A stretch of DNA of 64,000 bases from Synechococcus sp. C9. GTDB taxonomy: Bacteria; Cyanobacteriota; Cyanobacteriia; Gloeomargaritales; Gloeomargaritaceae. A program made the position numbers and the translations under genes. Positions 1-64,000 of this stretch are shown piece by piece; the first letter of the stretch is position 1, and every line of letters starts with the position of its first letter. Location: NCBI RefSeq assembly GCF_022984075.1, contig NZ_JALAAD010000001.1, positions 1,716,455 through 1,780,454 on the forward strand, given 5' to 3'. The notes under the pieces were generated by a model. It was not told where the DNA came from. It saw nothing but the letters and a program-made list of their open reading frames with translations, and did not search any database.

Positions 1-1279
1 GACCGGGATTAATTGATTGAGACCCGATTGACGTGTAACCGGGAATCTTCTATCAAAAACGTGTTTCAGTCCCGTTGACCGGGATTAATTGATTGAGACT
101 CCCCTGTTTCACCAAAATCGTTATAGGTTGGACAAGTTTCAGTCCCGTTGACCGGGATTAATTGATTGAGACTCGTTTGGATTTCCCGTTTCCAGCCGCC
201 CCGAATAAGTTTCAGTCCCGTTGACCGGGATTAATTGATTGAGACTTTGCCTACCATGTTGCCCTAATTGAGTGGTCTGGTGTTTCAGTCCCGTTGACCG
301 GGATTAATTGATTGAGACATTTGGAACCTTACAGGAGGTGGCGAGCATGAGTCCCCGTTTCAGTCCCGTTGACCGGGATTAATTGATTGAGACTCACAAA
401 ATTGCCACCCGCCATAGAGATAAGGCTCGTTTCAGTCCCGTTGACCGGGATTAATTGATTGAGACCCGTTGCGCCTCCCGCTCCCCCGCCGTCGTGTTTT
501 CGTTTCAGTCCCGTTGACCGGGATTAATTGATTGAGACACATCAGGCGTGACATCAGGCGTGACATCCGTGACAAGTTTCAGTCCCGTTGACCGGGATTA
601 ATTGATTGAGACTTTGCCTACCATGTTGCCCTAATTGAGTGGTCTGGTGTTTCAGTCCCGTTGACCGGGATTAATTGATTGAGACATCCCCGATGGCGTA
701 TTGACTGGCGGTGGGGGTGATGTTTCAGTCCCGTTGACCGGGATTAATTGATTGAGACGACGGATGCGGATAATGACCTGTTATGCGAGAGCTTTGTTTC
801 AGTCCCGTTGACCGGGATTAATTGATTGAGACCTGTAGCCCCCGCAGAATCTGCCTTAGCCCGTTCACCCGTTTCAGTCCCGTTGACCGGGATTAATTGA
901 TTGAGACCCAATAAACTTTGGACTTTGGTTAGCCCGGTAGGTGCGTTTCAGTCCCGTTGACCGGGATTAATTGATTGAGACTCCCGCAACCTACCACCTG
1001 CGCTATGGCGGGGGGTCACGTTTCAGTCCCGTTGACCGGGATTAATTGATTGAGACGCCAAAACCTTCCGCTTTGACCCTAATCGCCTCTCCAGTTTCAG
1101 TCCCGTTGACCGGGATTAATTGATTGAGACTTCCCGTGCCAGTTCGAGGTGGCTGGTCGGGCAACGGTAGGTTTCAGTCCCGTTGACCGGGATTAATTGA
1201 TTGAGACTGGATGTTGGGTCCCCCGGCGGTGGGGTCTAGGTTGTTTCAGTCCCGTTGACCGGGATTAATTGATTGAGAC
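1..1279 (-). CRISPR. Type I-D CRISPR array, 18 repeats (first one cut by the window edge)
   Basis: A 37-nt repeat recurs every 72-77 nt. It is identical in all complete copies, beginning GTTTCAGTCCCGTTGACC and ending TTGATTGAGAC as printed. Complete copies start at 63, 136, 209, 282, 357, 429, 502, 576, 649, 722, 796, 871, 945, 1020, 1094, 1171 and 1243; 1-23 is the end of another. On the minus strand the repeat ends in ACTGAAAC, the usual crRNA 5' handle, after a hairpin TCCCG/CGGGA with a 5-nt loop, the usual Cas6 substrate. Transcription is therefore leftward, and the leader lies at 1280-1485 beside cas2. Spacers are about 36-40 nt. The spacer at 246-281 is repeated exactly at 613-648. The array continues beyond the window. 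Confidence 0.98.
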
Positions 1280-1485
1280 GGCACAGGCTAGAACCCACAG
1301 CAGGAAGGCGTTCCAAGCTACATTTTGGCAGACCTCCGGCAATCGGTGAGTTTTGTTACTACTTTGTTTACCGTTTCTGGCAACAAAGTTGAAAAAGTAT
1401 TGATTTTTCCAGGTTCTGGGGCTTTTGGCAAACCTCCCAAGGATTTTGACCTTGCTTGGGTTTGCCAAAATAACATCCATTTCTA
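1280..1485 (-). promoter_or_regulatory. Probable leader of the type I-D array
   Basis: This is the non-repeat interval between the last repeat of the array and the end of cas2. Its place at the 5' side of the inferred array transcript is where the leader and array promoter are expected. It is AT-rich beside cas2. The short open frames on both strands resemble no known protein. No promoter box can be assigned with confidence. Confidence 0.6.
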
Positions 1486-1779
1486 TCATAAGATAATTGC
1501 CCCCTCTTGTCGCGGCTTTTCCGACCCGTAAGTAATAGTTCGTTTCACTGCCCCTGCATCCAAAACATAAATTCTGATTGAATCCTCGTCAGATTTAATC
1601 AATTTTTCAATTTGAGTTTGTAGTTTACTAAACTGTACAGCAGTCAAAAAGCACTCAAACACACTATACTGTGTCCATTTTCCATAACCCGATAGTAATT
1701 TATGCAAACGATTACGCCGTTTATTTGCTGGCTTACTATCCGGTAAATCATAAATAATCAAATAGAACAGTGTAGTCAC
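1486..1779 (-). CDS. cas2: CRISPR-associated endonuclease Cas2 (type I-D locus)
   Basis: A 97-aa protein of normal Cas2 length, beginning TLFYLIIYDLPDSKPANKRR. This is the first beta strand with the conserved Asp (YDLPD), followed by NKRRNRLHKLLSGYGKWTQYSVFEC, the strongly conserved RxxKLL-GYGxxxQYSVFE segment. Cas2 bridges two Cas1 dimers in the spacer-integration complex. The gene is the last of the I-D operon, directly before the leader, and starts 3 nt after the cas1 remnant. Because its cas1 and cas4 partners are broken here, this Cas2 probably has no cognate partner unless one is supplied in trans by the second cas1 at 47.2-48.1 kb, which belongs to a different repeat family. Confidence 0.93.
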   Translation of the reverse strand: MTTLFYLIIYDLPDSKPANKRRNRLHKLLSGYGKWTQYSVFECFLTAVQFSKLQTQIEKLIKSDEDSIRIYVLDAGAVKRTITYGSEKPRQEGAIIL

Positions 1780-1782
1780 ATT

Positions 1783-2076
1783 TTAACGTAAAATAAGAGG
1801 TTGATACGCAATATTTTCTTGTAAATGTCGTGCCATAAGTCTAGCTTGAAGTTCAATTGCTCGCCGATAGGTACAGCGATACTCAAATACTGGATGCTTA
1901 AATTCATCGCTCATTTTGCGTTCAAACGCTTGTAAAAAAGACTTTCGAGCATTTTCTGAAAGGCGATAAGCTCCTAAACTTTCACTAAAGTCTTGGCGTT
2001 TTATCCCTCGGTTATTGATTACTGCCAACACCAAATTATCCGCTACCAATGGGCGGAACTCCTCCATTAAATCCAA
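1783..2076 (-). pseudogene. cas1: cas1 remnant, C-terminal third only (type I-D)
   Basis: The remaining 97 aa begin LDLMEEFRPLVADNLVLAVIN, which is the conserved C-terminal Cas1 segment carrying the last metal-binding Asp (LDLMEEFRP). They continue with the helical tail FLQAFERKMSDEF. Cas1 is normally about 320-330 aa, so roughly the first 225 residues are missing, including the catalytic Glu and the His motif. The fragment starts at the base after a single CRISPR repeat (2077-2113). It lies in the same frame as the cas4 fragment upstream, with a TGA at the junction. A TTG at 2076 or the ATG three codons further could be used for translation, but a catalytically competent Cas1 cannot be made. 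Confidence 0.9.
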
Positions 2077-2113
2077 TTTTCAGTCCCGTTCACCGGGGTT
2101 GATTGATTGAGAC
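2077..2113 (-). repeat. Solitary CRISPR repeat at the cas4/cas1 deletion junction
   Basis: Thirty-seven bases match the repeat of the array at 1-1279 at 33 positions. By my alignment the mismatches are repeat positions 1, 15, 22 and 25. It has the same orientation as the array and keeps the CCCG/CGGG hairpin and the ACTGAAA end. There is no second copy nearby, so it is not a short array. It is flanked without any extra bases by cas4 coding sequence on one side (2114 onward) and cas1 coding sequence on the other (2076 downward). Confidence 0.93.
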
Positions 2114-2343
2114 TCAATGATGCCAGAAATGAGGAGGCGGTCACTCCAGACCCACTGTTGTTTATGAATAAGCGTATCTCCTTCTTGAACGGTTTCTGAC
2201 TCGTTTATATGCCGATGTAGATGACGACCAAGAATAAGATGTTCATTATCCGCCATTTCACCTAACACATATTCAAAGTAAAAACGCCTGGGACAATATT
2301 CCCAAGCATTGAGATAAGCTAAAGGTAAATAATCCTCAGACAT
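2080..2343 (-). pseudogene. cas4: cas4 remnant, N-terminal part (type I-D)
   Basis: The start ATG at 2343 lies 4 nt after the cas6 stop. The protein begins MSEDYLPLAYLNAWEYCPRR, the Cas4 N-terminus with its first Fe-S cysteine (EYCPRRFYFEY), then GRHLHRHI with the RecB-type His. It runs to RLLISGIIE, where the active-site Asp of the GIID motif is expected. At that codon the sequence enters the solitary CRISPR repeat and ends in TGA. About 87 aa remain of the usual 190-200. The D, ExK and three C-terminal cysteines are lost, so the exonuclease that trims prespacers cannot be active. Confidence 0.88.
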
Positions 2344-2347
2344 GACC

Positions 2348-3211
2348 TTACACTTCATGTTGTTGTAAAAGTACTTGACCCATGCCCATTGCCGTTTTAC
2401 GTCCAACTCCCGCAAAAAACGCAAAGTGAGCCAAAATGGTTGCAATTCTTGCCTGTTCTGGGTCAGGGAACCGATAGCGTACCCAGCCGACTGCACCGAT
2501 TTCAACTGAATTTTCCATTTTTATTTTCTGGGTTTTGAGGTCATAATCTGAAACCAGTCCACTCCATTGAATTTTGGGAAAACGCCATTCGTCAGGGGCA
2601 AAAATATTCCAGCGGCGATGCAAACTCCCAAATACGGATTCCGGTAGGGGAAACGGTTGAATTCCTTGCCCGGAGTTGAGCTTAAAACTGGTTGGGGAGA
2701 GCAGTTTGAGCGTGAGGTCATCGGATGCCACCGGGATTTTGGCAAGTAAGGCATAGTCCGAAGAACCTACCCAGGGGTCGGTGCCAGGTAGCATATTGAT
2801 ACTGCGGAAAATAAAGGGACATTTTGCGAGGGAAAAAGCTTTATCGCCCCACTTTTCCAAACCACTCAGTAACGGTTCAATCAGGCTTCCATCCAGCAAT
2901 CCAATCCGAAAGTAAAATTCATCCCCAGCCCGCACCTCTGCTTTCCGGCGTTTTCCCATTAGCCCAGAGAGGCTCAGCGGTGATTCCTGGCTTTGGTGAA
3001 TGGCTTCAGAAATAGCCGGGTCTGCCAAACGAAACCAATCAAGGACTTGAGCATGAATGGCTCGACCACAAGCTCCGGGTAAAGCTCCGTCGTCGGCAAC
3101 GCCTAAATGAATCACCAGCGTATGCAGAGCAGTGGATTTAAGTCGGGGTAACGGCAATGTTGGCTCCATAGCTAACTCCACTTGGTAAACAAACCTCATG
3201 GGACAGGTCAT
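2348..3211 (-). CDS. cas6: CRISPR repeat-processing endoribonuclease Cas6 (type I-D)
   Basis: A protein of about 270-287 aa, the size of type I-D Cas6. It has two ferredoxin-like halves: the N-terminal part has LHTLVIHLGVADDGALPG, and the C-terminal part has the glycine-rich loop FFAGVGRKTAMGMGQVLL that binds the repeat RNA. It cuts the precursor transcript 8 nt before the spacer. The hairpin and ACTGAAAC tail of the adjacent array fit this. The first possible start overlaps csc1 by 74 nt. Starts at 3199 and 3169 are alternatives, and I cannot decide between them. The order csc2-csc1-cas6-cas4 is the normal I-D order. Confidence 0.9.
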   Translation of the reverse strand: MTCPMRFVYQVELAMEPTLPLPRLKSTALHTLVIHLGVADDGALPGACGRAIHAQVLDWFRLADPAISEAIHQSQESPLSLSGLMGKRRKAEVRAGDEFYFRIGLLDGSLIEPLLSGLEKWGDKAFSLAKCPFIFRSINMLPGTDPWVGSSDYALLAKIPVASDDLTLKLLSPTSFKLNSGQGIQPFPLPESVFGSLHRRWNIFAPDEWRFPKIQWSGLVSDYDLKTQKIKMENSVEIGAVGWVRYRFPDPEQARIATILAHFAFFAGVGRKTAMGMGQVLLQQHEV

Positions 3212-3905
3212 GAGAATTAGACCAATGATCGGGTTTAGAAATTTGCCAGTAATTCCCGACGAGCCGTGACTGACTGACCAGACTGACCGGTGGCATCACA
3301 ATCCGGTTATAGAGCAACAAACGGGTAGAACCAGGCAAATCAATGGGATTCAAGGGATGGGTACAGGAATACTCACCTGACTTTTGCTGAATGGCATTTG
3401 CAGGCAATCGTTGTGCATCCACTTGAATTTTGGACGCCCATTTACCCAAGCGTATCCAGCGGGGAATTGAGATAGGTTCACGAGCAATAATGTAAGTTTG
3501 GTAGAGACTGCCAACCGCCAATTCCTTAGCCCGTCCATAGTTTATCGGGTAGTTGCGATTTGCCCCTCTCTCTCCAAACTGTTTGGATTGACCGTAGTAG
3601 GGCACTTGAGCCGCTTTGAAGGTATTAACCTGGTAAGACCACTTCAGCGGTAGGGCTGGAAAAACATAGATACCATGCTCATTGAGTACCAACAAATTTT
3701 GCTCATTGGCGGTTTCTAAATAACCAGGACGTTGAGCGACTGCTCCCTGCAAACGGTAAGGTTTAGGAATGAAGGTGGCTTCAAACAAAGCAAAACTGAG
3801 TGCCCAATTATGCAGGTACTTCTCTGTTTCATAGAGGATTCCCATCTCACGGGTGGCAAAAAAAATGTTGTCATGGAGGGTCAAAGTACACTGATAAAAC
3901 AGCAT
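3138..3905 (-). CDS. csc1: Type I-D Cascade subunit Csc1 (Cas5 family)
   Basis: A 255-aa protein beginning MLFYQCTLTLHDNIFFATRE and continuing MGILYETEKYLHNWALSFAL. This is the Csc1 signature, with a first beta strand and a Tyr/His-rich helix. Csc1 plays the Cas5 role: it caps the 5' handle of the crRNA in the type I-D surveillance complex with Csc2, Cas10d and Cas6. It lies downstream of csc2 with a 54-nt gap and overlaps cas6. The length is normal and no frameshift is seen. Confidence 0.88.
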   Translation of the reverse strand: MLFYQCTLTLHDNIFFATREMGILYETEKYLHNWALSFALFEATFIPKPYRLQGAVAQRPGYLETANEQNLLVLNEHGIYVFPALPLKWSYQVNTFKAAQVPYYGQSKQFGERGANRNYPINYGRAKELAVGSLYQTYIIAREPISIPRWIRLGKWASKIQVDAQRLPANAIQQKSGEYSCTHPLNPIDLPGSTRLLLYNRIVMPPVSLVSQSRLVGNYWQISKPDHWSNSHDLSHEVCLPSGVSYGANIAVTPT

Positions 3906-3959
3906 GGGAATACCTCTGGTTAGGGGTTTAGCAATTCAAAAATGGGGTAGGATAGCGTT

Positions 3960-4982
3960 TTATTCTTCCCTTCGGCTTGTTTTTCTCCTTGTTTCTTGTT
4001 TAGCTGTTGCTCCATACGTTTCTGAATAGGTTTTGGTTTGCTCGTACAGAGTGGTCAATGTATGACGCAAACGCTCTTCATCCTGATAAAGACTGTTTAC
4101 TTCCGCCAACAATTCATCCAACTGTTGACCGAAAATAACTTGGCGTTTCCGCACTGGTTCTTGATTCAACAATTTTTCTGCTACCATAGTCGCCTCCGCT
4201 GATAAGTTACTGATTGGTCGAGCTGTATCCCCATCTAAAGAATCGTAGAGTGCTTGAGTAAAGTGCAAATTACTAAAGATTTCGCCATCACAGAGGGCAA
4301 TCCCCACAATATGATTGGTCATGGTGCCAGTACGAGATTCTTGGGCACCATAGCGACGAGTCCGAAGCAAATTACCCAGAATATAGATAAAGCCTTCCCA
4401 AGTAGAATCTCGCAAGGTTTCCACAGTAGGAAATGATACTTCTGGCAAGATGTGATCCTGTTCATTAATAGAAGATCGCATTTCCCCCTTTTCACTCATC
4501 GTGCCGCCTTCAAAAGGAGCATTGAAGGTAAAACTACGATGGGAAAGTTCGTAAGGACTGAGAGAAAATGCTGAATCAGAATAGACTTTGGAACGTTCAG
4601 AGCCACTGTCCCCAATGGCAAAACCATAGAGGATACAATCGGGGCACTTTTTACAGGAGTTTTCACCGTTATATTCACAGAAATTATCCATTCCTGCCGT
4701 TGCACTGGTGAGATTAAGCGAGCGCAATAGTTCCCGCCCAGTTAATCGCTCTGGGGTGACCTGTTTGCGTTTGAACATGACCAGACGGCTAATAGATTGC
4801 TTAGACTTTTCATTGCTGGCATCTAAACCTGCCTGAGTGCGGGCAGTGTTGAGAACTCCATCAGTCTGAAAGATGGGAAATGATTGGCTGTGGCGCACCA
4901 CCAAAAAGTGTACATAGTTCCCAGAAGCCAGCCGGGGAAAAGCAATTTGAAAGTTCGGCTTTAAGGATGTAAGGATGCTCAT
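3960..4982 (-). CDS. csc2: Type I-D Cascade backbone subunit Csc2 (Cas7 family)
   Basis: A 340-aa protein beginning MSILTSLKPNFQIAFPRLAS. Residues near 40-55 (TDGVLNTARTQAG) are the conserved Csc2 N-terminal motif. At 102-116 there is a four-cysteine zinc site (C102, C110, C113, C116) as in Csc2. Later come a Gly-rich AFEGGT stretch and the RRYGAQESRTGTM segment. Csc2 forms the helical filament along the crRNA spacer. The C-terminus is basic and low in complexity (KQETRRKTSRREE). The gene sits 21 nt downstream of cas10d. Confidence 0.92.
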   Translation of the reverse strand: MSILTSLKPNFQIAFPRLASGNYVHFLVVRHSQSFPIFQTDGVLNTARTQAGLDASNEKSKQSISRLVMFKRKQVTPERLTGRELLRSLNLTSATAGMDNFCEYNGENSCKKCPDCILYGFAIGDSGSERSKVYSDSAFSLSPYELSHRSFTFNAPFEGGTMSEKGEMRSSINEQDHILPEVSFPTVETLRDSTWEGFIYILGNLLRTRRYGAQESRTGTMTNHIVGIALCDGEIFSNLHFTQALYDSLDGDTARPISNLSAEATMVAEKLLNQEPVRKRQVIFGQQLDELLAEVNSLYQDEERLRHTLTTLYEQTKTYSETYGATAKQETRRKTSRREE

Positions 4983-5003
4983 GATTGCTCTCCAGATGGT
5001 GGT

Positions 5004-8000
5004 TTACGATGTGGCTTGTTGGTCTTGTAGGGCTAATTGAAGGTAGGCAAATTCGACTCCCGATTTCAGGCGGTTGCGATGTTCCTGAAGCAGGGCACGG
5101 TCTCCTTTACACATCCTTCCAAATACGTCAATCACGCAGGTGGTCATAAAAGTTTGAATCGCTTCAAACTCTTGGATGCGACGTTGCTCAAAAGGAATCT
5201 CTTTGTTCTGTATAATGGGGCGTTTATAGACTTCTTGCCGCTCTAAGGCGGCTCTTAACTGCCCCGCTCCTTGCACGATAAGTTCCTCATCATCCCAATC
5301 ATTCGGTACAGAGAGAATGTGTTCTAGTGCCTTGGAAAAGGGAAGTAAAATTGCATAACTCGACTTGTCTATTCCAACTCGATAGAATTGGCGGTATTCA
5401 TTAGCTAAGCGTTTTGTAATTTTCAACTTGGTTTCCATCTCCGTATCTCCTTCAGCCCAGATGTGTGCATAACTCCAATAACGGTTGATTTCGTTTTTAG
5501 TTGGTTTTCTCTTGTCTTTAGAGCTACTACGGCGTAACCCCTCCTTTGCTAGTGAAAAAACATTTAAGACACTGGCTACTATCTGCTGAATAGTGTCATT
5601 CAATTTCCTCCAGCGTTCATCTGGCGGATTTGTACCTCCTAGCCCGCTGTGTTTATTTGCAAAATCTGTGTCATTCAATTTCCTCCAGCATGCATCTGGC
5701 GGATTACTGCGACTATCCAAATGTAAACAATAGGCAACCATCAAACGATTCAAGTTATCTGCTAGATTTTGAACACGCCCCCCAATCCAATCCTGAAGAT
5801 GCAAGGAAGTGGGAAAGCCCAATGCGTACCAAAAATTTGCCGGGCCGTCAATTTTGACAGATTCTTTGAAGTCTTTATCACTATCATAAAGCGGAATCTG
5901 GCTACTTGTGGCAACCACTTTCACCCCCAATAACAAGGGTAATGCTAGAGCTAAAAAAGCCGGTTCAATCCAAGCTTCAGTTACAGTTTTACCTCTAGTT
6001 GTGGTGTAGTGCATTGCCATAAAAGGCAAGTCTTCACGGGAGTATTTGGATGGAGCAGAGTTACCCGCATCGCCGTCATCATTAGTTAACCAGGAGAACG
6101 AGCGCAATGCTTGGGCATCCATGCCATGTTCCAGCCAGTATTTGCGGACATCCCAAAAATTGATACGTTTGAGTTCATTCATCATTAATCTGATAGCGGC
6201 GGCAACCTGCGGCGAGTAAACGTATGCTGGAAAGATGTAAAGAAAAACGGGCTGTTGATCCTCTAATTTACCTGCGGGTACAGACCAAAATATCTGTCTA
6301 AGCAACATTTCCAGTGCCCATATTTTGGAAATTCCTCGTTTGATCTGCGTTCCACCAAGGGGATTTTTATTACTATATTGTTGAGGCTTAAATAGGACAA
6401 CTGAATCCATCTGATCTTCCGAAGCAAATTCACCTGAACTAAGCGAACAAATAGGGTGTTTAGCTTTGCTAGTCTTTGCGGAAATATAGCCTACCAGTTC
6501 ACGTTGAAAAGATGATTCCGGTTGCTCCCACCCCTGCACTTCCAGGTATTGCGTCAGATAATCATAAAAAACTTCCCGGGTTGGGCTGTAATGTTCTGGT
6601 AACAATTTATTTTCTTCTGCCCAGGTAGCTAGTTGCTCGGCAATTTCTTGTAGTTTTTTATCAAGTTGCTCTAAATCAAGCGTGCTGTGACGAGCAATAT
6701 AATAAGCGGCTACATAATACCAACCATAGTTCACCCCACCGGATTGAAACTGTGTTTGTTCAGGGGTGATTGCGTCTTGAACGCCGAGTTTTTCCAGCAT
6801 CCAAGCAATAAATTCAGGTCTATCTGCAAAAAATTCTTTTTGCGCTAAAATAATAAACTCTGCAGTGCGATCCGCTCTTAAGTCTGCACTACTAGACAAA
6901 AATTCCCGCTCTATTTCGCTAGGTTCTAACCTTTCCAACCGCTTGGGAGTTGCCGGTGATTTGGCATTGGCAACATAGGATTTAACTACGCTAGGTAAAT
7001 TCCGAATCAATTGAGCAGGTGAAAAGAGTTCCAGGGTTTGGGGAGCCACCTTCAGTCCCTTGCCATCCCGTTTGAAGCCTACTTGTCCATTCTCCATATT
7101 TGAGGCTAATAGCTTGCTAACCTGCTCCCAGAGGAATTCTTGAAGTTCTGAGCGATCAGGTACGCCAGTATCCTGGGGAGCAAGATAAACCACCCCCTGA
7201 GCAAAGAAAAGGAGGGGTTGCCAATCCAGTTCTCTGGCAAAGTGCATGACGGCATTATGAATCCCGCTGGTCAAAATACCTGTACAGTCGCGCAAACGGT
7301 GATAGGTCAACTTGCGGTGGATGCCCAGATGACGCAGATGATCACGCAGACGATTGCCCGCCGTTTTCGTCTCAATGTCTGATGGGTCACTGAGATGGAC
7401 CGCAACATCGCCAAAAGCAAGGAGCCAGCGTAGCGGTGAGTCTAGGCGACGAGTATCTGGAATTTTGAAAGTGCCCCAATTCGCTTTGAACGGATTGATT
7501 CCCACTTTTCCCTGGGTGTTTTGAGCGAGGTAGCCAATCTCTGTCAAATACTCCCGCCACTCTGCCCAAAATGCGTCAAAATTCAGTCGTTCTCCTAAGG
7601 TTTGGCACAATTCTAAAATTTTAGGAATTTCAGAAGCATCAGGTACTTGTTGCTGTTCTCCATTGCACCACTTGTTGTAGTCATGTAGGGTTAATCCTAA
7701 ACAAAGCAAACGTTTTTCTGCATCAGTGAGGATCAATTCAGGACTTAAAAATGGCAACAAGTTCCAAGCGGTTAATAAGGCATTGAGAACATGAACCAGC
7801 AGACTTTGGTCAGAGTATTCTGCATAGCGTTTCGCTTTTTCCATTGCAAATTCACTACCTCGCTGTAGGAGCAGATGGTACTGAGCCTCTTCGGAACCGC
7901 CAAGGGCTGGAATTAAGCCAAATTCCTGTTCCATTGCAGGTAAAACTGTTGCAAGATAAGCCCGCAGGATCGGATCGGTTTCCTCTGAGAGCGTCCGTAA

Positions 8001-8024
8001 TAGCAGGGTTTGTAGTAAAGTCAT
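5004..8024 (-). CDS. cas10d: Type I-D large subunit Cas10d (Csc3) with HD nuclease domain
   Basis: From the ATG at 8024 (a TTG two codons earlier is possible) the protein has 1006 aa, as usual for Cas10d. An N-terminal HD nuclease domain is visible: H78 in LLVHVLNALL and the HD pair at 114-115 in LGLTLHDYNKWC. This is the Cas3'' nuclease that in type I-D is fused to the large subunit rather than to Cas3. The rest is Cas10-like without a GGDD cyclase motif, so no cyclic oligoadenylate synthesis is expected. Near residues 770-815 a segment NPPDxxWRKLNDT occurs twice, 25 residues apart; at DNA level the 38-nt copies are at 5593-5630 and 5668-5705. The gene is 12 nt downstream of cas3. Confidence 0.93.
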   Translation of the reverse strand: MTLLQTLLLRTLSEETDPILRAYLATVLPAMEQEFGLIPALGGSEEAQYHLLLQRGSEFAMEKAKRYAEYSDQSLLVHVLNALLTAWNLLPFLSPELILTDAEKRLLCLGLTLHDYNKWCNGEQQQVPDASEIPKILELCQTLGERLNFDAFWAEWREYLTEIGYLAQNTQGKVGINPFKANWGTFKIPDTRRLDSPLRWLLAFGDVAVHLSDPSDIETKTAGNRLRDHLRHLGIHRKLTYHRLRDCTGILTSGIHNAVMHFARELDWQPLLFFAQGVVYLAPQDTGVPDRSELQEFLWEQVSKLLASNMENGQVGFKRDGKGLKVAPQTLELFSPAQLIRNLPSVVKSYVANAKSPATPKRLERLEPSEIEREFLSSSADLRADRTAEFIILAQKEFFADRPEFIAWMLEKLGVQDAITPEQTQFQSGGVNYGWYYVAAYYIARHSTLDLEQLDKKLQEIAEQLATWAEENKLLPEHYSPTREVFYDYLTQYLEVQGWEQPESSFQRELVGYISAKTSKAKHPICSLSSGEFASEDQMDSVVLFKPQQYSNKNPLGGTQIKRGISKIWALEMLLRQIFWSVPAGKLEDQQPVFLYIFPAYVYSPQVAAAIRLMMNELKRINFWDVRKYWLEHGMDAQALRSFSWLTNDDGDAGNSAPSKYSREDLPFMAMHYTTTRGKTVTEAWIEPAFLALALPLLLGVKVVATSSQIPLYDSDKDFKESVKIDGPANFWYALGFPTSLHLQDWIGGRVQNLADNLNRLMVAYCLHLDSRSNPPDACWRKLNDTDFANKHSGLGGTNPPDERWRKLNDTIQQIVASVLNVFSLAKEGLRRSSSKDKRKPTKNEINRYWSYAHIWAEGDTEMETKLKITKRLANEYRQFYRVGIDKSSYAILLPFSKALEHILSVPNDWDDEELIVQGAGQLRAALERQEVYKRPIIQNKEIPFEQRRIQEFEAIQTFMTTCVIDVFGRMCKGDRALLQEHRNRLKSGVEFAYLQLALQDQQATS

Positions 8025-8036
8025 GATCAAAACCTC

Positions 8037-10160
8037 CTAAAAGATCAATGATTGTGGTTGTAAACGGCAGAATTGAGCTAATCGCCCTTTCAAAGCTTCA
8101 AGCAGTAAAGCATCTTGATTAAACGCAACGGCATAGCTCTGTTTATTGGAAGCATCGGTAAGATAATACAGACCAAAAACGGGACTGAGTTTGAGAGTGT
8201 TCCTTACTTCCCAATGCGACTGGCGTATGCTCAATGGAACCAGAAATGCCAGGTGTTTGTGTTTAGAGAGGCACTTGCCCACCTCCGGCTGGGGATGACC
8301 GACCAGGCTTAAACGGCTCAGTAAAGTCAATTCACAACACTTCAAATCATTCGTATTCCAATTACAGTGCAAACGAACATCAAAGCGATCCTCCACCCAC
8401 TTCTGTATGCGTAAATAAACCTGAATATAGTTTTCAGGGAAGGCTTCTTCTCCCAGTCCCGCATTGGTTACAGCCTCCAAAAAATCCTGCCTCGTTGTGA
8501 TTTCAACTTGAGCGTAGGGTAATAATCTGAGCAGGTCATAGGTATAAAAACGATTCCCATCCCATACCGCCGCTTGTAAGGTTGAACCCCCCCGAAATCG
8601 GAGTAATTCTTTTTGTACCTCTTTGCCAATATCACTATTGCCTAATTCCCGCCAATTTCCCAACCAGAGTTTCAGTTTAGAACCATAAACCTGTTGCAGA
8701 TCGGTGACCATACGTTCACGAATCGGTTGCATCACTTTTTGATTACCTTCACCCATTTTCCAAAGCATTCCCTGTGCCTGGATTGCCCCCCAACGGCTAC
8801 GGTATTCCTGAAACTCCTGTGGGGCATCAAATGCGTTTGTAATCGCTTCCTGCAATTGACTGCGTTCAATCTCTTGGTCTGGTTCTAGGTATTCCTTCAA
8901 CCGTGCCATGAACCAAGGAGTGCGTCCCGAAATTAAGATGAAAGCATAATAGATTGAGAAGCCTGGATGTCGTCCTAGCCTACCTAACCGTTGAATAATA
9001 GTTGCCGCATCACTACTTTCAAAGATCAGCAAATTAATTTTGAAATCAACGCCAACATCTACTGCTGAAGTACCAATAACCAGAACCGGTTGATGGGCAT
9101 TTTGCAACTCTGAGTGAGTCTGCTCTCGCTCCCGTCGGTCAATTCGTCCGCTGATTTCTCGCACAAGAATATCTGGCAACAATTTAGCCAGTAATTGAGT
9201 TGCCCGTCCCGCTTGCGCCACTGAGTTTAGAATCACCAGCCCTCTACCCTGTTTTTCTGCCTCTAATATGGCTCGGATAGTGCTGGCTTTATTCTCCAAC
9301 CACGTCAACGTATCCGCATCTTTCAAATCAACAAATTCCAGTTGAATAGGCTGTAAAACTTGACGATAGCCGGGTGTAGGTTCACTGGTGTAGCTACCAG
9401 CAATTTCGACAGTTCGCAACCCCGACTGCTTGAGTAATTGGATAAAGTCTGGTTTGGGAGTGGCTGAAGTAAACAGGAATCGTCTAGGACGCTGATCCGA
9501 GTGAACACGCCGAATCAAGGTCATACTGTTTAGTACGGCGGCTTCCTGATGGGGACCAAAAATATGAAACTCATCGAATACCCAGAGATCGGGAAACTCC
9601 GCCAGAACTAGTGGCAAAAGATCATTACTATAGGCTGGGTCACGGTACTGGAAGTGGGTAATTAAATGAAAAATATCAGGGTTAGTTAATATGATTTTCT
9701 TGTGCTCGATAGCTAGTAATAACTCTTGAAATTTATTACTTTTTTCTGCTTCTTGAATACGCCGGTCTAATTCCGCACCAAACAAGCAATCAATACGCTC
9801 ATCCGCATTCAGCCCAAACATCAAGTGCCAACCCCGCTGGCTACGGCTCTGGTCTTCCACCAGTTCGATTGTTGGGTACAGCCCCATGATTCTGAAAACA
9901 ACATCCAACAAACTAGCAATAAAAGCCGCTAGTGACTTACCATCACCTGTGGCAGCGGTATTGAAAATGACATCAGTATTTCCTCTAACCACCTCGGCCC
10001 AAGTCTTAGCCTGGTGGACAGAAAGAGGACAGGTGTACCCTGAAGGAGTCTGGAGACTGGGAGCCTTCTGCCGAACCTGACAAACATTCTGACACCCCAA
10101 CGGACATTGACCTACCCCTGGGTTAAGCTCGGAATACAAAGGCTTTACAGAGATTTTCAT
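8037..10160 (-). CDS. cas3: Cas3' helicase of type I-D (no HD domain)
   Basis: A 707-aa superfamily 2 helicase. It shows a Q-motif region, Walker A ATGDGKS at residues 70-76, the DEFH box at 196-199, SAT at about 231, and the C-terminal motifs VGVDFKINLLIFES and QRLGRLGRH. It unwinds target DNA for cleavage by the HD domain, which here is in Cas10d. Its own HD domain is absent, as is characteristic of type I-D. The N-terminus has four cysteines (C19, C23, C27, C44) that may bind a metal. First gene of the cas operon, with its ATG at 10160 facing the WYL gene. Confidence 0.92.
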   Translation of the reverse strand: MKISVKPLYSELNPGVGQCPLGCQNVCQVRQKAPSLQTPSGYTCPLSVHQAKTWAEVVRGNTDVIFNTAATGDGKSLAAFIASLLDVVFRIMGLYPTIELVEDQSRSQRGWHLMFGLNADERIDCLFGAELDRRIQEAEKSNKFQELLLAIEHKKIILTNPDIFHLITHFQYRDPAYSNDLLPLVLAEFPDLWVFDEFHIFGPHQEAAVLNSMTLIRRVHSDQRPRRFLFTSATPKPDFIQLLKQSGLRTVEIAGSYTSEPTPGYRQVLQPIQLEFVDLKDADTLTWLENKASTIRAILEAEKQGRGLVILNSVAQAGRATQLLAKLLPDILVREISGRIDRREREQTHSELQNAHQPVLVIGTSAVDVGVDFKINLLIFESSDAATIIQRLGRLGRHPGFSIYYAFILISGRTPWFMARLKEYLEPDQEIERSQLQEAITNAFDAPQEFQEYRSRWGAIQAQGMLWKMGEGNQKVMQPIRERMVTDLQQVYGSKLKLWLGNWRELGNSDIGKEVQKELLRFRGGSTLQAAVWDGNRFYTYDLLRLLPYAQVEITTRQDFLEAVTNAGLGEEAFPENYIQVYLRIQKWVEDRFDVRLHCNWNTNDLKCCELTLLSRLSLVGHPQPEVGKCLSKHKHLAFLVPLSIRQSHWEVRNTLKLSPVFGLYYLTDASNKQSYAVAFNQDALLLEALKGRLAQFCRLQPQSLIF

Positions 10161-10211
10161 GTTGTCCCTGCCAAGTTAGACAATGATATATTAGACCACC
10201 AGAGAAAATAT
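10161..10211. promoter_or_regulatory. Divergent promoter interval, cas3 / WYL regulator
   Basis: Only 51 bp separate the cas3 start (minus) from the chosen WYL regulator start (plus). The interval contains the AT-rich ATGATATATTAGAC. Both promoters and any WYL operator must lie here or overlap the coding starts. I see no clear palindrome. Confidence 0.5.
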
Positions 10212-11186
10212 ATGTCATCAAAAAATGATAACAACTATAATCAAGTCGGTTTTGCACTAGAAATCCTGAGGTTGCTGGCCGAGAAGCCGCACAGCCGGGA
10301 TGAGCTGGGTAGGCAACTTACGGAGTTCCTTGCCAAACACGGGAAACCCGTAGGGGATATTGACCAAAAAATCGTGCGTACCATTAAAAAACTCAGGGAA
10401 TGTGGCTTTGAAATTGATAGTGCTCCCAATCGTCCTTATAAGCTGTCGTCCTCCTCATTTCCGGTCATTCTTTCAGCGGAACAAAGGCAGTCCCTTGCCT
10501 TAGCAGCCTATTTGCTATCAGAAATTGGGTTTTCTACCCAGGCAAGCCACGTACTAAAAATTGGCAAGTTAACAGATCAGGATTGGCCGCAGTACATACA
10601 GACTAGATTTAGTCCCCCAGCGGACTACAGTGCAGAGAGTATTCAGAAGGTCATCTCTGCATTAGAGGAACGTTTTCGTCAGAAACGGCGATATACCATT
10701 CGCTATCGTAATACTAAGGGAGATGAACAAATTTTTGACTGCGACTGCTCGGAATTACGGTTACATGATGGCGTGTTATACCTATTTGCTTGGGTTCCAG
10801 ATAGCCCATTCAAAATCTTCCCAAAATCCCCGAATGTAGAGCAAAACTATACCTTTCGTGTTGACCGCATCATATCGGTAGGAGCACCATCTTTGACCCC
10901 CTGGAAAGAGAAAAACTTGCCAACGTTTGAAGTACGCTATCGGATGATTAAACAATTGAGCGATTACCAGCCACGCAGGTCTAACGAAAGGGTGCTACAG
11001 CGCGATCCTGATGGCAGATTTGTGGAGATTGTGGCGACCGAGGATAGTATTTTCTGGTGCCGTCAACGCTTTTTGCAATATGGTGCCAATGTTCTCCTAT
11101 TAGAACCTAACTGGCTAGTTGACCAAATAATAGCAGAACTCCTCGATGCTACTAGAGAATATCACTTAGGACGCTTTTCGCCCTAA
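10212..11186 (+). CDS. WYL-domain transcriptional regulator of the I-D locus
   Basis: I prefer the ATG at 10212 (324 aa) over the frame's first codon at 10107, because the earlier start would lie inside cas3. The N-terminal 80 residues form a winged helix (LEILRLLAEKPHSRDELGRQ, then DQKIVRTIKKLRECGFEI). The middle holds the WYL ligand-binding domain (RYTIRYRNTKGDEQIFDCD, LYLFAWVPDS), and a C-terminal WCX-like part follows. WYL proteins commonly stand divergent to cyanobacterial type I-D operons and control them. Here the single 51-bp intergenic region makes regulation of cas3 and self-control likely. The ligand is unknown. Confidence 0.85.
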   Translation: MSSKNDNNYNQVGFALEILRLLAEKPHSRDELGRQLTEFLAKHGKPVGDIDQKIVRTIKKLRECGFEIDSAPNRPYKLSSSSFPVILSAEQRQSLALAAYLLSEIGFSTQASHVLKIGKLTDQDWPQYIQTRFSPPADYSAESIQKVISALEERFRQKRRYTIRYRNTKGDEQIFDCDCSELRLHDGVLYLFAWVPDSPFKIFPKSPNVEQNYTFRVDRIISVGAPSLTPWKEKNLPTFEVRYRMIKQLSDYQPRRSNERVLQRDPDGRFVEIVATEDSIFWCRQRFLQYGANVLLLEPNWLVDQIIAELLDATREYHLGRFSP

Positions 11187-11248
11187 AGTAAAGGCATAAA
11201 ACCATGTACCTTAGGACGAAAACCTTGTTAACCTAACCCCTGGTAACT

Positions 11249-12045
11249 TTAGAAATCGGCTTCACCGCTAGGTATCTTAAATGCCGCTGGACACATTAAT
11301 CTAATCCTACAAAAAGCACACTCCTTGGCACTAGGTTTAGGTTCTGGGGGGGAAGTGGTAGTTGCAATTTTCGTGATATTTGTTACTGCCTCCCTCCAGG
11401 ATTGATGATTAACTTGATCCGGCGGAATTGAAATGCGCTGAATTTCTGTATCCCCATTAAAATAAATCAGTTCACCCTGTGGTATCGACTTAATTTCATG
11501 CAAACCCACCTTCGGTGCACAGGACATGTATAGTCATTTCACAAGAAAGTGCAACACTTTTTAGGTATTTGCAATTGCTCTATCCCCTTCTAAGACAGGG
11601 TTTGTAGGTAAAGGCGAATGTTGCAAACTTATTTGAAATTACTATATATCTCTAATTGGGCTTGATCCTTAAGTTGGCTTTCCTCCGAAAGTTGCCCCGT
11701 TTTGACCTCTATAATTTTTGATTCTTGGCTGGAAAGCGCAACTAAATCGGGGGTTCCAGAGAGACTTGCCCCAATGGTGGTATTGATCCAAAACTGATTC
11801 GCATCTTCCACAAAAACCTCATATCCCTTGGATCGATATTCCTGTTCAACCTTAGCAACCGCTTTCCTATGAATTACATTGTACTGAAGTAATTCAGGGG
11901 AGCTTTCGCTAGGAACCTTAAAGTTCGCAAGGGTATATAGTGCCAGCCCACAAGTACTATTTCCAGAAAGGTACTTTGCCAGCCAACTCGTGTGAAAGAA
12001 GGGTTTATTGCGCTTCGGTAAATCAAAACAAAAAAGCGTGTTCAT
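11249..12045 (-). pseudogene. PD-(D/E)XK superfamily nuclease gene interrupted by a MITE
   Basis: The 5' part starts at ATG 12045 after a TGGAG ribosome site and reads MNTLFCFDLPKRNKPFFHTS. It carries the nuclease core GTPDLVALSS...IIEVKTGQ (D and ExK) and reaches DQAQLEIY before entering a 114-bp insertion at 11644. The 3' part (11249-11527) ends with KECAFCRIRLMCPAAF, a Cas4-like cysteine cluster. Together they make a Cas4/RecB-like (PDDEXK_1) protein of about 230 aa. Precise removal of the insertion leaving one TA does not join the two frames by my reading, so another small indel is likely. Its place beside the I-D locus suggests a defence role, but this is inference. Confidence 0.75.
11531..11644. 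mobile_element. 114-bp MITE of IS630 type inside the nuclease gene
   Basis: Imperfect 26-bp terminal inverted repeats match at 19 positions. The left one begins TAGTCATTTCACAAG and the right one, read inward, begins TAGTAATTTCAAATA; both end in TGCAACA. TA dinucleotides flank it, as IS630/Tc1 elements leave. The same outer ends (TAGTCRTTTC... TGCAACA) bound the IS630-family element at 33883-34839, whose transposase could mobilise it. It has no coding capacity. Confidence 0.8.
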
Positions 12046-12159
12046 ATTTATCTCCAAAAAGCTATGCTCTGATTGTAGCATATGTATATTACTCCTAGAT
12101 TTTAGAATGTAGTCAATTTTTGATTATAATTTGGTTTTAGACTAGACCAACAGTCATGA

Positions 12160-12415
12160 CATAAGGGGCAGATCGCAACTTACCCTTTACGGAAACTCCC
12201 TTGGTGTATCACTTATGGCAAGTTGACCATCACGCCTGAGCAAGGTCGTTCAGTAAGCAAGGCCAAGTTCTGTTAGGGGATGGGAAGCCGAATTGGGCGG
12301 CACTCAGCTCAGTGTCAAAGGGGAGCCTATCCTGGCAATAGGCTTGTCCGTGGCGAAGGCACAAAGTAACCCTAACTGAGGCCAGAACATGAGTTGCACA
12401 GGAGACACTGCCCCC
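12160..12415 (+). ncRNA. Large structured RNA candidate, HEARO/omega-RNA-like (no iscB)
   Basis: Nested long-range helices can be drawn by eye: GGGGCAG 12165-12171 with CTGCCCC 12408-12414; GCAACT 12175-12180 with AGTTGC 12392-12397; GTTCTG 12267-12272 with CAGAAC 12383-12388; TTAGGG 12273-12278 with CCCTAA 12370-12375. There is also a perfect 7-bp hairpin AGCCTAT/ATAGGCT at 12324-12344, and the smaller stems GACC/GGTC and CACT/AGTG. The whole starts 2 bases after an ATGA, the kind of site at which HEARO elements are reported to insert. The size and the multi-helix closure resemble the RNA partner of IscB. No IscB or TnpB reading frame follows, so it would be an orphan. The structure is seen; the family is inference. 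Confidence 0.5.
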
Positions 12416-12507
12416 TTTTAAGTATTTATGGGATACAGTTGAACCTCGTTTGCCGTAGGTCAATCATACTGAGGCTTTAGAATAATCAAGGCTTTTTGTA
12501 TCCTTGT
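12416..12507 (+). repeat. Dispersed ~92-bp repeat, copy 1 (possible IS605-type right end)
   Basis: This copy is roughly 80% identical to 34908-35000. Both copies contain GGATACAGTTGAACC near the start and TATCCTT at the end, so GGATAC can pair with GTATCC and close a hairpin. It directly follows the structured RNA and could be the right end of the same element. There are no terminal inverted repeats and no clear target duplication, as expected for IS200/IS605 relatives. Confidence 0.55.
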
Positions 12508-12569
12508 TGCTGGTGAAGGGGTGCTGGGGTCTGTGGGTAGCAGAGCCGATCGGTGCAAAAATTTACACA

Positions 12570-12655
12570 ACATAACAAATCACTGCACCCGACCGTATGC
12601 TAAGTTATTCATATCATCCAAAGCCAGTGACCGCGGGTGAGTTCAGACGTTATCT
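12570..12655 (+). repeat. attC-like site 1 (86 bp)
   Basis: The site begins ACATAACAAATCACTGCACC and ends with CGGGTGAGTTCAGAC followed by GTTATCT. The outer AAC/GTT boxes and the inner CACCCG/CGGGTG boxes can pair, as in an integron attC site. It is nearly the same as the sites at 14941 and 23874, in the same orientation and of the same length. The Argonaute start codon lies 61 bp downstream. Confidence 0.6.
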
Positions 12656-12716
12656 CTACAAGAATGGGCAACAGTCTTCATCAATGCTATAGTTGTTAAA
12701 AAATTTGTATCCCCCC

Positions 12717-14924
12717 ATGGCTCCCTTGGAAAACCTTCAGCAAACTTCAGTGGTACTTAATCGCTACCTAGTAAGACCTCTAGAGGAAAAAGATTTAACA
12801 ATTCATGAGTATCAATGTCATTTCGCTCAACTCCCGCAACAAGGCGATGAACAAAGAGCAGTTTCCAGTATTTGTTACAAGCTAGGAGTCACTGCTGTTA
12901 GATTAGGCAGTCGAATCATCACTAGAGAAGAAGTCAGTCCCGCAAAAATGAGAAGTGATGATTGGGAGTTATTTAAGACAGCTACTAGAAAACTAGATTG
13001 TAGTAATACCTGCGAAAGAAAAGCCCTAGAAACCTTTGAGCGTAGAGTTTTAGAGCAAGGACTAAAAAAGTACTTTAACAAAACTGAGATTGAAAGAGCC
13101 TTGGAAGGTGGACTGATTTGGTGGATAACAGGTCATGAGGGGGCGGAGAAATGTGGAGATGCTTGGGAAGTACACAGAGGGAGAAGAATAGATGTCGTTA
13201 TCGATTCAGATGGCAACCTCTACCTAGAAATCGATATACATCATCGCTTCTATACACCTTGGACACTGCATCAATGGCTAGAAGAGTATCCCGATGTACC
13301 TATCAGTTATGTTAGGAACACATATAAAGATAAAAACAATAATTACATTAGTTGGCAGTACGAAGGAATCTCTGACCAATTACCACAAAAAGTCGTGTTA
13401 GAAGGATTGGGTATTAGTCTAGCGGATTACCATCGTCAAAATGGGGCTACTAATGCAGAAATCAATAATTCTCTTGTTGTGCTTGTTAAAAGAGCTAATG
13501 ACTGGAAAGCAAAGCCTGTAGCGCATTTGTCTCAAAGGCTATCACCAAGCTTAACAATGGAGATGCTGGCAAACATTGCTGATGCTGAAAGCGGAGAAGA
13601 AAGTCAACAAATCAAAGAAGTTTTTGAGTTCATCAGAAAAAGTTTAGATGTTCGCATAAAGAACTCCACAAAGACAGCACATACAATCCTTGAGAAGATT
13701 TATAGAATTTCTGGCGAAGCTGAAGCTATAAGGGTAGATGGATATATTTTGCCAACAGCTAAATTACTGGCATCTAATGATCAGCAAGTAGATAAGGTTG
13801 CTAAAGTCCGATATAAGGGATGTGCCAGAGTAGGTGAAACAAAGTTTGGCTGTCTTAATCTTTACAATGAAAAGCACCAATATCCTGAAGAAGTGCGTAA
13901 ATGTTTGTTGGAAATCGCAAACAATAGCAACACGACGATAGAAATAGACTCCTATCGTACACAACAAGATATTCCTGAGAGTGAACTAGACCAACAAATG
14001 TTCTGGCAAAACTGGTCTGATGAAGACATTAAAACAGTTTTAGTGGTAATGCCATGGTCACCCAATGAGCGCAAACAAAAAATTCGGGTGCAAGCACTTC
14101 AAGCAGGAATAGCTACTCAGTTTATTGTGCCAATGCCAAAGGCAGACTCTTATAAAGCTCTGAATGTTGTTTTAGGAATTTTGTGTAAAGCTGGTTGGCA
14201 ACCCATACGCCTAGAGCCTTTGGATCATCCTGAATGTGCTGATCTAATTATTGGTTTTGATACAGGAACCAATCGAGAGCTTTACTATGGCACTTCTGCA
14301 TTTGCGGTTCTTGCGGACGGGCAAAGCTTAGGATGGGAGTTGCCTGATGTTCAACGAGGAGAAACCTTTTCTGGAAAAGCGATTTGGCAAACGGTATCAA
14401 AGTTAGTTCTTAAATTTCATCACAGTTGCAAGCGTTACCCCAAAAAACTACTTTTGATGAGAGATGGATTAGTTCAGGAAGGAGAATTTCAGCAAACGAT
14501 AGAAGAGCTTGCAAAGAAAAATATAGCTGTTGATGTTGTTGGAGTACGCAAAAGCGGTGCTGGAAGAATGGGAAAAGAGGATATTCATGCAAATGGGGAA
14601 GTGGTATACCGTGATGCCAAAATTGGTACTGTCATTTTTACTCCAAAAGAAAAGTCATTCACTTTAGTAACGAGTCAACCAATCAACCAGAATATTGGCA
14701 GTGTAAGACCCCTTCGGGTAGTTCATGAGTACGGCAATACATCTCTGGAAATGATTGCTTTGCAAACTTATCATCTATCTCAGTTGCACCCTGCTAGCGG
14801 GTTTCGCTCTTGTCGATTACCTTGGGTATTGCATCTTGCAGACAGAAGTAGTAAAGAGTTTCAACGCATAGGGCAAATTAGTATTTTGCAAAATATCAGT
14901 CGTGAAAAATTGATTGCTGTCTGA
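12717..14924 (+). CDS. Long prokaryotic Argonaute (pAgo) with a catalytic PIWI domain
   Basis: From the ATG at 12717 the protein has 735 aa, the size of long pAgos (a TTG at 12693 is an alternative). The C-terminal PIWI domain has D515 in LIIGFDTG, E549 in VQRGETF and D583 in LLLMRDG. Their spacing of 34 and 34 residues equals that of the D-E-D residues of Thermus Ago. A fourth residue is probably D709 of LHLAD, after the conserved HPASGFRSCRLPW. The N, PAZ and MID regions precede it. Such proteins use short nucleic-acid guides to cut invading DNA in the cytoplasm. The gene has no partner in an operon and sits between two attC-like sites with only a short leader. Base composition is AT-rich compared with the core genes. 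Confidence 0.9.
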   Translation: MAPLENLQQTSVVLNRYLVRPLEEKDLTIHEYQCHFAQLPQQGDEQRAVSSICYKLGVTAVRLGSRIITREEVSPAKMRSDDWELFKTATRKLDCSNTCERKALETFERRVLEQGLKKYFNKTEIERALEGGLIWWITGHEGAEKCGDAWEVHRGRRIDVVIDSDGNLYLEIDIHHRFYTPWTLHQWLEEYPDVPISYVRNTYKDKNNNYISWQYEGISDQLPQKVVLEGLGISLADYHRQNGATNAEINNSLVVLVKRANDWKAKPVAHLSQRLSPSLTMEMLANIADAESGEESQQIKEVFEFIRKSLDVRIKNSTKTAHTILEKIYRISGEAEAIRVDGYILPTAKLLASNDQQVDKVAKVRYKGCARVGETKFGCLNLYNEKHQYPEEVRKCLLEIANNSNTTIEIDSYRTQQDIPESELDQQMFWQNWSDEDIKTVLVVMPWSPNERKQKIRVQALQAGIATQFIVPMPKADSYKALNVVLGILCKAGWQPIRLEPLDHPECADLIIGFDTGTNRELYYGTSAFAVLADGQSLGWELPDVQRGETFSGKAIWQTVSKLVLKFHHSCKRYPKKLLLMRDGLVQEGEFQQTIEELAKKNIAVDVVGVRKSGAGRMGKEDIHANGEVVYRDAKIGTVIFTPKEKSFTLVTSQPINQNIGSVRPLRVVHEYGNTSLEMIALQTYHLSQLHPASGFRSCRLPWVLHLADRSSKEFQRIGQISILQNISREKLIAV

Positions 14925-14940
14925 CAATTGCAAGCAGTAG

Positions 14941-15026
14941 AGATAACAAATCACTGCACCCGTCCATATGTTAGACTATTCATATCATCCAAAACCTCTG
15001 GTGGCGGGTGAGTTCAGCCGTTATCT
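14941..15026 (+). repeat. attC-like site 2 (86 bp)
   Basis: The outer boxes AGATAAC and GTTATCT are perfectly complementary over 7 bp. The inner boxes CACCCG and CGGGTG are complementary, and the imperfect part between the box pairs would leave unpaired bases, as attC sites do. It starts 16 bp after the Argonaute stop codon and ends 43 bp before the next gene. It closely matches sites 1 and 3. Confidence 0.6.
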
Positions 15027-15069
15027 CTGCTAACTTTAGATTAAGTCACTTTGGGCTAAGGTTACTAAC

Positions 15070-16734
15070 ATGGCTATGACTAATTACACTGACTGGAATA
15101 CAGCGATTGCCCACTACTTCACCCAAAATGTACCCAAAGGCACAAAAATCTACTTGAGTTTAGATGATGACACTTTGGTGAAAATCGGCAGTAACTTTGC
15201 AGAAGAATGCACAGCCAGCTCGTGGGTCGAGAATTTTTGCAGTGTTGTTAGGCGAAAGGTAGTCCAAGATAAAAGAGTAGAACTGGGTGCTATCTCGGGG
15301 TTCGATAGCTCAGGTTATCCACGAGGAGTGGCATTTTTAGGGATTATGGTCTTGGCGGCGAACCGAATGGAAGAAGATGAAGAAGTGAGCCAAACAAATT
15401 ATTTCACAAGGTTACGCCAGATACTAGATTTACCCGAAGATGGACAATCCAGACCACGCGGATTGAGAACAGTTGATGGAAGCGCTCCAGAAGTTGAATT
15501 ATGGACAACATGGAATCGCTGGCTAATTAAACAAGGCTACATCCCAACCGCCCAAGAAGGCGCTAGCGCACCAACAAAATATACCAAATATTCAATATCA
15601 CAGTCTTTACTTCGTAATGCAGATAAAGATCGACTTAGAAAAGTCTTCTCTGAAAATCAATGGCAAACAAGATGGGATGAGCAGACATTATTTACCAAAG
15701 TGGCTAATGAATACTCAAGGTTTCCGCAACATCTTAGAAATTTGATAGACGATCGCTCACGCTATGAACCACTTGCTCAGGCAATCCATGAAACCTATGA
15801 AGAATGGTTAGAAGAGGGATCATCAATCTCCTTATCTGGTCAATCAAGACATAGGGAGTGGAGCCGCCAACTTTACGCAGGAATATACCGCACAGAGGAT
15901 TTTCTGGGAAACATTGAATATTACCTATATCCAAAACAACAAAGAGGGCGATCGCTAAGCTCGTTAGCAGTTCAGTGCAAGGGCAACTCATACCCTTTAC
16001 GAGAAGACAGAGCAGGATGGTATCTGCCAGTTGGAGAATCATTGTCTGCACAAGAAATATCCGAAGGTGGAATATACCAGATAAATCCCAGTACTCAAAT
16101 CGAGAAACTTATTTTACCTAAGCGAGACTTTTGGATATTAGTACCCGATCCAGACAAACCAGAATCAAGTGTATATGCCAGCTGGAGCAGTCCCAAACTT
16201 GGGGAGCAATTCATTATCCTTTTTAGAGAATCTTTATTCACGGATTTACAGAGATTGAGAGATGAGAATTTAATTGAGTGGGAGGGCAATCGTGAGAATA
16301 AGTGCCAAGTTTTTGGTGATAAATCCAGCTGGTACGAGATATATCAGTGTCAAGTATTATCGCAGGCATGGGATGGAGTATTTTTGCAATCTCAAGAGTT
16401 AAAAGATGCTCTGCAACCGACCACAAAATTATCAATTAGCCTGTCAGGAGGTCTTAGAGTACCAAGTAGTAATGCTTGGATATTTGATCACCCACCTCAA
16501 GTAACAGCTTTTGCCTTTCATCCTTCAGTTCAGATAGAAGTTAGCGATATTCATGGTAAGTCTATTATTTATCAAGATTCCTGTTCTAGTAACACTCCAA
16601 TGAGTTTCAAGTTTCCTTCGGTAGGGGAATTTATGATTAGGACTAATTGTCTGGGAGAAACCAGCCAAAGGCTAATTAAGCTGATTAACTGGGATGATGT
16701 CGATATAACTTTACAAAATCAATTGGAGGCATAA
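15070..16734 (+). CDS. Unrecognised 554-aa protein, first gene of a helicase-linked operon
   Basis: I do not recognise this family. The ATG at 15070 (or the one two codons later) starts a soluble protein without signal peptide or membrane segment. The N-terminal 190 residues are mostly helical (NYTDWNTAIAHYFTQNVPKG). The C-terminal half looks beta-rich (KLSISLSGGLRVPSSNAWIF, then VQIEVSDIHGKSIIYQDS), perhaps an adaptor or immunoglobulin-like fold. No nuclease, methylase or ATP-binding motif was found. It is followed after 1 nt by a winged-helix-like protein and then a DUF1998 helicase. The three therefore probably act together, by position as a defence system in which this protein could be a sensor or scaffold. 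Confidence 0.7.
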   Translation: MAMTNYTDWNTAIAHYFTQNVPKGTKIYLSLDDDTLVKIGSNFAEECTASSWVENFCSVVRRKVVQDKRVELGAISGFDSSGYPRGVAFLGIMVLAANRMEEDEEVSQTNYFTRLRQILDLPEDGQSRPRGLRTVDGSAPEVELWTTWNRWLIKQGYIPTAQEGASAPTKYTKYSISQSLLRNADKDRLRKVFSENQWQTRWDEQTLFTKVANEYSRFPQHLRNLIDDRSRYEPLAQAIHETYEEWLEEGSSISLSGQSRHREWSRQLYAGIYRTEDFLGNIEYYLYPKQQRGRSLSSLAVQCKGNSYPLREDRAGWYLPVGESLSAQEISEGGIYQINPSTQIEKLILPKRDFWILVPDPDKPESSVYASWSSPKLGEQFIILFRESLFTDLQRLRDENLIEWEGNRENKCQVFGDKSSWYEIYQCQVLSQAWDGVFLQSQELKDALQPTTKLSISLSGGLRVPSSNAWIFDHPPQVTAFAFHPSVQIEVSDIHGKSIIYQDSCSSNTPMSFKFPSVGEFMIRTNCLGETSQRLIKLINWDDVDITLQNQLEA

Positions 16735-16735
16735 A

Positions 16736-18121
16736 ATGCAAGGCAGAAGAACACGAAGAAATGTAGAAGGTAGATCAAGAATAAAGCGATGGTATAAAGG
16801 TTTTTCTTACAGAGGCAATCCAAGAGAATTAGTTGAGCAGATTTCTAAGCAGATACAACAGTTTGTATTAGCAGAATTTTTACCTCTATTACGCATTGAA
16901 AAAGGAGCAAAGTCAAATAAAGTCTTCTATTTTTTTATTGCAATAGAGAGTGAACAAATAGGTGTAATTCCTCCCCAAGTAGAAAATATATTTAGACTAC
17001 GATTTTTCAGGACACCAGCAGTAAAGGGGTGTACCCATTTCACTTTCGAGCAAATAAAGTCTATGGTTGGTAATGCACACGATGTAACTGATTACACTAA
17101 TCCAATTCCTTACAGGGCACAACTTAGAACTATTTCTGAAAGTTCACTGACTTTATCCGACAGTAATCAAACCCAACCTATAGATCGAGACAGAATAAAT
17201 AGCCTATCCCAAACCCATGAGCATTTTCTGTACTGGTTGTCTTCTTTGGGGAGTGGCACATGGGAGTCATTCAAGAAAACTTGTGAAATACTTGGGTTGG
17301 AGGAGCCAAGGCGCATCATTAGAAGGCTCAAACTGTTGGGACACATTACTACCTCTGATAATGGTTCTAAATGGCAAGTTGCTCCTCCTTCATTACAGAA
17401 AATTGAATCTGAAAATGATGATCGCACTTTTATTTTGCATGGTCAACGTAGTGTAAAGTTCTTAGATACTCTTAGAACTTTTGGTTTGCTGGAAACTTGT
17501 AATCAACCTAGAGGAGAAGCCCCGCCCCGCATTCGTTTTAGATTACCCAGTCAAATTAGTTATGAAACATTAACTCAAAAAATGCAAGAGAAGGCATACC
17601 CTATAACCTTTACTCCCGTCAGAAATATTCCAGATATTGCTACTTGGTACAACAATTTATCAGTAGTTCAAGGTCTTCTTCCCTACAACTTCAGGCTGAA
17701 GAGATTTAATGGACAGGATTTTATTGATTGTACTTTCCAGAAAGAAACAGGCTTTTATGAATTTTATCGTCAAGATGAAAATAAGCATCCACAATACACT
17801 TTTTTTTATGACCAAGATAGAGATCAGTGGGTGCAGGGCGATTGGTATGGATTAAGATTTTGGGCAATTTACCAAATGAAACAAGAAAATCTATGTGTGT
17901 CTTACAGTGAATCGGCAAAAATGTTATTAATCCCATTTTCACAAAGATGGCCTGAAGCCTATGAAACCCATCTTGTTATGTCGTCAGGGTTACTACCAAG
18001 TTATGAAAACGGTAAACTTATCTATCAAGGAGTATCTGAAGAACTTGCCACTACCATTTGTCAGAAGTTAAGTATCTCAGAACCCATAACTTTCAAAGGA
18101 GGATTATCATGCACGATCTAG
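16736..18121 (+). CDS. Unrecognised 461-aa protein with a probable winged helix, second gene of the operon
   Basis: The start ATG lies 1 nt after the previous stop, so translation is probably coupled. The N-terminus is very basic (QGRRTRRNVEGRSRIKRWYK). Around residues 160-210 a helix-turn-helix-like segment can be read (EHFLYWLSSLGSGTWESFKK, then LEEPRRIIRRLKLLGHI), which resembles a winged helix. The C-terminal part has several aromatic-rich strands (YEFYRQDENKHPQYTFFYD). No catalytic motif was found. The 3' end overlaps the helicase start by 13 nt. A DNA-binding subunit that loads or directs the helicase is a reasonable guess; family membership is unknown to me. Confidence 0.7.
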   Translation: MQGRRTRRNVEGRSRIKRWYKGFSYRGNPRELVEQISKQIQQFVLAEFLPLLRIEKGAKSNKVFYFFIAIESEQIGVIPPQVENIFRLRFFRTPAVKGCTHFTFEQIKSMVGNAHDVTDYTNPIPYRAQLRTISESSLTLSDSNQTQPIDRDRINSLSQTHEHFLYWLSSLGSGTWESFKKTCEILGLEEPRRIIRRLKLLGHITTSDNGSKWQVAPPSLQKIESENDDRTFILHGQRSVKFLDTLRTFGLLETCNQPRGEAPPRIRFRLPSQISYETLTQKMQEKAYPITFTPVRNIPDIATWYNNLSVVQGLLPYNFRLKRFNGQDFIDCTFQKETGFYEFYRQDENKHPQYTFFYDQDRDQWVQGDWYGLRFWAIYQMKQENLCVSYSESAKMLLIPFSQRWPEAYETHLVMSSGLLPSYENGKLIYQGVSEELATTICQKLSISEPITFKGGLSCTI

Positions 18122-21100
18122 TTGGCACTTACCAGAGGCTTGACCACATTTATCAACTCTACATCAAGAGTGCTTTCCCCTTACGCTATCCTGCACTAGC
18201 AGAAGAACGCGATCGCCGATTGCAATTCCTTCGTGATCCCCATAATCCAGTTCTCAGTATTCCGCCATTAGTAGAGCCTGTGCCGATTTATCCTTCCTCT
18301 GGGAGGAACCTGTCTGAGGCTACGAGAAATTTACCAACCGATTATCAAGATTTAGCCCAACTGGGACAAGCTCTATTTGATGATAGTATTCAGCTTTATC
18401 AACATCAATGGCAAAGTTTACAAGAAGCGATCGTCAATCAAAAAGATATTGTCGTTACGACAGGCACAGGTTCGGGTAAAACAGAATGTTTTCTGTTGCC
18501 TCTTCTAGCTCAGTTAGCCAAAGACTCTAAAAATTGGACAGTTCCCAATTCTCAATCTGCAACTCAACGCTGGTGGGATGAGACAGCAAATCCCAATAAA
18601 AACTGGGTTGCTCAAAGAAGCCACGAAACTCGTCCTGCCGCTGTGCGGGCTTTGATTCTCTATCCCCTAAATGCCCTAGTAGAAGACCAATTACGCCGAT
18701 TACGCAAAGTTTTAGATAGCCCCACTGTTCATCAATGGCTTGATCAAAATAGGAATGGAAATCGCATTACCTTTGGGCGCTATACAGGTCTTACTCCCAT
18801 TGCTGGCAAGAAAACTAGACTCAATTCTAAGGGTGAGCTAGTAGCTAACTCAGTCAAGCTCAATGAGTTACAGACTATCATGCAAGAAATGGAGCAGGAA
18901 TATCGCAACCTTCAGGATGGCATTTCAAATAATTCCGACTTGTTAAGTGAAATACCAGACTTACCATTTTACTTTCCGAGATTAGACGGTGCTGAAATGC
19001 GATCGCGCTGGGATATGCAAGATCATCCGCCTGATATTTTAATTACCAACTACTCAATGCTCAATATCATGATGATGCGAAGTATTGAAAATAATATATT
19101 TGACTCTACAAAGAAATGGTTGGAAAGTGATCCAGAGAATAAATTCTTTCTTATCATTGACGAACTTCATGCCTATCGAGGTACACCAGGGACAGAAGTT
19201 GCCTACATTCTTAGATTGCTATATCACCGTCTCGGCTTAACGGCTGATTCTCCCCAATTAAGAATTTTGACCACTACAGCCAGTTTAGAGGAAGGACAAA
19301 CGGGAAATCAGTTTCTGAGACAGTTTTTTGGGCGGGGGGACTTTAGCTTTATTACAGGAGCGCAAACATCACCTAGGGCTGGGGCAAGATTGACTATCAA
19401 TCAACACCGCAATGCCTTTGCCGAATTTGCCCGCTCAGTTCAGCCTGACCCTTTTCATCCCATGCAGCCCCCTGATCGTGAATTATCTCGCCCATTCATG
19501 ACTACTTTAGCTGAGAGTTTAGGGCTTGTGAACGAGGAATCTAATCCGTCCAGACAACTTGGGGATGCTTTGGAGGACATAGAAGCGTCAGATGCGCTTA
19601 GAGATGCCTGTCAAGCGGTTAATGGTAGTGTTCGAGCTACCGATGTAAGAGATTTGGATGACCAACTTTTTCCTAATGCAAGAGAACCTGAGCAACTGAT
19701 TTCTGATTCCATGCGGGGATTTTTATTAGCTTTGGGAATGAGTACGTTGGCTAATGGGAGGTCTCCCCAACCCGTGAGAGGTCATTTATTCTTTCACAAC
19801 CTGCAAAATCTCTGGGCTTGTACTAATCCTAACTGTACCGACCCTGCTGTGGATCAAGAGTTGCGAAATAGTCAAACAAATAAACCAACCGTAGGTGCAG
19901 TGCATAGTAGTCACAGCTTATCTTGTTCTTGTGGTTCTCGTGTTTTGGATTTGATTGTTTGCGAAGTCTGTGGAGAAGTCTTTGTAGGTGGATATAAAGC
20001 GACGAGAAAGGTAGGCAATACAACTGTAGAAATCCTAACTCCTGACCAACCCGACTTAGAGGGAATACCCGATAGAGTAATCCTGAGCCAAAAGTTCGAG
20101 AACTACCGCATTTTTTGGCCCCTACCTCATGATGCTCAACCTTGGGAAACCCAGCCTCAAGATATGGAATGGACTCACAATGGTATTAGGCGAAGATGGA
20201 TTAAATCCAAGCTGAATTATGTAACTGGAATGCTTAACCAAACTAACACACAGCCAAACGGGCATGAAGTGGCAGGTTGGCTATATCAAGTAGTAGGAAA
20301 TAACTCAGATGGAGCATCAGCATTTCCTAGTAAATGTCCCCGATGTGATGCAGACTACGGCAGACGAGAAATATTTCCAACTCCATTGCGTACCCACCGC
20401 ACAGGTTTTCAGAAGGCGTGTCAGGTAATTGCTGGGGGCTTACTCAGAGAGATGCCTACACCTGACCCTGATAAAATTCGTTCTCCCCGTAAATTGGTTA
20501 TCTTTTCTGATAGTCGGCAAGACGCGGCGAAACTGGCGGCGGGTATGGAGCGAGACCACTACCGAGATATGGTGCGATTACTACTAATTCAATCTTTTAA
20601 GGACTACTGGGGAGATTTATTAGCATTTGTGCGGCAAACTTGCACAACCCAAGATGCCATTGATAGATTAAGAAGTCTCAATCTACGACTGGTTACTGAT
20701 ATTAATTCATCTATTTCTCCAAATGAGATGGAGCGGCGTAATCAATTCGCTAATTCCTATCCTGCACTCACCACAGAAGCACTTTTGTGGACTATGAACC
20801 AGCCTTCTGCCAATGAATCTGCTAGAGATGAGTGGCTGAGAATGCTTCAAGGCTACCCAAATCGAGTACCACTTTTAGATTTAAGACGCAAACTGCGAGA
20901 TTCTTTACTGCAGTATGGGATTTGTCCAGGTGGCACAGATTTCAGTGCTCTTAACTATTCAGTAGGGCAAAATAGTGGAAGAGAATGGCATTCTTGGTTT
21001 GAGTGTTACAACTGGGGAGCCTCAGTAGTTCCAGTATCTCCCATCACTCCTGAGCAAACTAATCACCTCGATCGTTTAGAGGCAAAATTAGCCGATGAAA

Positions 21101-23841
21101 TGATGTATGCCATATTTATCCATGTGGCTAGGGTGTTAGAAAATATTGGTCAAGGGTGGGTTAGCTATTCGCCCATCGGTAATCCCTCTGATGTTCTGAT
21201 TCAAGTGGTAGATGCTGTCATTCGCCAAATAGGTATCCGCCGACTTCATAAATTCTCCAGTTATTTCCACATAGGCAATAGGCAAAACTTACCAAGCTAT
21301 TCTGAAAGGTATATCAACCGTATCGCTAATGTTTCTGCAGATGATGTTATAGAACAACTTATTGGTTCTAAGGCGGGTATAGCCAGTAGTAGTAGTATCG
21401 CTCTTGACCCCGATAAACTTTATCTTGCCCCTCCTCCTGCGTTGAATAACAACGGCTCTCACCTCGGTTATCGTTGCCCTCAATGTAATGCTTTTTACCT
21501 GCATCCTGCGGGTGGTATTTGTCCTGAATGCAATAGTGGTAGGAGTGAAAATGCGCCAATTATAAGACTTGAATCCAGTCAGAGCAGATCGGATTTTGAT
21601 TATTATACATATCTCTCCGAGCAATCGGGTCAACCTTTTCGGATGAATGCGGCGGAGCTGACAGGACAAACGGATAAAGATGATCGTCCAAAACGCCAAC
21701 GCTGGTTTCAGGATGTATTCATCAATCAAGAAATCCCCAAAGTACAAGGTATCGATCTTTTAAGTGTTACGACCACAATGGAGGCTGGGGTCGATATTGG
21801 CGCATTATTGGCGGTGATGATGTCCAATATGCCCCCCCGCAGGTTTAACTATCAACAACGAGTAGGACGGGCAGGACGGCGTGGTGCAGGGGTGTCTCTG
21901 GCGGTTACTTTCTGTAGAGGTAGAAGTCATGATGATTTCTATTTTCAGCGTCCTGAGAGCATTACAGGTGATGCACCTCCTCCGCCATATGTGGATATGC
22001 GTAGTGAAGAGATTTTTAGGCGGGTGTTGATCAAAGAGGTTTTGCGACAGGCATTTGCAGAAACTGGGATAAGTAGCTCTTTGGAACTAACCGATAATGT
22101 GCATGGTGAGTTTGGCAACGTTGCAGATTGGAATAGTTACAGGAATCAGGTTGATACTTGGTTACGGGACACTTCCAATGAGTCAAAAATAATATCTATT
22201 TTGGATGCACTGAAAATCGAAGCCAGTTTAAGTATAGAAGATTCCCGATTTCTAATTTATCTTCGCAATAATCTCATTGTGGATATAGATTGTATCGTGG
22301 CGGATACTACCTACACTCAAGATACTTTGAGCGAGAGATTGGCTAATGCAGGATATTTACCAATGTTTGGCTTTCCAACCAGAGTGCGTTTGCTTTACAC
22401 CAAGTGGTCATCAACTCAAGGAGCGATTGATCGTGATTTAGATGTGGCGATCGCTCAGTTTGCACCAGGTTCACAAACTGTAAGAGATAGGGCAGTGCAT
22501 ACTGCTTGTGGGGTAGTAGATTTAGTTCCTGCCAATAACGGGAATCACACCCTTTCTCGACCTGGATTTTCACCTGCTTTACCAGAGTCTAACCAAGTAC
22601 TAGGCTTGTGCGGTAATTGCCAAGCCGTAGTTTATCCCTTTCAACCTGAGCAACCTATACTTGGCAGTGAATCTCAACCTACTGAATGTCCTGTATGTCA
22701 TCAGCAAACCATGAGGCGTGTAGATGCCAGAGAACCAAAGGGATTTTTTACGGATTTGAAACCAGATGATTATGATGGTCAGTTTGAGTGGCAACCTCGT
22801 TCTACCCGTCCCACTATCAGTATCAATTCTCCTGCTGGGCATCCAATCTCAGTTTTGAATGCAAATGTTTCGTCCGTGAGCGATCATATTATTTCTATCA
22901 ATGATAATGGCGGTAGAGGAGGGTTTAACTTTCAAAATGCCATAGTGGATCGTAATCTTAGATCAGGGGCTTATGTAGTTGCAGATTCTATTGATGGAAG
23001 TAATTCTCGTGTTACTGGATCAGGACAGACATTTAAGATTGCCCTCTTATCACGCCGTAAAACCGACATTCTCTTGATAAACATTGCCCAATGGAGCGAG
23101 GGTGTATTTGCCGACCCGATGACGGTGGAGGGGAGAGCGGCTTGGTATTCCTTTGCTTTTTGGTTAAGGATTACTGCATCCGCCTATTTAGATGTTGACC
23201 CGCAGGAATTGCAAGCAGGATTTCGTACACTGGCTCAAAACGGTAGGGTTGTTGGCGAAGGTTTTCTGTGCGACAGTCTGGAAAATGGAGCAGGTTATTG
23301 TAATTTTTTGGCTAATCCTGATCAGTTTGAAGCGGTTATGACCCAAGCAGATATTGATAATGATCAGACTATTGCCCACCGTTGGCTAAATCCCCAAGCT
23401 CATGGAAGAAACTGCGATACCTCTTGTAATGACTGTTTGCGGGATTATCGTAATCTTGCCTATCATGGTCTCCTAGACTGGCGCTTAGCTTTAGATATGG
23501 CTCGCTTGGTCAAAGACCCATCCGCTACAATTGACCTTCACTCTAATTGGGGAAATTTCCCTAATCCTTGGCAAAGTCTAGTAACTGGTGCGATTTCTGG
23601 AGTTTTTCAGCGACTTGGTTATGGCGCTCCCGTTCAGTTTGGCAGTTTGACTGGTTTTGTCAAAACTTCTAGGAATAATAATGAACATAGAGTTATTAGA
23701 ATTATGCGCCACCCACTTTGGCAAAATAGTCATCCAGAGTGGCAAAGGGCAGTAGAGATCACTAGAGAGCAATATCCAAATTACACGATTGAAGTGGCTA
23801 ATCCATTGATTGCGTTGAGGCGACCAGGAGACTATGTTTAG
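18109..23841 (+). CDS. Giant superfamily 2 helicase with DUF1998/MZB domain (DruE/DrmA-like)
   Basis: The ATG at 18109 is preceded by AAAGGAGG, so the protein has 1910 aa. The helicase core shows Walker A GTGSGKT at 119-125, the DELH box at 351-354, TTAS after it, SDSRQDAAKLA near 800, and motif VI QQRVGRAGRRG near 1249-1259. Several zinc ribbons are spread through it (CEVCGEV, CPRCDAD, CPQCNAF...CPECNSG, CGNCQA...CPVCH). The C-terminus has the DUF1998/MZB cysteines C1769, C1773 and C1776 in CDTSCNDCLRDYRNL. Large helicases of this kind are DruE of Druantia and DrmA/DrmB of DISARM; the length fits DruE best. The two upstream genes do not look like known Druantia or DISARM partners. Confidence 0.85.
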   Translation: MHDLVGTYQRLDHIYQLYIKSAFPLRYPALAEERDRRLQFLRDPHNPVLSIPPLVEPVPIYPSSGRNLSEATRNLPTDYQDLAQLGQALFDDSIQLYQHQWQSLQEAIVNQKDIVVTTGTGSGKTECFLLPLLAQLAKDSKNWTVPNSQSATQRWWDETANPNKNWVAQRSHETRPAAVRALILYPLNALVEDQLRRLRKVLDSPTVHQWLDQNRNGNRITFGRYTGLTPIAGKKTRLNSKGELVANSVKLNELQTIMQEMEQEYRNLQDGISNNSDLLSEIPDLPFYFPRLDGAEMRSRWDMQDHPPDILITNYSMLNIMMMRSIENNIFDSTKKWLESDPENKFFLIIDELHAYRGTPGTEVAYILRLLYHRLGLTADSPQLRILTTTASLEEGQTGNQFLRQFFGRGDFSFITGAQTSPRAGARLTINQHRNAFAEFARSVQPDPFHPMQPPDRELSRPFMTTLAESLGLVNEESNPSRQLGDALEDIEASDALRDACQAVNGSVRATDVRDLDDQLFPNAREPEQLISDSMRGFLLALGMSTLANGRSPQPVRGHLFFHNLQNLWACTNPNCTDPAVDQELRNSQTNKPTVGAVHSSHSLSCSCGSRVLDLIVCEVCGEVFVGGYKATRKVGNTTVEILTPDQPDLEGIPDRVILSQKFENYRIFWPLPHDAQPWETQPQDMEWTHNGIRRRWIKSKLNYVTGMLNQTNTQPNGHEVAGWLYQVVGNNSDGASAFPSKCPRCDADYGRREIFPTPLRTHRTGFQKACQVIAGGLLREMPTPDPDKIRSPRKLVIFSDSRQDAAKLAAGMERDHYRDMVRLLLIQSFKDYWGDLLAFVRQTCTTQDAIDRLRSLNLRLVTDINSSISPNEMERRNQFANSYPALTTEALLWTMNQPSANESARDEWLRMLQGYPNRVPLLDLRRKLRDSLLQYGICPGGTDFSALNYSVGQNSGREWHSWFECYNWGASVVPVSPITPEQTNHLDRLEAKLADEMMYAIFIHVARVLENIGQGWVSYSPIGNPSDVLIQVVDAVIRQIGIRRLHKFSSYFHIGNRQNLPSYSERYINRIANVSADDVIEQLIGSKAGIASSSSIALDPDKLYLAPPPALNNNGSHLGYRCPQCNAFYLHPAGGICPECNSGRSENAPIIRLESSQSRSDFDYYTYLSEQSGQPFRMNAAELTGQTDKDDRPKRQRWFQDVFINQEIPKVQGIDLLSVTTTMEAGVDIGALLAVMMSNMPPRRFNYQQRVGRAGRRGAGVSLAVTFCRGRSHDDFYFQRPESITGDAPPPPYVDMRSEEIFRRVLIKEVLRQAFAETGISSSLELTDNVHGEFGNVADWNSYRNQVDTWLRDTSNESKIISILDALKIEASLSIEDSRFLIYLRNNLIVDIDCIVADTTYTQDTLSERLANAGYLPMFGFPTRVRLLYTKWSSTQGAIDRDLDVAIAQFAPGSQTVRDRAVHTACGVVDLVPANNGNHTLSRPGFSPALPESNQVLGLCGNCQAVVYPFQPEQPILGSESQPTECPVCHQQTMRRVDAREPKGFFTDLKPDDYDGQFEWQPRSTRPTISINSPAGHPISVLNANVSSVSDHIISINDNGGRGGFNFQNAIVDRNLRSGAYVVADSIDGSNSRVTGSGQTFKIALLSRRKTDILLINIAQWSEGVFADPMTVEGRAAWYSFAFWLRITASAYLDVDPQELQAGFRTLAQNGRVVGEGFLCDSLENGAGYCNFLANPDQFEAVMTQADIDNDQTIAHRWLNPQAHGRNCDTSCNDCLRDYRNLAYHGLLDWRLALDMARLVKDPSATIDLHSNWGNFPNPWQSLVTGAISGVFQRLGYGAPVQFGSLTGFVKTSRNNNEHRVIRIMRHPLWQNSHPEWQRAVEITREQYPNYTIEVANPLIALRRPGDYV

Positions 23842-23873
23842 ATGAACGCTGGTCAATCAGTTAATATAATCAG

Positions 23874-23959
23874 AGATAACAAATCACTGCACCCGACTTG
23901 GAGTTATACTTTCAGCATTACCAAAAACTACTAGTGGCGGGTGAATTCAACCGTTAAGC
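23874..23959 (+). repeat. attC-like site 3 (86 bp)
   Basis: It begins AGATAACAAATCACTGCACC and ends GGCGGGTGAATTCAACC then GTTAAGC, which fits the GTTRRRY core site exactly. The outer 30 bp on the left and 25 bp on the right match sites 1 and 2, while the centre differs, as in attC families. It lies 32 bp after the helicase stop and 16 bp before the next start codon. Confidence 0.62.
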
Positions 23960-23975
23960 AGAAAAGACCAACGAA

Positions 23976-24830
23976 ATGTGGAAGATGATCCTACTCGTAA
24001 TCCTCAGGTTGTTGGTAATCATTACCGTTGCACTCCTATACGGCATTAGCCGCTGGCAATCTTCCACGAGAGAAATGCATGAAAAGCTGGAGGCAGCACG
24101 CCTCCCCATCGAACCCAGAGTATACGACTCTACTGAATTGAACGGATTGCCCGCGCCCGTCCAGCGTTACTTTCGCGCCGTACTCAAGGACGGACAACCT
24201 ATGGTCTTGGCCGTCAGCGTGGAGCACACTGGCACTTTCAACATGAGCGAAACCGGAGAACAATGGAGGTCATTTACCTCGACTCAGCGAGTCATCACCC
24301 GTCGGCCGGGCTTTGACTGGGAAGCTCGCGTCGCGATGATGCCGGGTCTGACGGTGCGCGTGCATGATGCCTATATTGCCGGTGAAGGGATTCTTCATGC
24401 GTCGTTATTCGGACTGGTGTCCTTGGTGAATCTGCGCGGGACGCCTGAGGTTGCGCAGGGTGAATTGATGCGCTTCTTTGCCGAAACTGCTTGGTATCCG
24501 ACGGCACTGTTGCCAAGCCAGGGTGTGCAATGGGAACCAGTGAACGATGCCTCAGCCAAGGCAACTCTGAAGGATGGCGAAACTACACTGACGATGCTGT
24601 TCCGCTTCAATGAAGACGGCTTAATTGCATCGATGCGTGCCGAGGCGCGCGGACGCACCGTAGCAGGTGCGGTGATTCCGACACCGTGGGAAGGCCGATG
24701 GAGCAACTACAAACTGCGTGACGGGATGCTCATTCCCCTTGAAGGCGAGGTGGCATGGATTCTTCCCGAAGGTCCGAAACCCTACTGGCGTGGGGGCATC
24801 ACAAGACTCAGTTATGAGTTCACACAATGA
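23976..24830 (+). CDS. DUF6544/DUF6920-like membrane-anchored protein in a cassette-like setting
   Basis: A 284-aa protein. Residues 1-24 are an N-terminal hydrophobic segment (ILLVILRLLVIITVALLYGI) that anchors it or serves as a signal. The rest is a soluble beta-rich domain, starting with LPAPVQRYFRAVLKDGQPMV and ending PKPYWRGGITRLSYEF. I associate this pattern with the DUF6544/6920 family; no enzymatic role is known to me. The reading frame is clearly GC-richer than the AT-rich genes upstream, so it came from another source. It begins 16 bp after an attC-like site and ends about 20 bp before a different one, the usual geometry of an integron cassette. Confidence 0.75.
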   Translation: MWKMILLVILRLLVIITVALLYGISRWQSSTREMHEKLEAARLPIEPRVYDSTELNGLPAPVQRYFRAVLKDGQPMVLAVSVEHTGTFNMSETGEQWRSFTSTQRVITRRPGFDWEARVAMMPGLTVRVHDAYIAGEGILHASLFGLVSLVNLRGTPEVAQGELMRFFAETAWYPTALLPSQGVQWEPVNDASAKATLKDGETTLTMLFRFNEDGLIASMRAEARGRTVAGAVIPTPWEGRWSNYKLRDGMLIPLEGEVAWILPEGPKPYWRGGITRLSYEFTQ

Positions 24831-24850
24831 CTAAACCAAGCTGTATCCCT

Positions 24851-24908
24851 GCCTAGCAACCGGTTGCAACGGACGACGTTACGCCGCCGCACAACTTCAC
24901 CGTTAGCC
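24851..24908 (+). repeat. attC-like site 4 (58 bp, different type)
   Basis: The site runs from GCCTAGCAACCGGTTGCAAC to ACAACTTCACCGTTAGCC. The GTTAGCC end resembles the GTTRRRY core apart from one base, and GTTG/CAAC and CGG/CCG can pair inside. Its length is that of short proteobacterial attC sites. It is unlike sites 1-3, as expected if the preceding cassette has another origin. Confidence 0.5.
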
Positions 24909-24958
24909 CGCTAGTCCTTGGTTGGGGTAGTAGTTTGAACCTTATCTGTAAGTCCTTT

Positions 24959-25089
24959 AGGGCACCTCTATCAATGCAAAATTAGCGGTTCCCTCGCCCT
25001 TGGTTCTGGGTAATATGGGTATGCCAACGATGCAATTTATGGCTACGCTACGCAGGCTATGGGTAGGCTCAAATAAATAGAGATGCCCT
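24959..25089. mobile_element. MITE family B, copy 1
   Basis: About 131 bp with imperfect terminal inverted repeats: AGGGCACCTCTATCAAT on the left, and AAGGGCATCTCTATTTATT on the right when read inward. A related copy lies at 33287-33392. It abuts a truncated transposase frame, which it probably interrupts. It is non-coding. Confidence 0.6.
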
Positions 25090-25207
25090 TAATTGCTTCA
25101 ATAAACCGTTTACATCCTGCTTCTTTCCCAATATTGACTCTGTCTTCTGTCTGTAAAAAAGCCAGTATCTTCTGCCATTTATTTTCATCTAAAACCACAA
25201 CACTCAT
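25090..25207 (-). pseudogene. IS5-family transposase N-terminal remnant
   Basis: From an ATG at 25207, behind GGAGGGC, the frame reads MSVVVLDENKWQKILAFLQT and continues through AGCKRFIEAIKG. This resembles the first helices of IS5-family (DUF4096-type) transposases, in which a W-I-xRTGAQWRxLP segment should follow. Instead the frame enters MITE B at 25089. Only about 39 residues are left and there is no catalytic part. Confidence 0.55.
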
Positions 25208-25314
25208 TTTTTGCCCTCCATAAATAATTCTCTCTATTTTACATAAGATCAACACAACCTAGTAAAGTGAAACTCTCATTTTTTGTTATTATACAATAAT
25301 TACAAATAACACAA

Positions 25315-25415
25315 TATAGCAATCCTACTTGATTAGTGAACAGAGATTTCCCAGAACTAAGGACGGGAGCGGTGCCCCTGCGACCCCTGTTCCGTTCTCA
25401 TTTAGAACTGCTATA
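25315..25415. mobile_element. MITE family A, copy 1 (101 bp)
   Basis: The ends are TATAGCAATCCTACTTGATT and, read inward from the right, TATAGCAGTTCTAAATGAGA. The centre holds GGTGCCCCTGCGACCCCTGTT. The same length and ends are found at 33699-33799 (inverted) and 59205-59305. TA target duplications fit an IS630/Tc1-type mobiliser. The 278 bp between this copy and the next gene show no convincing gene. Confidence 0.75.
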
Positions 25416-25693
25416 GATCGCCAACGAAGTCAGTGCCGTTAACTCTCTGGGCAAATTAAAAGTGGGCAATTCCCAAAAAACTTTATCTCATGGGCATTGG
25501 AGCAATCCATCATCCCACGTTGCGTTCCCGCTGGCTCCTTGTTGGTTCCCTTGAATGCAACACAACGCATCCCCCTAAAATCCCTGTGACTCTTTTTGAG
25601 CATTACAAAGATAGCACTACGCCATTTATTATTTATTTTTTATAGAAATGTCCTGCAATTGCGATATGATGCTTATGATTTTATGAGGCGGAT

Positions 25694-26167
25694 ATGATTA
25701 ACTGTAAAAACTGTGGAGCCGTGGTCGCCCGTCGAGATGAAACCTGTTCCTATTGTGGGACTCCCAATCATGCCTATATCCCCATTTCCGCCGACCAGGA
25801 TGCACTGATGGCAGGAGCGATGGGGGCGTGGCAAAATGGTAATTATGGGGCGGCTATAAAACTTTATCGCCAGATTATTAACGATGACCCTGAACTATTT
25901 TTAGCCTATTTTTATCTCGCCCATTGTCTCAACACCACCGGACAATCGGGGGAAGCCATTGCCGTCATGACACAGGCGAGCCAACTCCGTCCTGGTAACG
26001 CTTCCATTTATTACAACATCGCCCTCATGCAACAAGCGCGGGGGCAATATTCAGAAGCCATGACTAACTTACAAAAAGCCCTGAAATTAACTGACACGGA
26101 CCCGCAACTCACGGATCGGCAGGATTTTCAGAGACGGGTGCAAAAAGCAATGGGACAGGTGGGATGA
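25694..26167 (+). CDS. Zinc-ribbon TPR protein
   Basis: A 157-aa protein starting MINCKNCGAVVARRDETCSY. Its two CxxC pairs (CKNC, CSYC) form a small zinc ribbon in the first 22 residues. From about residue 35 onward there are three tetratricopeptide repeats (GAWQNGNYGAAIKLYRQIIN, AYFYLAHCLNTTGQSGEAIA, IYYNIALMQQARGQYSEAMT). TPRs bind other proteins; no partner can be named. It stands alone between transposon debris and the convergent cydB gene. The start is the ATG after AGGCGG. Confidence 0.8.
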   Translation: MINCKNCGAVVARRDETCSYCGTPNHAYIPISADQDALMAGAMGAWQNGNYGAAIKLYRQIINDDPELFLAYFYLAHCLNTTGQSGEAIAVMTQASQLRPGNASIYYNIALMQQARGQYSEAMTNLQKALKLTDTDPQLTDRQDFQRRVQKAMGQVG

Positions 26168-26238
26168 TCCTTAAAGAACCAATGATCAGAGCGAGGGCAT
26201 CCCTGTACTCTCGTTCCAAGTAACTTTTTTATTCACAG

Positions 26239-27255
26239 TTATTCCCCGTAGGCGACAATTTTACCCCGGAAAACAATGTAATTGTAAATGTTATAACCCA
26301 AAACAATCGGAATCAAAAACCCCACAAACGTCAACATAAACACCAAGGAACTAGGAGCCGCCGCCGCTTGATAGATCGTTACACTGGGGGGAATAATGTT
26401 AGGAAAAATCAGAAATCCTAACCCAATAAACGACAGGGAAAAGATTAAAAACGTATAGATAATCGGAGCATTTTCCTGCCGCAGTTTCAGGCTTCGTAAT
26501 AAAGCCACAATCAACGTCAAACCCAGCACCGGAATCGCCGCAAAAACATACACCAAAGGCGGGCTAAACAGTAAATCCCGGGCATGGTCCCAGAGAATTG
26601 GCGTGGTGACAGTAATAAAAACTGCCCCAGCTAAAGTCGTCCACGTCGCAATCGTTGCCGTGCGGTAATGGGTCTTCTGCAATTCCCCCGTCGTTTTCAA
26701 AATTAAATAGGTAGAACCAATTAACACATAACCCTGAATTAAGGTTAATGCCACCACCACCGAATGCCAGGTCAACCAATCCCAAATACCCCCCGCAAAG
26801 TGACCCAATTCATCCACCTTAATCCCTTCAAAAACCGTCCCCAAAGCAAATCCCTGCCCCAGAGCGGCCAAAAAACTCCCAGCACCAAACGTGAGATTCC
26901 AAATGGTTTTGTTCTCCGCATTTTCCCGGAATTCAAACGAAACCGCCCGCAAAATCAATCCCACCACCATCAACACTAGGGGTAAATAAAGGGCATTCAA
27001 AATCGTAGCGTAGGCTAATGGAAACGCCCCAAATAAAGAACCGCCCATCAGCACCAACCAGGTTTCATTTGCGTCCCACACATTCCCTAAACTGGTCATC
27101 AAAATACTGCGACGTTCTTCCCCCCCAGCAGTCAAAGAGAGAATCCCTACCCCTAGGTCAAATCCATCCAGCAAGACATACAAAAACAGGAAAAGGCCGA
27201 GGATAAAAAACCAGACTTGGGGCAGAAAATGTTGCAGGGGTTCTAACGGTTGCAT
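26239..27255 (-). CDS. cydB: Cytochrome bd quinol oxidase subunit II
   Basis: A 338-aa membrane protein of CydB length with eight or nine hydrophobic segments. It begins near PQVWFFILGLFLFLYVLLDG and continues FDLGVG, the conserved CydB start. TSLGNVWDANETWLVLMGG is the family's strongly conserved second motif. CydB pairs with CydA, here 37 nt upstream in the same direction. The oxidase reduces oxygen to water with quinol in the cytoplasmic or thylakoid membrane without pumping protons. The two genes form an operon. Confidence 0.95.
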   Translation of the reverse strand: MQPLEPLQHFLPQVWFFILGLFLFLYVLLDGFDLGVGILSLTAGGEERRSILMTSLGNVWDANETWLVLMGGSLFGAFPLAYATILNALYLPLVLMVVGLILRAVSFEFRENAENKTIWNLTFGAGSFLAALGQGFALGTVFEGIKVDELGHFAGGIWDWLTWHSVVVALTLIQGYVLIGSTYLILKTTGELQKTHYRTATIATWTTLAGAVFITVTTPILWDHARDLLFSPPLVYVFAAIPVLGLTLIVALLRSLKLRQENAPIIYTFLIFSLSFIGLGFLIFPNIIPPSVTIYQAAAAPSSLVFMLTFVGFLIPIVLGYNIYNYIVFRGKIVAYGE

Positions 27256-27292
27256 ACAAACTCCTTCGTGCAGGTAATAGGCAGATCAAATA

Positions 27293-28741
27293 CTAGGATT
27301 GGCTCGCTTCCACAGGCCGCTGATCCGGGATATGCTGAGCCGGTTCCGTAACCAGGGTGGGTTGTACCACAGTGCGGGGCGCAGGCAGGGTTAAATTGGG
27401 ACCTTTCGCAATAATTTTCCTACCAAAGTATAGGGTAACCACAAAGAAAACGGCATACATCACCATCAACCCCGATAGGGAGAATAAAATCACTCCTGGG
27501 GGTAAATTCGATGCGGATTCCACCGTGCGTAATTCCCCATAAACAATCCAGGGTTGGCGACCCACACATCGCACGATCCAACCGCATTCTACAGCGATAT
27601 AACCCAAGGGCCCCGCAAACACCCAGGACAGGAGTAACCACTTGTGTTGTTCGATCATTTCTGGAGTTAATTTACCCCGCCACCATTGGAAAACTGTAAT
27701 GCCCATCAAGGCGGCAAAAAACATCCCAATAGCGATCATAATTCGGAAGGAATAATACACCATCCCCACCATTTTCGGGCGGTCATTGGGTGCCCATTCC
27801 TTCAAACCTTGAATAGGGCTATCAAGGGTGGGTTTTAGCTCCAGTAAGTAACTTAGAACCCCGGGAACTTTTAACTCCCAGGTATTTTTTTCTAACTGAT
27901 TATTAGGCAAGGCCAACACACTCCAATCCGCTGGAGTATTCGCCGGAACCGTTTCCCATAGGGCTTCCATCGCCGCCAACTTTGTCGGTTGGTAATGATA
28001 GACCTGCTCCGCACTCAAATGCCCCAGGAAAATTTGCAGGGGAGCGACAGCAATCAAAGCCACCAAGGCTACTTTGAATGAGCGGCCAAAAAATTCTGTC
28101 TCCCGTTTTTTGAGCAGATACCAAGCACTGATGCCCCCAATCACAAACAATGCGGTTTCCAGAGTCGCTAAAAACATATGCAGGAAACTGTTGAGCATGA
28201 AGGGATTGGCAATGGCTTGGAAGTAATCTTGTACGATGAATTTCCCATTGGCAAAAATGCCACCCGCAGGGGTTTGTAACCAAGAATTTGCTGTCAAAAT
28301 CCAAAAGGTAGATAGATTGGCACCAATGGCGACCAAAATCGTAGATATAAAATGAATTAAGGGCGGCACCCGCTCCCACCCAAAAACCATAATCCCTAAA
28401 AAACTGGCTTCCAACATAAAAGCCATTGTGCCCTCAAATCCTAGCAGGGTTCCTAAAAAATCGCCCACGGATTCGGAAAAGGGTGCCCAATTCAAGCCAA
28501 ATTGAAAGGCCATCGGTAAGCCACTCGCTACCCCGATCCCAAAATTCAACACATATAGTTTTGTCCAGAAACGAGCATGATGGTAGTAAGTGATATTCCG
28601 GGTTTTTAACCAGAGGGCTTCCATAATCACTAGATAAATGGCCATGCCCGTGGTCAAAACCGGCCAAAGCATATGAAAAATGGCAGTTAGGGCAAATTGT
28701 AAACGGGAAAGGGTCACCGTATCCGATAGGACATTCAGCAT
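27293..28741 (-). CDS. cydA: Cytochrome bd quinol oxidase subunit I
   Basis: A 482-aa protein with nine expected membrane spans. Heme ligands can be placed: His in ALTAIFHMLWP near residue 23 (heme b595/d side), the acidic pair region FEGTMAFMLEASFLGI, and the second His in SFLHMFLATLETALF. The GRQPW motif after the sixth span (VGRQPWIVYGEL) is present. The quinol-binding loop is the short version found in cyanobacterial and cyanide-insensitive oxidases. The C-terminal tail is Pro/Gln-rich. It serves as an alternative terminal oxidase. The promoter should lie in the interval after 28741. Confidence 0.96.
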   Translation of the reverse strand: MLNVLSDTVTLSRLQFALTAIFHMLWPVLTTGMAIYLVIMEALWLKTRNITYYHHARFWTKLYVLNFGIGVASGLPMAFQFGLNWAPFSESVGDFLGTLLGFEGTMAFMLEASFLGIMVFGWERVPPLIHFISTILVAIGANLSTFWILTANSWLQTPAGGIFANGKFIVQDYFQAIANPFMLNSFLHMFLATLETALFVIGGISAWYLLKKRETEFFGRSFKVALVALIAVAPLQIFLGHLSAEQVYHYQPTKLAAMEALWETVPANTPADWSVLALPNNQLEKNTWELKVPGVLSYLLELKPTLDSPIQGLKEWAPNDRPKMVGMVYYSFRIMIAIGMFFAALMGITVFQWWRGKLTPEMIEQHKWLLLSWVFAGPLGYIAVECGWIVRCVGRQPWIVYGELRTVESASNLPPGVILFSLSGLMVMYAVFFVVTLYFGRKIIAKGPNLTLPAPRTVVQPTLVTEPAQHIPDQRPVEASQS

Positions 28742-29083
28742 AAATGCTCAGGTGTTCAAGGAACATCCCTGTTATACCAAGTAGATCGTGGGGACATGGG
28801 GCAAATTGCAGATTTTCTTTAGGATGTTTGGGAAATAGTTAAGAATTGCTACCCTTCACCCTGGTGTGGTGGTAAGGGATAGGAATAATAATTATGAACA
28901 ATAATTTGAGGCAAAAATATGTCTGAGAATTAGGGCAAATGTATTTTGGGAATCAATTTTTCGGAGAATTGTGAGTAGGAATACTATCTAAGTGCCCGTT
29001 TGATAAACTTCACTGGGTACTCATAATATAGAGGTGCCCTAGAATCTGCTAAGGTAAATTAAAACTATTGGGAGGGCAACGTT
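28742..29083. other. Intergenic region between cydA and the MliC-like gene
   Basis: Divergent promoters for cydA (minus) and the lipoprotein gene (plus) must lie here. I see no gene. A short stretch TAGAGGTGCCCT at about 29028-29039 matches the outer end of MITE family B and may be a remnant. A GGGAGGG ribosome site precedes the TTG at 29084. Confidence 0.5.
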
Positions 29084-29404
29084 TTGAAACTGTTGTGGCT
29101 GGTGATGGCAGTGGGGGTCGTCGGATGTACCACGGTTAATAATAGTGCTAACAATAATGCTTCTGAAATTGAAGTGGACTTCACCTGTACGGGCGGTGAG
29201 TCCCTAGCGGTACGTTTTTTCCCGAACCAAGAGAAGGCCATGCTGATCCGCAACGGGGAAACTATCGAACTCCAACAGGAACGGGCGGCTTCGGGATTTC
29301 GGTACAGCAATAGTAATAAAAGTACTACCATTAGCGGCAAAGGCAAAGACCTCACGGTCACGATTGGGCGCATGACTCCCCTGGAATGTCAAGCCAAGAG
29401 TTAA
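29084..29404 (+). CDS. MliC-like lipoprotein (C-type lysozyme inhibitor family)
   Basis: A 106-aa protein started by TTG after a strong GGGAGGG site. Residues 1-15 (KLLWLVMAVGVVGC) are a lipoprotein signal with the lipobox VVGC. The mature part has FTCTGGESLAVRFFP, then GETIELQQERAASGFRYSN, and a final Cys near the end (LECQAK). This is the MliC pattern of a small beta barrel closed by a disulfide. Members elsewhere are outer-membrane or periplasmic inhibitors of C-type lysozyme; the role in a cyanobacterium is unknown. It ends 50 nt before cinA in the same direction. Confidence 0.7.
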   Translation: MKLLWLVMAVGVVGCTTVNNSANNNASEIEVDFTCTGGESLAVRFFPNQEKAMLIRNGETIELQQERAASGFRYSNSNKSTTISGKGKDLTVTIGRMTPLECQAKS

Positions 29405-29454
29405 AGACAGCCCCCGGCTCATGGTACATTAGCACTGCTGTTGGGAACTCGCCG

Positions 29455-30708
29455 ATGACTGCGGAAATTATTGCGATTGGTACGGAATTGCTACTCGGAG
29501 AAATTACCAATACCAATGCCCAGTTTTTGGCGCAGGAATTGGCCATTTTGGGCATCAGCCATCACTTCCAGACGGTGGTGGGGGACAATATCGAGCGCAT
29601 CCATCAGGTGTTGGACCAGGCGACCCGGCGTTCCCAATTGATTCTCTGTACGGGTGGGTTGGGGCCGACCCCGGATGACCTGACGACTGAGGCGATTGCC
29701 CGTTATTTCCAAACGCCCTTGGTGGAACACCCGGAGATTTTTGCCGACATTCAGGCTAAGTATGCCCACCGGGGGTTACCCACGCCGGAAAATAACCGCA
29801 AACAAGCCCTTTTGCCCCAGGGTGCTACGGTTCTTCCCAACCCTAGGGGTACCGCACCGGGGATGATTTGGTCGCCCCGCCCCAACCTGACCTTCCTGAC
29901 TTTTCCGGGGGTGCCGAGCGAGTTGCAGGCCATGTGGCGGGAAACGGCGGTGCCCTATCTGCGGGCGCAAGGGTGGGTGACGGGGGTGATTGTCAGCCGG
30001 AATCTGCGGTTTTGGGGGATTTCCGAGGCGGCGTTGGCGCAAAAGGTGCAGGAGTTTTTTGCCCTGACCAATCCCACGGTGGCTCCCTATGCGGGCAAGG
30101 GGGAAACCCGCCTGCGGGTCACGGCTCGGGCGACGGATCGGGAAGCGGCACTGGCGTTGATTGCTCCAGTGGAAGCGCAATTGCGAGCCAGGACGGGGGC
30201 GGATTGCTACGGGGCGGATGAGGATTCCCTGGCCAGGGTGGTGGGGCAGGGGTTGCAACGGCGGGGGGAAACCCTGGGGGTGGCCGAATCCTGTACGGGG
30301 GGGTTGCTGGGGGCGATGATCACGGCGGTGCCGGGCAGTTCTCGCTATTTCCAGGGCGGGGTGGTGAGCTATGCCAATGCGGTTAAGGAAAAGTTATTGG
30401 GTGTGCCAGGGGAATTGTTAGCCAGCCAGGGGGCGGTGAGTGCGGCGGTGGCCCAGGCGATGGCGGTAGGGGTGCGGGAACGGTTGGGGAGTACCTGGGG
30501 CGTGAGCATTACGGGGATCGCCGGGCCGGGCGGGGGGAGTGAGGCCAAACCCGTGGGGCTGGTGTACGTGGGGTTAGCCGGGGCAGAGGGGACGGTGACG
30601 GCTTGGGAACATCGGTTTAGCCCGGAGCGGGGCCGGGAATGGATTCGCCATTTGAGTGCCTGTCAAGCCCTAGACCACCTGCGCCGCCGCCTGTTGGACG
30701 CTGGCTAA
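29455..30708 (+). CDS. cinA: CinA-family protein, nicotinamide-nucleotide amidase
   Basis: The start chosen is the ATG at 29455 (417 aa), because MTAEIIAIGTELLLGEITNT is the family's N-terminus. Residues 1-250 form the molybdopterin-binding-like (COG1058) domain, with GGLGPTPDDLT and FPGVPSELQAMW. The C-terminal domain has VAESCTGGLLGAMITAVPGS and GIAGPGGGSEAKPVG, the PncC deamidase that removes ammonia from nicotinamide mononucleotide in NAD salvage. The length is typical. The 3' end overlaps the converging cobB gene by 39 bp. Confidence 0.95.
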   Translation: MTAEIIAIGTELLLGEITNTNAQFLAQELAILGISHHFQTVVGDNIERIHQVLDQATRRSQLILCTGGLGPTPDDLTTEAIARYFQTPLVEHPEIFADIQAKYAHRGLPTPENNRKQALLPQGATVLPNPRGTAPGMIWSPRPNLTFLTFPGVPSELQAMWRETAVPYLRAQGWVTGVIVSRNLRFWGISEAALAQKVQEFFALTNPTVAPYAGKGETRLRVTARATDREAALALIAPVEAQLRARTGADCYGADEDSLARVVGQGLQRRGETLGVAESCTGGLLGAMITAVPGSSRYFQGGVVSYANAVKEKLLGVPGELLASQGAVSAAVAQAMAVGVRERLGSTWGVSITGIAGPGGGSEAKPVGLVYVGLAGAEGTVTAWEHRFSPERGREWIRHLSACQALDHLRRRLLDAG

Positions 30709-31971
30709 AAACCGTTGCACTTGGGTCGGGTGGCCCCCCCAATGGCAGTGAATATAGGAGCCATGCACCTGCGCCTGGGCATAGAGGGGCTGGGGTTCGC
30801 CGCCCACCACCTGGGAATAGTGAAATTCATGGCCGGTGAGGGTGTGCCCTTTTTGAACAAAACAGGTATCCTGGGTCGCTACAACTTGCCGATAGCCCAG
30901 GGTCAACCGTTGGGTCATGCGGGTCACCAGCGGCAATGCCCCTACCAGGGGCCAAGGGGTGCCATCGGCGGTAATTAAGGTTTCGCCCAAAACCATCAAC
31001 CCGCCACATTCCGCATAGACCGGCAACCCCCGGCTGATCCGCTGGCGCACGTTCTGTAAAATTTCTTGCCGTTCACTCAAGTGGGCCGCCCACAATTCCG
31101 GGTAGCCGCCCCCCAGGATCACCCCCCCCACTTCCGGTGGCAAAGGCCCATCCCGCAGAGGACTCCAGAAGTACAATTCCACCCCGGCGCACCGCAGGAG
31201 AGCCAAGTGGTCATCGTAATAAAAACAAAACGCCTCATCCCAGGCGACGGCAATGGTAAGGGGTTGGGGCACCCGCAGGGGCAACCAGGGGGGAACCGGC
31301 TGACCCTGAGACTGCACCTGTAATAACGGCCGCAGGACATCCCAGGCAAAACTGCTCTGCCCCAGGGTAGTTAATCCTTGCCGCCATGGGTGCAAATCCC
31401 CCCGTTCCGCCGGTGGTATTAAGCCCAGATGCCGTTCCGGGTAGTGCAACTCCGCCTGCCGCCGACATTCCCCCACCACCGGGATGTCCAGTCCAGCCAA
31501 CGCCGCCCGCAGGAGTTCGCTGTGCCGGTCACCCGCCACCCGATTCAAAATCACCCCCACCACCCGCACCTGGGGGTCAAACCGGGCATACCCATGCACC
31601 AAGGCCGCCACCGAACCCGCCAACCGCCCGCAATCCACCACCAACACCACCGGCAACCCCAACAGCTTCGCCACCTCTGCCGTACTATTGGGGCCGTCAA
31701 ACAACCCCATCACCCCTTCCACCAGGGCGTAGGCCATCCCATGCGTGTAGTAGGCATAACAGTCCCGCACATATGCCGGCGACGTGAGTACCGTATCCAA
31801 ATTGGGACAGGGCCGCCCCGTCACCCAGCGATGCCACTGCGGGTCAAGGTAATCCGGCCCCACCTTGAAGGATTGCACCCGTTCCCCCCAGTCCACCAGC
31901 GTCGCCAGTAAGGCTAAGGTAATAGTCGTTTTGCCAGCCCCACTCCGTTCCCCCGCCAAAATCAGCCCCAT
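30670..31971 (-). CDS. cobB: Cobyrinate a,c-diamide synthase (CbiA/CobB)
   Basis: The start chosen is M at 31971 (433 aa), because MGLILAGERSGAGKTTITLA holds the P-loop of the family. The longer frame upstream lies inside sixA. The N-terminal dethiobiotin-synthetase-like domain continues with FKVGPDYLDPQWH and VEGVMGLFDG. The C-terminal glutamine-amidotransferase domain has LPVYAECGGLMVLGE with the catalytic Cys, and a terminal His in SYIHCHW. The enzyme amidates cobyrinate (or hydrogenobyrinate) with glutamine and ATP in cobalamin synthesis. It begins 2 nt after sixA and is probably co-transcribed with it. Confidence 0.93.
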   Translation of the reverse strand: MGLILAGERSGAGKTTITLALLATLVDWGERVQSFKVGPDYLDPQWHRWVTGRPCPNLDTVLTSPAYVRDCYAYYTHGMAYALVEGVMGLFDGPNSTAEVAKLLGLPVVLVVDCGRLAGSVAALVHGYARFDPQVRVVGVILNRVAGDRHSELLRAALAGLDIPVVGECRRQAELHYPERHLGLIPPAERGDLHPWRQGLTTLGQSSFAWDVLRPLLQVQSQGQPVPPWLPLRVPQPLTIAVAWDEAFCFYYDDHLALLRCAGVELYFWSPLRDGPLPPEVGGVILGGGYPELWAAHLSERQEILQNVRQRISRGLPVYAECGGLMVLGETLITADGTPWPLVGALPLVTRMTQRLTLGYRQVVATQDTCFVQKGHTLTGHEFHYSQVVGGEPQPLYAQAQVHGSYIHCHWGGHPTQVQRFLASVQQAAAQVV

Positions 31972-31973
31972 GC

Positions 31974-32468
31974 CTAATCCACCAACACCCTGGGCGGGAG
32001 TAACCAGAGCAACTGCCCTGCCCCCACCGGGTCGCCCTGATCCGGCAATTCCACCAGGATGACCCCGGCTTTTTTCAGCGCCAATTTTTCCCGCACCGCT
32101 CCCCAGACCAGCCGTTCCGCCCAGTGGCTCAAATCCGGTTGGTGCCCGACCAATGCCACCGCGCCCCCCCCTTGGGTTTGCCATTCCTGCCACCAGGTCA
32201 GCCAATCCTGCCAATTTCCCCCCGGTTGGAGCGACTCATGGATCACCGGCGTGGGGCCCAACCCCTGTTCATGGCAAATCACCGCCGTTTGGCTCGCCCG
32301 CAGATAGGGACTGGTCAACAACGCCTGCACCTGCACCCCCAACGCCACCAACCTCTGCGCCACCAGGCGGGTTTTTTTGTACCCCTCCTTGGTCAATAGC
32401 CGTTGACTATCCGGTTGCTCCGGCTGGGGGTCGTGCGCCAAACCATGACGGATCAAATACAGTTTCAT
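31974..32468 (-). CDS. sixA: SixA-like phosphohistidine phosphatase
   Basis: A 164-aa protein beginning MKLYLIRHGLAHDPQPEQPD. RHG is the catalytic motif of the histidine phosphatase superfamily. LLTSPYLRASQTAVI and the second His region LVGHQPDLSHWAERLVWG complete the active site. SixA removes phosphate from histidine phosphotransfer domains or PTS proteins; the cyanobacterial target is not known. The length is as expected for SixA without extra domains. It leads into cobB with a 2-nt gap, a neighbourhood with no evident functional link. Confidence 0.88.
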   Translation of the reverse strand: MKLYLIRHGLAHDPQPEQPDSQRLLTKEGYKKTRLVAQRLVALGVQVQALLTSPYLRASQTAVICHEQGLGPTPVIHESLQPGGNWQDWLTWWQEWQTQGGGAVALVGHQPDLSHWAERLVWGAVREKLALKKAGVILVELPDQGDPVGAGQLLWLLPPRVLVD

Positions 32469-32594
32469 CGCTCCATAGGGCGGACAGATTGGGACTTGGG
32501 ACAGATAGACAGGTTAAATTAAAGTTACGTCATCCTATGATATAGTGTCCCTAGGGTCTGTAGAATAATTGCAGACAATTTAGGAGCAAACGCA

Positions 32595-32870
32595 ATGGCA
32601 GTGCGGGTATTGATTCCCACCCCCCTCCAGAAATTGACCCAGGAGCGGGACATGGTGGAATGCGAAGCGGATTCCGTATCCCAACTGGTCGAGTCCCTTG
32701 AGCAGCAATGGCCCGGCATGAAAAATCGTCTCTGTGACGAATCCGGGCAAATTCGCCGCTTTGTGAATGTTTTTGTCAATAGCGAAGATATTCGTTTTCT
32801 CCAGGGGCGGGATACCCCCTTGCGGGACGGCGATGAAGTCAGCATTGTCCCCGCCATTGCCGGAGGTTAA
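32595..32870 (+). CDS. MoaD/ThiS-family ubiquitin-like sulfur carrier
   Basis: A 91-aa protein beginning MAVRVLIPTPLQKLTQERDM and ending GDEVSIVPAIAGG. The C-terminal Gly-Gly, which is adenylated and thiocarboxylated, and the beta-grasp length identify a MoaD/ThiS carrier. The insertion before the C-terminal strand (DIRFLQGRDTPLRDGDEV) is that of the CysO/MoaD-related archaeal-type group, so it could serve cysteine or molybdopterin synthesis. No moaE or thiG lies nearby. It is followed after 2 nt by a DUF2996 gene and is probably co-transcribed with it. Confidence 0.88.
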   Translation: MAVRVLIPTPLQKLTQERDMVECEADSVSQLVESLEQQWPGMKNRLCDESGQIRRFVNVFVNSEDIRFLQGRDTPLRDGDEVSIVPAIAGG

Positions 32871-32872
32871 CC

Positions 32873-33289
32873 ATGGCCGACCCTACCCCAGCACCGGAAA
32901 CTGCCCCCAAGCCTGCGGCGGAGAAAAAAGCCCCCCCAGCCAAGGCTCCCCCGATTGAAGCCAAGCCCCTCCCCGCCTTTATCGAGGAACATTTTTTCCC
33001 GGCTCTGCGCCAAGCCCTGGCGAATATCAATATCTCTGACGTGAGTTTGGTGTGGGTGCCGGAACTCAATCAGGTGCGGGGTTCCTGGGCAGGAGGGCAA
33101 CACGAATTTATCATCACCTTTACCCAGGGGGATTTGAAGGGCTTAAAAACCTTCGCCTACAGCAGTTACGGCGCCCCCCCCAGCACCCTCGAATCCTTCA
33201 TGATTGACGAGCGGAAAATTACCCTCGAACTCCTTGTTTTCTACACGGTGCAACGGCTCACGGCTCAAAAGATTTTAGTCTTGAATTAA
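32873..33289 (+). CDS. DUF2996 protein, cyanobacterial
   Basis: A 138-aa protein. The first 45 residues are a Pro/Ala/Lys-rich low-complexity tail (TPAPETAPKPAAEKKAPPAK). A compact domain of about 90 residues follows (LPAFIEEHFFPALRQALANI, then FMIDERKITLELLVFYTVQR). This is the DUF2996 pattern, known only from oxygenic phototrophs. Its role is not established to my knowledge; involvement with photosystem or thylakoid biogenesis is often supposed. No signal peptide. The stop codon is the first base set of a MITE B copy. Confidence 0.85.
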   Translation: MADPTPAPETAPKPAAEKKAPPAKAPPIEAKPLPAFIEEHFFPALRQALANINISDVSLVWVPELNQVRGSWAGGQHEFIITFTQGDLKGLKTFAYSSYGAPPSTLESFMIDERKITLELLVFYTVQRLTAQKILVLN

Positions 33290-33392
33290 GGGAACCTCTA
33301 TTTATTTGAACCAATCATCAATCCCATCGTGGCAATGCCATATTCCCCAGAAACAAGGGCGTTGCGACCGCTAACTTTGAATTGATAGAGGT
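33287..33392. mobile_element. MITE family B, copy 2
   Basis: About 106 bp. The left end AAGGGAACCTCTATTTATT resembles the right end of copy 1 at 25089 read inward, and the right end GAATTGATAGAGGTA resembles its left end inverted. It is inverted relative to copy 1. It starts at the DUF2996 stop codon and abuts an old transposase remnant whose N-terminus is missing. Confidence 0.55.
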
Positions 33393-33698
33393 AGATTACT
33401 CAATCCAAACAAAGTTATTATGACTTGTTTTCAGAAGCGGGAATTACCTGGAAGAGGTCTCAGAAAGTAAACCCCAAAACCGAGCTAGAAGTCGTAAAAA
33501 AAACCAGAAGAAATTCAAGAATTTATACGAGTCAATCAGCGTGAAATCGAGCCAGAGCAATTAATACTCCTATTTTTAGATGAGTGTCATTTGTGTTGGG
33601 GCGATGTTTGTGGTTATGTGTGGGGGTGGTCAGATATTAGGATAGAAATTCCTATCGTAAACGAACGAAATAGACAAACTTATTTTGGAGCTTTAAAC

Positions 33699-33799
33699 TA
33701 TAGCAGTCCTAAATGAGAATAGAATAGGGGTCGCAGGGGCACCGCCCCCGTCCTTGGTTCTGGGAAATTTCTGTTCACTAATCAAGTAGGATTGCTATA
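33699..33799. mobile_element. MITE family A, copy 2 (101 bp, inverted)
   Basis: Inserted in the old transposase at a TA. The ends TATAGCAGTCCTAAATGAGA and, inward from the right, TATAGCAATCCTACTTGATT match copy 1 in reverse. Removing the element leaving one TA rejoins the transposase in frame as GALNYQTKEFILREYD, so the boundaries are exact. Confidence 0.85.
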
Positions 33800-33908
33800 T
33801 CAGACAAAAGAATTTATCCTCCGGGAATATGATGGTGCGAATGGAGCAAGTACTATCGCCTTTATGAAGTACCTGAGAAGTATAGTCGTTTCGATTTAGA
33901 ATGCAACA

Positions 33909-34400
33909 CTAACTTGTGCAATAATTACGAACGACTTCATCAATGGTGGTGCCAGGGGGAGCGTACATCCTCAATTTTTTTAATGCGCTAAAGTCATGCT
34001 CAATATCATTGAGGTCTGGGGAATAAGTTGGCAAAAATAATACGATATGCCCCGCCGCTTCCACTAATTCTCGAATGCGTTTCTTACGATGAATCGGTGC
34101 GTTGTCCAAAATTAACACCGATAGTCTCGTCAATGCTGGTAATAAATGCACCTCTAACCATCGCTCAAAAGTCACCGCATCTAAACTGCCGTCAAATAGC
34201 ATGGGAGCAATTAAATCCTTGCTATGTTTGCGCCGACCCGCTACGAGATTCTCTCGTTTATACCGCCGTCCCTGACGCTCTCCATAAATCTTTTTTCCCC
34301 GTTTAGCCCAACCATAAATCAGACTGACGAACCTCTCAAAGCCCGTCTCATCAATAAATAGCAGACTTTCTATCCCATACTTCTTGATTAATTCTCTCAA
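33909..34400 (-). CDS. IS630 transposase, catalytic part (OrfB)
   Basis: A 163-aa segment with the DDE triad: D in LLFIDETGFERF, D in LSVLILDNAPIHRKKR, and E in YSPDLNDIEHDFSALKK, in the standard IS630 order. It cuts and joins the element's ends in DNA. It is probably not started at its own ATG but reached by frameshifting from the upstream frame. A +1 shift at the A8 run near 34461-34468 gives KKQFRYRERNHSDRILHYR leading into LRELIKKYGIES. All three catalytic residues are present, so it may be active. Confidence 0.85.
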   Translation of the reverse strand: MRELIKKYGIESLLFIDETGFERFVSLIYGWAKRGKKIYGERQGRRYKRENLVAGRRKHSKDLIAPMLFDGSLDAVTFERWLEVHLLPALTRLSVLILDNAPIHRKKRIRELVEAAGHIVLFLPTYSPDLNDIEHDFSALKKLRMYAPPGTTIDEVVRNYCTS

Positions 34401-34419
34401 TGTCCGGTAGTGTAATATT

Positions 34420-34755
34420 CTATCGGAATGATTTCTTTCTCGATAGCGAAACTGTTTTTTTTCTCGTGATATTTAGCCGCTTCAATTGATAATATATTGA
34501 GCTTGGCACTACCCCAAACTCTTGTGCTCTTTGCTGAAGAGTCTTATCGGGGTATTTCTCCACATCTTGATTCAGTCTGGCAATATCGATTTTCCTCTTC
34601 CTTCTCACTACTCTCGTGCGCTCCAGATTGGGTCTGTCTAGCCACCGGTACACGGTTGCTCGGTTGATGCCGAAGATTCGCGCCGCTTTCGTGATACTAT
34701 TCCCGTTCTCAATGAAACTTATCACCTTTTTCCGTAAATCCAGACTGTAACACAT
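34420..34755 (-). CDS. IS630 transposase, DNA-binding part (OrfA)
   Basis: A 111-aa segment beginning MCYSLDLRKKVISFIENGNS. It contains a helix-turn-helix (SITKAARIFGINRATVYRWL) and a second one (TLQQRAQEFGVVPSSIYYQL) that bind the terminal repeats. It ends LSRKKSFR shortly after a run of eight A residues. The two frames together make one transposase of about 285 aa if the ribosome or RNA polymerase slips on that run. Without slippage, only this DNA-binding part would be made, and it could act as a repressor. Confidence 0.82.
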   Translation of the reverse strand: MCYSLDLRKKVISFIENGNSITKAARIFGINRATVYRWLDRPNLERTRVVRRKRKIDIARLNQDVEKYPDKTLQQRAQEFGVVPSSIYYQLKRLNITRKKTVSLSRKKSFR

Positions 34756-34907
34756 CCTGATTCTTCTCCTTAATTCCTACTTCTCTTCTATCTTACACCC
34801 TCTTCTCATAAAATGTTGCATTTTTATTAAAAATGACTATAAAAGAATTTCTTGTCTCAGTAAACCAAGGCAAAGCAGAAAATGAGTGGGAGTTGATTTG
34901 TACAGTC

Positions 34908-35000
34908 TTTTAAGTGCTTATGGGATACAGTTGAACCCCACTTGCCGTGAGTCAATTATTCTGAGCCTTGAGAATGATGGAGGCTTTTTATATCCTTTAA
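34908..35000 (+). repeat. Dispersed ~92-bp repeat, copy 2
   Basis: This copy is about 80% identical to 12416-12507. It is inserted in the old transposase between the codons of LICT and of the APNCPEQ motif, which fixes it as a mobile insertion. The extra bases at the right junction (about 35001-35022) belong to the insertion or to decay. GGATA and TATCC at its ends can pair. Confidence 0.55.
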
Positions 35001-35205
35001 TTGATAAATAGACTGTATTTTACTTGCACCAAATTGTCCTGAGCAAAGCCCTGTTGAAGATGTGTGGTTACATGGCAAGAATTTTTTGAGAAGTTTTTGG
35101 TACCAACTCCAATCTTTTTCCACTGTCAAATGGCTATTTAATTTTGCTTTAAGTCATCAGAAATTTGCTTTCCCTAAAATAGACAAAATAGACAAATACT
35201 CACCT

Positions 35206-35338
35206 CGTTCCATTCTCATTTAGGATTGCCATATTAGGACAACCTTACCCTGTTTGACTATAAAAACCAAAACGGGGCGGTGCCCCTGCGACCCATGTTC
35301 TCATAGCGACAGCGTGGCGTAGCCATACTGAGTTAGGA
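35206..35338. repeat. Decayed MITE A fragments
   Basis: TTCCATTCTCATTTAGGATT and GCCATA at 35210-35234 match the right end of MITE A. GGGGCGGTGCCCCTGCGACC at about 35274-35293 matches its centre. The two parts are separated and rearranged. The rest of the interval up to the ABC ATPase gene holds no gene. Confidence 0.5.
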
Positions 35339-36121
35339 TTACTCAAACATCACCATTGGTCCAGTGGGATTGCCGCTCATAAATTGGGTGATGTAGGGGT
35401 CATCGGTGGTATCCAATTCCTGGGTGCTTCCCTGCCATTGAATTTTGCCGTTATAGAGCAAAAAAATCCGGTCAGTGGTGCGGCGAATCGTGCTTTCCTG
35501 GTGGGTGACGACCACATAGGTAGCGGAATGTTGGACTTCCTTTTGTAAACTCCGCATCAAGTCCTCAATCACCCGGGAAGCCACCGGGTCCAAGCCCGCT
35601 GTTGGTTCATCGTACAGCAAAATATCCAGGTCATCCTGTTCAGCGTCCGGGTCCTCAATAATCGCCCGGGCGAGGGCTACCCGCCGCCGCATCCCCCCCG
35701 ATAATTCCGCTGGATACCGGTCGCCAATGCCTTTTAATCCCACCCGTTCCAAACTCAATTCCACTAAATCCCGCACCCGCTGTGGGGGCAAATGGCTGTG
35801 TTCCGAGAGCAAAAAACCCACATTTTCCGCCACCGTCAGGGAATCAAACAGCGCCGAACCCTGAAAAACCATGCCAATATGGGCTTTGCTCACCCCCCCT
35901 TCCCCGACCAGCACCTGGGGTTTGCCCTGCACCCAGACTTCCCCCCGATCGGGAGCCAGCAACCCCGCAATCAGGCGCAACGTCGTGGATTTCCCGGCAC
36001 CGGAAGGTCCAATAATGCCCACCGCTTCCCCCGGATAAATGGCAAAATTTACCCCATCCAGGATCGTTCGCCCACCTAATTGCTTATAAACATCCCGAAA
36101 TTCAATGATCGGTTGTTGCAT
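35339..36121 (-). CDS. ABC transporter ATP-binding protein, MlaF/Ttg2A type
   Basis: A 260-aa ATPase with Walker A GPSGAGKSTTLRLIAG near residue 38, signature LSGGMRRRVALARAI near 145, Walker B ILLYDEPTAGLDP, and the switch His in VVVTHQEST. The LSGGMRRR signature and the closing MVMFE resemble the ATPases of Mla/TGD lipid-transport systems, which move phospholipid between membranes with an MCE protein and a permease. No permease or MCE gene is adjacent. Transposon debris lies immediately downstream, where partners might once have stood. The gene follows ppgK by 41 nt. Confidence 0.87.
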   Translation of the reverse strand: MQQPIIEFRDVYKQLGGRTILDGVNFAIYPGEAVGIIGPSGAGKSTTLRLIAGLLAPDRGEVWVQGKPQVLVGEGGVSKAHIGMVFQGSALFDSLTVAENVGFLLSEHSHLPPQRVRDLVELSLERVGLKGIGDRYPAELSGGMRRRVALARAIIEDPDAEQDDLDILLYDEPTAGLDPVASRVIEDLMRSLQKEVQHSATYVVVTHQESTIRRTTDRIFLLYNGKIQWQGSTQELDTTDDPYITQFMSGNPTGPMVMFE

Positions 36122-36162
36122 TGGTGCGTGAATGGGAGGGCATTGTTACACACTATAATCCC

Positions 36163-36858
36163 TTAGGGTTCATCCCGCCAAAGGGCAATACCGCCGAGTA
36201 AACCCGCCACATTCGGCACTGTTTTCACCTGGGGAGGGAGGTCAAAACTGATATGTTTGGCGTTACCCCCACCCAAGTAAAGATGGTCGTAATGAAACAA
36301 TTCTTGCCACTGGGCGAGGGCTTTTTCGAGCCGCTGGTTCCATTTGCGTACCCCATCCCGCTTCAGGGCAATATGACCAAGGCATTCTTCGTAGGTGGCG
36401 TTTTTGCGAAAGGGATGATGTCCCAATTCCAAATTGGGCACCAAATGCCCCTGGGTAAATAAAGCCGAACCCACCCCCGTCCCCAGGGTAATCACCAATT
36501 CCACCCCCGTGCCTTGGATCGCACCATAGCCCTGCATATCCGCATCGTTAATCACCCGCACCGGCACCCCCAAGCGTTCCTGGAGGATGTGTTGCAGATT
36601 CACCCCCAACCAGTCGGGATGCAGATTGGCGGCTGTGATGGTGACACCCTGGCAGACTACGCCCGGAAATCCTACCGATACCCGGTCATAGGTTTTGCCT
36701 TGAGCCAAAGCGCAGATAATCGCCAGCATAGGCTCCGGTTGAGCCGGGTGGGGGGTTGCCTGCCGTTCCCGGGGGGTTACTGTCTCTCCTGCCGCATTCA
36801 AGACTAGAGCTTTGATGCCACTGCCCCCAATGTCAATGGCGAGGGTATAGGGAGACAT
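36163..36858 (-). CDS. ppgK: Polyphosphate glucokinase, ROK family
   Basis: A 231-aa protein beginning MSPYTLAIDIGGSGIKALVL, with the ROK phosphate-binding loop. VINDADMQGYGA carries the catalytic Asp, and LVITLGTGVGSALF the second phosphate-binding loop. The glucose-binding ELGHHPF motif follows. The length and the lack of a zinc-binding ROK motif fit the polyphosphate/ATP-dependent glucokinase (PPGK) group, which phosphorylates glucose in the cytoplasm with polyphosphate as donor. It is likely co-transcribed with the ABC ATPase. Confidence 0.9.
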   Translation of the reverse strand: MSPYTLAIDIGGSGIKALVLNAAGETVTPRERQATPHPAQPEPMLAIICALAQGKTYDRVSVGFPGVVCQGVTITAANLHPDWLGVNLQHILQERLGVPVRVINDADMQGYGAIQGTGVELVITLGTGVGSALFTQGHLVPNLELGHHPFRKNATYEECLGHIALKRDGVRKWNQRLEKALAQWQELFHYDHLYLGGGNAKHISFDLPPQVKTVPNVAGLLGGIALWRDEP

Positions 36859-37166
36859 AAAACTTTCCTGTATTTGGATGAAATCATTATCCCTTGAATG
36901 GGGAGCTAATTTTAGCTTGATTTTTAACCGCTGGGATTTTTTGATAATTCAGAATCTAACTCAGAATATGCGGTTCCCCCATCCCTGATATGACAATCGC
37001 ACTTAAATTAACTTGAATGATGAGTAGAAATTTGATACTTAGAATTTTTTTGTACTTAAAACACCAAGGGTCACAGGGCACCGCCCCATACTTGGTTCTG
37101 ACCACTTTGTTATTCCCATATATTGTTAGATTATCAGAGATTTTTACGGAAAGAAATTTTGCTATT
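36859..37166. other. Intergenic region with a decayed MITE A piece
   Basis: No gene is seen. GGGTCACAGGGCACCGCCCC and CTTGGTTCTG at about 37068-37102 match the centre of MITE A, so a decayed copy lies here. The ppgK promoter should be near 36860-36960. Confidence 0.5.
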
Positions 37167-38033
37167 TTAGGTTGGTGGCGTGCCCCGCCGACGAAACCGT
37201 TTCATTTGCTCCGTGAGCATATCCAATTGCAAATCCCCCAACCCCCTGAGCATGGCTTCCGCCGAGGCAAACCGATCCTTAGGATAGGGTTCTAAAGCCT
37301 TGTCCAACGTCTCCACCAAACTACTGGGCAAATCGGGAAACTGATCCCGCCAGAGAATTTTGCCACTTTGGGGGTCGGAATTGAACTCCTGGGGTTCTTT
37401 GCCGCTCAAAAGATAGAGAGCCGTCATCGCCAAGCTATACAAATCACTGCTAAAAATCGGTCGCCCCATCCCTTGCTCCATCGGCATATACCCTAGGGAA
37501 CCAATCACCATACTCGCCGCACTGGTGCCATGCCCCAAGACTTCTTTCACCGCCCCAAAATCAATTAAAACTGGCTTATTATCTGCCTTACGTAGCATGA
37601 TATTCGGCGGTTTTATATCCCGGTGAATGATACCTTTTTTATGGATATATTGCAAAATTCCTAATACATCAATCAAAATCTGCACCACCTCCGAAGGGGG
37701 TAATATCCCTTCCCGTTGTACCTTCTGTTCTAAATTAATCCCCTCAATGAGTTCTTGCACTAGATAAAATTTATTCTCCTCGGTGAAATAAGCGTAGAGT
37801 TTGGGAATGAAATTCGTCCCATTGCTCAAATCCTCCAAAATAGCCGCTTCCCGTTCAAACCGGCGTTTTATTTGTTCATATACTTCGGGATTTTGGGTGG
37901 CGGGGCGCAACTGCTTGATCACACAGGGACGGCGGGAGGGGAGGAACGTATCCTCAGCCATGAACGTGATCCCAAATCCCCCTTTCCCCAAGGGAGCGGT
38001 CATCTGGTAGCGGTTGTTGAGTAATTTGCTCAT
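37167..38033 (-). CDS. Serine/threonine protein kinase, cyanobacterial Spk type
   Basis: A 288-aa kinase without extra domains. It has the glycine loop APLGKGGFGITFMAED, Lys in PCVIKQLRP, catalytic loop IIHRDIKPPNIMLR and DFGAVKE. The tail ends soon after the kinase domain (LGDLQLDMLTEQMKRFRRRG), with no membrane segment, so it is cytoplasmic. The PPN in place of the common PEN is seen in cyanobacterial kinases of this group. Targets unknown. It stands alone, convergent with nothing. Confidence 0.9.
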   Translation of the reverse strand: MSKLLNNRYQMTAPLGKGGFGITFMAEDTFLPSRRPCVIKQLRPATQNPEVYEQIKRRFEREAAILEDLSNGTNFIPKLYAYFTEENKFYLVQELIEGINLEQKVQREGILPPSEVVQILIDVLGILQYIHKKGIIHRDIKPPNIMLRKADNKPVLIDFGAVKEVLGHGTSAASMVIGSLGYMPMEQGMGRPIFSSDLYSLAMTALYLLSGKEPQEFNSDPQSGKILWRDQFPDLPSSLVETLDKALEPYPKDRFASAEAMLRGLGDLQLDMLTEQMKRFRRRGTPPT

Positions 38034-38078
38034 GGGTTAAACACGGGGTTCCTGATTCAGTTTAACGGGATATGCAGG

Positions 38079-40253
38079 TCAAGCAAATAAAATCGTGGTA
38101 TGTCCCGCCCGGGGTTTGACCGTGGTGGCTAGGGTGGGCAGGGTGGGCACCGTTGGTCGCAGGCTGTTGAGTTCCGCCAGGAGAATGGCACTGCTGTTGA
38201 TCATCACCGCCAGCACCGGGTCAAGGGCGAAAAACACCCCCCCCAGCACAATACTCAGGTTGGGCACCACCACCAGCCCCAGGTTTTGATAAATCACCGT
38301 CATGGTTTCCCGGGCGATCTGAATGCCATAGACCAAACTCCGCAGGTCATCCTGGGTCAAGATCACATCCGCCGTATCGGTAGCCAGAGCAGTCCCCCCC
38401 TGGAGTGCGATAGAAACGCTGGCATAGGCCAAAACAGGGGCATCGTTGATCCCCTCCCCCACATAGGCCACCCGTTGCCCCTGGTGTTCAAATTGCTTGA
38501 GGACTTCCACCTTCTGGTCAGGCAACAGTTCCGCATACACCCGCTCCGGGGGAATCCCCAGGCGTTCGGCGGTGATCTGGGCGGCTGGGAGCAAATCCCC
38601 GGTTAACACATAGGCAGTCAGTCCCATGTCCTGCAAGGCTTGCACGGCCAATTCGGCTTCGGGACGCAGGGGATTGGTCAACGCCACCACCCCCAACAGC
38701 CGTTCCCCCCGAGCCACATAGACCCGAGAATAGCCCGCTTCCCGCAGGTGGGGGTACATCTGGTGGACTATTTCCGTATCAATTCCCTCCTCCCGCAACC
38801 ACCGACCACTGCCAACCCGCACCACCGCCTCCCCCAAGGTCGCCCGCATCCCCTGCCCCGGCAACACCTCCACCGTGCCCACCGCCGCCGGTTCAATGCC
38901 AAAATCCTCCCCGTACTGCACAATCGCCAGGGAAGCCGGATGGAGCGAAGCCTTGCACAATGCGGTTGCCAACTCCAGCAGGGTAAACGTGTCGGTCTCC
39001 GGATCGATCAGGAACACATCAAACACCTGCGCCTGCCCCTGGGTGAGCGTACCGGTTTTGTCAAAGACGATGCCATCTACCTGCGCCAGCATTTCCAACG
39101 CCCGCCCGGAACGGATATACAAACCGTACTGCGCCGCCTGCCGTACCGCTGTCAAAATCGCCGTCGCCGAAGCCAACTTGACCCCCGTGCCGAAGTCCAA
39201 CTGCAACAGTGCCAGGGCTTGGTGCCAGTTCCCCGTCAGGACAAACAATACCCCACTGAGAAAAAGAATCGGTGTAATCGTCCATTCCCCCACCCGCTCC
39301 GCATAGTCCGACACCCGCGAATCCGGTTCTGGAGCCGCCTGCAAAAGCTCCAAAGCCTGACCCATGCGCGTATCCTTGCCCGTTTCCTCCGCCCGCACCC
39401 ACAATTGCCCCCGCACCACCAACCCCGACGCATACACCCGGGTTCCCGGTTGGCAGGGCTGTAAACGCACCTCCCCGCTGAGATTTTGGTTGTCCACCAA
39501 GCCTTCCCCCCGTACCACCGTGCCATCCACCGGAATCCGCTCCCCGTAGGTCAACACCACCACATCCCCCTGTTCCACCCTCACCAAGGGCACCAGCATC
39601 TCCTCCCCCTGGCGTTCCACCCGCACCTGTACTGATGACACATCCATCAACACCGCATGGCGGCGACTGGTTTGCCGTGCTGTCGCATCCCGTACCAGCT
39701 CCGTTGCCTCCCCAATCGTCAACTGCAAGGTAGGCGGCACATACTGCCCCTCCAAGGCATGGATCACCGTCCACAGACTATCCAAAACATCCAGGTTTAA
39801 CTTACGCTCATGGCTCAGGGCGTGCCAACTGGAAATAAATACCGGTCTCGCCGCCCACAACACCACCCCCGCCATCAACCAAGCCGGAATCGGCACCTGG
39901 AACCCCGTTGTCGCTATCCCCAACCCCAAAGCCAACAACGGCCAACCAAATTGTTCCGTCCAATTCTCTAGCGCATCCGCTCCCCAAGCCCCATCCTCCT
40001 CCCCACACGCCTGCGCCGCCTCCCTGATGCAAGCCAGCACCGCCTGCCGTTCCCCGCCCTCCACCACCACACAGGCCGCCCAGGTGGAACACCGCAGTCC
40101 CACCACCCCCGGCACCCGCTCCAACAACCAAAGCAAATATTCCCGATAGGCCGGGTCAACCGCCAGCAAGGGCACCCGCACCCGCACCCGCCCCGGCACC
40201 TCATGCACTACCCGATAGACGACCCGAGGAACCGGAGCAACGGCCAAGGACAT
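38079..40253 (-). CDS. Heavy-metal-type P-type ATPase lacking the CPC motif
   Basis: A 724-aa protein. The N-terminal 80 residues are an HMA-like fold (GRVRVRVPLLAVDPAYREYL) without the CxxC metal site. The actuator domain carries DNQNLSGEVRLQ in place of TGES. The phosphorylation site is DKTGTLTQGQ, with the P1B-type HP dipeptide in SLHPASLAIV and GEGINDAPVLA in the P domain. The membrane motif that is CPC or SPC in known P1B pumps reads LDFGTGVKLASATAI here, so the metal is uncertain. It lies 54 nt downstream of a metallothionein gene in the same direction, which suggests metal export or homeostasis. Confidence 0.9.
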   Translation of the reverse strand: MSLAVAPVPRVVYRVVHEVPGRVRVRVPLLAVDPAYREYLLWLLERVPGVVGLRCSTWAACVVVEGGERQAVLACIREAAQACGEEDGAWGADALENWTEQFGWPLLALGLGIATTGFQVPIPAWLMAGVVLWAARPVFISSWHALSHERKLNLDVLDSLWTVIHALEGQYVPPTLQLTIGEATELVRDATARQTSRRHAVLMDVSSVQVRVERQGEEMLVPLVRVEQGDVVVLTYGERIPVDGTVVRGEGLVDNQNLSGEVRLQPCQPGTRVYASGLVVRGQLWVRAEETGKDTRMGQALELLQAAPEPDSRVSDYAERVGEWTITPILFLSGVLFVLTGNWHQALALLQLDFGTGVKLASATAILTAVRQAAQYGLYIRSGRALEMLAQVDGIVFDKTGTLTQGQAQVFDVFLIDPETDTFTLLELATALCKASLHPASLAIVQYGEDFGIEPAAVGTVEVLPGQGMRATLGEAVVRVGSGRWLREEGIDTEIVHQMYPHLREAGYSRVYVARGERLLGVVALTNPLRPEAELAVQALQDMGLTAYVLTGDLLPAAQITAERLGIPPERVYAELLPDQKVEVLKQFEHQGQRVAYVGEGINDAPVLAYASVSIALQGGTALATDTADVILTQDDLRSLVYGIQIARETMTVIYQNLGLVVVPNLSIVLGGVFFALDPVLAVMINSSAILLAELNSLRPTVPTLPTLATTVKPRAGHTTILFA

Positions 40254-40307
40254 CCATTCATCCCCAAAACAATTACCCCTAGCCTATCACCCCGGTTCCC
40301 GATCTAT

Positions 40308-40454
40308 CTAACAGGGACAACCCTCATGCCCACAACCCGGCCCCTGGGGATGCCCCTGGGCACAGGCCTCACTGCAATACACCTTGTCCCCCACCCGCAG
40401 CGCCGTCGCCGGATCAACTTGGCAAACGCACCGCTCACAATCACATTTCACCAT
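40308..40454 (-). CDS. smtA: Cyanobacterial metallothionein (SmtA-like)
   Basis: The start chosen is the ATG at 40454 (48 aa), because MVKCDCERCVCQVDPATALR aligns with SmtA. The cysteines come as CDCERCVC, CSEAC and CGHEGCPC, and a His follows Gly in GCGHEG, as in the zinc-finger-like SmtA fold. It binds zinc or cadmium in a four-metal cluster. A palindromic site of the SmtB/ArsR type lies 35-56 nt upstream. No smtB gene is in the window. The P-type ATPase follows in the same direction. Confidence 0.9.
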   Translation of the reverse strand: MVKCDCERCVCQVDPATALRVGDKVYCSEACAQGHPQGPGCGHEGCPC

Positions 40455-40488
40455 CACCGAACCTCCATAAAACCGAATAACCCAATCA

Positions 40489-40510
40489 TATATGAACATT
40501 TATTCATGTG
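40489..40510. promoter_or_regulatory. SmtB/ArsR-type operator candidate
   Basis: An imperfect palindrome is centred on ATGAACATTTATTCAT (40492-40507). ATGAA...TTCAT arms with an AT-rich centre are typical of SmtB/ZiaR/CzrA operators that release on zinc binding. It lies between the metallothionein gene (minus) and transaldolase (plus), closer to the former. Confidence 0.65.
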
Positions 40511-40608
40511 TCAAGGGGTGGGGGAAACCTATAGTTGGTCTTAAGTCTGGGGGGGATAGCCAAGGGCTTGGGGACAATAGGGTTACAGTCTGCCCAGGAG
40601 GGAAATGT

Positions 40609-41724
40609 ATGAATGCGCCCAATCCCCTGTTAGAGATTCCCCAGTACGGCCAGAGCATTTGGATGGACAATTTGAGCCGGAATTTGATCGTCTCCGGTGA
40701 ATTACAGCGGTTGATCAGCACCCGGGGCATTTGTGGGATTACCTCCAACCCGGCCATTTTTGAAAAAGCCATTGCCGGGAATGCCATTTACGATGCGGAC
40801 ATTATTGCCGGTGCCAAGGCGGGTTTGTCCGTGCCCCAGATTTACGAATCCCTGGTCTTCAAGGACATTCAGGATGCCTGCGATATTTTTCGGCCCATTT
40901 ATGATGCCACCCAAGGGTTAGATGGGTATGTGAGTTTGGAAGTCGCCCCGGAATTGGCGCGGGACACGGCCGGAACGGTGCGGGAAGCCCTGCGGTATGC
41001 CGAGGCCATCAACCGTCCCAACGTGATGATCAAAATTCCGGGCACCCCGGAGGGTCTGGCCGCTGTGGAGCAGGTGATCGCCGCCGGGATTAATGTGAAT
41101 ATCACCCTGCTGTTCAGTGTGCAAAGCTATGTGGACACCGCCTGGGCGTACATCCGGGGGCTAGAGGCACGGGTCGCCAAGGGGGAACCCATTGACCGGA
41201 TTGCCTCCGTCGCCAGCTTTTTCCTGAGCCGGATTGACAGCAAGGTGGACAAGCTCCTCATGGACATCGGCACCGATGCGGCCAAGGCGTTGTTGGGGAA
41301 AGTGGCCATTGCCAATGCCAAGGTGGCCTACGAGCGGTTCCAAGAAATTCTCCAAGACCCCCGCTGGCAAGCCCTCGCCGCCCAGGGAGCCAAGGTGCAA
41401 CGCCTGCTGTGGGCGAGTACCAGCACCAAAAACCCCCAGTACAGCGATGTGATGTACGTGGAGGAACTGGTGGGTGCCAACACGGTGAACACCCTGCCCC
41501 CGGAGACCATCGAGGCGTGTGCCGACCATTGCCACATCAGCGACCATCTGCGGGATGGGTTTGACCAGGCGGAGCAGGTGCTGGCCCAGGTGCAGGCCCT
41601 GGGAATTGACCTGGACCAAGTGATGGCGGAATTGCTGGCGGAGGGGATTCAAAAATTCATTGACCCCTTTACCGCTTTGATGCGTTCCCTCAGCGATAAG
41701 GTGGCGCAACTCACCCCCGCTTAG
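40609..41724 (+). CDS. tal: Transaldolase
   Basis: The start chosen is the ATG at 40609, preceded by AGGAGGG (371 aa). It reads MNAPNPLLEIPQYGQSIWMD, and NLSRNLIVSGELQRLI and GICGITSNPAIFEKAI follow, the family's start motif. The Schiff-base lysine lies in PNVMIKIPGTPEGLAAVEQ, and NVNITLLFSVQSY follows. Transaldolase exchanges a three-carbon unit between sedoheptulose-7-phosphate and glyceraldehyde-3-phosphate in the pentose phosphate pathway. The type is the 370-400-aa one found in cyanobacteria and actinobacteria. tadA begins at the base after its stop. Confidence 0.95.
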   Translation: MNAPNPLLEIPQYGQSIWMDNLSRNLIVSGELQRLISTRGICGITSNPAIFEKAIAGNAIYDADIIAGAKAGLSVPQIYESLVFKDIQDACDIFRPIYDATQGLDGYVSLEVAPELARDTAGTVREALRYAEAINRPNVMIKIPGTPEGLAAVEQVIAAGINVNITLLFSVQSYVDTAWAYIRGLEARVAKGEPIDRIASVASFFLSRIDSKVDKLLMDIGTDAAKALLGKVAIANAKVAYERFQEILQDPRWQALAAQGAKVQRLLWASTSTKNPQYSDVMYVEELVGANTVNTLPPETIEACADHCHISDHLRDGFDQAEQVLAQVQALGIDLDQVMAELLAEGIQKFIDPFTALMRSLSDKVAQLTPA

Positions 41725-42192
41725 GTGACTCCGGCCAGCCACACAGACTGGATGCGGTTGGCTCTGGCCTTGGCGGAGCGGGCGGGGCAAGCCGGGGATG
41801 TCCCCGTTGGTGCGGTAATTGTCAATGGGCAGGGGCAATGTATCGCCCAAGCGGAAAATCAACGCCAGCGCACCCATGACCCCACCGCCCATGCGGAGAT
41901 TTTGGCTCTGCGGCAGGCGGGCATGGCCCTGGGAACCTGGTACCTCACCGAATGTACCTTGTATGTCACCTTGGAACCCTGTCCCATGTGTGCGGGGGCC
42001 CTGGTGAATGCTCGGATTGGTGCCCTGGTGTATGGTGCCAGTGACCCGAAAGCGGGAGCCATCGCCAGTGTGATTCAGATTCCCACCAGTCCGGCTTCCA
42101 ACCATCGCTTCCCAGTGACGAGTGGCATTCTTGGCGAGGAATGTCGAGAACTTTTACAAAATTGGTTTCGCCAGCGGCGGCACAGCCCCTAG
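41725..42192 (+). CDS. tadA: tRNA adenosine(34) deaminase TadA
   Basis: A GTG start directly follows the tal stop (155 aa). The zinc-binding deaminase motifs are present: HAEILALRQA with catalytic Glu, and PCPMCAGALV with the two cysteines. NPVGAVI-type sequence (DVPVGAVIVNGQGQ) precedes them. TadA converts adenosine 34 of tRNA-Arg(ACG) to inosine and is essential in most bacteria. It is in one transcript with tal. A tRNA gene follows 40 bp later. Confidence 0.94.
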   Translation: MTPASHTDWMRLALALAERAGQAGDVPVGAVIVNGQGQCIAQAENQRQRTHDPTAHAEILALRQAGMALGTWYLTECTLYVTLEPCPMCAGALVNARIGALVYGASDPKAGAIASVIQIPTSPASNHRFPVTSGILGEECRELLQNWFRQRRHSP

Positions 42193-42232
42193 CAGGGCAT
42201 TCCCTGTGCCATAATAGAAAACGCATCATTAC

Positions 42233-42305
42233 GGGGCTATAGCTCAGTTGGTAGAGCACCTCAATGGCATTGAGGGGGTCAGCGGTTCGAGTCCGCTTAG
42301 CTCCA
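42233..42305 (+). tRNA. tRNA-Ala (anticodon GGC)
   Basis: All four arms fold: acceptor GGGGCTA with TAGCTCC, D arm GCTC/GAGC, anticodon stem CCTCA/TGAGG with the loop ATGGCAT (anticodon GGC), and T arm AGCGG/CCGCT with TTCGAGT. The third acceptor pair is G:U, the identity element for alanine. The 3' CCA is not encoded. Confidence 0.97.
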
Positions 42306-42429
42306 TAGACATTTCAGCCACCAGTAAGGGGATTTCAGGATTTTTAGTGCAGTACGGGTTGGGTATAGTTAGGGCTGGTTAGGGCAATTTAGAGCCGAAA
42401 TTGGGCTACATAAATTTGGGGCAGAATCC

Positions 42430-42585
42430 ATGCCTCGTGAATGGGTCAAGCTGGAGGCAGAGTGTGCCAAGAAGGGAAGCGTCTCCCTCTGGATGGTTGA
42501 ATTAACTCTGGCTCTGTTTGCCAATTCAAGGGTTAACGAAACCATTAATTCAATGAGGGATTCGATGCTAGCATTACTTACTTGA
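42430..42585 (+). CDS. Possible small protein of 51 aa between tRNA-Ala and the array
   Basis: An ATG at 42430 opens MPREWVKLEAECAKKGSVSL and ends MRDSMLALLT. I recognise no family, and no strong ribosome site precedes it. The 367-bp interval from the tRNA to the first repeat holds nothing else that I can name. It lies at the trailer side of the array, so it is not the leader. Confidence 0.25.
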   Translation: MPREWVKLEAECAKKGSVSLWMVELTLALFANSRVNETINSMRDSMLALLT

Positions 42586-42672
42586 AACTCTCTTACTTTC
42601 TAGCAAAACGGATACTGTAGGAAACAACAAAAACCAAGAGCAAAGGGGACTTGTTAGTTGAGTTAGTACAGT

Positions 42673-45423
42673 GTTTCCAACAAATCCAATTAACGCATTG
42701 GAAGCGAGGCTTGTACGAGGAGTTTAAAGATACTCCTATGTTTCTGGTTTCCAACTAATCCAATTAACGCATTGGAAGCGAGTCCTTACTACCAAATAAA
42801 GCTGCCCCAAGGACGCCGCTTGTTTCCAACTAATCCAATTAACGCATTGGAAGCGAGTACCATCCTGCCTGGTCTTCTGGGTCGAGAAGCTGCCGTTTCC
42901 AACTAATCCAATTAACGCATTGGAAGCGAGTATGGACTGAGAAGTATTTAGTTTTGTCTTTTTGAGGACATGTTTCCAACTAATCCAATTAACGCATTGG
43001 AAGCGAGAGATGTTCAGAAATCCCTCGCTGAGATGATTAAAGTTTGTTTCCAACTAATCCAATTAACGCATTGGAAGCGAGAGATGGAAATGAAGGCCGC
43101 GGCTGCCTTCAAAAAGTTGTTTCCAACTAATCCAATTAACGCATTGGAAGCGAGAAACACCTGCCCTCCAGATTGCCGCGAAGAAGCTGGTGTTTCCAAC
43201 TAATCCAATTAACGCATTGGAAGCGAGTTGCTCGGCGAATGGCTTCTTAACAACGCCCAGGACGGGTTTCCAACTAATCCAATTAACGCATTGGAAGCGA
43301 GAAGACGGAGTCGCTCGACAATTTTGCCAATTTGCAAGTGTTTCCAACTAATCCAATTAACGCATTGGAAGCGAGCTAAAAAACTGAAACCAGGAGTATG
43401 CCCCGCTCCTGTTTCCAACTAATCCAATTAACGCATTGGAAGCGAGTAAATGTGACCCACGTGCCTCATTGTCCTTTTGAAGTTTCCAACTAATCCAATT
43501 AACGCATTGGAAGCGAGTCTATTATCACAAAGTTCCCCCGCTTCCGGAGGGGGGGTTTCCAACTAATCCAATTAACGCATTGGAAGCGAGTAACGGTGTT
43601 CGGTGGGCTACGACCGAGCATTTTTACCAGGTTTCCAACTAATCCAATTAACGCATTGGAAGCGAGATGAAAAAGGGGGGAAGAGCGACCTTGCTCGTCA
43701 TCAATCGTTTCCAACTAATCCAATTAACGCATTGGAAGCGAGTGGGATGACGTTATTTCCCAGAAAGTACCAACCTGGTTTCCAACTAATCCAATTAACG
43801 CATTGGAAGCGAGGATTGGGAAGATTTGTCTTTCCCTGAGCAAATTCAAAGGGAGTTTCCAACTAATCCAATTAACGCATTGGAAGCGAGGGGAAAAACT
43901 GGAAGCCTGGTATATCGCCAACAACTAGTTTCCAACAAATCCAATTAACGCATTGGAAGCGAGAAAGCGTAACTCTCTACGTTGATGACTGCGTCGCCCC
44001 CCTGTTGTTTCCAACAAATCCAATTAACGCATTGGAAGCGAGTTAGCGGATGGAGACAAGTTCGTTGTGGACCGTAAGGGGGTTTCCAACAAATCCAATT
44101 AACGCATTGGAAGCGAGGTTATAGGCAAGGATTCTATTTGGCGGATTGCTTCAGTTTCCAACAAATCCAATTAACGCATTGGAAGCGAGTGCTTGGTACA
44201 TGATGTCCTCCAGCGCTACCGGGGCGAGGTTTCCAACAAATCCAATTAACGCATTGGAAGCGAGACTCTGAGGCTGAAGTGGCCGGGCACCGTGTTGAGC
44301 TGTTTCCAACAAATCCAATTAACGCATTGGAAGCGAGCGTGTATTATCACCAAATTCCCCCGGTACCCACCGGGTTTCCAACAAATCCAATTAACGCATT
44401 GGAAGCGAGTCTCTGGTTGGATGCCGAAGTCGAGGGTCACCTTGTGGTTTCCAACAAATCCAATTAACGCATTGGAAGCGAGAAAATTTCTCGTTGGAGG
44501 TTTGATATGAAAAAAACTGTTTCCAACAAATCCAATTAACGCATTGGAAGCGAGCCGCGCGCAGAAGTATAAAACTTTTGAATAACCCAGTTTCCAACAA
44601 ATCCAATTAACGCATTGGAAGCGAGAAGGAGAAGGGGGCAAGGCGGGGTGGTCACTCCCAGTTTCCAACAAATCCAATTAACGCATTGGAAGCGAGCAGG
44701 CTGATAAATTTACTCTCGAAGCCCTTGGCTTGTTTCCAACAAATCCAATTAACGCATTGGAAGCGAGGACACGCCGATGACCCTGTTGGTCACCCCCGCC
44801 CCCAGTTTCCAACAAATCCAATTAACGCATTGGAAGCGAGAAGCTCCGGATTGCCTTAGCCGCCCGGCGGCTTTGGTTTCCAACAAATCCAATTAACGCA
44901 TTGGAAGCGAGAACCTCAAACCTGGGGTGAAGGCTGCGAAAGCTGTGTTTCCAACAAATCCAATTAACGCATTGGAAGCGAGCGTAGACCCAGAGACTGG
45001 TACCACCTGCGGGTGGTAGTTTCCAACAAATCCAATTAACGCATTGGAAGCGAGTAAATGAACCCGATTTCTTCCATCATTTTGGCGACGGTTTCCAACA
45101 AATCCAATTAACGCATTGGAAGCGAGTTGACTACCTGCGCCTAAGATGGATTCGCAGCGAGCCGCCCAGGTTTCCAACAAATCCAATTAACGCATTGGAA
45201 GCGAGCGTATGTGGAAGAAGTTTATCCAAAACCAGCCTACGGGTTTCCAACTAATCCAATTAACGCATTGGAAGCGAGTCTTCTGTGGTCGGGGCACAGA
45301 AATATGTGCCAAAAGGTTTCCAACTAATCCAATTAACGCATTGGAAGCGAGGATAAATCTCCTTTCAGAGTGTATACATCCCTTCGCGTTTCCAACTAAT
45401 CCAATTAACGCATTGGAAGCGAG
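42673..45423 (-). CRISPR. CRISPR array 2, 38 repeats, type III-B locus
   Basis: A 36-nt repeat, printed as GTTTCCAAC(A/T)AATCC then AATTAACGCATTGGAAGCGAG, recurs 38 times with spacers of about 34-39 nt. On the minus strand it ends TTGGAAAC, a usual crRNA handle, and contains the stem TCCAAT/ATTGGA; transcription is therefore leftward, with the leader at 45424-45624. The repeat has two forms differing at position 10, arranged in blocks: A in repeat 1 (42673), T in 2-17 (42747-43890), A in 18-35 (43928-45205), T in 36-38 (45243-45423). The repeat is unlike that of the I-D array. No cas6 is nearby. Confidence 0.98.
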
Positions 45424-45624
45424 TGCCTTATCTGGAACTGGCTTCTAACTTACCATTCCGGGTGCGTTTCCGCCAACCCTCCACAGGCGTTAGTACATTT
45501 CGTCTAAAATCGCCCATGCAAAACCTGCAAATCTCGTCTGGGAGCCATTCCGCCGACCTCCACGATAGAATCGGCTTTTCCCGGTTTGGCTGACCCTGGC
45601 GGTAGCCGCTGTGAACCATTTTTC
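45424..45624 (-). promoter_or_regulatory. Probable leader of array 2
   Basis: This is the 201-bp interval between the last repeat and the DnaJ-protein gene, at the 5' side of the inferred transcript. It carries no recognisable protein. Several GC-rich short inverted stretches are present, but I cannot assign promoter boxes. Confidence 0.55.
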
Positions 45625-46749
45625 CTAAAATCCTCCCCCACCCCCAAATAAAATTCCTAACAACACAACCGCCCCCGCCGCCCGGAGAAAATTGGCAAAT
45701 TCCTTATTCTGTTCCTCCTGTTGGGCTTCTTCCGCTTTTTGTTGCAACGCTTTCAGCAGTAATAATCGCTCACAACTCGACAGACCAGACACATATTCAC
45801 TGGTTAAATGGCTCGGACTTAAATTCTTGAAATATTGAATTTTCTCCTTCCTCTTTCCAGTTAATTCCCGGATTTGATTACTCAGCTTTTTCCGTGCTTC
45901 TCTCACTTCATTCACATAATCAGTAGGATATAGATTAGTAAAAAATTTATAGGCTCTGAAATTGGCTCCAAAATCTTCCGTTTGCTTCCAGTAAACATGA
46001 ATACTTTGCGAAAAGATAGCTTCCCGCTTTTCCTGTTGGCGGCGTGTTTCCTCCGTTACCGTATCATCCGTGAAAATGCCTGTTAAAATTATCCCAAAAT
46101 AAACCAGCACTAACAACGGTAAAAAAACATAGAAATACAAAAGAATAACCAGATTACCCAAGGGAAATAGGAAGACATTGATGGCAAAGGCGACAATAAA
46201 AGCAACCACTCCAGCCACTACACCAAACAATATCATAGCCAGCGCCATGCCAATCAAACCACTAAAAACAAGCGAAAATATCCTAAAAAATTTCATGCCC
46301 AAATCATCAGGAAAGAGATTCACAGACGGATTAGAGCTTTCTGGAATGCCATATTTCCTGCGAATCCGTTTTAATTCCCCAAGAAAATTTTGCCAAAGAG
46401 CCTCTTCCTCTTGGACAAATATCTGAAATCCTTCATCCAAAATGGCTGATGCAAGTAAATCATCTAAAGTCGGGTTGGTCGCCTGATTACCGTGGGATAT
46501 GCCCTGATCGTTGCCAGCTTTTTGAGTCCGCAATTCTTCATCATATTTTGCCCGCAGTTCCTTATCCTTGAGGGTTTCATAGGCTTGATTCACTAGCTTG
46601 AGTTGCTCTTCAGCTAACTTCCGTAAATTCTCGTTCAAATCCCCCAATTTATCCGGGTGCAAATCCTTACACAAAGCGATATATGCTGACCGGATTTCCT
46701 CCTCAGTTGCCGTCGGAGCTACCCCGAGAATCTCGTAATAGTTCATCAA
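45625..46749 (-). CDS. Membrane-anchored J-domain protein
   Basis: A 374-aa protein (start at 46749, or the next codon). Residues 1-70 form a J domain: YYEILGVAPTATEEEIRSAY, the HPD motif in CKDLHPDKLG, and AYETLKDKELRAKYDEEL. Near 165-245 come two or three hydrophobic segments (IGMALAMILFGVVAGVVAFI, LVILLYFYVFLPLLVLVYFG). After them is a charged coiled region (EVREARKKLSNQIRELTGKR), and a Gly-rich tail (FGGGGGF). J domains stimulate Hsp70; this one would recruit it to a membrane. It lies between cas2 and the array leader, on the same strand, but a link to CRISPR function is only positional. Confidence 0.83.
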   Translation of the reverse strand: MMNYYEILGVAPTATEEEIRSAYIALCKDLHPDKLGDLNENLRKLAEEQLKLVNQAYETLKDKELRAKYDEELRTQKAGNDQGISHGNQATNPTLDDLLASAILDEGFQIFVQEEEALWQNFLGELKRIRRKYGIPESSNPSVNLFPDDLGMKFFRIFSLVFSGLIGMALAMILFGVVAGVVAFIVAFAINVFLFPLGNLVILLYFYVFLPLLVLVYFGIILTGIFTDDTVTEETRRQQEKREAIFSQSIHVYWKQTEDFGANFRAYKFFTNLYPTDYVNEVREARKKLSNQIRELTGKRKEKIQYFKNLSPSHLTSEYVSGLSSCERLLLLKALQQKAEEAQQEEQNKEFANFLRAAGAVVLLGILFGGGGGF

Positions 46750-46883
46750 TACCTACACCCCCGCATTACGCCCTCATCCGTACCTCCATCCTATATCCTT
46801 AGTAGAAGGGTTCACTTCTAAAACGGTAACATATCTCACCTTTTCAACAAAATTTTAGGTAGATTCAGCAAACTCTCAAAATT

Positions 46884-47171
46884 TCAAATCACTGTTGAAC
46901 CTTGTGGTTCTGATAAGGGTCTGCCACCCCAAACGATAATTTGCTCCAGCGCATAGGTGGGAATGGGATAAAATCGTACACTATCTTCTTCAATTTTTAT
47001 GCGTCTTTTTAATCTTTTTTGCAATTCGGTTAATTTTTCTGCTGATAACCAGCATTCAAAGACACTATATTGCACCCTTTGACCATATCCTTCTAATAGC
47101 TCAGCCACCTTACGCCGCCGCCGATTGGAAGGAATATCATAGCTCACAACCATCAGCCGTTCCATGATCAA
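46884..47171 (-). CDS. cas2: CRISPR-associated endonuclease Cas2 (type III-B locus)
   Basis: A 95-aa protein. MERLMVVSYDIPSNRRRRKV gives the first strand with the conserved Asp. AELLEGYGQRVQYSVFECWL is the signature segment. Length normal. The first codons overlap the cas1 stop by 4 nt (a start at 47165 would remove the overlap). With Cas1 it forms the integration complex for array 2, whose leader lies beyond the J-domain gene. It differs clearly from the I-D Cas2 at 1486-1779. Confidence 0.94.
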   Translation of the reverse strand: MIMERLMVVSYDIPSNRRRRKVAELLEGYGQRVQYSVFECWLSAEKLTELQKRLKRRIKIEEDSVRFYPIPTYALEQIIVWGGRPLSEPQGSTVI

Positions 47172-48145
47172 TCAATTTGATAGGGCGTATAAACATAATC
47201 CATATCCAAAACCGCTTGCCGATATTTTTTTACCTGTTGTGCTAATAATTCCCAACGCAGACCCGACTCCACTTTGGTTTCCATCCGCCGAATCCAGGCT
47301 TTGAGGAAAATGCGTTTACCACTGTCATTCAAAAAACAACCCCCATTGCGATATTCAAAATCCCGTTCCGCTCGAATTTCTTTCGTATTAATTAAACTTA
47401 AAACCAAACTATCAACCAAGGGCGCACGAAACTCCTCAATCAAATCCGAAACCAAACCCAAATGCCCATGATGATCCGTGTGCAAAGTCCCTACTCTGGG
47501 GTCAAGCCCTCGCAACTCCACCAAAAGCAGGACATGATTCCACAATATCTGATAGCCAAAACTCAGCAGAGCATTCACCGGATTCGCTGGGGGTTGCCGG
47601 GAACGCCCCATCAACACAAACCCCTCCCCCCGCAAACATTCCCCCAACGCCGGGAAATAGATAGCTGCCGCCGCCCCCTCAATGCCCCGCACTTGGTCGA
47701 GGGTCTGACATCGCCCCACCCGTTCCGCCAGCCATTGCAGGGAATCAATCACCCGTTCTGTCCCCGTGATCCCATAGCGCCGGTAATGACGTAATAATAC
47801 TGTACGACTATTGCGGATTTTGGCACGCACGATCACTGCCGCCATTCGCACCTGCCAAGCCTGGGAAGTTTGCCTTTGCGCCAGATAGCAGACCCAAGAC
47901 CCCCACCCCACCGGCAACGTCCGCCCATAACACCAACCACTGCGGGACAGATAGGCTAAGGGAATGTGGTGACCCAAACACGCCCGTACCGCCTGGGTGG
48001 TCATTTGCACCATACCCAAGAGCATGACGGCTTCCAACAGAGGCAGTTGCCCGACACACCAGCGTTGTTCCCCCCGTTTCAGGTACAGTTGCTCTGCGGA
48101 TACACCTAAGACTGCTCCCTGCTCGACCACGTACAATGTCCGCAT
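47168..48145 (-). CDS. cas1: CRISPR-associated integrase Cas1 (type III-B locus)
   Basis: A 325-aa protein of full length, beginning MRTLYVVEQGAVLGVSAEQL. The catalytic Glu is in VRGIEGAAAAIYFPALGE. The His and last acidic residue are in GTLHTDHHGHLGLVSDLIEE, followed by FRAPLVDSLVLSLIN. All metal ligands appear present, in contrast to the remnant at 1783-2076. It inserts new spacers at the leader end of array 2. The gene starts directly after the Csx18-like gene stop, and the three genes form one leftward transcript. Confidence 0.95.
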   Translation of the reverse strand: MRTLYVVEQGAVLGVSAEQLYLKRGEQRWCVGQLPLLEAVMLLGMVQMTTQAVRACLGHHIPLAYLSRSGWCYGRTLPVGWGSWVCYLAQRQTSQAWQVRMAAVIVRAKIRNSRTVLLRHYRRYGITGTERVIDSLQWLAERVGRCQTLDQVRGIEGAAAAIYFPALGECLRGEGFVLMGRSRQPPANPVNALLSFGYQILWNHVLLLVELRGLDPRVGTLHTDHHGHLGLVSDLIEEFRAPLVDSLVLSLINTKEIRAERDFEYRNGGCFLNDSGKRIFLKAWIRRMETKVESGLRWELLAQQVKKYRQAVLDMDYVYTPYQID

Positions 48146-48469
48146 CTACAACCAGGGATCACGCTGGCGCAGGGATTCCGAAACCCGCTCGATGTCGGAG
48201 CTAACGGGTTGCTGTTGTCCTGACGGTATAGCAGAAGAACGTGGCATCAACCAAAAACACACCCCGTCCATCACCGTTGCCGTCAGCCACGTTGCCCCCG
48301 TGACCAGCAATGTATTGGTCAGCACCGCCGCCAACCCCAACGGGGCAATCAGCAAAACAATCAGGGTAATGGTGCCATTGACCACCGCCAATACCAAATT
48401 TCGCACCTGCAACTGCCGGATATGCAAAATCAACCAAGTCCCCTTGCGAGCCATAGCCGTCCATCTCAA
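48146..48469 (-). CDS. csx18: Small two-span membrane protein, Csx18-like
   Basis: A 107-aa protein (M at 48469 or 48454). Two hydrophobic segments can be read: LVLAVVNGTITLIVLLIAPL and LAAVLTNTLLVTGATWLTAT. A polar tail ends RQRDPWL. Its size, topology and place directly upstream of cas1 in a type III-B locus match the Csx18 group that is almost confined to cyanobacteria; its function is not known. It could be a membrane partner of the III-B response. The assignment rests on pattern and context and needs a profile search. Confidence 0.55.
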   Translation of the reverse strand: MRWTAMARKGTWLILHIRQLQVRNLVLAVVNGTITLIVLLIAPLGLAAVLTNTLLVTGATWLTATVMDGVCFWLMPRSSAIPSGQQQPVSSDIERVSESLRQRDPWL

Positions 48470-48680
48470 GCCACTTGCCCCAGTATGACTCGCCCTGGAA
48501 TCGCTCCCTTCTAAGGGTTGCCTTTACCCAAGGATGAGGACAGCGGAATTGTTTCACCATATGAAGGACTAAGTCCCCAAATCTAAAACCTCTCTGAAAT
48601 TCCAGTGCCCTTTCCCGGTCAATGAATTATGCTCTTCCAACAAGTCTTTATACTCAAAACATTCCTTATCCATCCTGTCT
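48470..48680. promoter_or_regulatory. Divergent promoter region, csx18-cas1-cas2 / cas10 operon
   Basis: A 211-bp interval between the Csx18-like gene (minus) and cas10 (plus). Both transcripts must start here or nearby. No gene is seen, and no clear operator. Confidence 0.45.
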
Positions 48681-50150
48681 ATGACCTTCACGGTGATGAC
48701 CTTTGCTCCCGTCCAGGGCTTCATCGAACGTTCCCGCAAACTGCGTGACTTGTACGGTAGCTCGTTCATTTTGTCCCACCTTGCCCGTGCCCTCTGCGAA
48801 GCGGGACAACAGGCACTGGGGGAAAATGCTCTAGTTTCACCTGCTTTAATCAACGTCACCCAGGGGACTCCTAACCAAATCATCCTGGCCGGAGATTTCC
48901 CGGAAGCCGAAGGACGGCAGGCACTATTAGACGCTTGGAAAGAAATTGTCAATCAATGTCGCACCTGGATCGAACAGCAAATTCCTGCCGAATATACCTG
49001 GAAACGACACTGGGATTTGTGGGGAAACCACGCCTGGGAATTTTTCTGTGGACATGGGGAAACGATCACGGAAGCAAGGAAAGCGGTTAACCGAGCGAAA
49101 CGCAGTCGGGATTGGGTGGGCATCAACTGGCAGGGAGAAAGTTCGACCCTATCGGGAGCCGATGCCATTGCCTGGCCGGGGCTAGGGCGCAAACGAGACA
49201 GCCGCAATATCCGCATGAGTGATGATGATGCAGAAATCAAAGACTTTTATAAAAAATTACAATCCCTAACCGCCTTGGGGGAAGCCTTTGTGGATGAAAC
49301 GGAACAGTTGAGTATTCCCGAACTAATCAAACGCCTTGTTACCTATCATGTGGTTGCCAAACGGATTGGCATCCAAAGCGAAGTTCCGGCAAGTTTTCGG
49401 GATATTAGCCGAGAACAACGAACCTTTTGGTTTGCTGGCGATGGGGATAGAATTGGTGAGCATTTTCGGCAACTCAAAGAAAACGGCCAAAATGAAGGCA
49501 AAGTCCTCCATGAATTCAGCCAAGCCATGTTGGAATGGGGAGAAAACACCTTAAAACCCGCCGTAGATGGCAAACTTGGCCGGATTGTTTATGCCGGTGG
49601 GGATGATTTTCTGGGGGTTTTATACGAAGCAGATACCCACAAGTTTTCCCCCCAAGCCTCCCTAGAGTGGTTTTCTAAGCATTTCGATCCACTTTGGAAG
49701 CAGCATAAACAAAACATTACCGTGAGCGTGGGTGCAGTCTTAGCGGGCAAACAAGTGCCCCAGCGGGACATTTTACAACAGGCGCGGGAAGCGGAACAAT
49801 CAGCCAAAAAACAAGGCCGTGACCGTCTCGCTCTGCGGGTTTTGTTTAACGGGGGCAATCACATTGAATGGGTATGTCCCTGGAAGTTTTTAGAACCCAT
49901 ATTTACCAATTATCGTGACCGGGATAAGGGGCAAAATTGGACGCATATTTACAATGACGTGGCGGTTTTAGAATCTCGGCGGGGGTTATCCAGTCCCGAT
50001 GTGGCTCTCGCTCTTTTTGAAGTTTATTTTGGCACCCAAAACCGGCAAACACTAGAGCAAAATCCTGGTTATTACATCGGTACAGCCAGCATTTCTGATT
50101 GGGTCAGCAACTTAGCAAAAGTAGGGTTTCAACTATGTTCCAATACCTAA
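48681..50150 (+). CDS. cmr2: Cas10/Cmr2, type III-B large subunit without HD domain
   Basis: A 489-aa protein, short for Cmr2 (usually 600-900). It begins TFTVMTFAPVQGFIERSRKL, the first palm domain, so the N-terminal HD DNase domain is missing. DGD in WFAGDGDRIGEHFR belongs to the first palm. The cyclase motif GGDD lies at 306-309 in IVYAGGDDFLGVLYE, so synthesis of cyclic oligoadenylates is predicted. No CARF effector (Csx1, Csm6, Can) is seen in the window that would respond. First gene of the effector operon, overlapping cmr3 by 16 nt. Confidence 0.92.
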   Translation: MTFTVMTFAPVQGFIERSRKLRDLYGSSFILSHLARALCEAGQQALGENALVSPALINVTQGTPNQIILAGDFPEAEGRQALLDAWKEIVNQCRTWIEQQIPAEYTWKRHWDLWGNHAWEFFCGHGETITEARKAVNRAKRSRDWVGINWQGESSTLSGADAIAWPGLGRKRDSRNIRMSDDDAEIKDFYKKLQSLTALGEAFVDETEQLSIPELIKRLVTYHVVAKRIGIQSEVPASFRDISREQRTFWFAGDGDRIGEHFRQLKENGQNEGKVLHEFSQAMLEWGENTLKPAVDGKLGRIVYAGGDDFLGVLYEADTHKFSPQASLEWFSKHFDPLWKQHKQNITVSVGAVLAGKQVPQRDILQQAREAEQSAKKQGRDRLALRVLFNGGNHIEWVCPWKFLEPIFTNYRDRDKGQNWTHIYNDVAVLESRRGLSSPDVALALFEVYFGTQNRQTLEQNPGYYIGTASISDWVSNLAKVGFQLCSNT

Positions 50151-51115
50151 TCACCCTAGAGCCGTTGGGCTTTTTGTACGGGAGTGCCGGACGCTTCCTC
50201 TCCCCCGATAATTTGGTAGGTCGAGCCGGGGTCAACTTTCCCCCCAGTGCCGCCACCTTGTCCGGTCTTTTTGCCGCCCATTACGGTACAGAAGCCATGA
50301 CCATTGATACGGGCTGGATGTTCGCCGGACCCTTTTGGAGCATGGTTCAAGACCCCCAGAATTTCTATGTACCAACCCCGATGAATTGTTTAGTAAAAGA
50401 TGGTCGCATTGAGCAGATTTTGCACTGGAATGGCGAAACCTGGGAACCAGAAATTGGTGGTAAATTTGACAAACGAGGTTGGCTACCCATTAGCCGGTGG
50501 CTGGAGATAAATTCAGGGCAAAAAATTGAGCCTGATCCCTGGGAATTTGCCCCGCATTTACACCCCCGTTTGGAAATAGACCAACGCCGGGTGCAAGCCA
50601 ATGAAACCCAAGGCAGTTTGTTCCTAGAAAATGCAGTTCTGCTCAAACCCGGAGTCTGTTTAACCTACCTGAGCAGTCACCCGTTACCCGCCGGTTGGTA
50701 TCGTTTTGGGGGCGAAGGACACCTTGTAGATGTGCAATGCCATGACCTGCACACCAACACCCGAGAACTTTTGCAAAAACCAGCGGGTAAAAACTTTGCC
50801 ACCGTTACCCCTGGACTATGGGGTTCCAACCGGCTGTCCTACCGCTGGCCGATGCAGGAGCAGGATCAACCGATTTGGCCTGATCCAGTGGTGCTCACCG
50901 AGCGTCCTCAACCCTATCGCTATCGCCTGGGGGGAACCGGCACTGGTCGCCGTTTATCCCGAGGTCGCTATGCTGTCCCGGCTGGAACCGTTTATGTCCT
51001 GAAAGAACCCCTTGACCCTTGGCACACTTGGCCGGAGGCGTGGTTCCCCAGGGAGGGCTATTCCCTCAAACGTTGGGGCTGTGGACTGTCATTACCTTTA
51101 CCAGACTTGAATTAA
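50135..51115 (+). CDS. cmr3: Type III-B effector subunit Cmr3
   Basis: The ATG at 50135 overlaps the end of cmr2, which suggests coupled translation (326 aa). It begins MFQYLITLEPLGFLYGSAGR and continues SPDNLVGRAGVNFPPSAATL, which corresponds to the Cmr3 motif around the handle-binding loop. YRLGGTGTGRRLSRGRYAVP is a late glycine-rich loop. Cmr3 is the Cas5-like cap that holds the crRNA 5' handle together with Cmr2. Length normal, no frameshift. Confidence 0.85.
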   Translation: MFQYLITLEPLGFLYGSAGRFLSPDNLVGRAGVNFPPSAATLSGLFAAHYGTEAMTIDTGWMFAGPFWSMVQDPQNFYVPTPMNCLVKDGRIEQILHWNGETWEPEIGGKFDKRGWLPISRWLEINSGQKIEPDPWEFAPHLHPRLEIDQRRVQANETQGSLFLENAVLLKPGVCLTYLSSHPLPAGWYRFGGEGHLVDVQCHDLHTNTRELLQKPAGKNFATVTPGLWGSNRLSYRWPMQEQDQPIWPDPVVLTERPQPYRYRLGGTGTGRRLSRGRYAVPAGTVYVLKEPLDPWHTWPEAWFPREGYSLKRWGCGLSLPLPDLN

Positions 51116-51133
51116 CTTGAATTAGGAGGATGT

Positions 51134-51958
51134 ATGTATCACAAAGCCTACGGCATCATTGAAACCCTGGCACCGCTTCATGTGGGAGCCAGCGCTGGGG
51201 AAGAAACGGGCAATTTGAATTTGATTTTTCGGGATCAATTTACCCAAACGGGCATCATTCCTGGTAGCTCGATTCGGGGGCGATTTCGAGCCGATATGCG
51301 CTCTGGGGAAAACAAGGGCGATGTGAATAAATGGTATGGACATGAAGCTGTAGCAGGGCAAACTGATGGTGGGACTACGGAAGCCTTGGTAAAATTTGAG
51401 TATGCTTCGCTGGTGTGGTTCCCAGTATTTTGTCCAGGGCAACCCGTCGTTTGGGTTTCTTGCCCCCGTTTACTCCAACGTTATCAGATGATTACGGGTC
51501 TCAAGGAAAAAATTCCCCAACCCTATACGGCGGATAATAGCCTGCAAGCCAAGCAATTTAATGACCAAAGAACGACACGCAAAATTTTATTTTTCAACCT
51601 GGGTTTTATGGAAATTGAACACACCCAAGATATGCAACCTTGGATTCCGGTCGGCACCCATTTGCAGAAAAATAGCCTGGTGGTGGTGGGGGATAATGAT
51701 ATTGCCATGTTGCACGATATGGGACTCTATCGGCAGAGTCGGGTTAAACTCCAAGATGATATGAAAAAAGTGGCTGGAGGAGCGTTTTTTAATGTGGAAG
51801 CCATCCCGGAAGGGAGCATCTTTATTTTCCCCATTGGGCTGAAACAAACGGGGTGGGATCCCTTTGCGGGGGCATCAGAACAGGAAATGTACTTTGGCGG
51901 TTTAGAATCCGTTGGTTTTGGTCGGTGTCGGGTGACGTTAGTAGGAGAATACAAATAA
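51134..51958 (+). CDS. cmr4: Type III-B backbone subunit Cmr4 (Cas7), with Asn at the catalytic position
   Basis: A 274-aa RAMP protein. It begins MYHKAYGIIETLAPLHVGAS. The GSSIRGRFRADMRSG segment is the glycine-rich RNA-binding loop. Cmr4 forms the filament along the crRNA and normally cuts the target RNA every 6 nt with an Asp in a G-x-I-D-x-P-I-x-R-E motif. Here the matching stretch reads GNLNLIFRDQ, with N29 at the Asp position by my alignment. Target RNA cleavage may be weak or lost. The gene overlaps cmr5 in TAATG. Confidence 0.85.
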   Translation: MYHKAYGIIETLAPLHVGASAGEETGNLNLIFRDQFTQTGIIPGSSIRGRFRADMRSGENKGDVNKWYGHEAVAGQTDGGTTEALVKFEYASLVWFPVFCPGQPVVWVSCPRLLQRYQMITGLKEKIPQPYTADNSLQAKQFNDQRTTRKILFFNLGFMEIEHTQDMQPWIPVGTHLQKNSLVVVGDNDIAMLHDMGLYRQSRVKLQDDMKKVAGGAFFNVEAIPEGSIFIFPIGLKQTGWDPFAGASEQEMYFGGLESVGFGRCRVTLVGEYK

Positions 51959-52350
51959 TGGCTTGGCACACTTACGGTCTCGATCAGGAAGCCCAAAAAC
52001 TGGTTTTGTCGGCAAAACGTCGGAATCCAGACTCCCTCAATCAGGGCTACAAAATGCGGATGGCAGTGGCTTACGGTTTGGAACGTTTTTGGGGTGAACA
52101 TTTGCGATTGCAGGAACGGGAAGCTGATAAATCTCGCTACTGGAAAGAGACCTGGGATACGCTGGTTCGCATTGCCGGACAAGCTCATATCACCATTCCC
52201 AATGATGCCGTTCATCACAACAACGTCCAACAAATTCATGCTATGTCGCAAAGGTTGTGGAGCTTAAGTTTGGAAGACCAACGGATTGCCCTGGCGGTAC
52301 TCACCCAACTGTGTGACTGCATTGTTTGGTGGACACAACGGTACAAGTAA
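51958..52350 (+). CDS. cmr5: Type III-B small subunit Cmr5
   Basis: A 130-aa all-helical protein. The ATG at 51958 shares its A with the cmr4 stop (TAATG). It reads MAWHTYGLDQEAQKLVLSAK, then YKMRMAVAYGLERFWGEHLR. Cmr5 lines the target strand opposite the Cmr4 filament. Length and helix pattern fit; the N-terminal WHTYGLDQEAQ is typical of short Cmr5 proteins. Confidence 0.85.
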   Translation: MAWHTYGLDQEAQKLVLSAKRRNPDSLNQGYKMRMAVAYGLERFWGEHLRLQEREADKSRYWKETWDTLVRIAGQAHITIPNDAVHHNNVQQIHAMSQRLWSLSLEDQRIALAVLTQLCDCIVWWTQRYK

Positions 52351-52386
52351 TTAACGCTTTATTTACCCTTAACTTTGGAGCCAATC

Positions 52387-54033
52387 ATGCCCCCTATTCC
52401 TGATGTGATCAACAAAGTCCCAATGATGTACCGGGCGCAGGTTGATGGCAGGTGCCAATTACAGCGTTTGGTACCCAAAGCTGATGAGCAACACGCCCAA
52501 CGGTGGACGAAAGAATGGACAGAGCGCACCTACCCCCACGCACCGCAGTTCGGCAAAGAAGTTCAAACTCGTACTTATCAAATCAGTTGGCGATTTGTGA
52601 CCAATGCGGGTCAAGATGATGGAATTATCCGCCCAGTTGTCGGGGCAAAGGGATGGCCTTTTTATCCGGGCAGTAGTATGAAAGGCTTGTTTCGTAGTGC
52701 CTGCAATTCCCAACAAAAAAGACGCTACTGTGGTTACGAATTAGCGAATGGGGACATGGCTCCCGGAATTTTGCGCTTTCACGGGGGCTATCCAACCAAT
52801 AAAAAATGGGTGGAAAAACTTCTGGATTTAGTTCATCCCCAACAGGATTATCAAGTCAAACAAGGGACTGCCCATCATGCCGCATTTATGATGATCTCTT
52901 TATACCAGCCAGAATTAGTGTTTGGCATTTCCAGCACTGAGGATTTATCGGATCAAGAGTGGGCAGAAATTTGGCAGATTTGGGAAAAAGCGATGGCGAA
53001 AGGACTCGGTAGCCGGGTCTGTGCCGGATATGGACATCCTAGTAATATCAGTGGTGATGAACTTTATCCCCCGCACCGGATTCATGGACGGGGTATGGCT
53101 TCCAAAACCCTCAGTGGAGCAGAATTTCGCCCTAATATGTTCCGAGCCGCCATCCGGGGTCATGCCCTGCGAATTTTTGGTGGTTTAGTCCCTGCCAATA
53201 TCGCTGAACGGGAAGTAGATAAACTCTTTGGCGGGCTAGGGCACAGAGAACCCATTGTTGGTTTAATTGGGATGAAATTTGTTGCTGATAATTTAACACC
53301 TGGCAAACATGGTCATGGTCATTTTGAAGTCCGCACCTATGATGTCACCGGGCAACTCAGTTGGTTATTGACTCGCCCTTTACCAGATGCTCACCGAGAA
53401 GCCCTGAAAAATTTGATTTTGAGATTAAATCAATTTGCCATGATTTTGGGGGGATTTGGCAAGTCTTGGCGGCGCATTGACCATCCTTTGTTTTTCCCAG
53501 AATACTACAATAAACCTAATAAATCCTACATCGGCTGTCATTGGGAATGGATTGATAAATTCCAACGGGATGTACAAATTGCCGCACCGAAACATTTACA
53601 ACAATTTATGGATACCCGCTTGCTCCCAGTAGCCAAAGAGTGGCTAAAACTCCAAGGGGTTACTCTAAACAACCAATATGCCCAGGAGTGGCGAGAAACC
53701 TGGCATCCAACTAAAGTTCAAGTATGGGGGCGAATTGCTCAAGATGAAGAAGATTCGATTGCCGTCCACTGGTTTCATCAATCCTATAGCGATGGTCAGA
53801 GCATCAAAAACACTTCTTTGACTGGAAGATTAGGAACTATTGGCCGCATCTGGCATCGGATGTACCCCAAATTCAACTTTTCTCAAGGGGATACCCCAAA
53901 AAGAACAAAGGGATATGTTGAATTGATCACGATCTTCCCAGACCAATCGCCTGAGTGCAGACAGTTTTTAACCTTTTTGCAACGGGAACAACAGGACTTC
54001 CAAAAAGTTTGGCCTGTAAATAAAAACTATTAA
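52387..54033 (+). CDS. Probable Cmr6-Cmr1 fusion protein
   Basis: The ATG at 52387 gives about 549 aa, nearly twice the usual Cmr6. The N-terminal half has the Cmr6 loop KGWPFYPGSSMKGLFRSACN. After a linker there is a second RAMP unit with FRPNMFRAAIRGHALRIFGG and EREVDKLFGGLGH, which is the Cmr1 pattern (slrG-lRfwwra, E-lFG). Further on comes ILGGFGKSWRRIDHPLFFPE. No separate cmr1 lies in the locus, so this protein probably supplies both subunits at the 3' end of the crRNA. Last gene of the effector operon, 36 nt after cmr5. Confidence 0.75.
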   Translation: MPPIPDVINKVPMMYRAQVDGRCQLQRLVPKADEQHAQRWTKEWTERTYPHAPQFGKEVQTRTYQISWRFVTNAGQDDGIIRPVVGAKGWPFYPGSSMKGLFRSACNSQQKRRYCGYELANGDMAPGILRFHGGYPTNKKWVEKLLDLVHPQQDYQVKQGTAHHAAFMMISLYQPELVFGISSTEDLSDQEWAEIWQIWEKAMAKGLGSRVCAGYGHPSNISGDELYPPHRIHGRGMASKTLSGAEFRPNMFRAAIRGHALRIFGGLVPANIAEREVDKLFGGLGHREPIVGLIGMKFVADNLTPGKHGHGHFEVRTYDVTGQLSWLLTRPLPDAHREALKNLILRLNQFAMILGGFGKSWRRIDHPLFFPEYYNKPNKSYIGCHWEWIDKFQRDVQIAAPKHLQQFMDTRLLPVAKEWLKLQGVTLNNQYAQEWRETWHPTKVQVWGRIAQDEEDSIAVHWFHQSYSDGQSIKNTSLTGRLGTIGRIWHRMYPKFNFSQGDTPKRTKGYVELITIFPDQSPECRQFLTFLQREQQDFQKVWPVNKNY

Positions 54034-54108
54034 AAACTATTTTTCTAGCCCAGTTTTACCCTGGGAAATGTAGGCTAAAATAGCATTACGTTGAGGTTGA
54101 CTTCTCCT

Positions 54109-55404
54109 ATGGTGGCTCCCGAATTGCTCCAGATTGCCCAGCAGGCTCGTCAGGCGGCGCAACGGTTGGTGAGGCTGGATACGGCTACGAAAAATCAGGC
54201 TTTGTTGGCGATTACGGAGGCATTGCAGGCGCATCAGGAGGAAATTTTGGCGGCTAATCGGGAGGACATGGAGCGTTCCCAAGGGGAGGGGTTGGCACCG
54301 GCGTTGTTGCAACGGCTGAAATTGTCCCCGGATAAATTAGCGAGCAATATCCAAGGGGTGCGGGATGTGCGGGATTTACCTGACCCGGTGGGGCAACGGC
54401 AACTGCATCGGGAATTGGATGCGGGTTTGATCCTGGAACGGGTCACCTGTCCCTTGGGTGTGTTGGGGGTGATTTTCGAGGCACGGCCGGAGGCGGTGAT
54501 CCAAATTACGGCGTTGGCACTCAAGTCGGGTAATGCGGTGATCCTCAAGGGGGGGCAGGAGGCGACCCATTCCTGTCAGGTGTTGGTCCGGGCGATTCAC
54601 GCTGGGTTAGAGGGAACGGCCATTCCCCCGCAAGCGGTGCAATTGCTCACGACCCGGGCGGAAATTCAACAGTTGTTGGCCTTGGATGACTATGTGAACC
54701 TGTTGATCCCCAGGGGTTCTAATGCCTTTGTGCGTTATATTCAGGAACATTCTCGGATTCCGGTCTTGGGTCATGCGGACGGGTTGTGCCATCTGTACAT
54801 TGACCAGCAGGTGGATATTCCCCAGGCGATTGCCTTGGCGGTGGACAGCAAGACCCAATACCCGGCGGCCTGTAATGCGATTGAGACCCTGTTGGTACAT
54901 CAGGGCATTGCGGCGGAATTTTTGCCCCCCTGTGCGGCGGCGCTGGTGGCGAAGGGGGTGAAGTTGCGGGGGGATGAGGCCACGCAAAAAATTATCCCGG
55001 TGGCTCCGGCCACGGAAGCGGATTGGCGCACGGAATATCTGGATTTAATTCTGGCGATCAAGGTGGTGGATTCCCTGGCGGCGGCTATTGCCCACATCAA
55101 TACCTATGGGTCGGGGCATACGGAGGCGATTGCTACTACCGACCCCCAGGCGGCGGCGCAGTTTATGGCGGAGGTGGATGCGGCGGGGGTGTATCACAAC
55201 TGTTCCACCCGGTTTGCGGATGGGTTTCGCTATGGGTTTGGGGCGGAGGTGGGGATCAGTACCCAACGTTTGCCACCCCGGGGCCCGGTGGGGTTGGAGG
55301 GCTTGGTGACCTACAAATATCGGTTGTGGGGCCAGGGGCAGGTGGTGGCGACCTACAGTGGTGCCCAGGCGAAACGGTTTACCCATCGCAATTTGCCGCT
55401 CTAG
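54109..55404 (+). CDS. proA: Gamma-glutamyl phosphate reductase
   Basis: The ATG at 54109 gives 431 aa (a TTG at 54091 is possible). It reads [20 protein letters not shown]. The glycine-rich [20 protein letters not shown], the catalytic Cys region [15 protein letters not shown], and the end [20 protein letters not shown] are all standard. The enzyme reduces gamma-glutamyl phosphate to the semialdehyde with NADPH in proline synthesis. The 3' end overlaps the converging kinase gene by 4 bp. A short hairpin CCCAG/CTGGG at 54048-54064, ahead of it, could end the cmr transcript. Confidence 0.96.
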
Positions 55405-57548
55405 GGCTGAAATACTTCGGTAACATCCTGGAGGGCTTGTGCCAGACTGCCCGCATCCGGGTAACGTTCGGAGGGCTTTTTCGCCAGACAGGCCATGACC
55501 ACTTTGGCGAGACCCTCGGGGATATGGGCACCAAAGGGTTGGCTCCGAATGGGAATCGGTTCCATCTGGATATGGCACCTTAGCCACTGCTGACGGGGGC
55601 TGTTGTCAGCGATGCCAAAGGGGTTGGCGGCGGTCAGCATTTCGTAGGCAATCAACCCCAGGCTGTAGATGTCCGCCCGTTGGTCGGCGAGGCGGGCCCG
55701 GCCATCACACTGTTCTGGGGAGGCGTAGCGGTAGGTGCCCAAAAAACTGCCCACGGCGGTGAGTTGGGTGGCGGATTCCGTCTCCTGGATCACCCGGGCG
55801 ATGCCAAAATCCAAAATTTTCACCAGTTCTTCCCCCAGGGGGCCGGGGAGGACGAAGATATTATCCGGTTTCAAATCCCGATGGACAATGTTATGACTAT
55901 GGGCCGCCTGTAAGCCCGCACACACCTGGGTTAGGAGGGCAATGGTACGGGACACAGAGAGGGGTGCTTCCTGGCGGATCAGACTGCCCAAACTCTGCCC
56001 CCGCAGGTATTCCATGACGTAGAAGGGCACCTCATTCTGAATCACCCCGCTGTCACTGACCTGGACGATGTGGATGCTGTTGATTTTGGCGGTCACGGTA
56101 ATTTCCCGTTGGAAGCGACGAATGCTCTGCTCCCCGTGGGTTGCTTCCTTGGGCAGACGGGTGAGGATTTTCACCGCCACTGGTTTGCGTAAATGCTGGT
56201 CGAGGGCGAGAAATACATCCCCCATCCCTCCACCCCCCAAATGCCGTTGCAGGAGATAGCGGCCGCCTTCCCCCACCGCCACTCCCTCCCACTGTTGCCC
56301 ACAATCGGCAAAATTTCCCCTGGGGATGCTCGGCTGGGTCGTGCCCTCCGGGATGGGCGGGGTCGGACGGGGCGGTTGCCGGTGGTGGGTATGCCAAGGG
56401 ATGCTCCCCAGGATCAACCCCCAGACCAGCAGGGGAGCGGCCAGGGGTATCCAGGTGGCACTGCTCAACCCCCAGACCAGGACGATCACGCCAGTGCCCC
56501 CAACCCCCAGCCAGAGGAGGTGGCGGCCATACCCCAGCAGTCCCACCCCCAGCAGTCCCCAAAGCCCAATCCACAGGGATTCCCAGGGTTCCGGCCAATA
56601 GTTCACTCCCCCCTGCCCACTGAGGGCCTGATCCAGGATTTGCGCCACCGCCTGGGCATGGAAGCGGATTTGGGGTTGTCGCTGTCCTTTGGGGGTTGAC
56701 AACCAGGGTTGCCCGTTGGCCTGGAGTTGCTCCCCCACCAGTACCACCCGTCCCTGCACCTGGTCGGGGGTGAGGGTGTGCAACGCTTGCCACAGGCTGA
56801 CTTCCTCCAGGGGTATTGGGTTGGGACGCAACAGCATTTGCCAGCCCCGCACCCGCAGTCCTTGGTACGGGCCACTGTGGGGCCGGAGGGGTCGCCACTG
56901 CCCCCGTCCCAGATACAGGGTGCGCCCGTCTGACCAGGGGGTGATGTCCCGCAGGGCGAGATAATGGGCCGCCACCAACAGCCCCAGGGAATGGTTGGGT
57001 TGACACGCCGAGGTGGCTGTGGCCGGAACCATCCCCCCCAGCGGATAACGCCGCACCACCCCATTGGGGCCCTCCGCCGGTAGGGAGGTACTGGCGGTTT
57101 GGGTCAGCCCCCGGCGCATCACCACGGTGGGAAACGCCCCCAAGGGTTCCCAGGATGCTGAAGGCGCACAACCCACCACCACCGGCACCTGCGCCGCCAT
57201 CAACGCCGATGCCACCGTCTGCCCCTGGGGTAGCGTGAATGCCGTGTCCAGGGCAAACCCCACCACCCGGGGGCGCAGTTCCGCCAGCCGAAACAAGAGC
57301 TTTTGCAGGGTGGGTAGGGTGAGCTGATCCTGCCCCAGGCGCACCAAATCCTCATCCGTGACCAGCACCACCAGAAATCGCTCATCCAGACCAGGTGCCG
57401 GTTGCCCCCGCAACCACAGGTCATAGCTCCACAAATCCACCGCCTCTAAGCCGCCCCCACTCCGCACCAGCAAAACCAATGTGGTGCTGAGCAAACCCAC
57501 CAATCCCGCCCTCAGCCAATGTCGTCGCTCCCGCCGTTTCACCCCCAA
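55401..57548 (-). CDS. CHASE2-domain serine/threonine protein kinase
   Basis: A 715-aa membrane kinase. A first membrane segment near 14-28 ([20 protein letters not shown]) is followed by an extracytoplasmic CHASE2 sensor of about 300 residues ([31 protein letters not shown]). Three close membrane spans come at about 320-390 ([20 protein letters not shown]). The kinase domain is at about 430-700: [39 protein letters not shown]. It probably senses an unknown extracellular signal and phosphorylates cytoplasmic targets. Architecture typical of cyanobacteria. Confidence 0.92.
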
Positions 57549-57579
57549 GCCGCCCCCTCCACCCCTTGGCGGCCCAATC

Positions 57580-57918
57580 CTACACCTGACCAGGTCGCCG
57601 GTGCCGATACCACAGCCAACCCAGCACCCCCGCCCCCACCAAACCGTAGGCGAGAAACGCCTGCCCCGCCAGGGTAACGTCCAACTCCGGTGCCCAACCC
57701 ATCCCCTTCACCGCCAGGGAAAACGCCGCCACCGCCGGTACCAAAGTCAACCAGAGGGGCCACAGGCTCACCAAAGCCGTCAGGGGCATCCAACCGGAAC
57801 TCCCCGTCAGCACCTCCTCCGACCCCACCGCCAAAGCCATCCCCGCCAAAACCAACAGCCCCAACACCCAATACCGGCGGGTACGAAAAATGTAATTGAA
57901 TACCGGCGGTTTGACCAT
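57580..57918 (-). CDS. Small membrane protein of unknown function
   Basis: The start chosen is ATG at 57918 (112 aa); the longer frame upstream runs into the nifS end. It begins MVKPPVFNYIFRTRRYWVLG. Three hydrophobic segments are visible: YWVLGLLVLAGMALAV, MPLTALVSLWPLWLTLVPAV and AFLAYGLVGAGVLGWLWY. The tail RHRRPGQV is basic, so the C-terminus is probably cytoplasmic. I recognise no family. It lies between nifS and the CHASE2 kinase on the same strand, 31 nt before the latter, and may be in their transcript. Confidence 0.6.
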   Translation of the reverse strand: MVKPPVFNYIFRTRRYWVLGLLVLAGMALAVGSEEVLTGSSGWMPLTALVSLWPLWLTLVPAVAAFSLAVKGMGWAPELDVTLAGQAFLAYGLVGAGVLGWLWYRHRRPGQV

Positions 57919-57985
57919 ACATTTCCCCAGACCGAGCGTGGCAAAAAGGATTGTTACACTTAAACCTATCTTGAATTCAGCCCAA

Positions 57986-59140
57986 TTAAGTCTTAATATA
58001 GCTTTTCTGGCGCAATCCGGGCAGGATTTCTTGCAAATGATTGACCACCTGTTGAATTTCCGCCTCGGTGGTTCCCCGCCCCAAGCCAAACCGCACCGAA
58101 CTGGCCGCCTGCGCCGCCGACCGCCCCAACGCCCGTAGGACATGGGAGGGTTGCCCCGTACTGCACGCTGACCCGGAGGATACCGCCACCACCGGTTGTA
58201 ACTGCCGATGCAGTTCCGCCCCGTTCACTCCCAGAAATGTCACATTCAGATTCCCCGCCAACCGGGGTGACCAAGCCCCATTGAGTAAGACATCCTCTAG
58301 CTTTTGTAATTCCTGCCAGAGATGGGTACGCAGGGCCAACAACCGGGCCTGTTCCCGCTCCCGTTCCGCCATCGCCAACGTTAAAGCCGCCCCCAACCCC
58401 ACCACTAGGGGCACCGCTAAGGTTCCCGCCCGCCATCCCTGTTCTTGACCGCCCCCGTGCAGTTGGGGCACCAGTGGGACAGACCGCCGGACAAAGAGGG
58501 CACCCACCCCCTTGGGACCCCCGATTTTGTGCGCCGTCAGGGATAGCAGATCAATGGGCAGTGCCTGCAGATCCAAGGGAATTTTCCCCACCGCCTGTGC
58601 CGCATCCGTGTGAAATAGAATGCCCCGCTCCCGGCAGACTGCCCCAATCGCCGCCAAGGGTTGCTGCACGCCGATTTCATTATTCGCCGCCATCACCGAC
58701 ACCAAAATCGTATCCGGTTGCAACGCCGCCCGCAGATGTTCCACATCCACCAACCCATCGGCCGCCACCGGCAGATAGGTGACCCGAAACCCCAGGGATT
58801 CCAGGTAGGCACAGGGTTCCAGCACCGCCCGGTGTTCCGTTTGCACCGTCAGGATATGCCGCCCGTGACCGTAGAGCGCCGCCGCCACCCCCTTGATGGC
58901 GAGATTATTGGCCTCTGTCGCCCCGCTGGTGAAAATAATGCGTTCCGGCGTGGTATTGAGACTGGCGGCCACCTGTTCCCGGGCCAATTCCACCGCCGCC
59001 TGGGCCTCCCAACCATAGGAATGCCCCCGGCTGGCCGGATTCCCAAACATCTCCCGCCAATAGGGCATCATCGCCTGCCAAACCCGCTCATCCACCGGCG
59101 ACGTGGCATGGTAATCCAGATAAATTGGGCGCATGGGCAA
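57986..59140 (-). CDS. nifS: Cysteine desulfurase (NifS/IscS family)
   Basis: A 384-aa PLP enzyme (start at 59140, or two codons later at MRPIYLDYHAT). IYLDYHATSPVDERV is the family start, TEHRAVLEPCAYLESLGF has the stacking His, SLTAHKIGGPKGVGALF has the PLP lysine, and SSGSACSTGQPSHVL holds the catalytic Cys. It takes sulfur from cysteine for iron-sulfur clusters and thio-cofactors. The SACSTG loop is the class I type with the long mobile loop. The gene stands alone. Confidence 0.95.
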   Translation of the reverse strand: MPMRPIYLDYHATSPVDERVWQAMMPYWREMFGNPASRGHSYGWEAQAAVELAREQVAASLNTTPERIIFTSGATEANNLAIKGVAAALYGHGRHILTVQTEHRAVLEPCAYLESLGFRVTYLPVAADGLVDVEHLRAALQPDTILVSVMAANNEIGVQQPLAAIGAVCRERGILFHTDAAQAVGKIPLDLQALPIDLLSLTAHKIGGPKGVGALFVRRSVPLVPQLHGGGQEQGWRAGTLAVPLVVGLGAALTLAMAEREREQARLLALRTHLWQELQKLEDVLLNGAWSPRLAGNLNVTFLGVNGAELHRQLQPVVAVSSGSACSTGQPSHVLRALGRSAAQAASSVRFGLGRGTTEAEIQQVVNHLQEILPGLRQKSYIKT

Positions 59141-59204
59141 AGCATTAAATTGGGTTAATTTTTAGTGTAACCATTACCCCAAAAATACTGCTTCCGGAAG
59201 GCAA

Positions 59205-59305
59205 TATGGCAATCCTATTTGATTAACGAAGAGAAATTCCCCAGAACCAAATACGGGGGCGGTGCCCCTGCAACCCCTGTTCTATTCTCATTTAGGACTG
59301 CTATA
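59205..59305. mobile_element. MITE family A, copy 3 (101 bp)
   Basis: The ends are TATGGCAATCCTATTTGATT and, inward from the right, TATAGCAGTCCTAAATGAGA. The centre GGGGGCGGTGCCCCTGCAAC matches the other copies. It lies between nifS and the VWA gene and may carry part of the latter's promoter. Confidence 0.75.
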
Positions 59306-59362
59306 GAAATCCCTAATTCCAAGGTGTGTTAAGGTATGCCTATCCCTCACCCATCCGGCACG

Positions 59363-60055
59363 ATGAAACCCGATTACACCCACATTACCGTAATTCTTGA
59401 CCGTTCCGGCTCCATGCAGCGGATTGCCGACGATATTATTGGTGGATTTAATGATTTTGTGCATCAGCAAAAAGAAGGCACCGGCACCGCCACCCTGACC
59501 CTGGTGCAGTTTGACACCCAAGACCCCTACGAAGTCATCCATTGGTTCAAACCGATTGGGGAAATCCCCCCCTTAACCAACGAAACGTTTATTCCCCGTG
59601 CCAGTACCCCCCTATGGGATGCGGTGGGACGGGGCATTGAGGATTTAGAACGGAGTCTCAGCCTCCTCCCGCCCGAAGCCCAACCCGAACAGGTCGTCAT
59701 GGTCGTGGTCACCGATGGGATGGAAAATGCCAGTCGCCAATTTCGGGGGGGTCAAATCCGGCGGATGATCACCGAAAAAAGCGAAAAATATCAATGGCAG
59801 TTTGTCTATCTCAGTGCCGATTTGAATGCGGTCAATGAAGCGGAAAAAACTGGATTTTCCAAGACTTCGAGCATGAGTTATGACCCCAATGCCGCCGGGG
59901 TGAAATCTGCCTGGCACTCCACCGCCGATACGATTAGAAAATACCGCAATAAATCCCAAGCTTCCGTACATTTTTCAGAAGAAGACCGCAAGCGTCAACA
60001 GTCGGAAACAAGGCGGCAACAGCAAACCCCAGAGCCGCCAGAGGAACATTCCTGA
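59363..60055 (+). CDS. von Willebrand factor type A domain protein
   Basis: The ATG at 59363 (230 aa) is preferred, because MKPDYTHITVILDRSGSMQR starts the domain; an ATG nine codons earlier is possible. The MIDAS metal site is complete: DRSGS, then Thr in FIPRASTPLWDAV, and D in VVVTDGMENASR. No signal peptide, so it is cytoplasmic. The C-terminal 40 residues are charged and Gln-rich (EEDRKRQQSETRRQQQ). Similar small VWA proteins occur beside tellurium-resistance or phage-like genes, but nothing of the kind is near here. Confidence 0.85.
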   Translation: MKPDYTHITVILDRSGSMQRIADDIIGGFNDFVHQQKEGTGTATLTLVQFDTQDPYEVIHWFKPIGEIPPLTNETFIPRASTPLWDAVGRGIEDLERSLSLLPPEAQPEQVVMVVVTDGMENASRQFRGGQIRRMITEKSEKYQWQFVYLSADLNAVNEAEKTGFSKTSSMSYDPNAAGVKSAWHSTADTIRKYRNKSQASVHFSEEDRKRQQSETRRQQQTPEPPEEHS

Positions 60056-60159
60056 TTTGTATTCCCTAAAAGTTCCATCAAATTGGGGCGGGCTGAGCAG
60101 GTTCTCATTTCGTTTGGGATGAAAGGATACCAATGCCACCCCTTTGACCCAGGTATCAG

Positions 60160-60822
60160 TCAGACGGTTGGCGGCGGGTTAACCACCAGCCGATAGCCCA
60201 GGCGATGGACGGTTTTAATCTGCACCGCAGGCGGTAGTTTTTTGCGTAGGCTGAGGATATGGGTGTCCAGACTCCGCCCGCAGGCACCCCCCCACACCTG
60301 CATCTGTAATATGTGCCGGGGCACCACCTCCCCCTGCGCCTGGAGCAAGCGTGCCAGCAGATGGAACTCATGGGGGGTGAGGGACAATTCCTGACCCTGG
60401 TAATCCCCCCGCCGGGTCAGCAAATCCAAACGTAAATCCCCAGCCTGTAACACCGTTTGCCCCTTGTGCCACCGCCGGGTCAATGCCTGCACCCGTGCCA
60501 CAAACTGCGCCAATCCAAAGGGTTTCACCAAATAATCATCCGCTCCCGCCCCCAACCCCGCCACAATGTCGGCTTCCTGACTACGGGCAGAAATGATCAA
60601 CAGCACCCCCAACGACCGTTGGCTAAACCAGGTCGCCAACTGTAACCCCTCATCCCAGGTCTGCGGCCAATCCAAATCCAACACCAGCATGATCCCATTC
60701 GCCGTCAGGGTATATCCTTGCGCCAATTCCCCCAGCAAGGTGACCCGATACCCCACCTGCTGTAAATGCCAGCCCAACAAGAGCCGCAACTGTTGATTGG
60801 GAATCAGCAGGACAACCGGCAA
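60160..60822 (-). CDS. OmpR-family response regulator with a degenerate receiver
   Basis: A 220-aa protein. The receiver domain has the phospho-acceptor Asp region in IMLVLDLDWPQ and Lys in DDYLVKPFGLAQF. The acidic pair at the end of the first strand is replaced (VVLLIPNQQLRLLL, Asn and no Asp), so magnesium binding and phosphorylation are doubtful. The C-terminal winged helix (LSLTPHEFHLLARLLQAQGE, RSLDTHILSLRKKL, VHRLGYRLV) binds DNA. It starts 2 nt after the protease gene, and no histidine kinase is adjacent. Confidence 0.87.
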   Translation of the reverse strand: MPVVLLIPNQQLRLLLGWHLQQVGYRVTLLGELAQGYTLTANGIMLVLDLDWPQTWDEGLQLATWFSQRSLGVLLIISARSQEADIVAGLGAGADDYLVKPFGLAQFVARVQALTRRWHKGQTVLQAGDLRLDLLTRRGDYQGQELSLTPHEFHLLARLLQAQGEVVPRHILQMQVWGGACGRSLDTHILSLRKKLPPAVQIKTVHRLGYRLVVNPPPTV

Positions 60823-60824
60823 GA

Positions 60825-62108
60825 TTACCAGTCACACAAAGTACGAATTTGTTGCCGACAATTGCTGGTCGCCACCCGCAGGGTTTCCTGGGTGCGTTGG
60901 TACTCCACAGGATTGCCCTGCTGGAGATACAAATCCGCCGCCCGCCGCAGGTCCTCAATCCCCTCCCGGATTTTCCCCACGTTATACAACAGCACCCCCC
61001 GGTTGTACCAGGCTTCCGCATAGGTAGGACGCAGTTCCACCGCCTGGGAATAGTCCCCAATCGCCCCCATCCGATCCCCCAGGGCCGAGCGCGCCAACCC
61101 CCGTCCCACATAGGGTTCCGCATAGCTAGGGTCGAGCCGAATCGCCTGGTCAAAATCCTGGATCGCCCCCTGTTGATCCCGTTGAATGTAACGGATCACC
61201 CCCCGGGTGGCAAAAGCGGCGGCATAGTTGGGATTGGCCCGCACCGCCTGGGAAAGCTGATTCATCGCCCCGGCAATATCCCCCTGCCGATAACGGTCAC
61301 TGGCTAACAGGTAAAAATCATCCGCTCGACCCGGATTGGCGGCTACTGGTGCGGATTTGGGGGTTACCGGGCGAGGCGGGGTAGGGGTCGTCGGTGCCAC
61401 CGCCACCACCGTCGGACGGGGAGCCATGCTCAAGTAGGTATTGATGGGGATGCCCAGATTGAACCCGGTTTTCACATACACCGTTTCCGATTGCCGCTCC
61501 AACTGGCCGCCATCCGCCCGCCCATGTACCCCGATCAATTTAGCTTGCCGATCCAACACCGGCCCGCCGCTCATCCCCGGCAACGTACTATTGCTGTACA
61601 CCAACCCATATCCATCCGCCAAAGGCTTGCTGGCATTGGCCGTTACCCGCCCCGTAGTGAAGTTGTACACCGGCTCCGTGATCGCCGCCCCCGGCTTGGG
61701 AAACCCCGCCACATACACCGGACTGCCTTCCGTTGCCTTAGTCGCATCCCCCAAATTCGCCACCGGATAGGTCTTATCACTCGTAAACTTGGCCGTTGCC
61801 ATGTCCACACCGGCCATTTTTTGTACCGTACTGTACTTGAGAGGATATTTTTGTTTATCAGATGTGATAATATCGTACTCATCTTGTACAGGGAGAACGT
61901 GCGCCGCTGTTAATACGGTGTAGGTATTGCCTTCCCGCCCCACAATAATTCCAGAGCCAGGATTCACCCCATCAATCAATACCGTAATTCCTTTCGCAAC
62001 CTTGGCGACCGCCGCCACATCATCCGCTGAGTCTAGGGGACGTTGCCAGAGCATGACCCCCCCTGTAGCCAATAGTGCCACGGTCACGCCGCAACTAATG
62101 CGTTTCAT
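60825..62108 (-). CDS. Secreted trypsin-like serine protease with TPR repeats
   Basis: The ATG at 62108 is preferred (427 aa), because MKRISCGVTVALLATGGVML is a signal peptide or anchor. The protease domain covers about 40-240: His in VLTAAHVLP, Asp in MAGVDMATAKF, Ser in LPGMSGGPVLD. A Pro/Thr-rich linker (VVAVAPTTPTPPRPVTPKSA) leads to four TPRs from about 285 on (NYAAAFATRGVIRYIQRDQQ, AYVGRGLARSALGDRMGAI). It probably acts in the periplasm. The response regulator gene follows after 2 nt. Confidence 0.85.
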   Translation of the reverse strand: MKRISCGVTVALLATGGVMLWQRPLDSADDVAAVAKVAKGITVLIDGVNPGSGIIVGREGNTYTVLTAAHVLPVQDEYDIITSDKQKYPLKYSTVQKMAGVDMATAKFTSDKTYPVANLGDATKATEGSPVYVAGFPKPGAAITEPVYNFTTGRVTANASKPLADGYGLVYSNSTLPGMSGGPVLDRQAKLIGVHGRADGGQLERQSETVYVKTGFNLGIPINTYLSMAPRPTVVAVAPTTPTPPRPVTPKSAPVAANPGRADDFYLLASDRYRQGDIAGAMNQLSQAVRANPNYAAAFATRGVIRYIQRDQQGAIQDFDQAIRLDPSYAEPYVGRGLARSALGDRMGAIGDYSQAVELRPTYAEAWYNRGVLLYNVGKIREGIEDLRRAADLYLQQGNPVEYQRTQETLRVATSNCRQQIRTLCDW

Positions 62109-62245
62109 GTTAGCCGTCTCCCACTTTCGCTTGCATTTTATTATACCGAGAGTGAGGCAAAATTTCGGAGCAATTCCGAAAAATAGAGCCAGAAAGAGAA
62201 TCACCGCTTACACTGAACTTGTGATCATTGGTACGGGCGAGGCGA

Positions 62246-63136
62246 ATGGTGCAACCGGCGACCGAATTATATCTCGTGACGGGGGCAACGGGTCAAATTG
62301 GCCGGCGGGTGGTGCATCAACTGCGACACCAGGGCCAGCGGGTACGGGCATGGGTGCGGCTGGGATCAAACTATCAAGATTTAGCGGATGCGGGCGCAGA
62401 ATTATATTTCGGGGATATTACCCAACGGGAAGATATTTGGACAGCCATGACCGGTGTCAATTATGTGATCAGCACCCACAATCACCCTCAGCAAATTCTT
62501 CAGATTCATCTCAAAAGTAATTTGCATCTCATCGAAGTTGCCCATAAATTTGGGGTGGAATGTTTCACTTATATTTCGGGTTTGGGTGTGGATCAATATG
62601 CCCGGAATGCACCCCTTTTGGAAGCTAAATTAGCCATTGAAAATGAATTGCTGAATCGTACATTAAACTATGTCATTTTACGCCCGCCCTTACTTAATCA
62701 CTATCTGTTACCCTGGTTGCGGCAATTGCAGAAAACCGGAAGTTTAATTTTAACCGGGGATGGACATTTGCGCCATGCTTGGATTAGTTTGGATGACCTA
62801 GCCCATATTACCGTAAAAGCCACCCAAAATCCTGCATTCCGGCGACAGATTTTCCCCGTAGGTGGGTCGCCCCTCAGCCGTTGGGAGGTAATTCACCTGT
62901 ATCAAAAACTCACCCAGTCCCAACCCATGATTATCCCAGTGCCATTGCCAATCTTAGATGGGGTACGGTGGGGTTTACAATGGTTGCAACAGGAGGAAGA
63001 CCTCGGTACTTTGAAAACCCTATTCAGCCATGAATTTATTTGCGGTGAAAGGGACATTAAACAGTTAGAAAATCACCTTGATATTCAACTCGAACCCCTC
63101 GAACAATTCTTGCAACGTTATTTGGGATTGAATTGA
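62246..63136 (+). CDS. Ycf39/NmrA-like NAD(P)-binding protein
   Basis: The ATG at 62246 (296 aa) is preferred; a TTG six codons upstream is possible. It reads MVQPATELYLVTGATGQIGR with the Rossmann loop GATGQIGR. The second strand YFGDITQREDIWTAM and FTYISGLGVDQYARNAPLLE follow. No catalytic YxxxK is seen, so it is an atypical short-chain dehydrogenase of the NmrA/Ycf39 group. Relatives in cyanobacteria help photosystem II assembly or chlorophyll handling; the exact role here is unknown. It is divergent from the protease gene. Confidence 0.8.
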   Translation: MVQPATELYLVTGATGQIGRRVVHQLRHQGQRVRAWVRLGSNYQDLADAGAELYFGDITQREDIWTAMTGVNYVISTHNHPQQILQIHLKSNLHLIEVAHKFGVECFTYISGLGVDQYARNAPLLEAKLAIENELLNRTLNYVILRPPLLNHYLLPWLRQLQKTGSLILTGDGHLRHAWISLDDLAHITVKATQNPAFRRQIFPVGGSPLSRWEVIHLYQKLTQSQPMIIPVPLPILDGVRWGLQWLQQEEDLGTLKTLFSHEFICGERDIKQLENHLDIQLEPLEQFLQRYLGLN

Positions 63137-63211
63137 GAATCCCAGGGGCACTGTCCCCAAAGTTCGTTTTTTAGAATCGTGGTTTGCCCAAGGGTTTTGC
63201 CACCAGCACGA

Positions 63212-64000
63212 TTAGGTGGGCTGGCGATACTTTGCGTCACTGTCCTCCCATACCTGATGCGGACGACCCAAGGCAATCCCATTTTGTGCCAAACTTTGGA
63301 CAACCCGACGACGAAATTCTCGACCCACCAGCCATTGCTGTCCCGGTTGGGTTTTGAGCCAAACCCGCAGAAGTAACCCCTCATGCCCAGCCGCATCAAT
63401 GCCTAACACTTCCGGGAATTCCATCAAACTTTGCCGCCAGTCCGGGTCAGCATAAAATTCCTGCGTAACTTTTTTGAGCACCTGGAGGGCTTGGGTAGGG
63501 TCGGTTTGACAGTCCACTAAAATCTCAAAATTGACCCGTGACCACAGCCGAGTCAAATTAGAAACTTTGATAATACTGCTGTTGGGAATCGTGATTAAAC
63601 AGCCCTCGGGATTCCGCAGTTGGGTAATCCGCAAACTCATACTTTCTACCATACCTGTATATTCCCCAATTTGGACAATATCCCCAATTCCAAACTGGTC
63701 TTCCCAAAGAATTAAAAGACCATTGATAATATCTTTAATGACGTTCTGTGACCCCAGGGAAATAGCTAAAGCGATCAAACCACCCAAGGCAAATATCGAA
63801 CTAATTGGTACCCCTAATGTATTAAGTATATAACTGGTTCGGATAAAATAAATTAGCGCATTTTTCACCCCCCGCAGGGTTTCCATCGTCGTCGAAATTC
63901 GCAGTGACTTACGGGTCAGTTCACCGGTTTCAAACAAATTATACTTTTCCCAGGCTTGCTGTAACCGGTCAATCAAAAAATCCCCGGCTTTACTGCCCAA
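63212..64000 (-). CDS. MscS-family mechanosensitive channel, partial (5' end beyond the window)
   Basis: The last 262 residues of the reading frame are present. The pore-lining helix SIFALGGLIALAISLGSQNV is followed by IKDIINGLLILWEDQFGIGD, the MscS signature, and the beta domain IVQIGEYTGMVESMSLRITQ. The C-terminal alpha-beta domain follows (VNFEILVDCQTDP). The frame is open at position 64000, so the N-terminal spans lie outside. MscS channels release solutes under osmotic downshift. The gene converges on the Ycf39-like gene. Confidence 0.9.
   Translation of the reverse strand: MGSKAGDFLIDRLQQAWEKYNLFETGELTRKSLRISTTMETLRGVKNALIYFIRTSYILNTLGVPISSIFALGGLIALAISLGSQNVIKDIINGLLILWEDQFGIGDIVQIGEYTGMVESMSLRITQLRNPEGCLITIPNSSIIKVSNLTRLWSRVNFEILVDCQTDPTQALQVLKKVTQEFYADPDWRQSLMEFPEVLGIDAAGHEGLLLRVWLKTQPGQQWLVGREFRRRVVQSLAQNGIALGRPHQVWEDSDAKYRQPT

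Follow-up and report, generated by a model that had tools for sequence, protein, structure and literature searches.

The DNA analyzed here, referred to as the window, is a 64,000-nucleotide stretch from Synechococcus sp. C9 that opens within a type I-D CRISPR-Cas locus encoded on the minus strand. In minus-strand order, the locus comprises cas3', csc3, csc2, csc1, cas6, a cas4 stump, a solitary repeat, a cas1 stump, cas2, and the array. The genes for the I-D cas3' helicase (positions 8037 to 10160; TIGR03158), csc3/cas10d (5004 to 8030; TIGR03174), csc2/cas7d (3960 to 4982; TIGR03157), csc1/cas5d (3138 to 3905; TIGR03159), and cas6 (2348 to 3211; TIGR01877) stand in one operon, which identifies the locus as type I-D, a subtype assignment that does not require adaptation genes. 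All five products are long and match their families, in accord with the preliminary description of this DNA, in which the interference genes were regarded as intact. An intact cas2 (1486 to 1779) is followed by a leader region (1280 to 1485), assigned from its position and orientation, and by the array (1 to 1279), which extends below the window to C1:1715921. Among the 25 repeats of the array, 24 are identical and one has a single change, and the spacers are 35 to 42 nt long. A complete cas4-cas1-cas2 adaptation module was not present, as cas4 and cas1 are truncated and have no second I-D copy.

A defense island adjoins the I-D locus, with a long prokaryotic Argonaute gene (12693 to 14924) and Druantia-like DruF/DruL/DruE genes (15070 to 23841). 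The Argonaute gene neighbors a gene for a Cas4-like PD-(D/E)XK nuclease (11249 to 12081, minus strand), apparently broken in two pieces. Farther along the window (42668 to 54033) is a second locus, in which a large array is accompanied by csx18, an intact cas1, and the genes of a type III-B (Cmr) set. Besides, the far-end repeats of the I-D array (C1 about 1715790 to 1715883, L006) and of a third array (L008:4834-4886) are both truncated and adjoin a similar GGGCACC/GGTGCCC element end, apparently belonging to a small mobile element inserted twice in CRISPR repeats.

The solitary repeat (2113 to 2077, minus strand; 37 nt) has the sequence GTCTCAATCAATCAACCCCGGTGAACGGGACTGAAAA, and the repeat of the adjacent array, which served as the reference, is GTCTCAATCAATTAATCCCGGTCAACGGGACTGAAAC. 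The two agree at 33 of 37 positions, as the preliminary description had stated for a single repeat between the cas4 and cas1 stumps, and differ by T13C, T16C, C23G, and C37A. The solitary repeat is complete at both ends, as a piece of an array should be, has the orientation of the array, and retains the CCCG/CGGG hairpin. By our own arithmetic, the chance of a 37-mer with four mismatches in 3 Mb is about 1e-9, and such a match is not expected. A scan of the window allowing up to 12 mismatches gave repeat matches only in the array and at this position. An Rfam scan of positions 1 to 12000 returned no matches, and no promoter-like site was found adjoining the solitary repeat.

The cas4 stump (2114 to 2343, minus strand) retains 76 residues plus the GA of an Asp codon (TIGR00372, 3 to 70 of 180), and the cas1 C-terminal stump (1783 to 2076, minus strand) retains 97 codons (TIGR04093, 237 to 334 of 334). 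The repeat links codon 77 of cas4, a conserved Asp codon interrupted after its GA, with a Cas1 Leu that is residue 229 in relatives; the Asp motif, GIID in relatives, reads GIIE in the window via the first G of the repeat. The cas4 frame terminates at a TGA within the repeat, and the cas1 stump lies in the same frame. On the cas1 side, Blast homology of relatives starts at query base 1136, which is window position 2076 and the first base past the repeat. In intact Myxacorys Cas1, the Leu of LDLMEEF is residue 229 of 325, and the 228 residues N-terminal to it are absent here. Compared with relatives, an interval of about 1 kb is missing from this genome: the distance from the Asp-codon GA to the Leu codon is 1030 to 1062 bp in 12 of the 15 relatives measured (full range, 1030 to 1283 bp). 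The preliminary description had given the same picture, with cas4 cut at the Asp codon, seamless flanks, a shared frame closed by a TGA, about 225 Cas1 residues missing, and about 1 kb lost.

Searched with the Pfam Cas1 family, the whole genome yielded the stump and two complete Cas1 genes of other loci; searched for Cas4, it gave no match at E ≤ 0.001, and the I-D Cas1 N terminus was not found elsewhere in it. Since the genome holds no further copy of the lost parts, the lost kilobase is gone and was not moved. Both stump reading frames are open. The stumps agree with relatives in each of the 59 columns where these do not vary (no change in 33 columns of cas1 or in 26 of cas4); judged from this sequence conservation, the loss of the interval is recent and the stumps are fresh. 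Another, independent loss of the N terminus was seen in a truncated I-D cas1 at L033:5616-6317 (G058:C43), which retains residues 92 to 325 and is fused in frame to a sequence resembling, by eye, a conjugation-type ATPase.

The state of the stumps also bears on the four mismatches of the repeat. Neutral decay was rejected as their origin: a rate of 10.8% per site, corresponding to the four differences, predicts about 14 changes in invariant columns of the stumps, and no single rate fits both the repeat and the undecayed stumps. With neutral decay excluded, either the repeat was already a variant on arrival, so that the donor repeat is one no longer seen in the array, or it changed under selection.

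We further examined the two junctions as possible spacer edges. The PAM of type I-D systems is 5'-GTN before the protospacer, and the commonest I-D spacer length is 35 nt (PMC10212523). This PAM was taken from other I-D systems and assumed for the present one, and the prediction was set down before the relatives were checked, yet after the sequence had been read. At the left edge, a GTC (2149 to 2151, minus strand), which is the conserved Val codon of WVW, stands exactly 35 nt ahead of the repeat. The intervening 35 nt (2114 to 2148, minus strand; TGGAGTGACCGCCTCCTCATTTCTGGCATCATTGA), which touch the 5' end of the repeat, would be a former protospacer in cas4 (S1). At the right edge, a putative former protospacer in cas1 (S2) would start at the junction (2041 to 2076, minus strand; 36 nt shown) and begins TTGGATTTAATGGAGGAG. 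Every one of 25 intact cas1 genes of cyanobacterial I-D loci, drawn from the genome collections, has a GTN (Val codon) just before this junction position; Synechocystis pSYSA, which does not belong to this set, has ATA instead. At random positions of the relatives' cas4-cas1, GT was found at -3/-2 in 5.7% and some GTN 34 to 40 nt upstream in 35%; the right-edge test is the stronger, and the left-edge test is weak. Both junctions coincide with PAM-defined spacer edges, as would be expected of spacer-target recombination, and the joint probability at random junctions is 0.057 × 0.35 = 0.02, a value from two sites only and with the PAM of other I-D systems.

We infer that a CRISPR array and the cas4-cas1 locus underwent homologous recombination and that the solitary repeat is the resulting scar, and we place the probability of this reading at roughly 0.4, because it concerns a single genome known from its assembly only, assumes the PAM, and leaves the repeat variant unexplained. 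The donor would be an I-D array, whether an earlier form of the resident array or another, variant one, carrying the neighboring self-spacers S1 and S2 around one repeat, with S1 derived from cas4 and S2 from cas1 of this very locus. S1 would pair with cas4 and S2 with cas1, giving about 35 bp of homology per arm, and the S1-repeat-S2 segment would be copied into the chromosome, turning the approximately 1 kb between the protospacers into one repeat. As a likely trigger, the intact I-D interference complex would have cleaved the cell's own DNA, providing both the break and the selection, and the gap would then have been repaired on the array. The product would also be without the S2 PAM, and the system would be left seemingly interference-competent but without its own Cas4 and Cas1. 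S1 would have been lost from the array afterwards; as the S1 target and its PAM still stand in the cas4 stump, absence of the self-spacers from the array would be required for survival. Such an S1-repeat-S2 recombination is the simplest event giving a complete repeat, spacer edges on both sides, and a seamless merge. Against it, newly captured self-spacers should sit close to the leader, next to repeats of the consensus type, yet the scar repeat is a variant.

The spacers of the present array match neither the cas4-cas1 locus nor any other part of the genome, and searches of the own genome, a few relatives, and phages yielded no convincing targets and no protospacers. Furthermore, none of 2721 spacers, taken from the retrieved loci and from stretches of this genome, convincingly matches the accompanying cas genes. 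The earlier statement that the I-D adaptation module destroyed itself was not borne out, as it needs self-spacers and the present array has none.

A search of the genome for further isolated repeats yielded two more, both with another anatomy. The first, an I-D-like repeat (C1:1250440-1250476; L029:4441-4477, minus strand), precedes a Uma2-like gene by about 50 nt. It has the C23G change in common with the solitary repeat, a hint that an I-D array with a GTGAA loop existed earlier or as a second one. The scar and this repeat also agree in the last base, which may here, however, be flanking DNA: on the 3' side the repeat gives way to flanking DNA some 7 nt before its end, and these approximately 7 nucleotides are common to C2:45108 and G002. 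Taken as an independent test of the recombination model, this repeat gave no support, since it ends early on the 3' side and has no GTN 33 to 43 nt before it. A possible degenerate second repeat lies 35 nt upstream, perhaps making up a decayed mini-array. The second (C1:482575-482610; L150:3576-3611, plus strand) matches the repeat unit of the third array (C1:1822858-1825824) at 29 of 36 positions and stands alone, with the start of a small predicted protein following about 15 nt downstream. It may thus be a recurring feature of this genome that genes are preceded by solitary repeats.

Second in probability, and clearly behind recombination with an array, comes a deletion in two steps, in which a small array or repeat element entered cas4-cas1 and collapsed between its repeats, with the kilobase lost then or earlier and the PAMs present by chance. 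Repeat-repeat recombination collapses arrays (PMC6990116), the two other isolated repeats indicate that repeats do disperse in this genome, and a variant repeat is compatible with this course. On the other hand, it requires a prior insertion by an unknown mechanism, with exact repeat ends against coding sequence on both sides, and the joint chance of 0.02 for the PAM pattern speaks against it. This is one of the two mechanisms of the preliminary description, a deletion between repeats that a misplaced integration had left, and it would leave the PAM edges unexplained. Its intermediate was found in no relative: we found none with a repeat at the cas4-cas1 position, and a repeat within an otherwise complete cas4-cas1 region of relatives, the finding that would have contradicted the preliminary description, was sought without success. 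Nor were isolated repeats seen in other I-D cas operons among the cyanobacterial loci examined.

It is improbable that a double-strand break between cas4 and cas1 was resected and joined with a filler, either a short repeat-containing DNA or a repeat processed by Cas1. Self-targeting is known to be followed by deletion-forming end joining (PMC6990116), and the insert has the size of one repeat, near that of one spacer, but a filler is not expected to end at both repeat boundaries or at PAM-defined positions.

Similarly doubtful is a foreign donor, with a solitary repeat unit (RNA anti-CRISPR) or an anti-cas mini-array of a phage or plasmid having undergone the same recombination as proposed for the resident array. 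Solitary repeats are found in viruses (PMC10651486), as are arrays whose spacers target host genes (PMC8616872), and such a donor would account for the variant repeat. However, the site holds no element sequence, the repeat pattern, S1, and S2 were not found in IMG/VR, and the repeat pattern was not found in 389 other Cyanobacteriia genomes. In a Binatia genome, an isolated degenerate repeat (L126:3765-3801) with 10 mismatches lies upstream of cas1 with its handle and hairpin kept; it could be a creA-like guide.

The other mechanism of the preliminary description, an off-target Cas1-Cas2 insertion, is disfavored: by its known chemistry, Cas1-Cas2 integration inserts a spacer, duplicates the target, and carries no repeat, whereas the insert here is the repeat itself, with cas4 and cas1 as flanks and no target duplication around it. 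That the assembly falsely joins cas4 to cas1 through the repeat while the genes are really intact is very improbable, for although repeats are classic misassembly points and the junction is known from the assembly alone, the stray repeat is a single-copy variant that an assembler could not borrow from the array, the missing kilobase is on no contig, and an assembly of 4 contigs, the main one of 2.84 Mb, with 99.98% completeness makes such an error unlikely.

Recombination between phages and CRISPR loci through spacers and their targets has been documented (Varble et al. 2019, as cited in PMC8616872). As in that case, spacer-target homology would here move array sequence to a new site; unlike the phage case as cited there, the partner would be the own cas4-cas1, and the replacement would be two-sided, leaving one repeat. 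Loss of cas genes is also a documented escape from self-targeting (reviewed in PMC6990116), and cas genes were likewise lost here, possibly following self-cleavage. The deletions described in that review have IS elements, gene duplicates, or microhomologies at their two ends; the present loss concerns adaptation genes and has a CRISPR repeat at its junction. The scar further resembles solitary repeat units, or RNA anti-CRISPRs (Racrs), in being an isolated repeat with few differences and a kept hairpin, but those units are intergenic, on mobile elements, and often behind a promoter of their own (PMC10651486), whereas this repeat lies between cas stumps, within coding remnants of a host cas operon. 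Like creA-type degenerate mini-CRISPRs, it is a repeat-like unit outside the main type I array. In creA, a pair of degenerate repeats goes with a toxin gene (PMC8501985), whereas this site has one nearly complete repeat; no toxin gene was seen beside it, and the scan with up to 12 mismatches gave no degenerate partner at a distance of one spacer. Among the open-licence papers searched, we found no single-repeat replacement of adaptation genes, and none of the other I-D loci retrieved contains one.

Tentatively, then, a cell's own array may serve as a two-armed repair template, deleting the adaptation module between edges fixed precisely by PAMs and leaving a searchable single-repeat scar. If this is true, solitary repeats with PAM-preceded, spacer-sized flanks would mark past autoimmunity and array-chromosome recombination, any genome collection could be screened for this signature, and the event would explain how some systems keep interference and lose adaptation.
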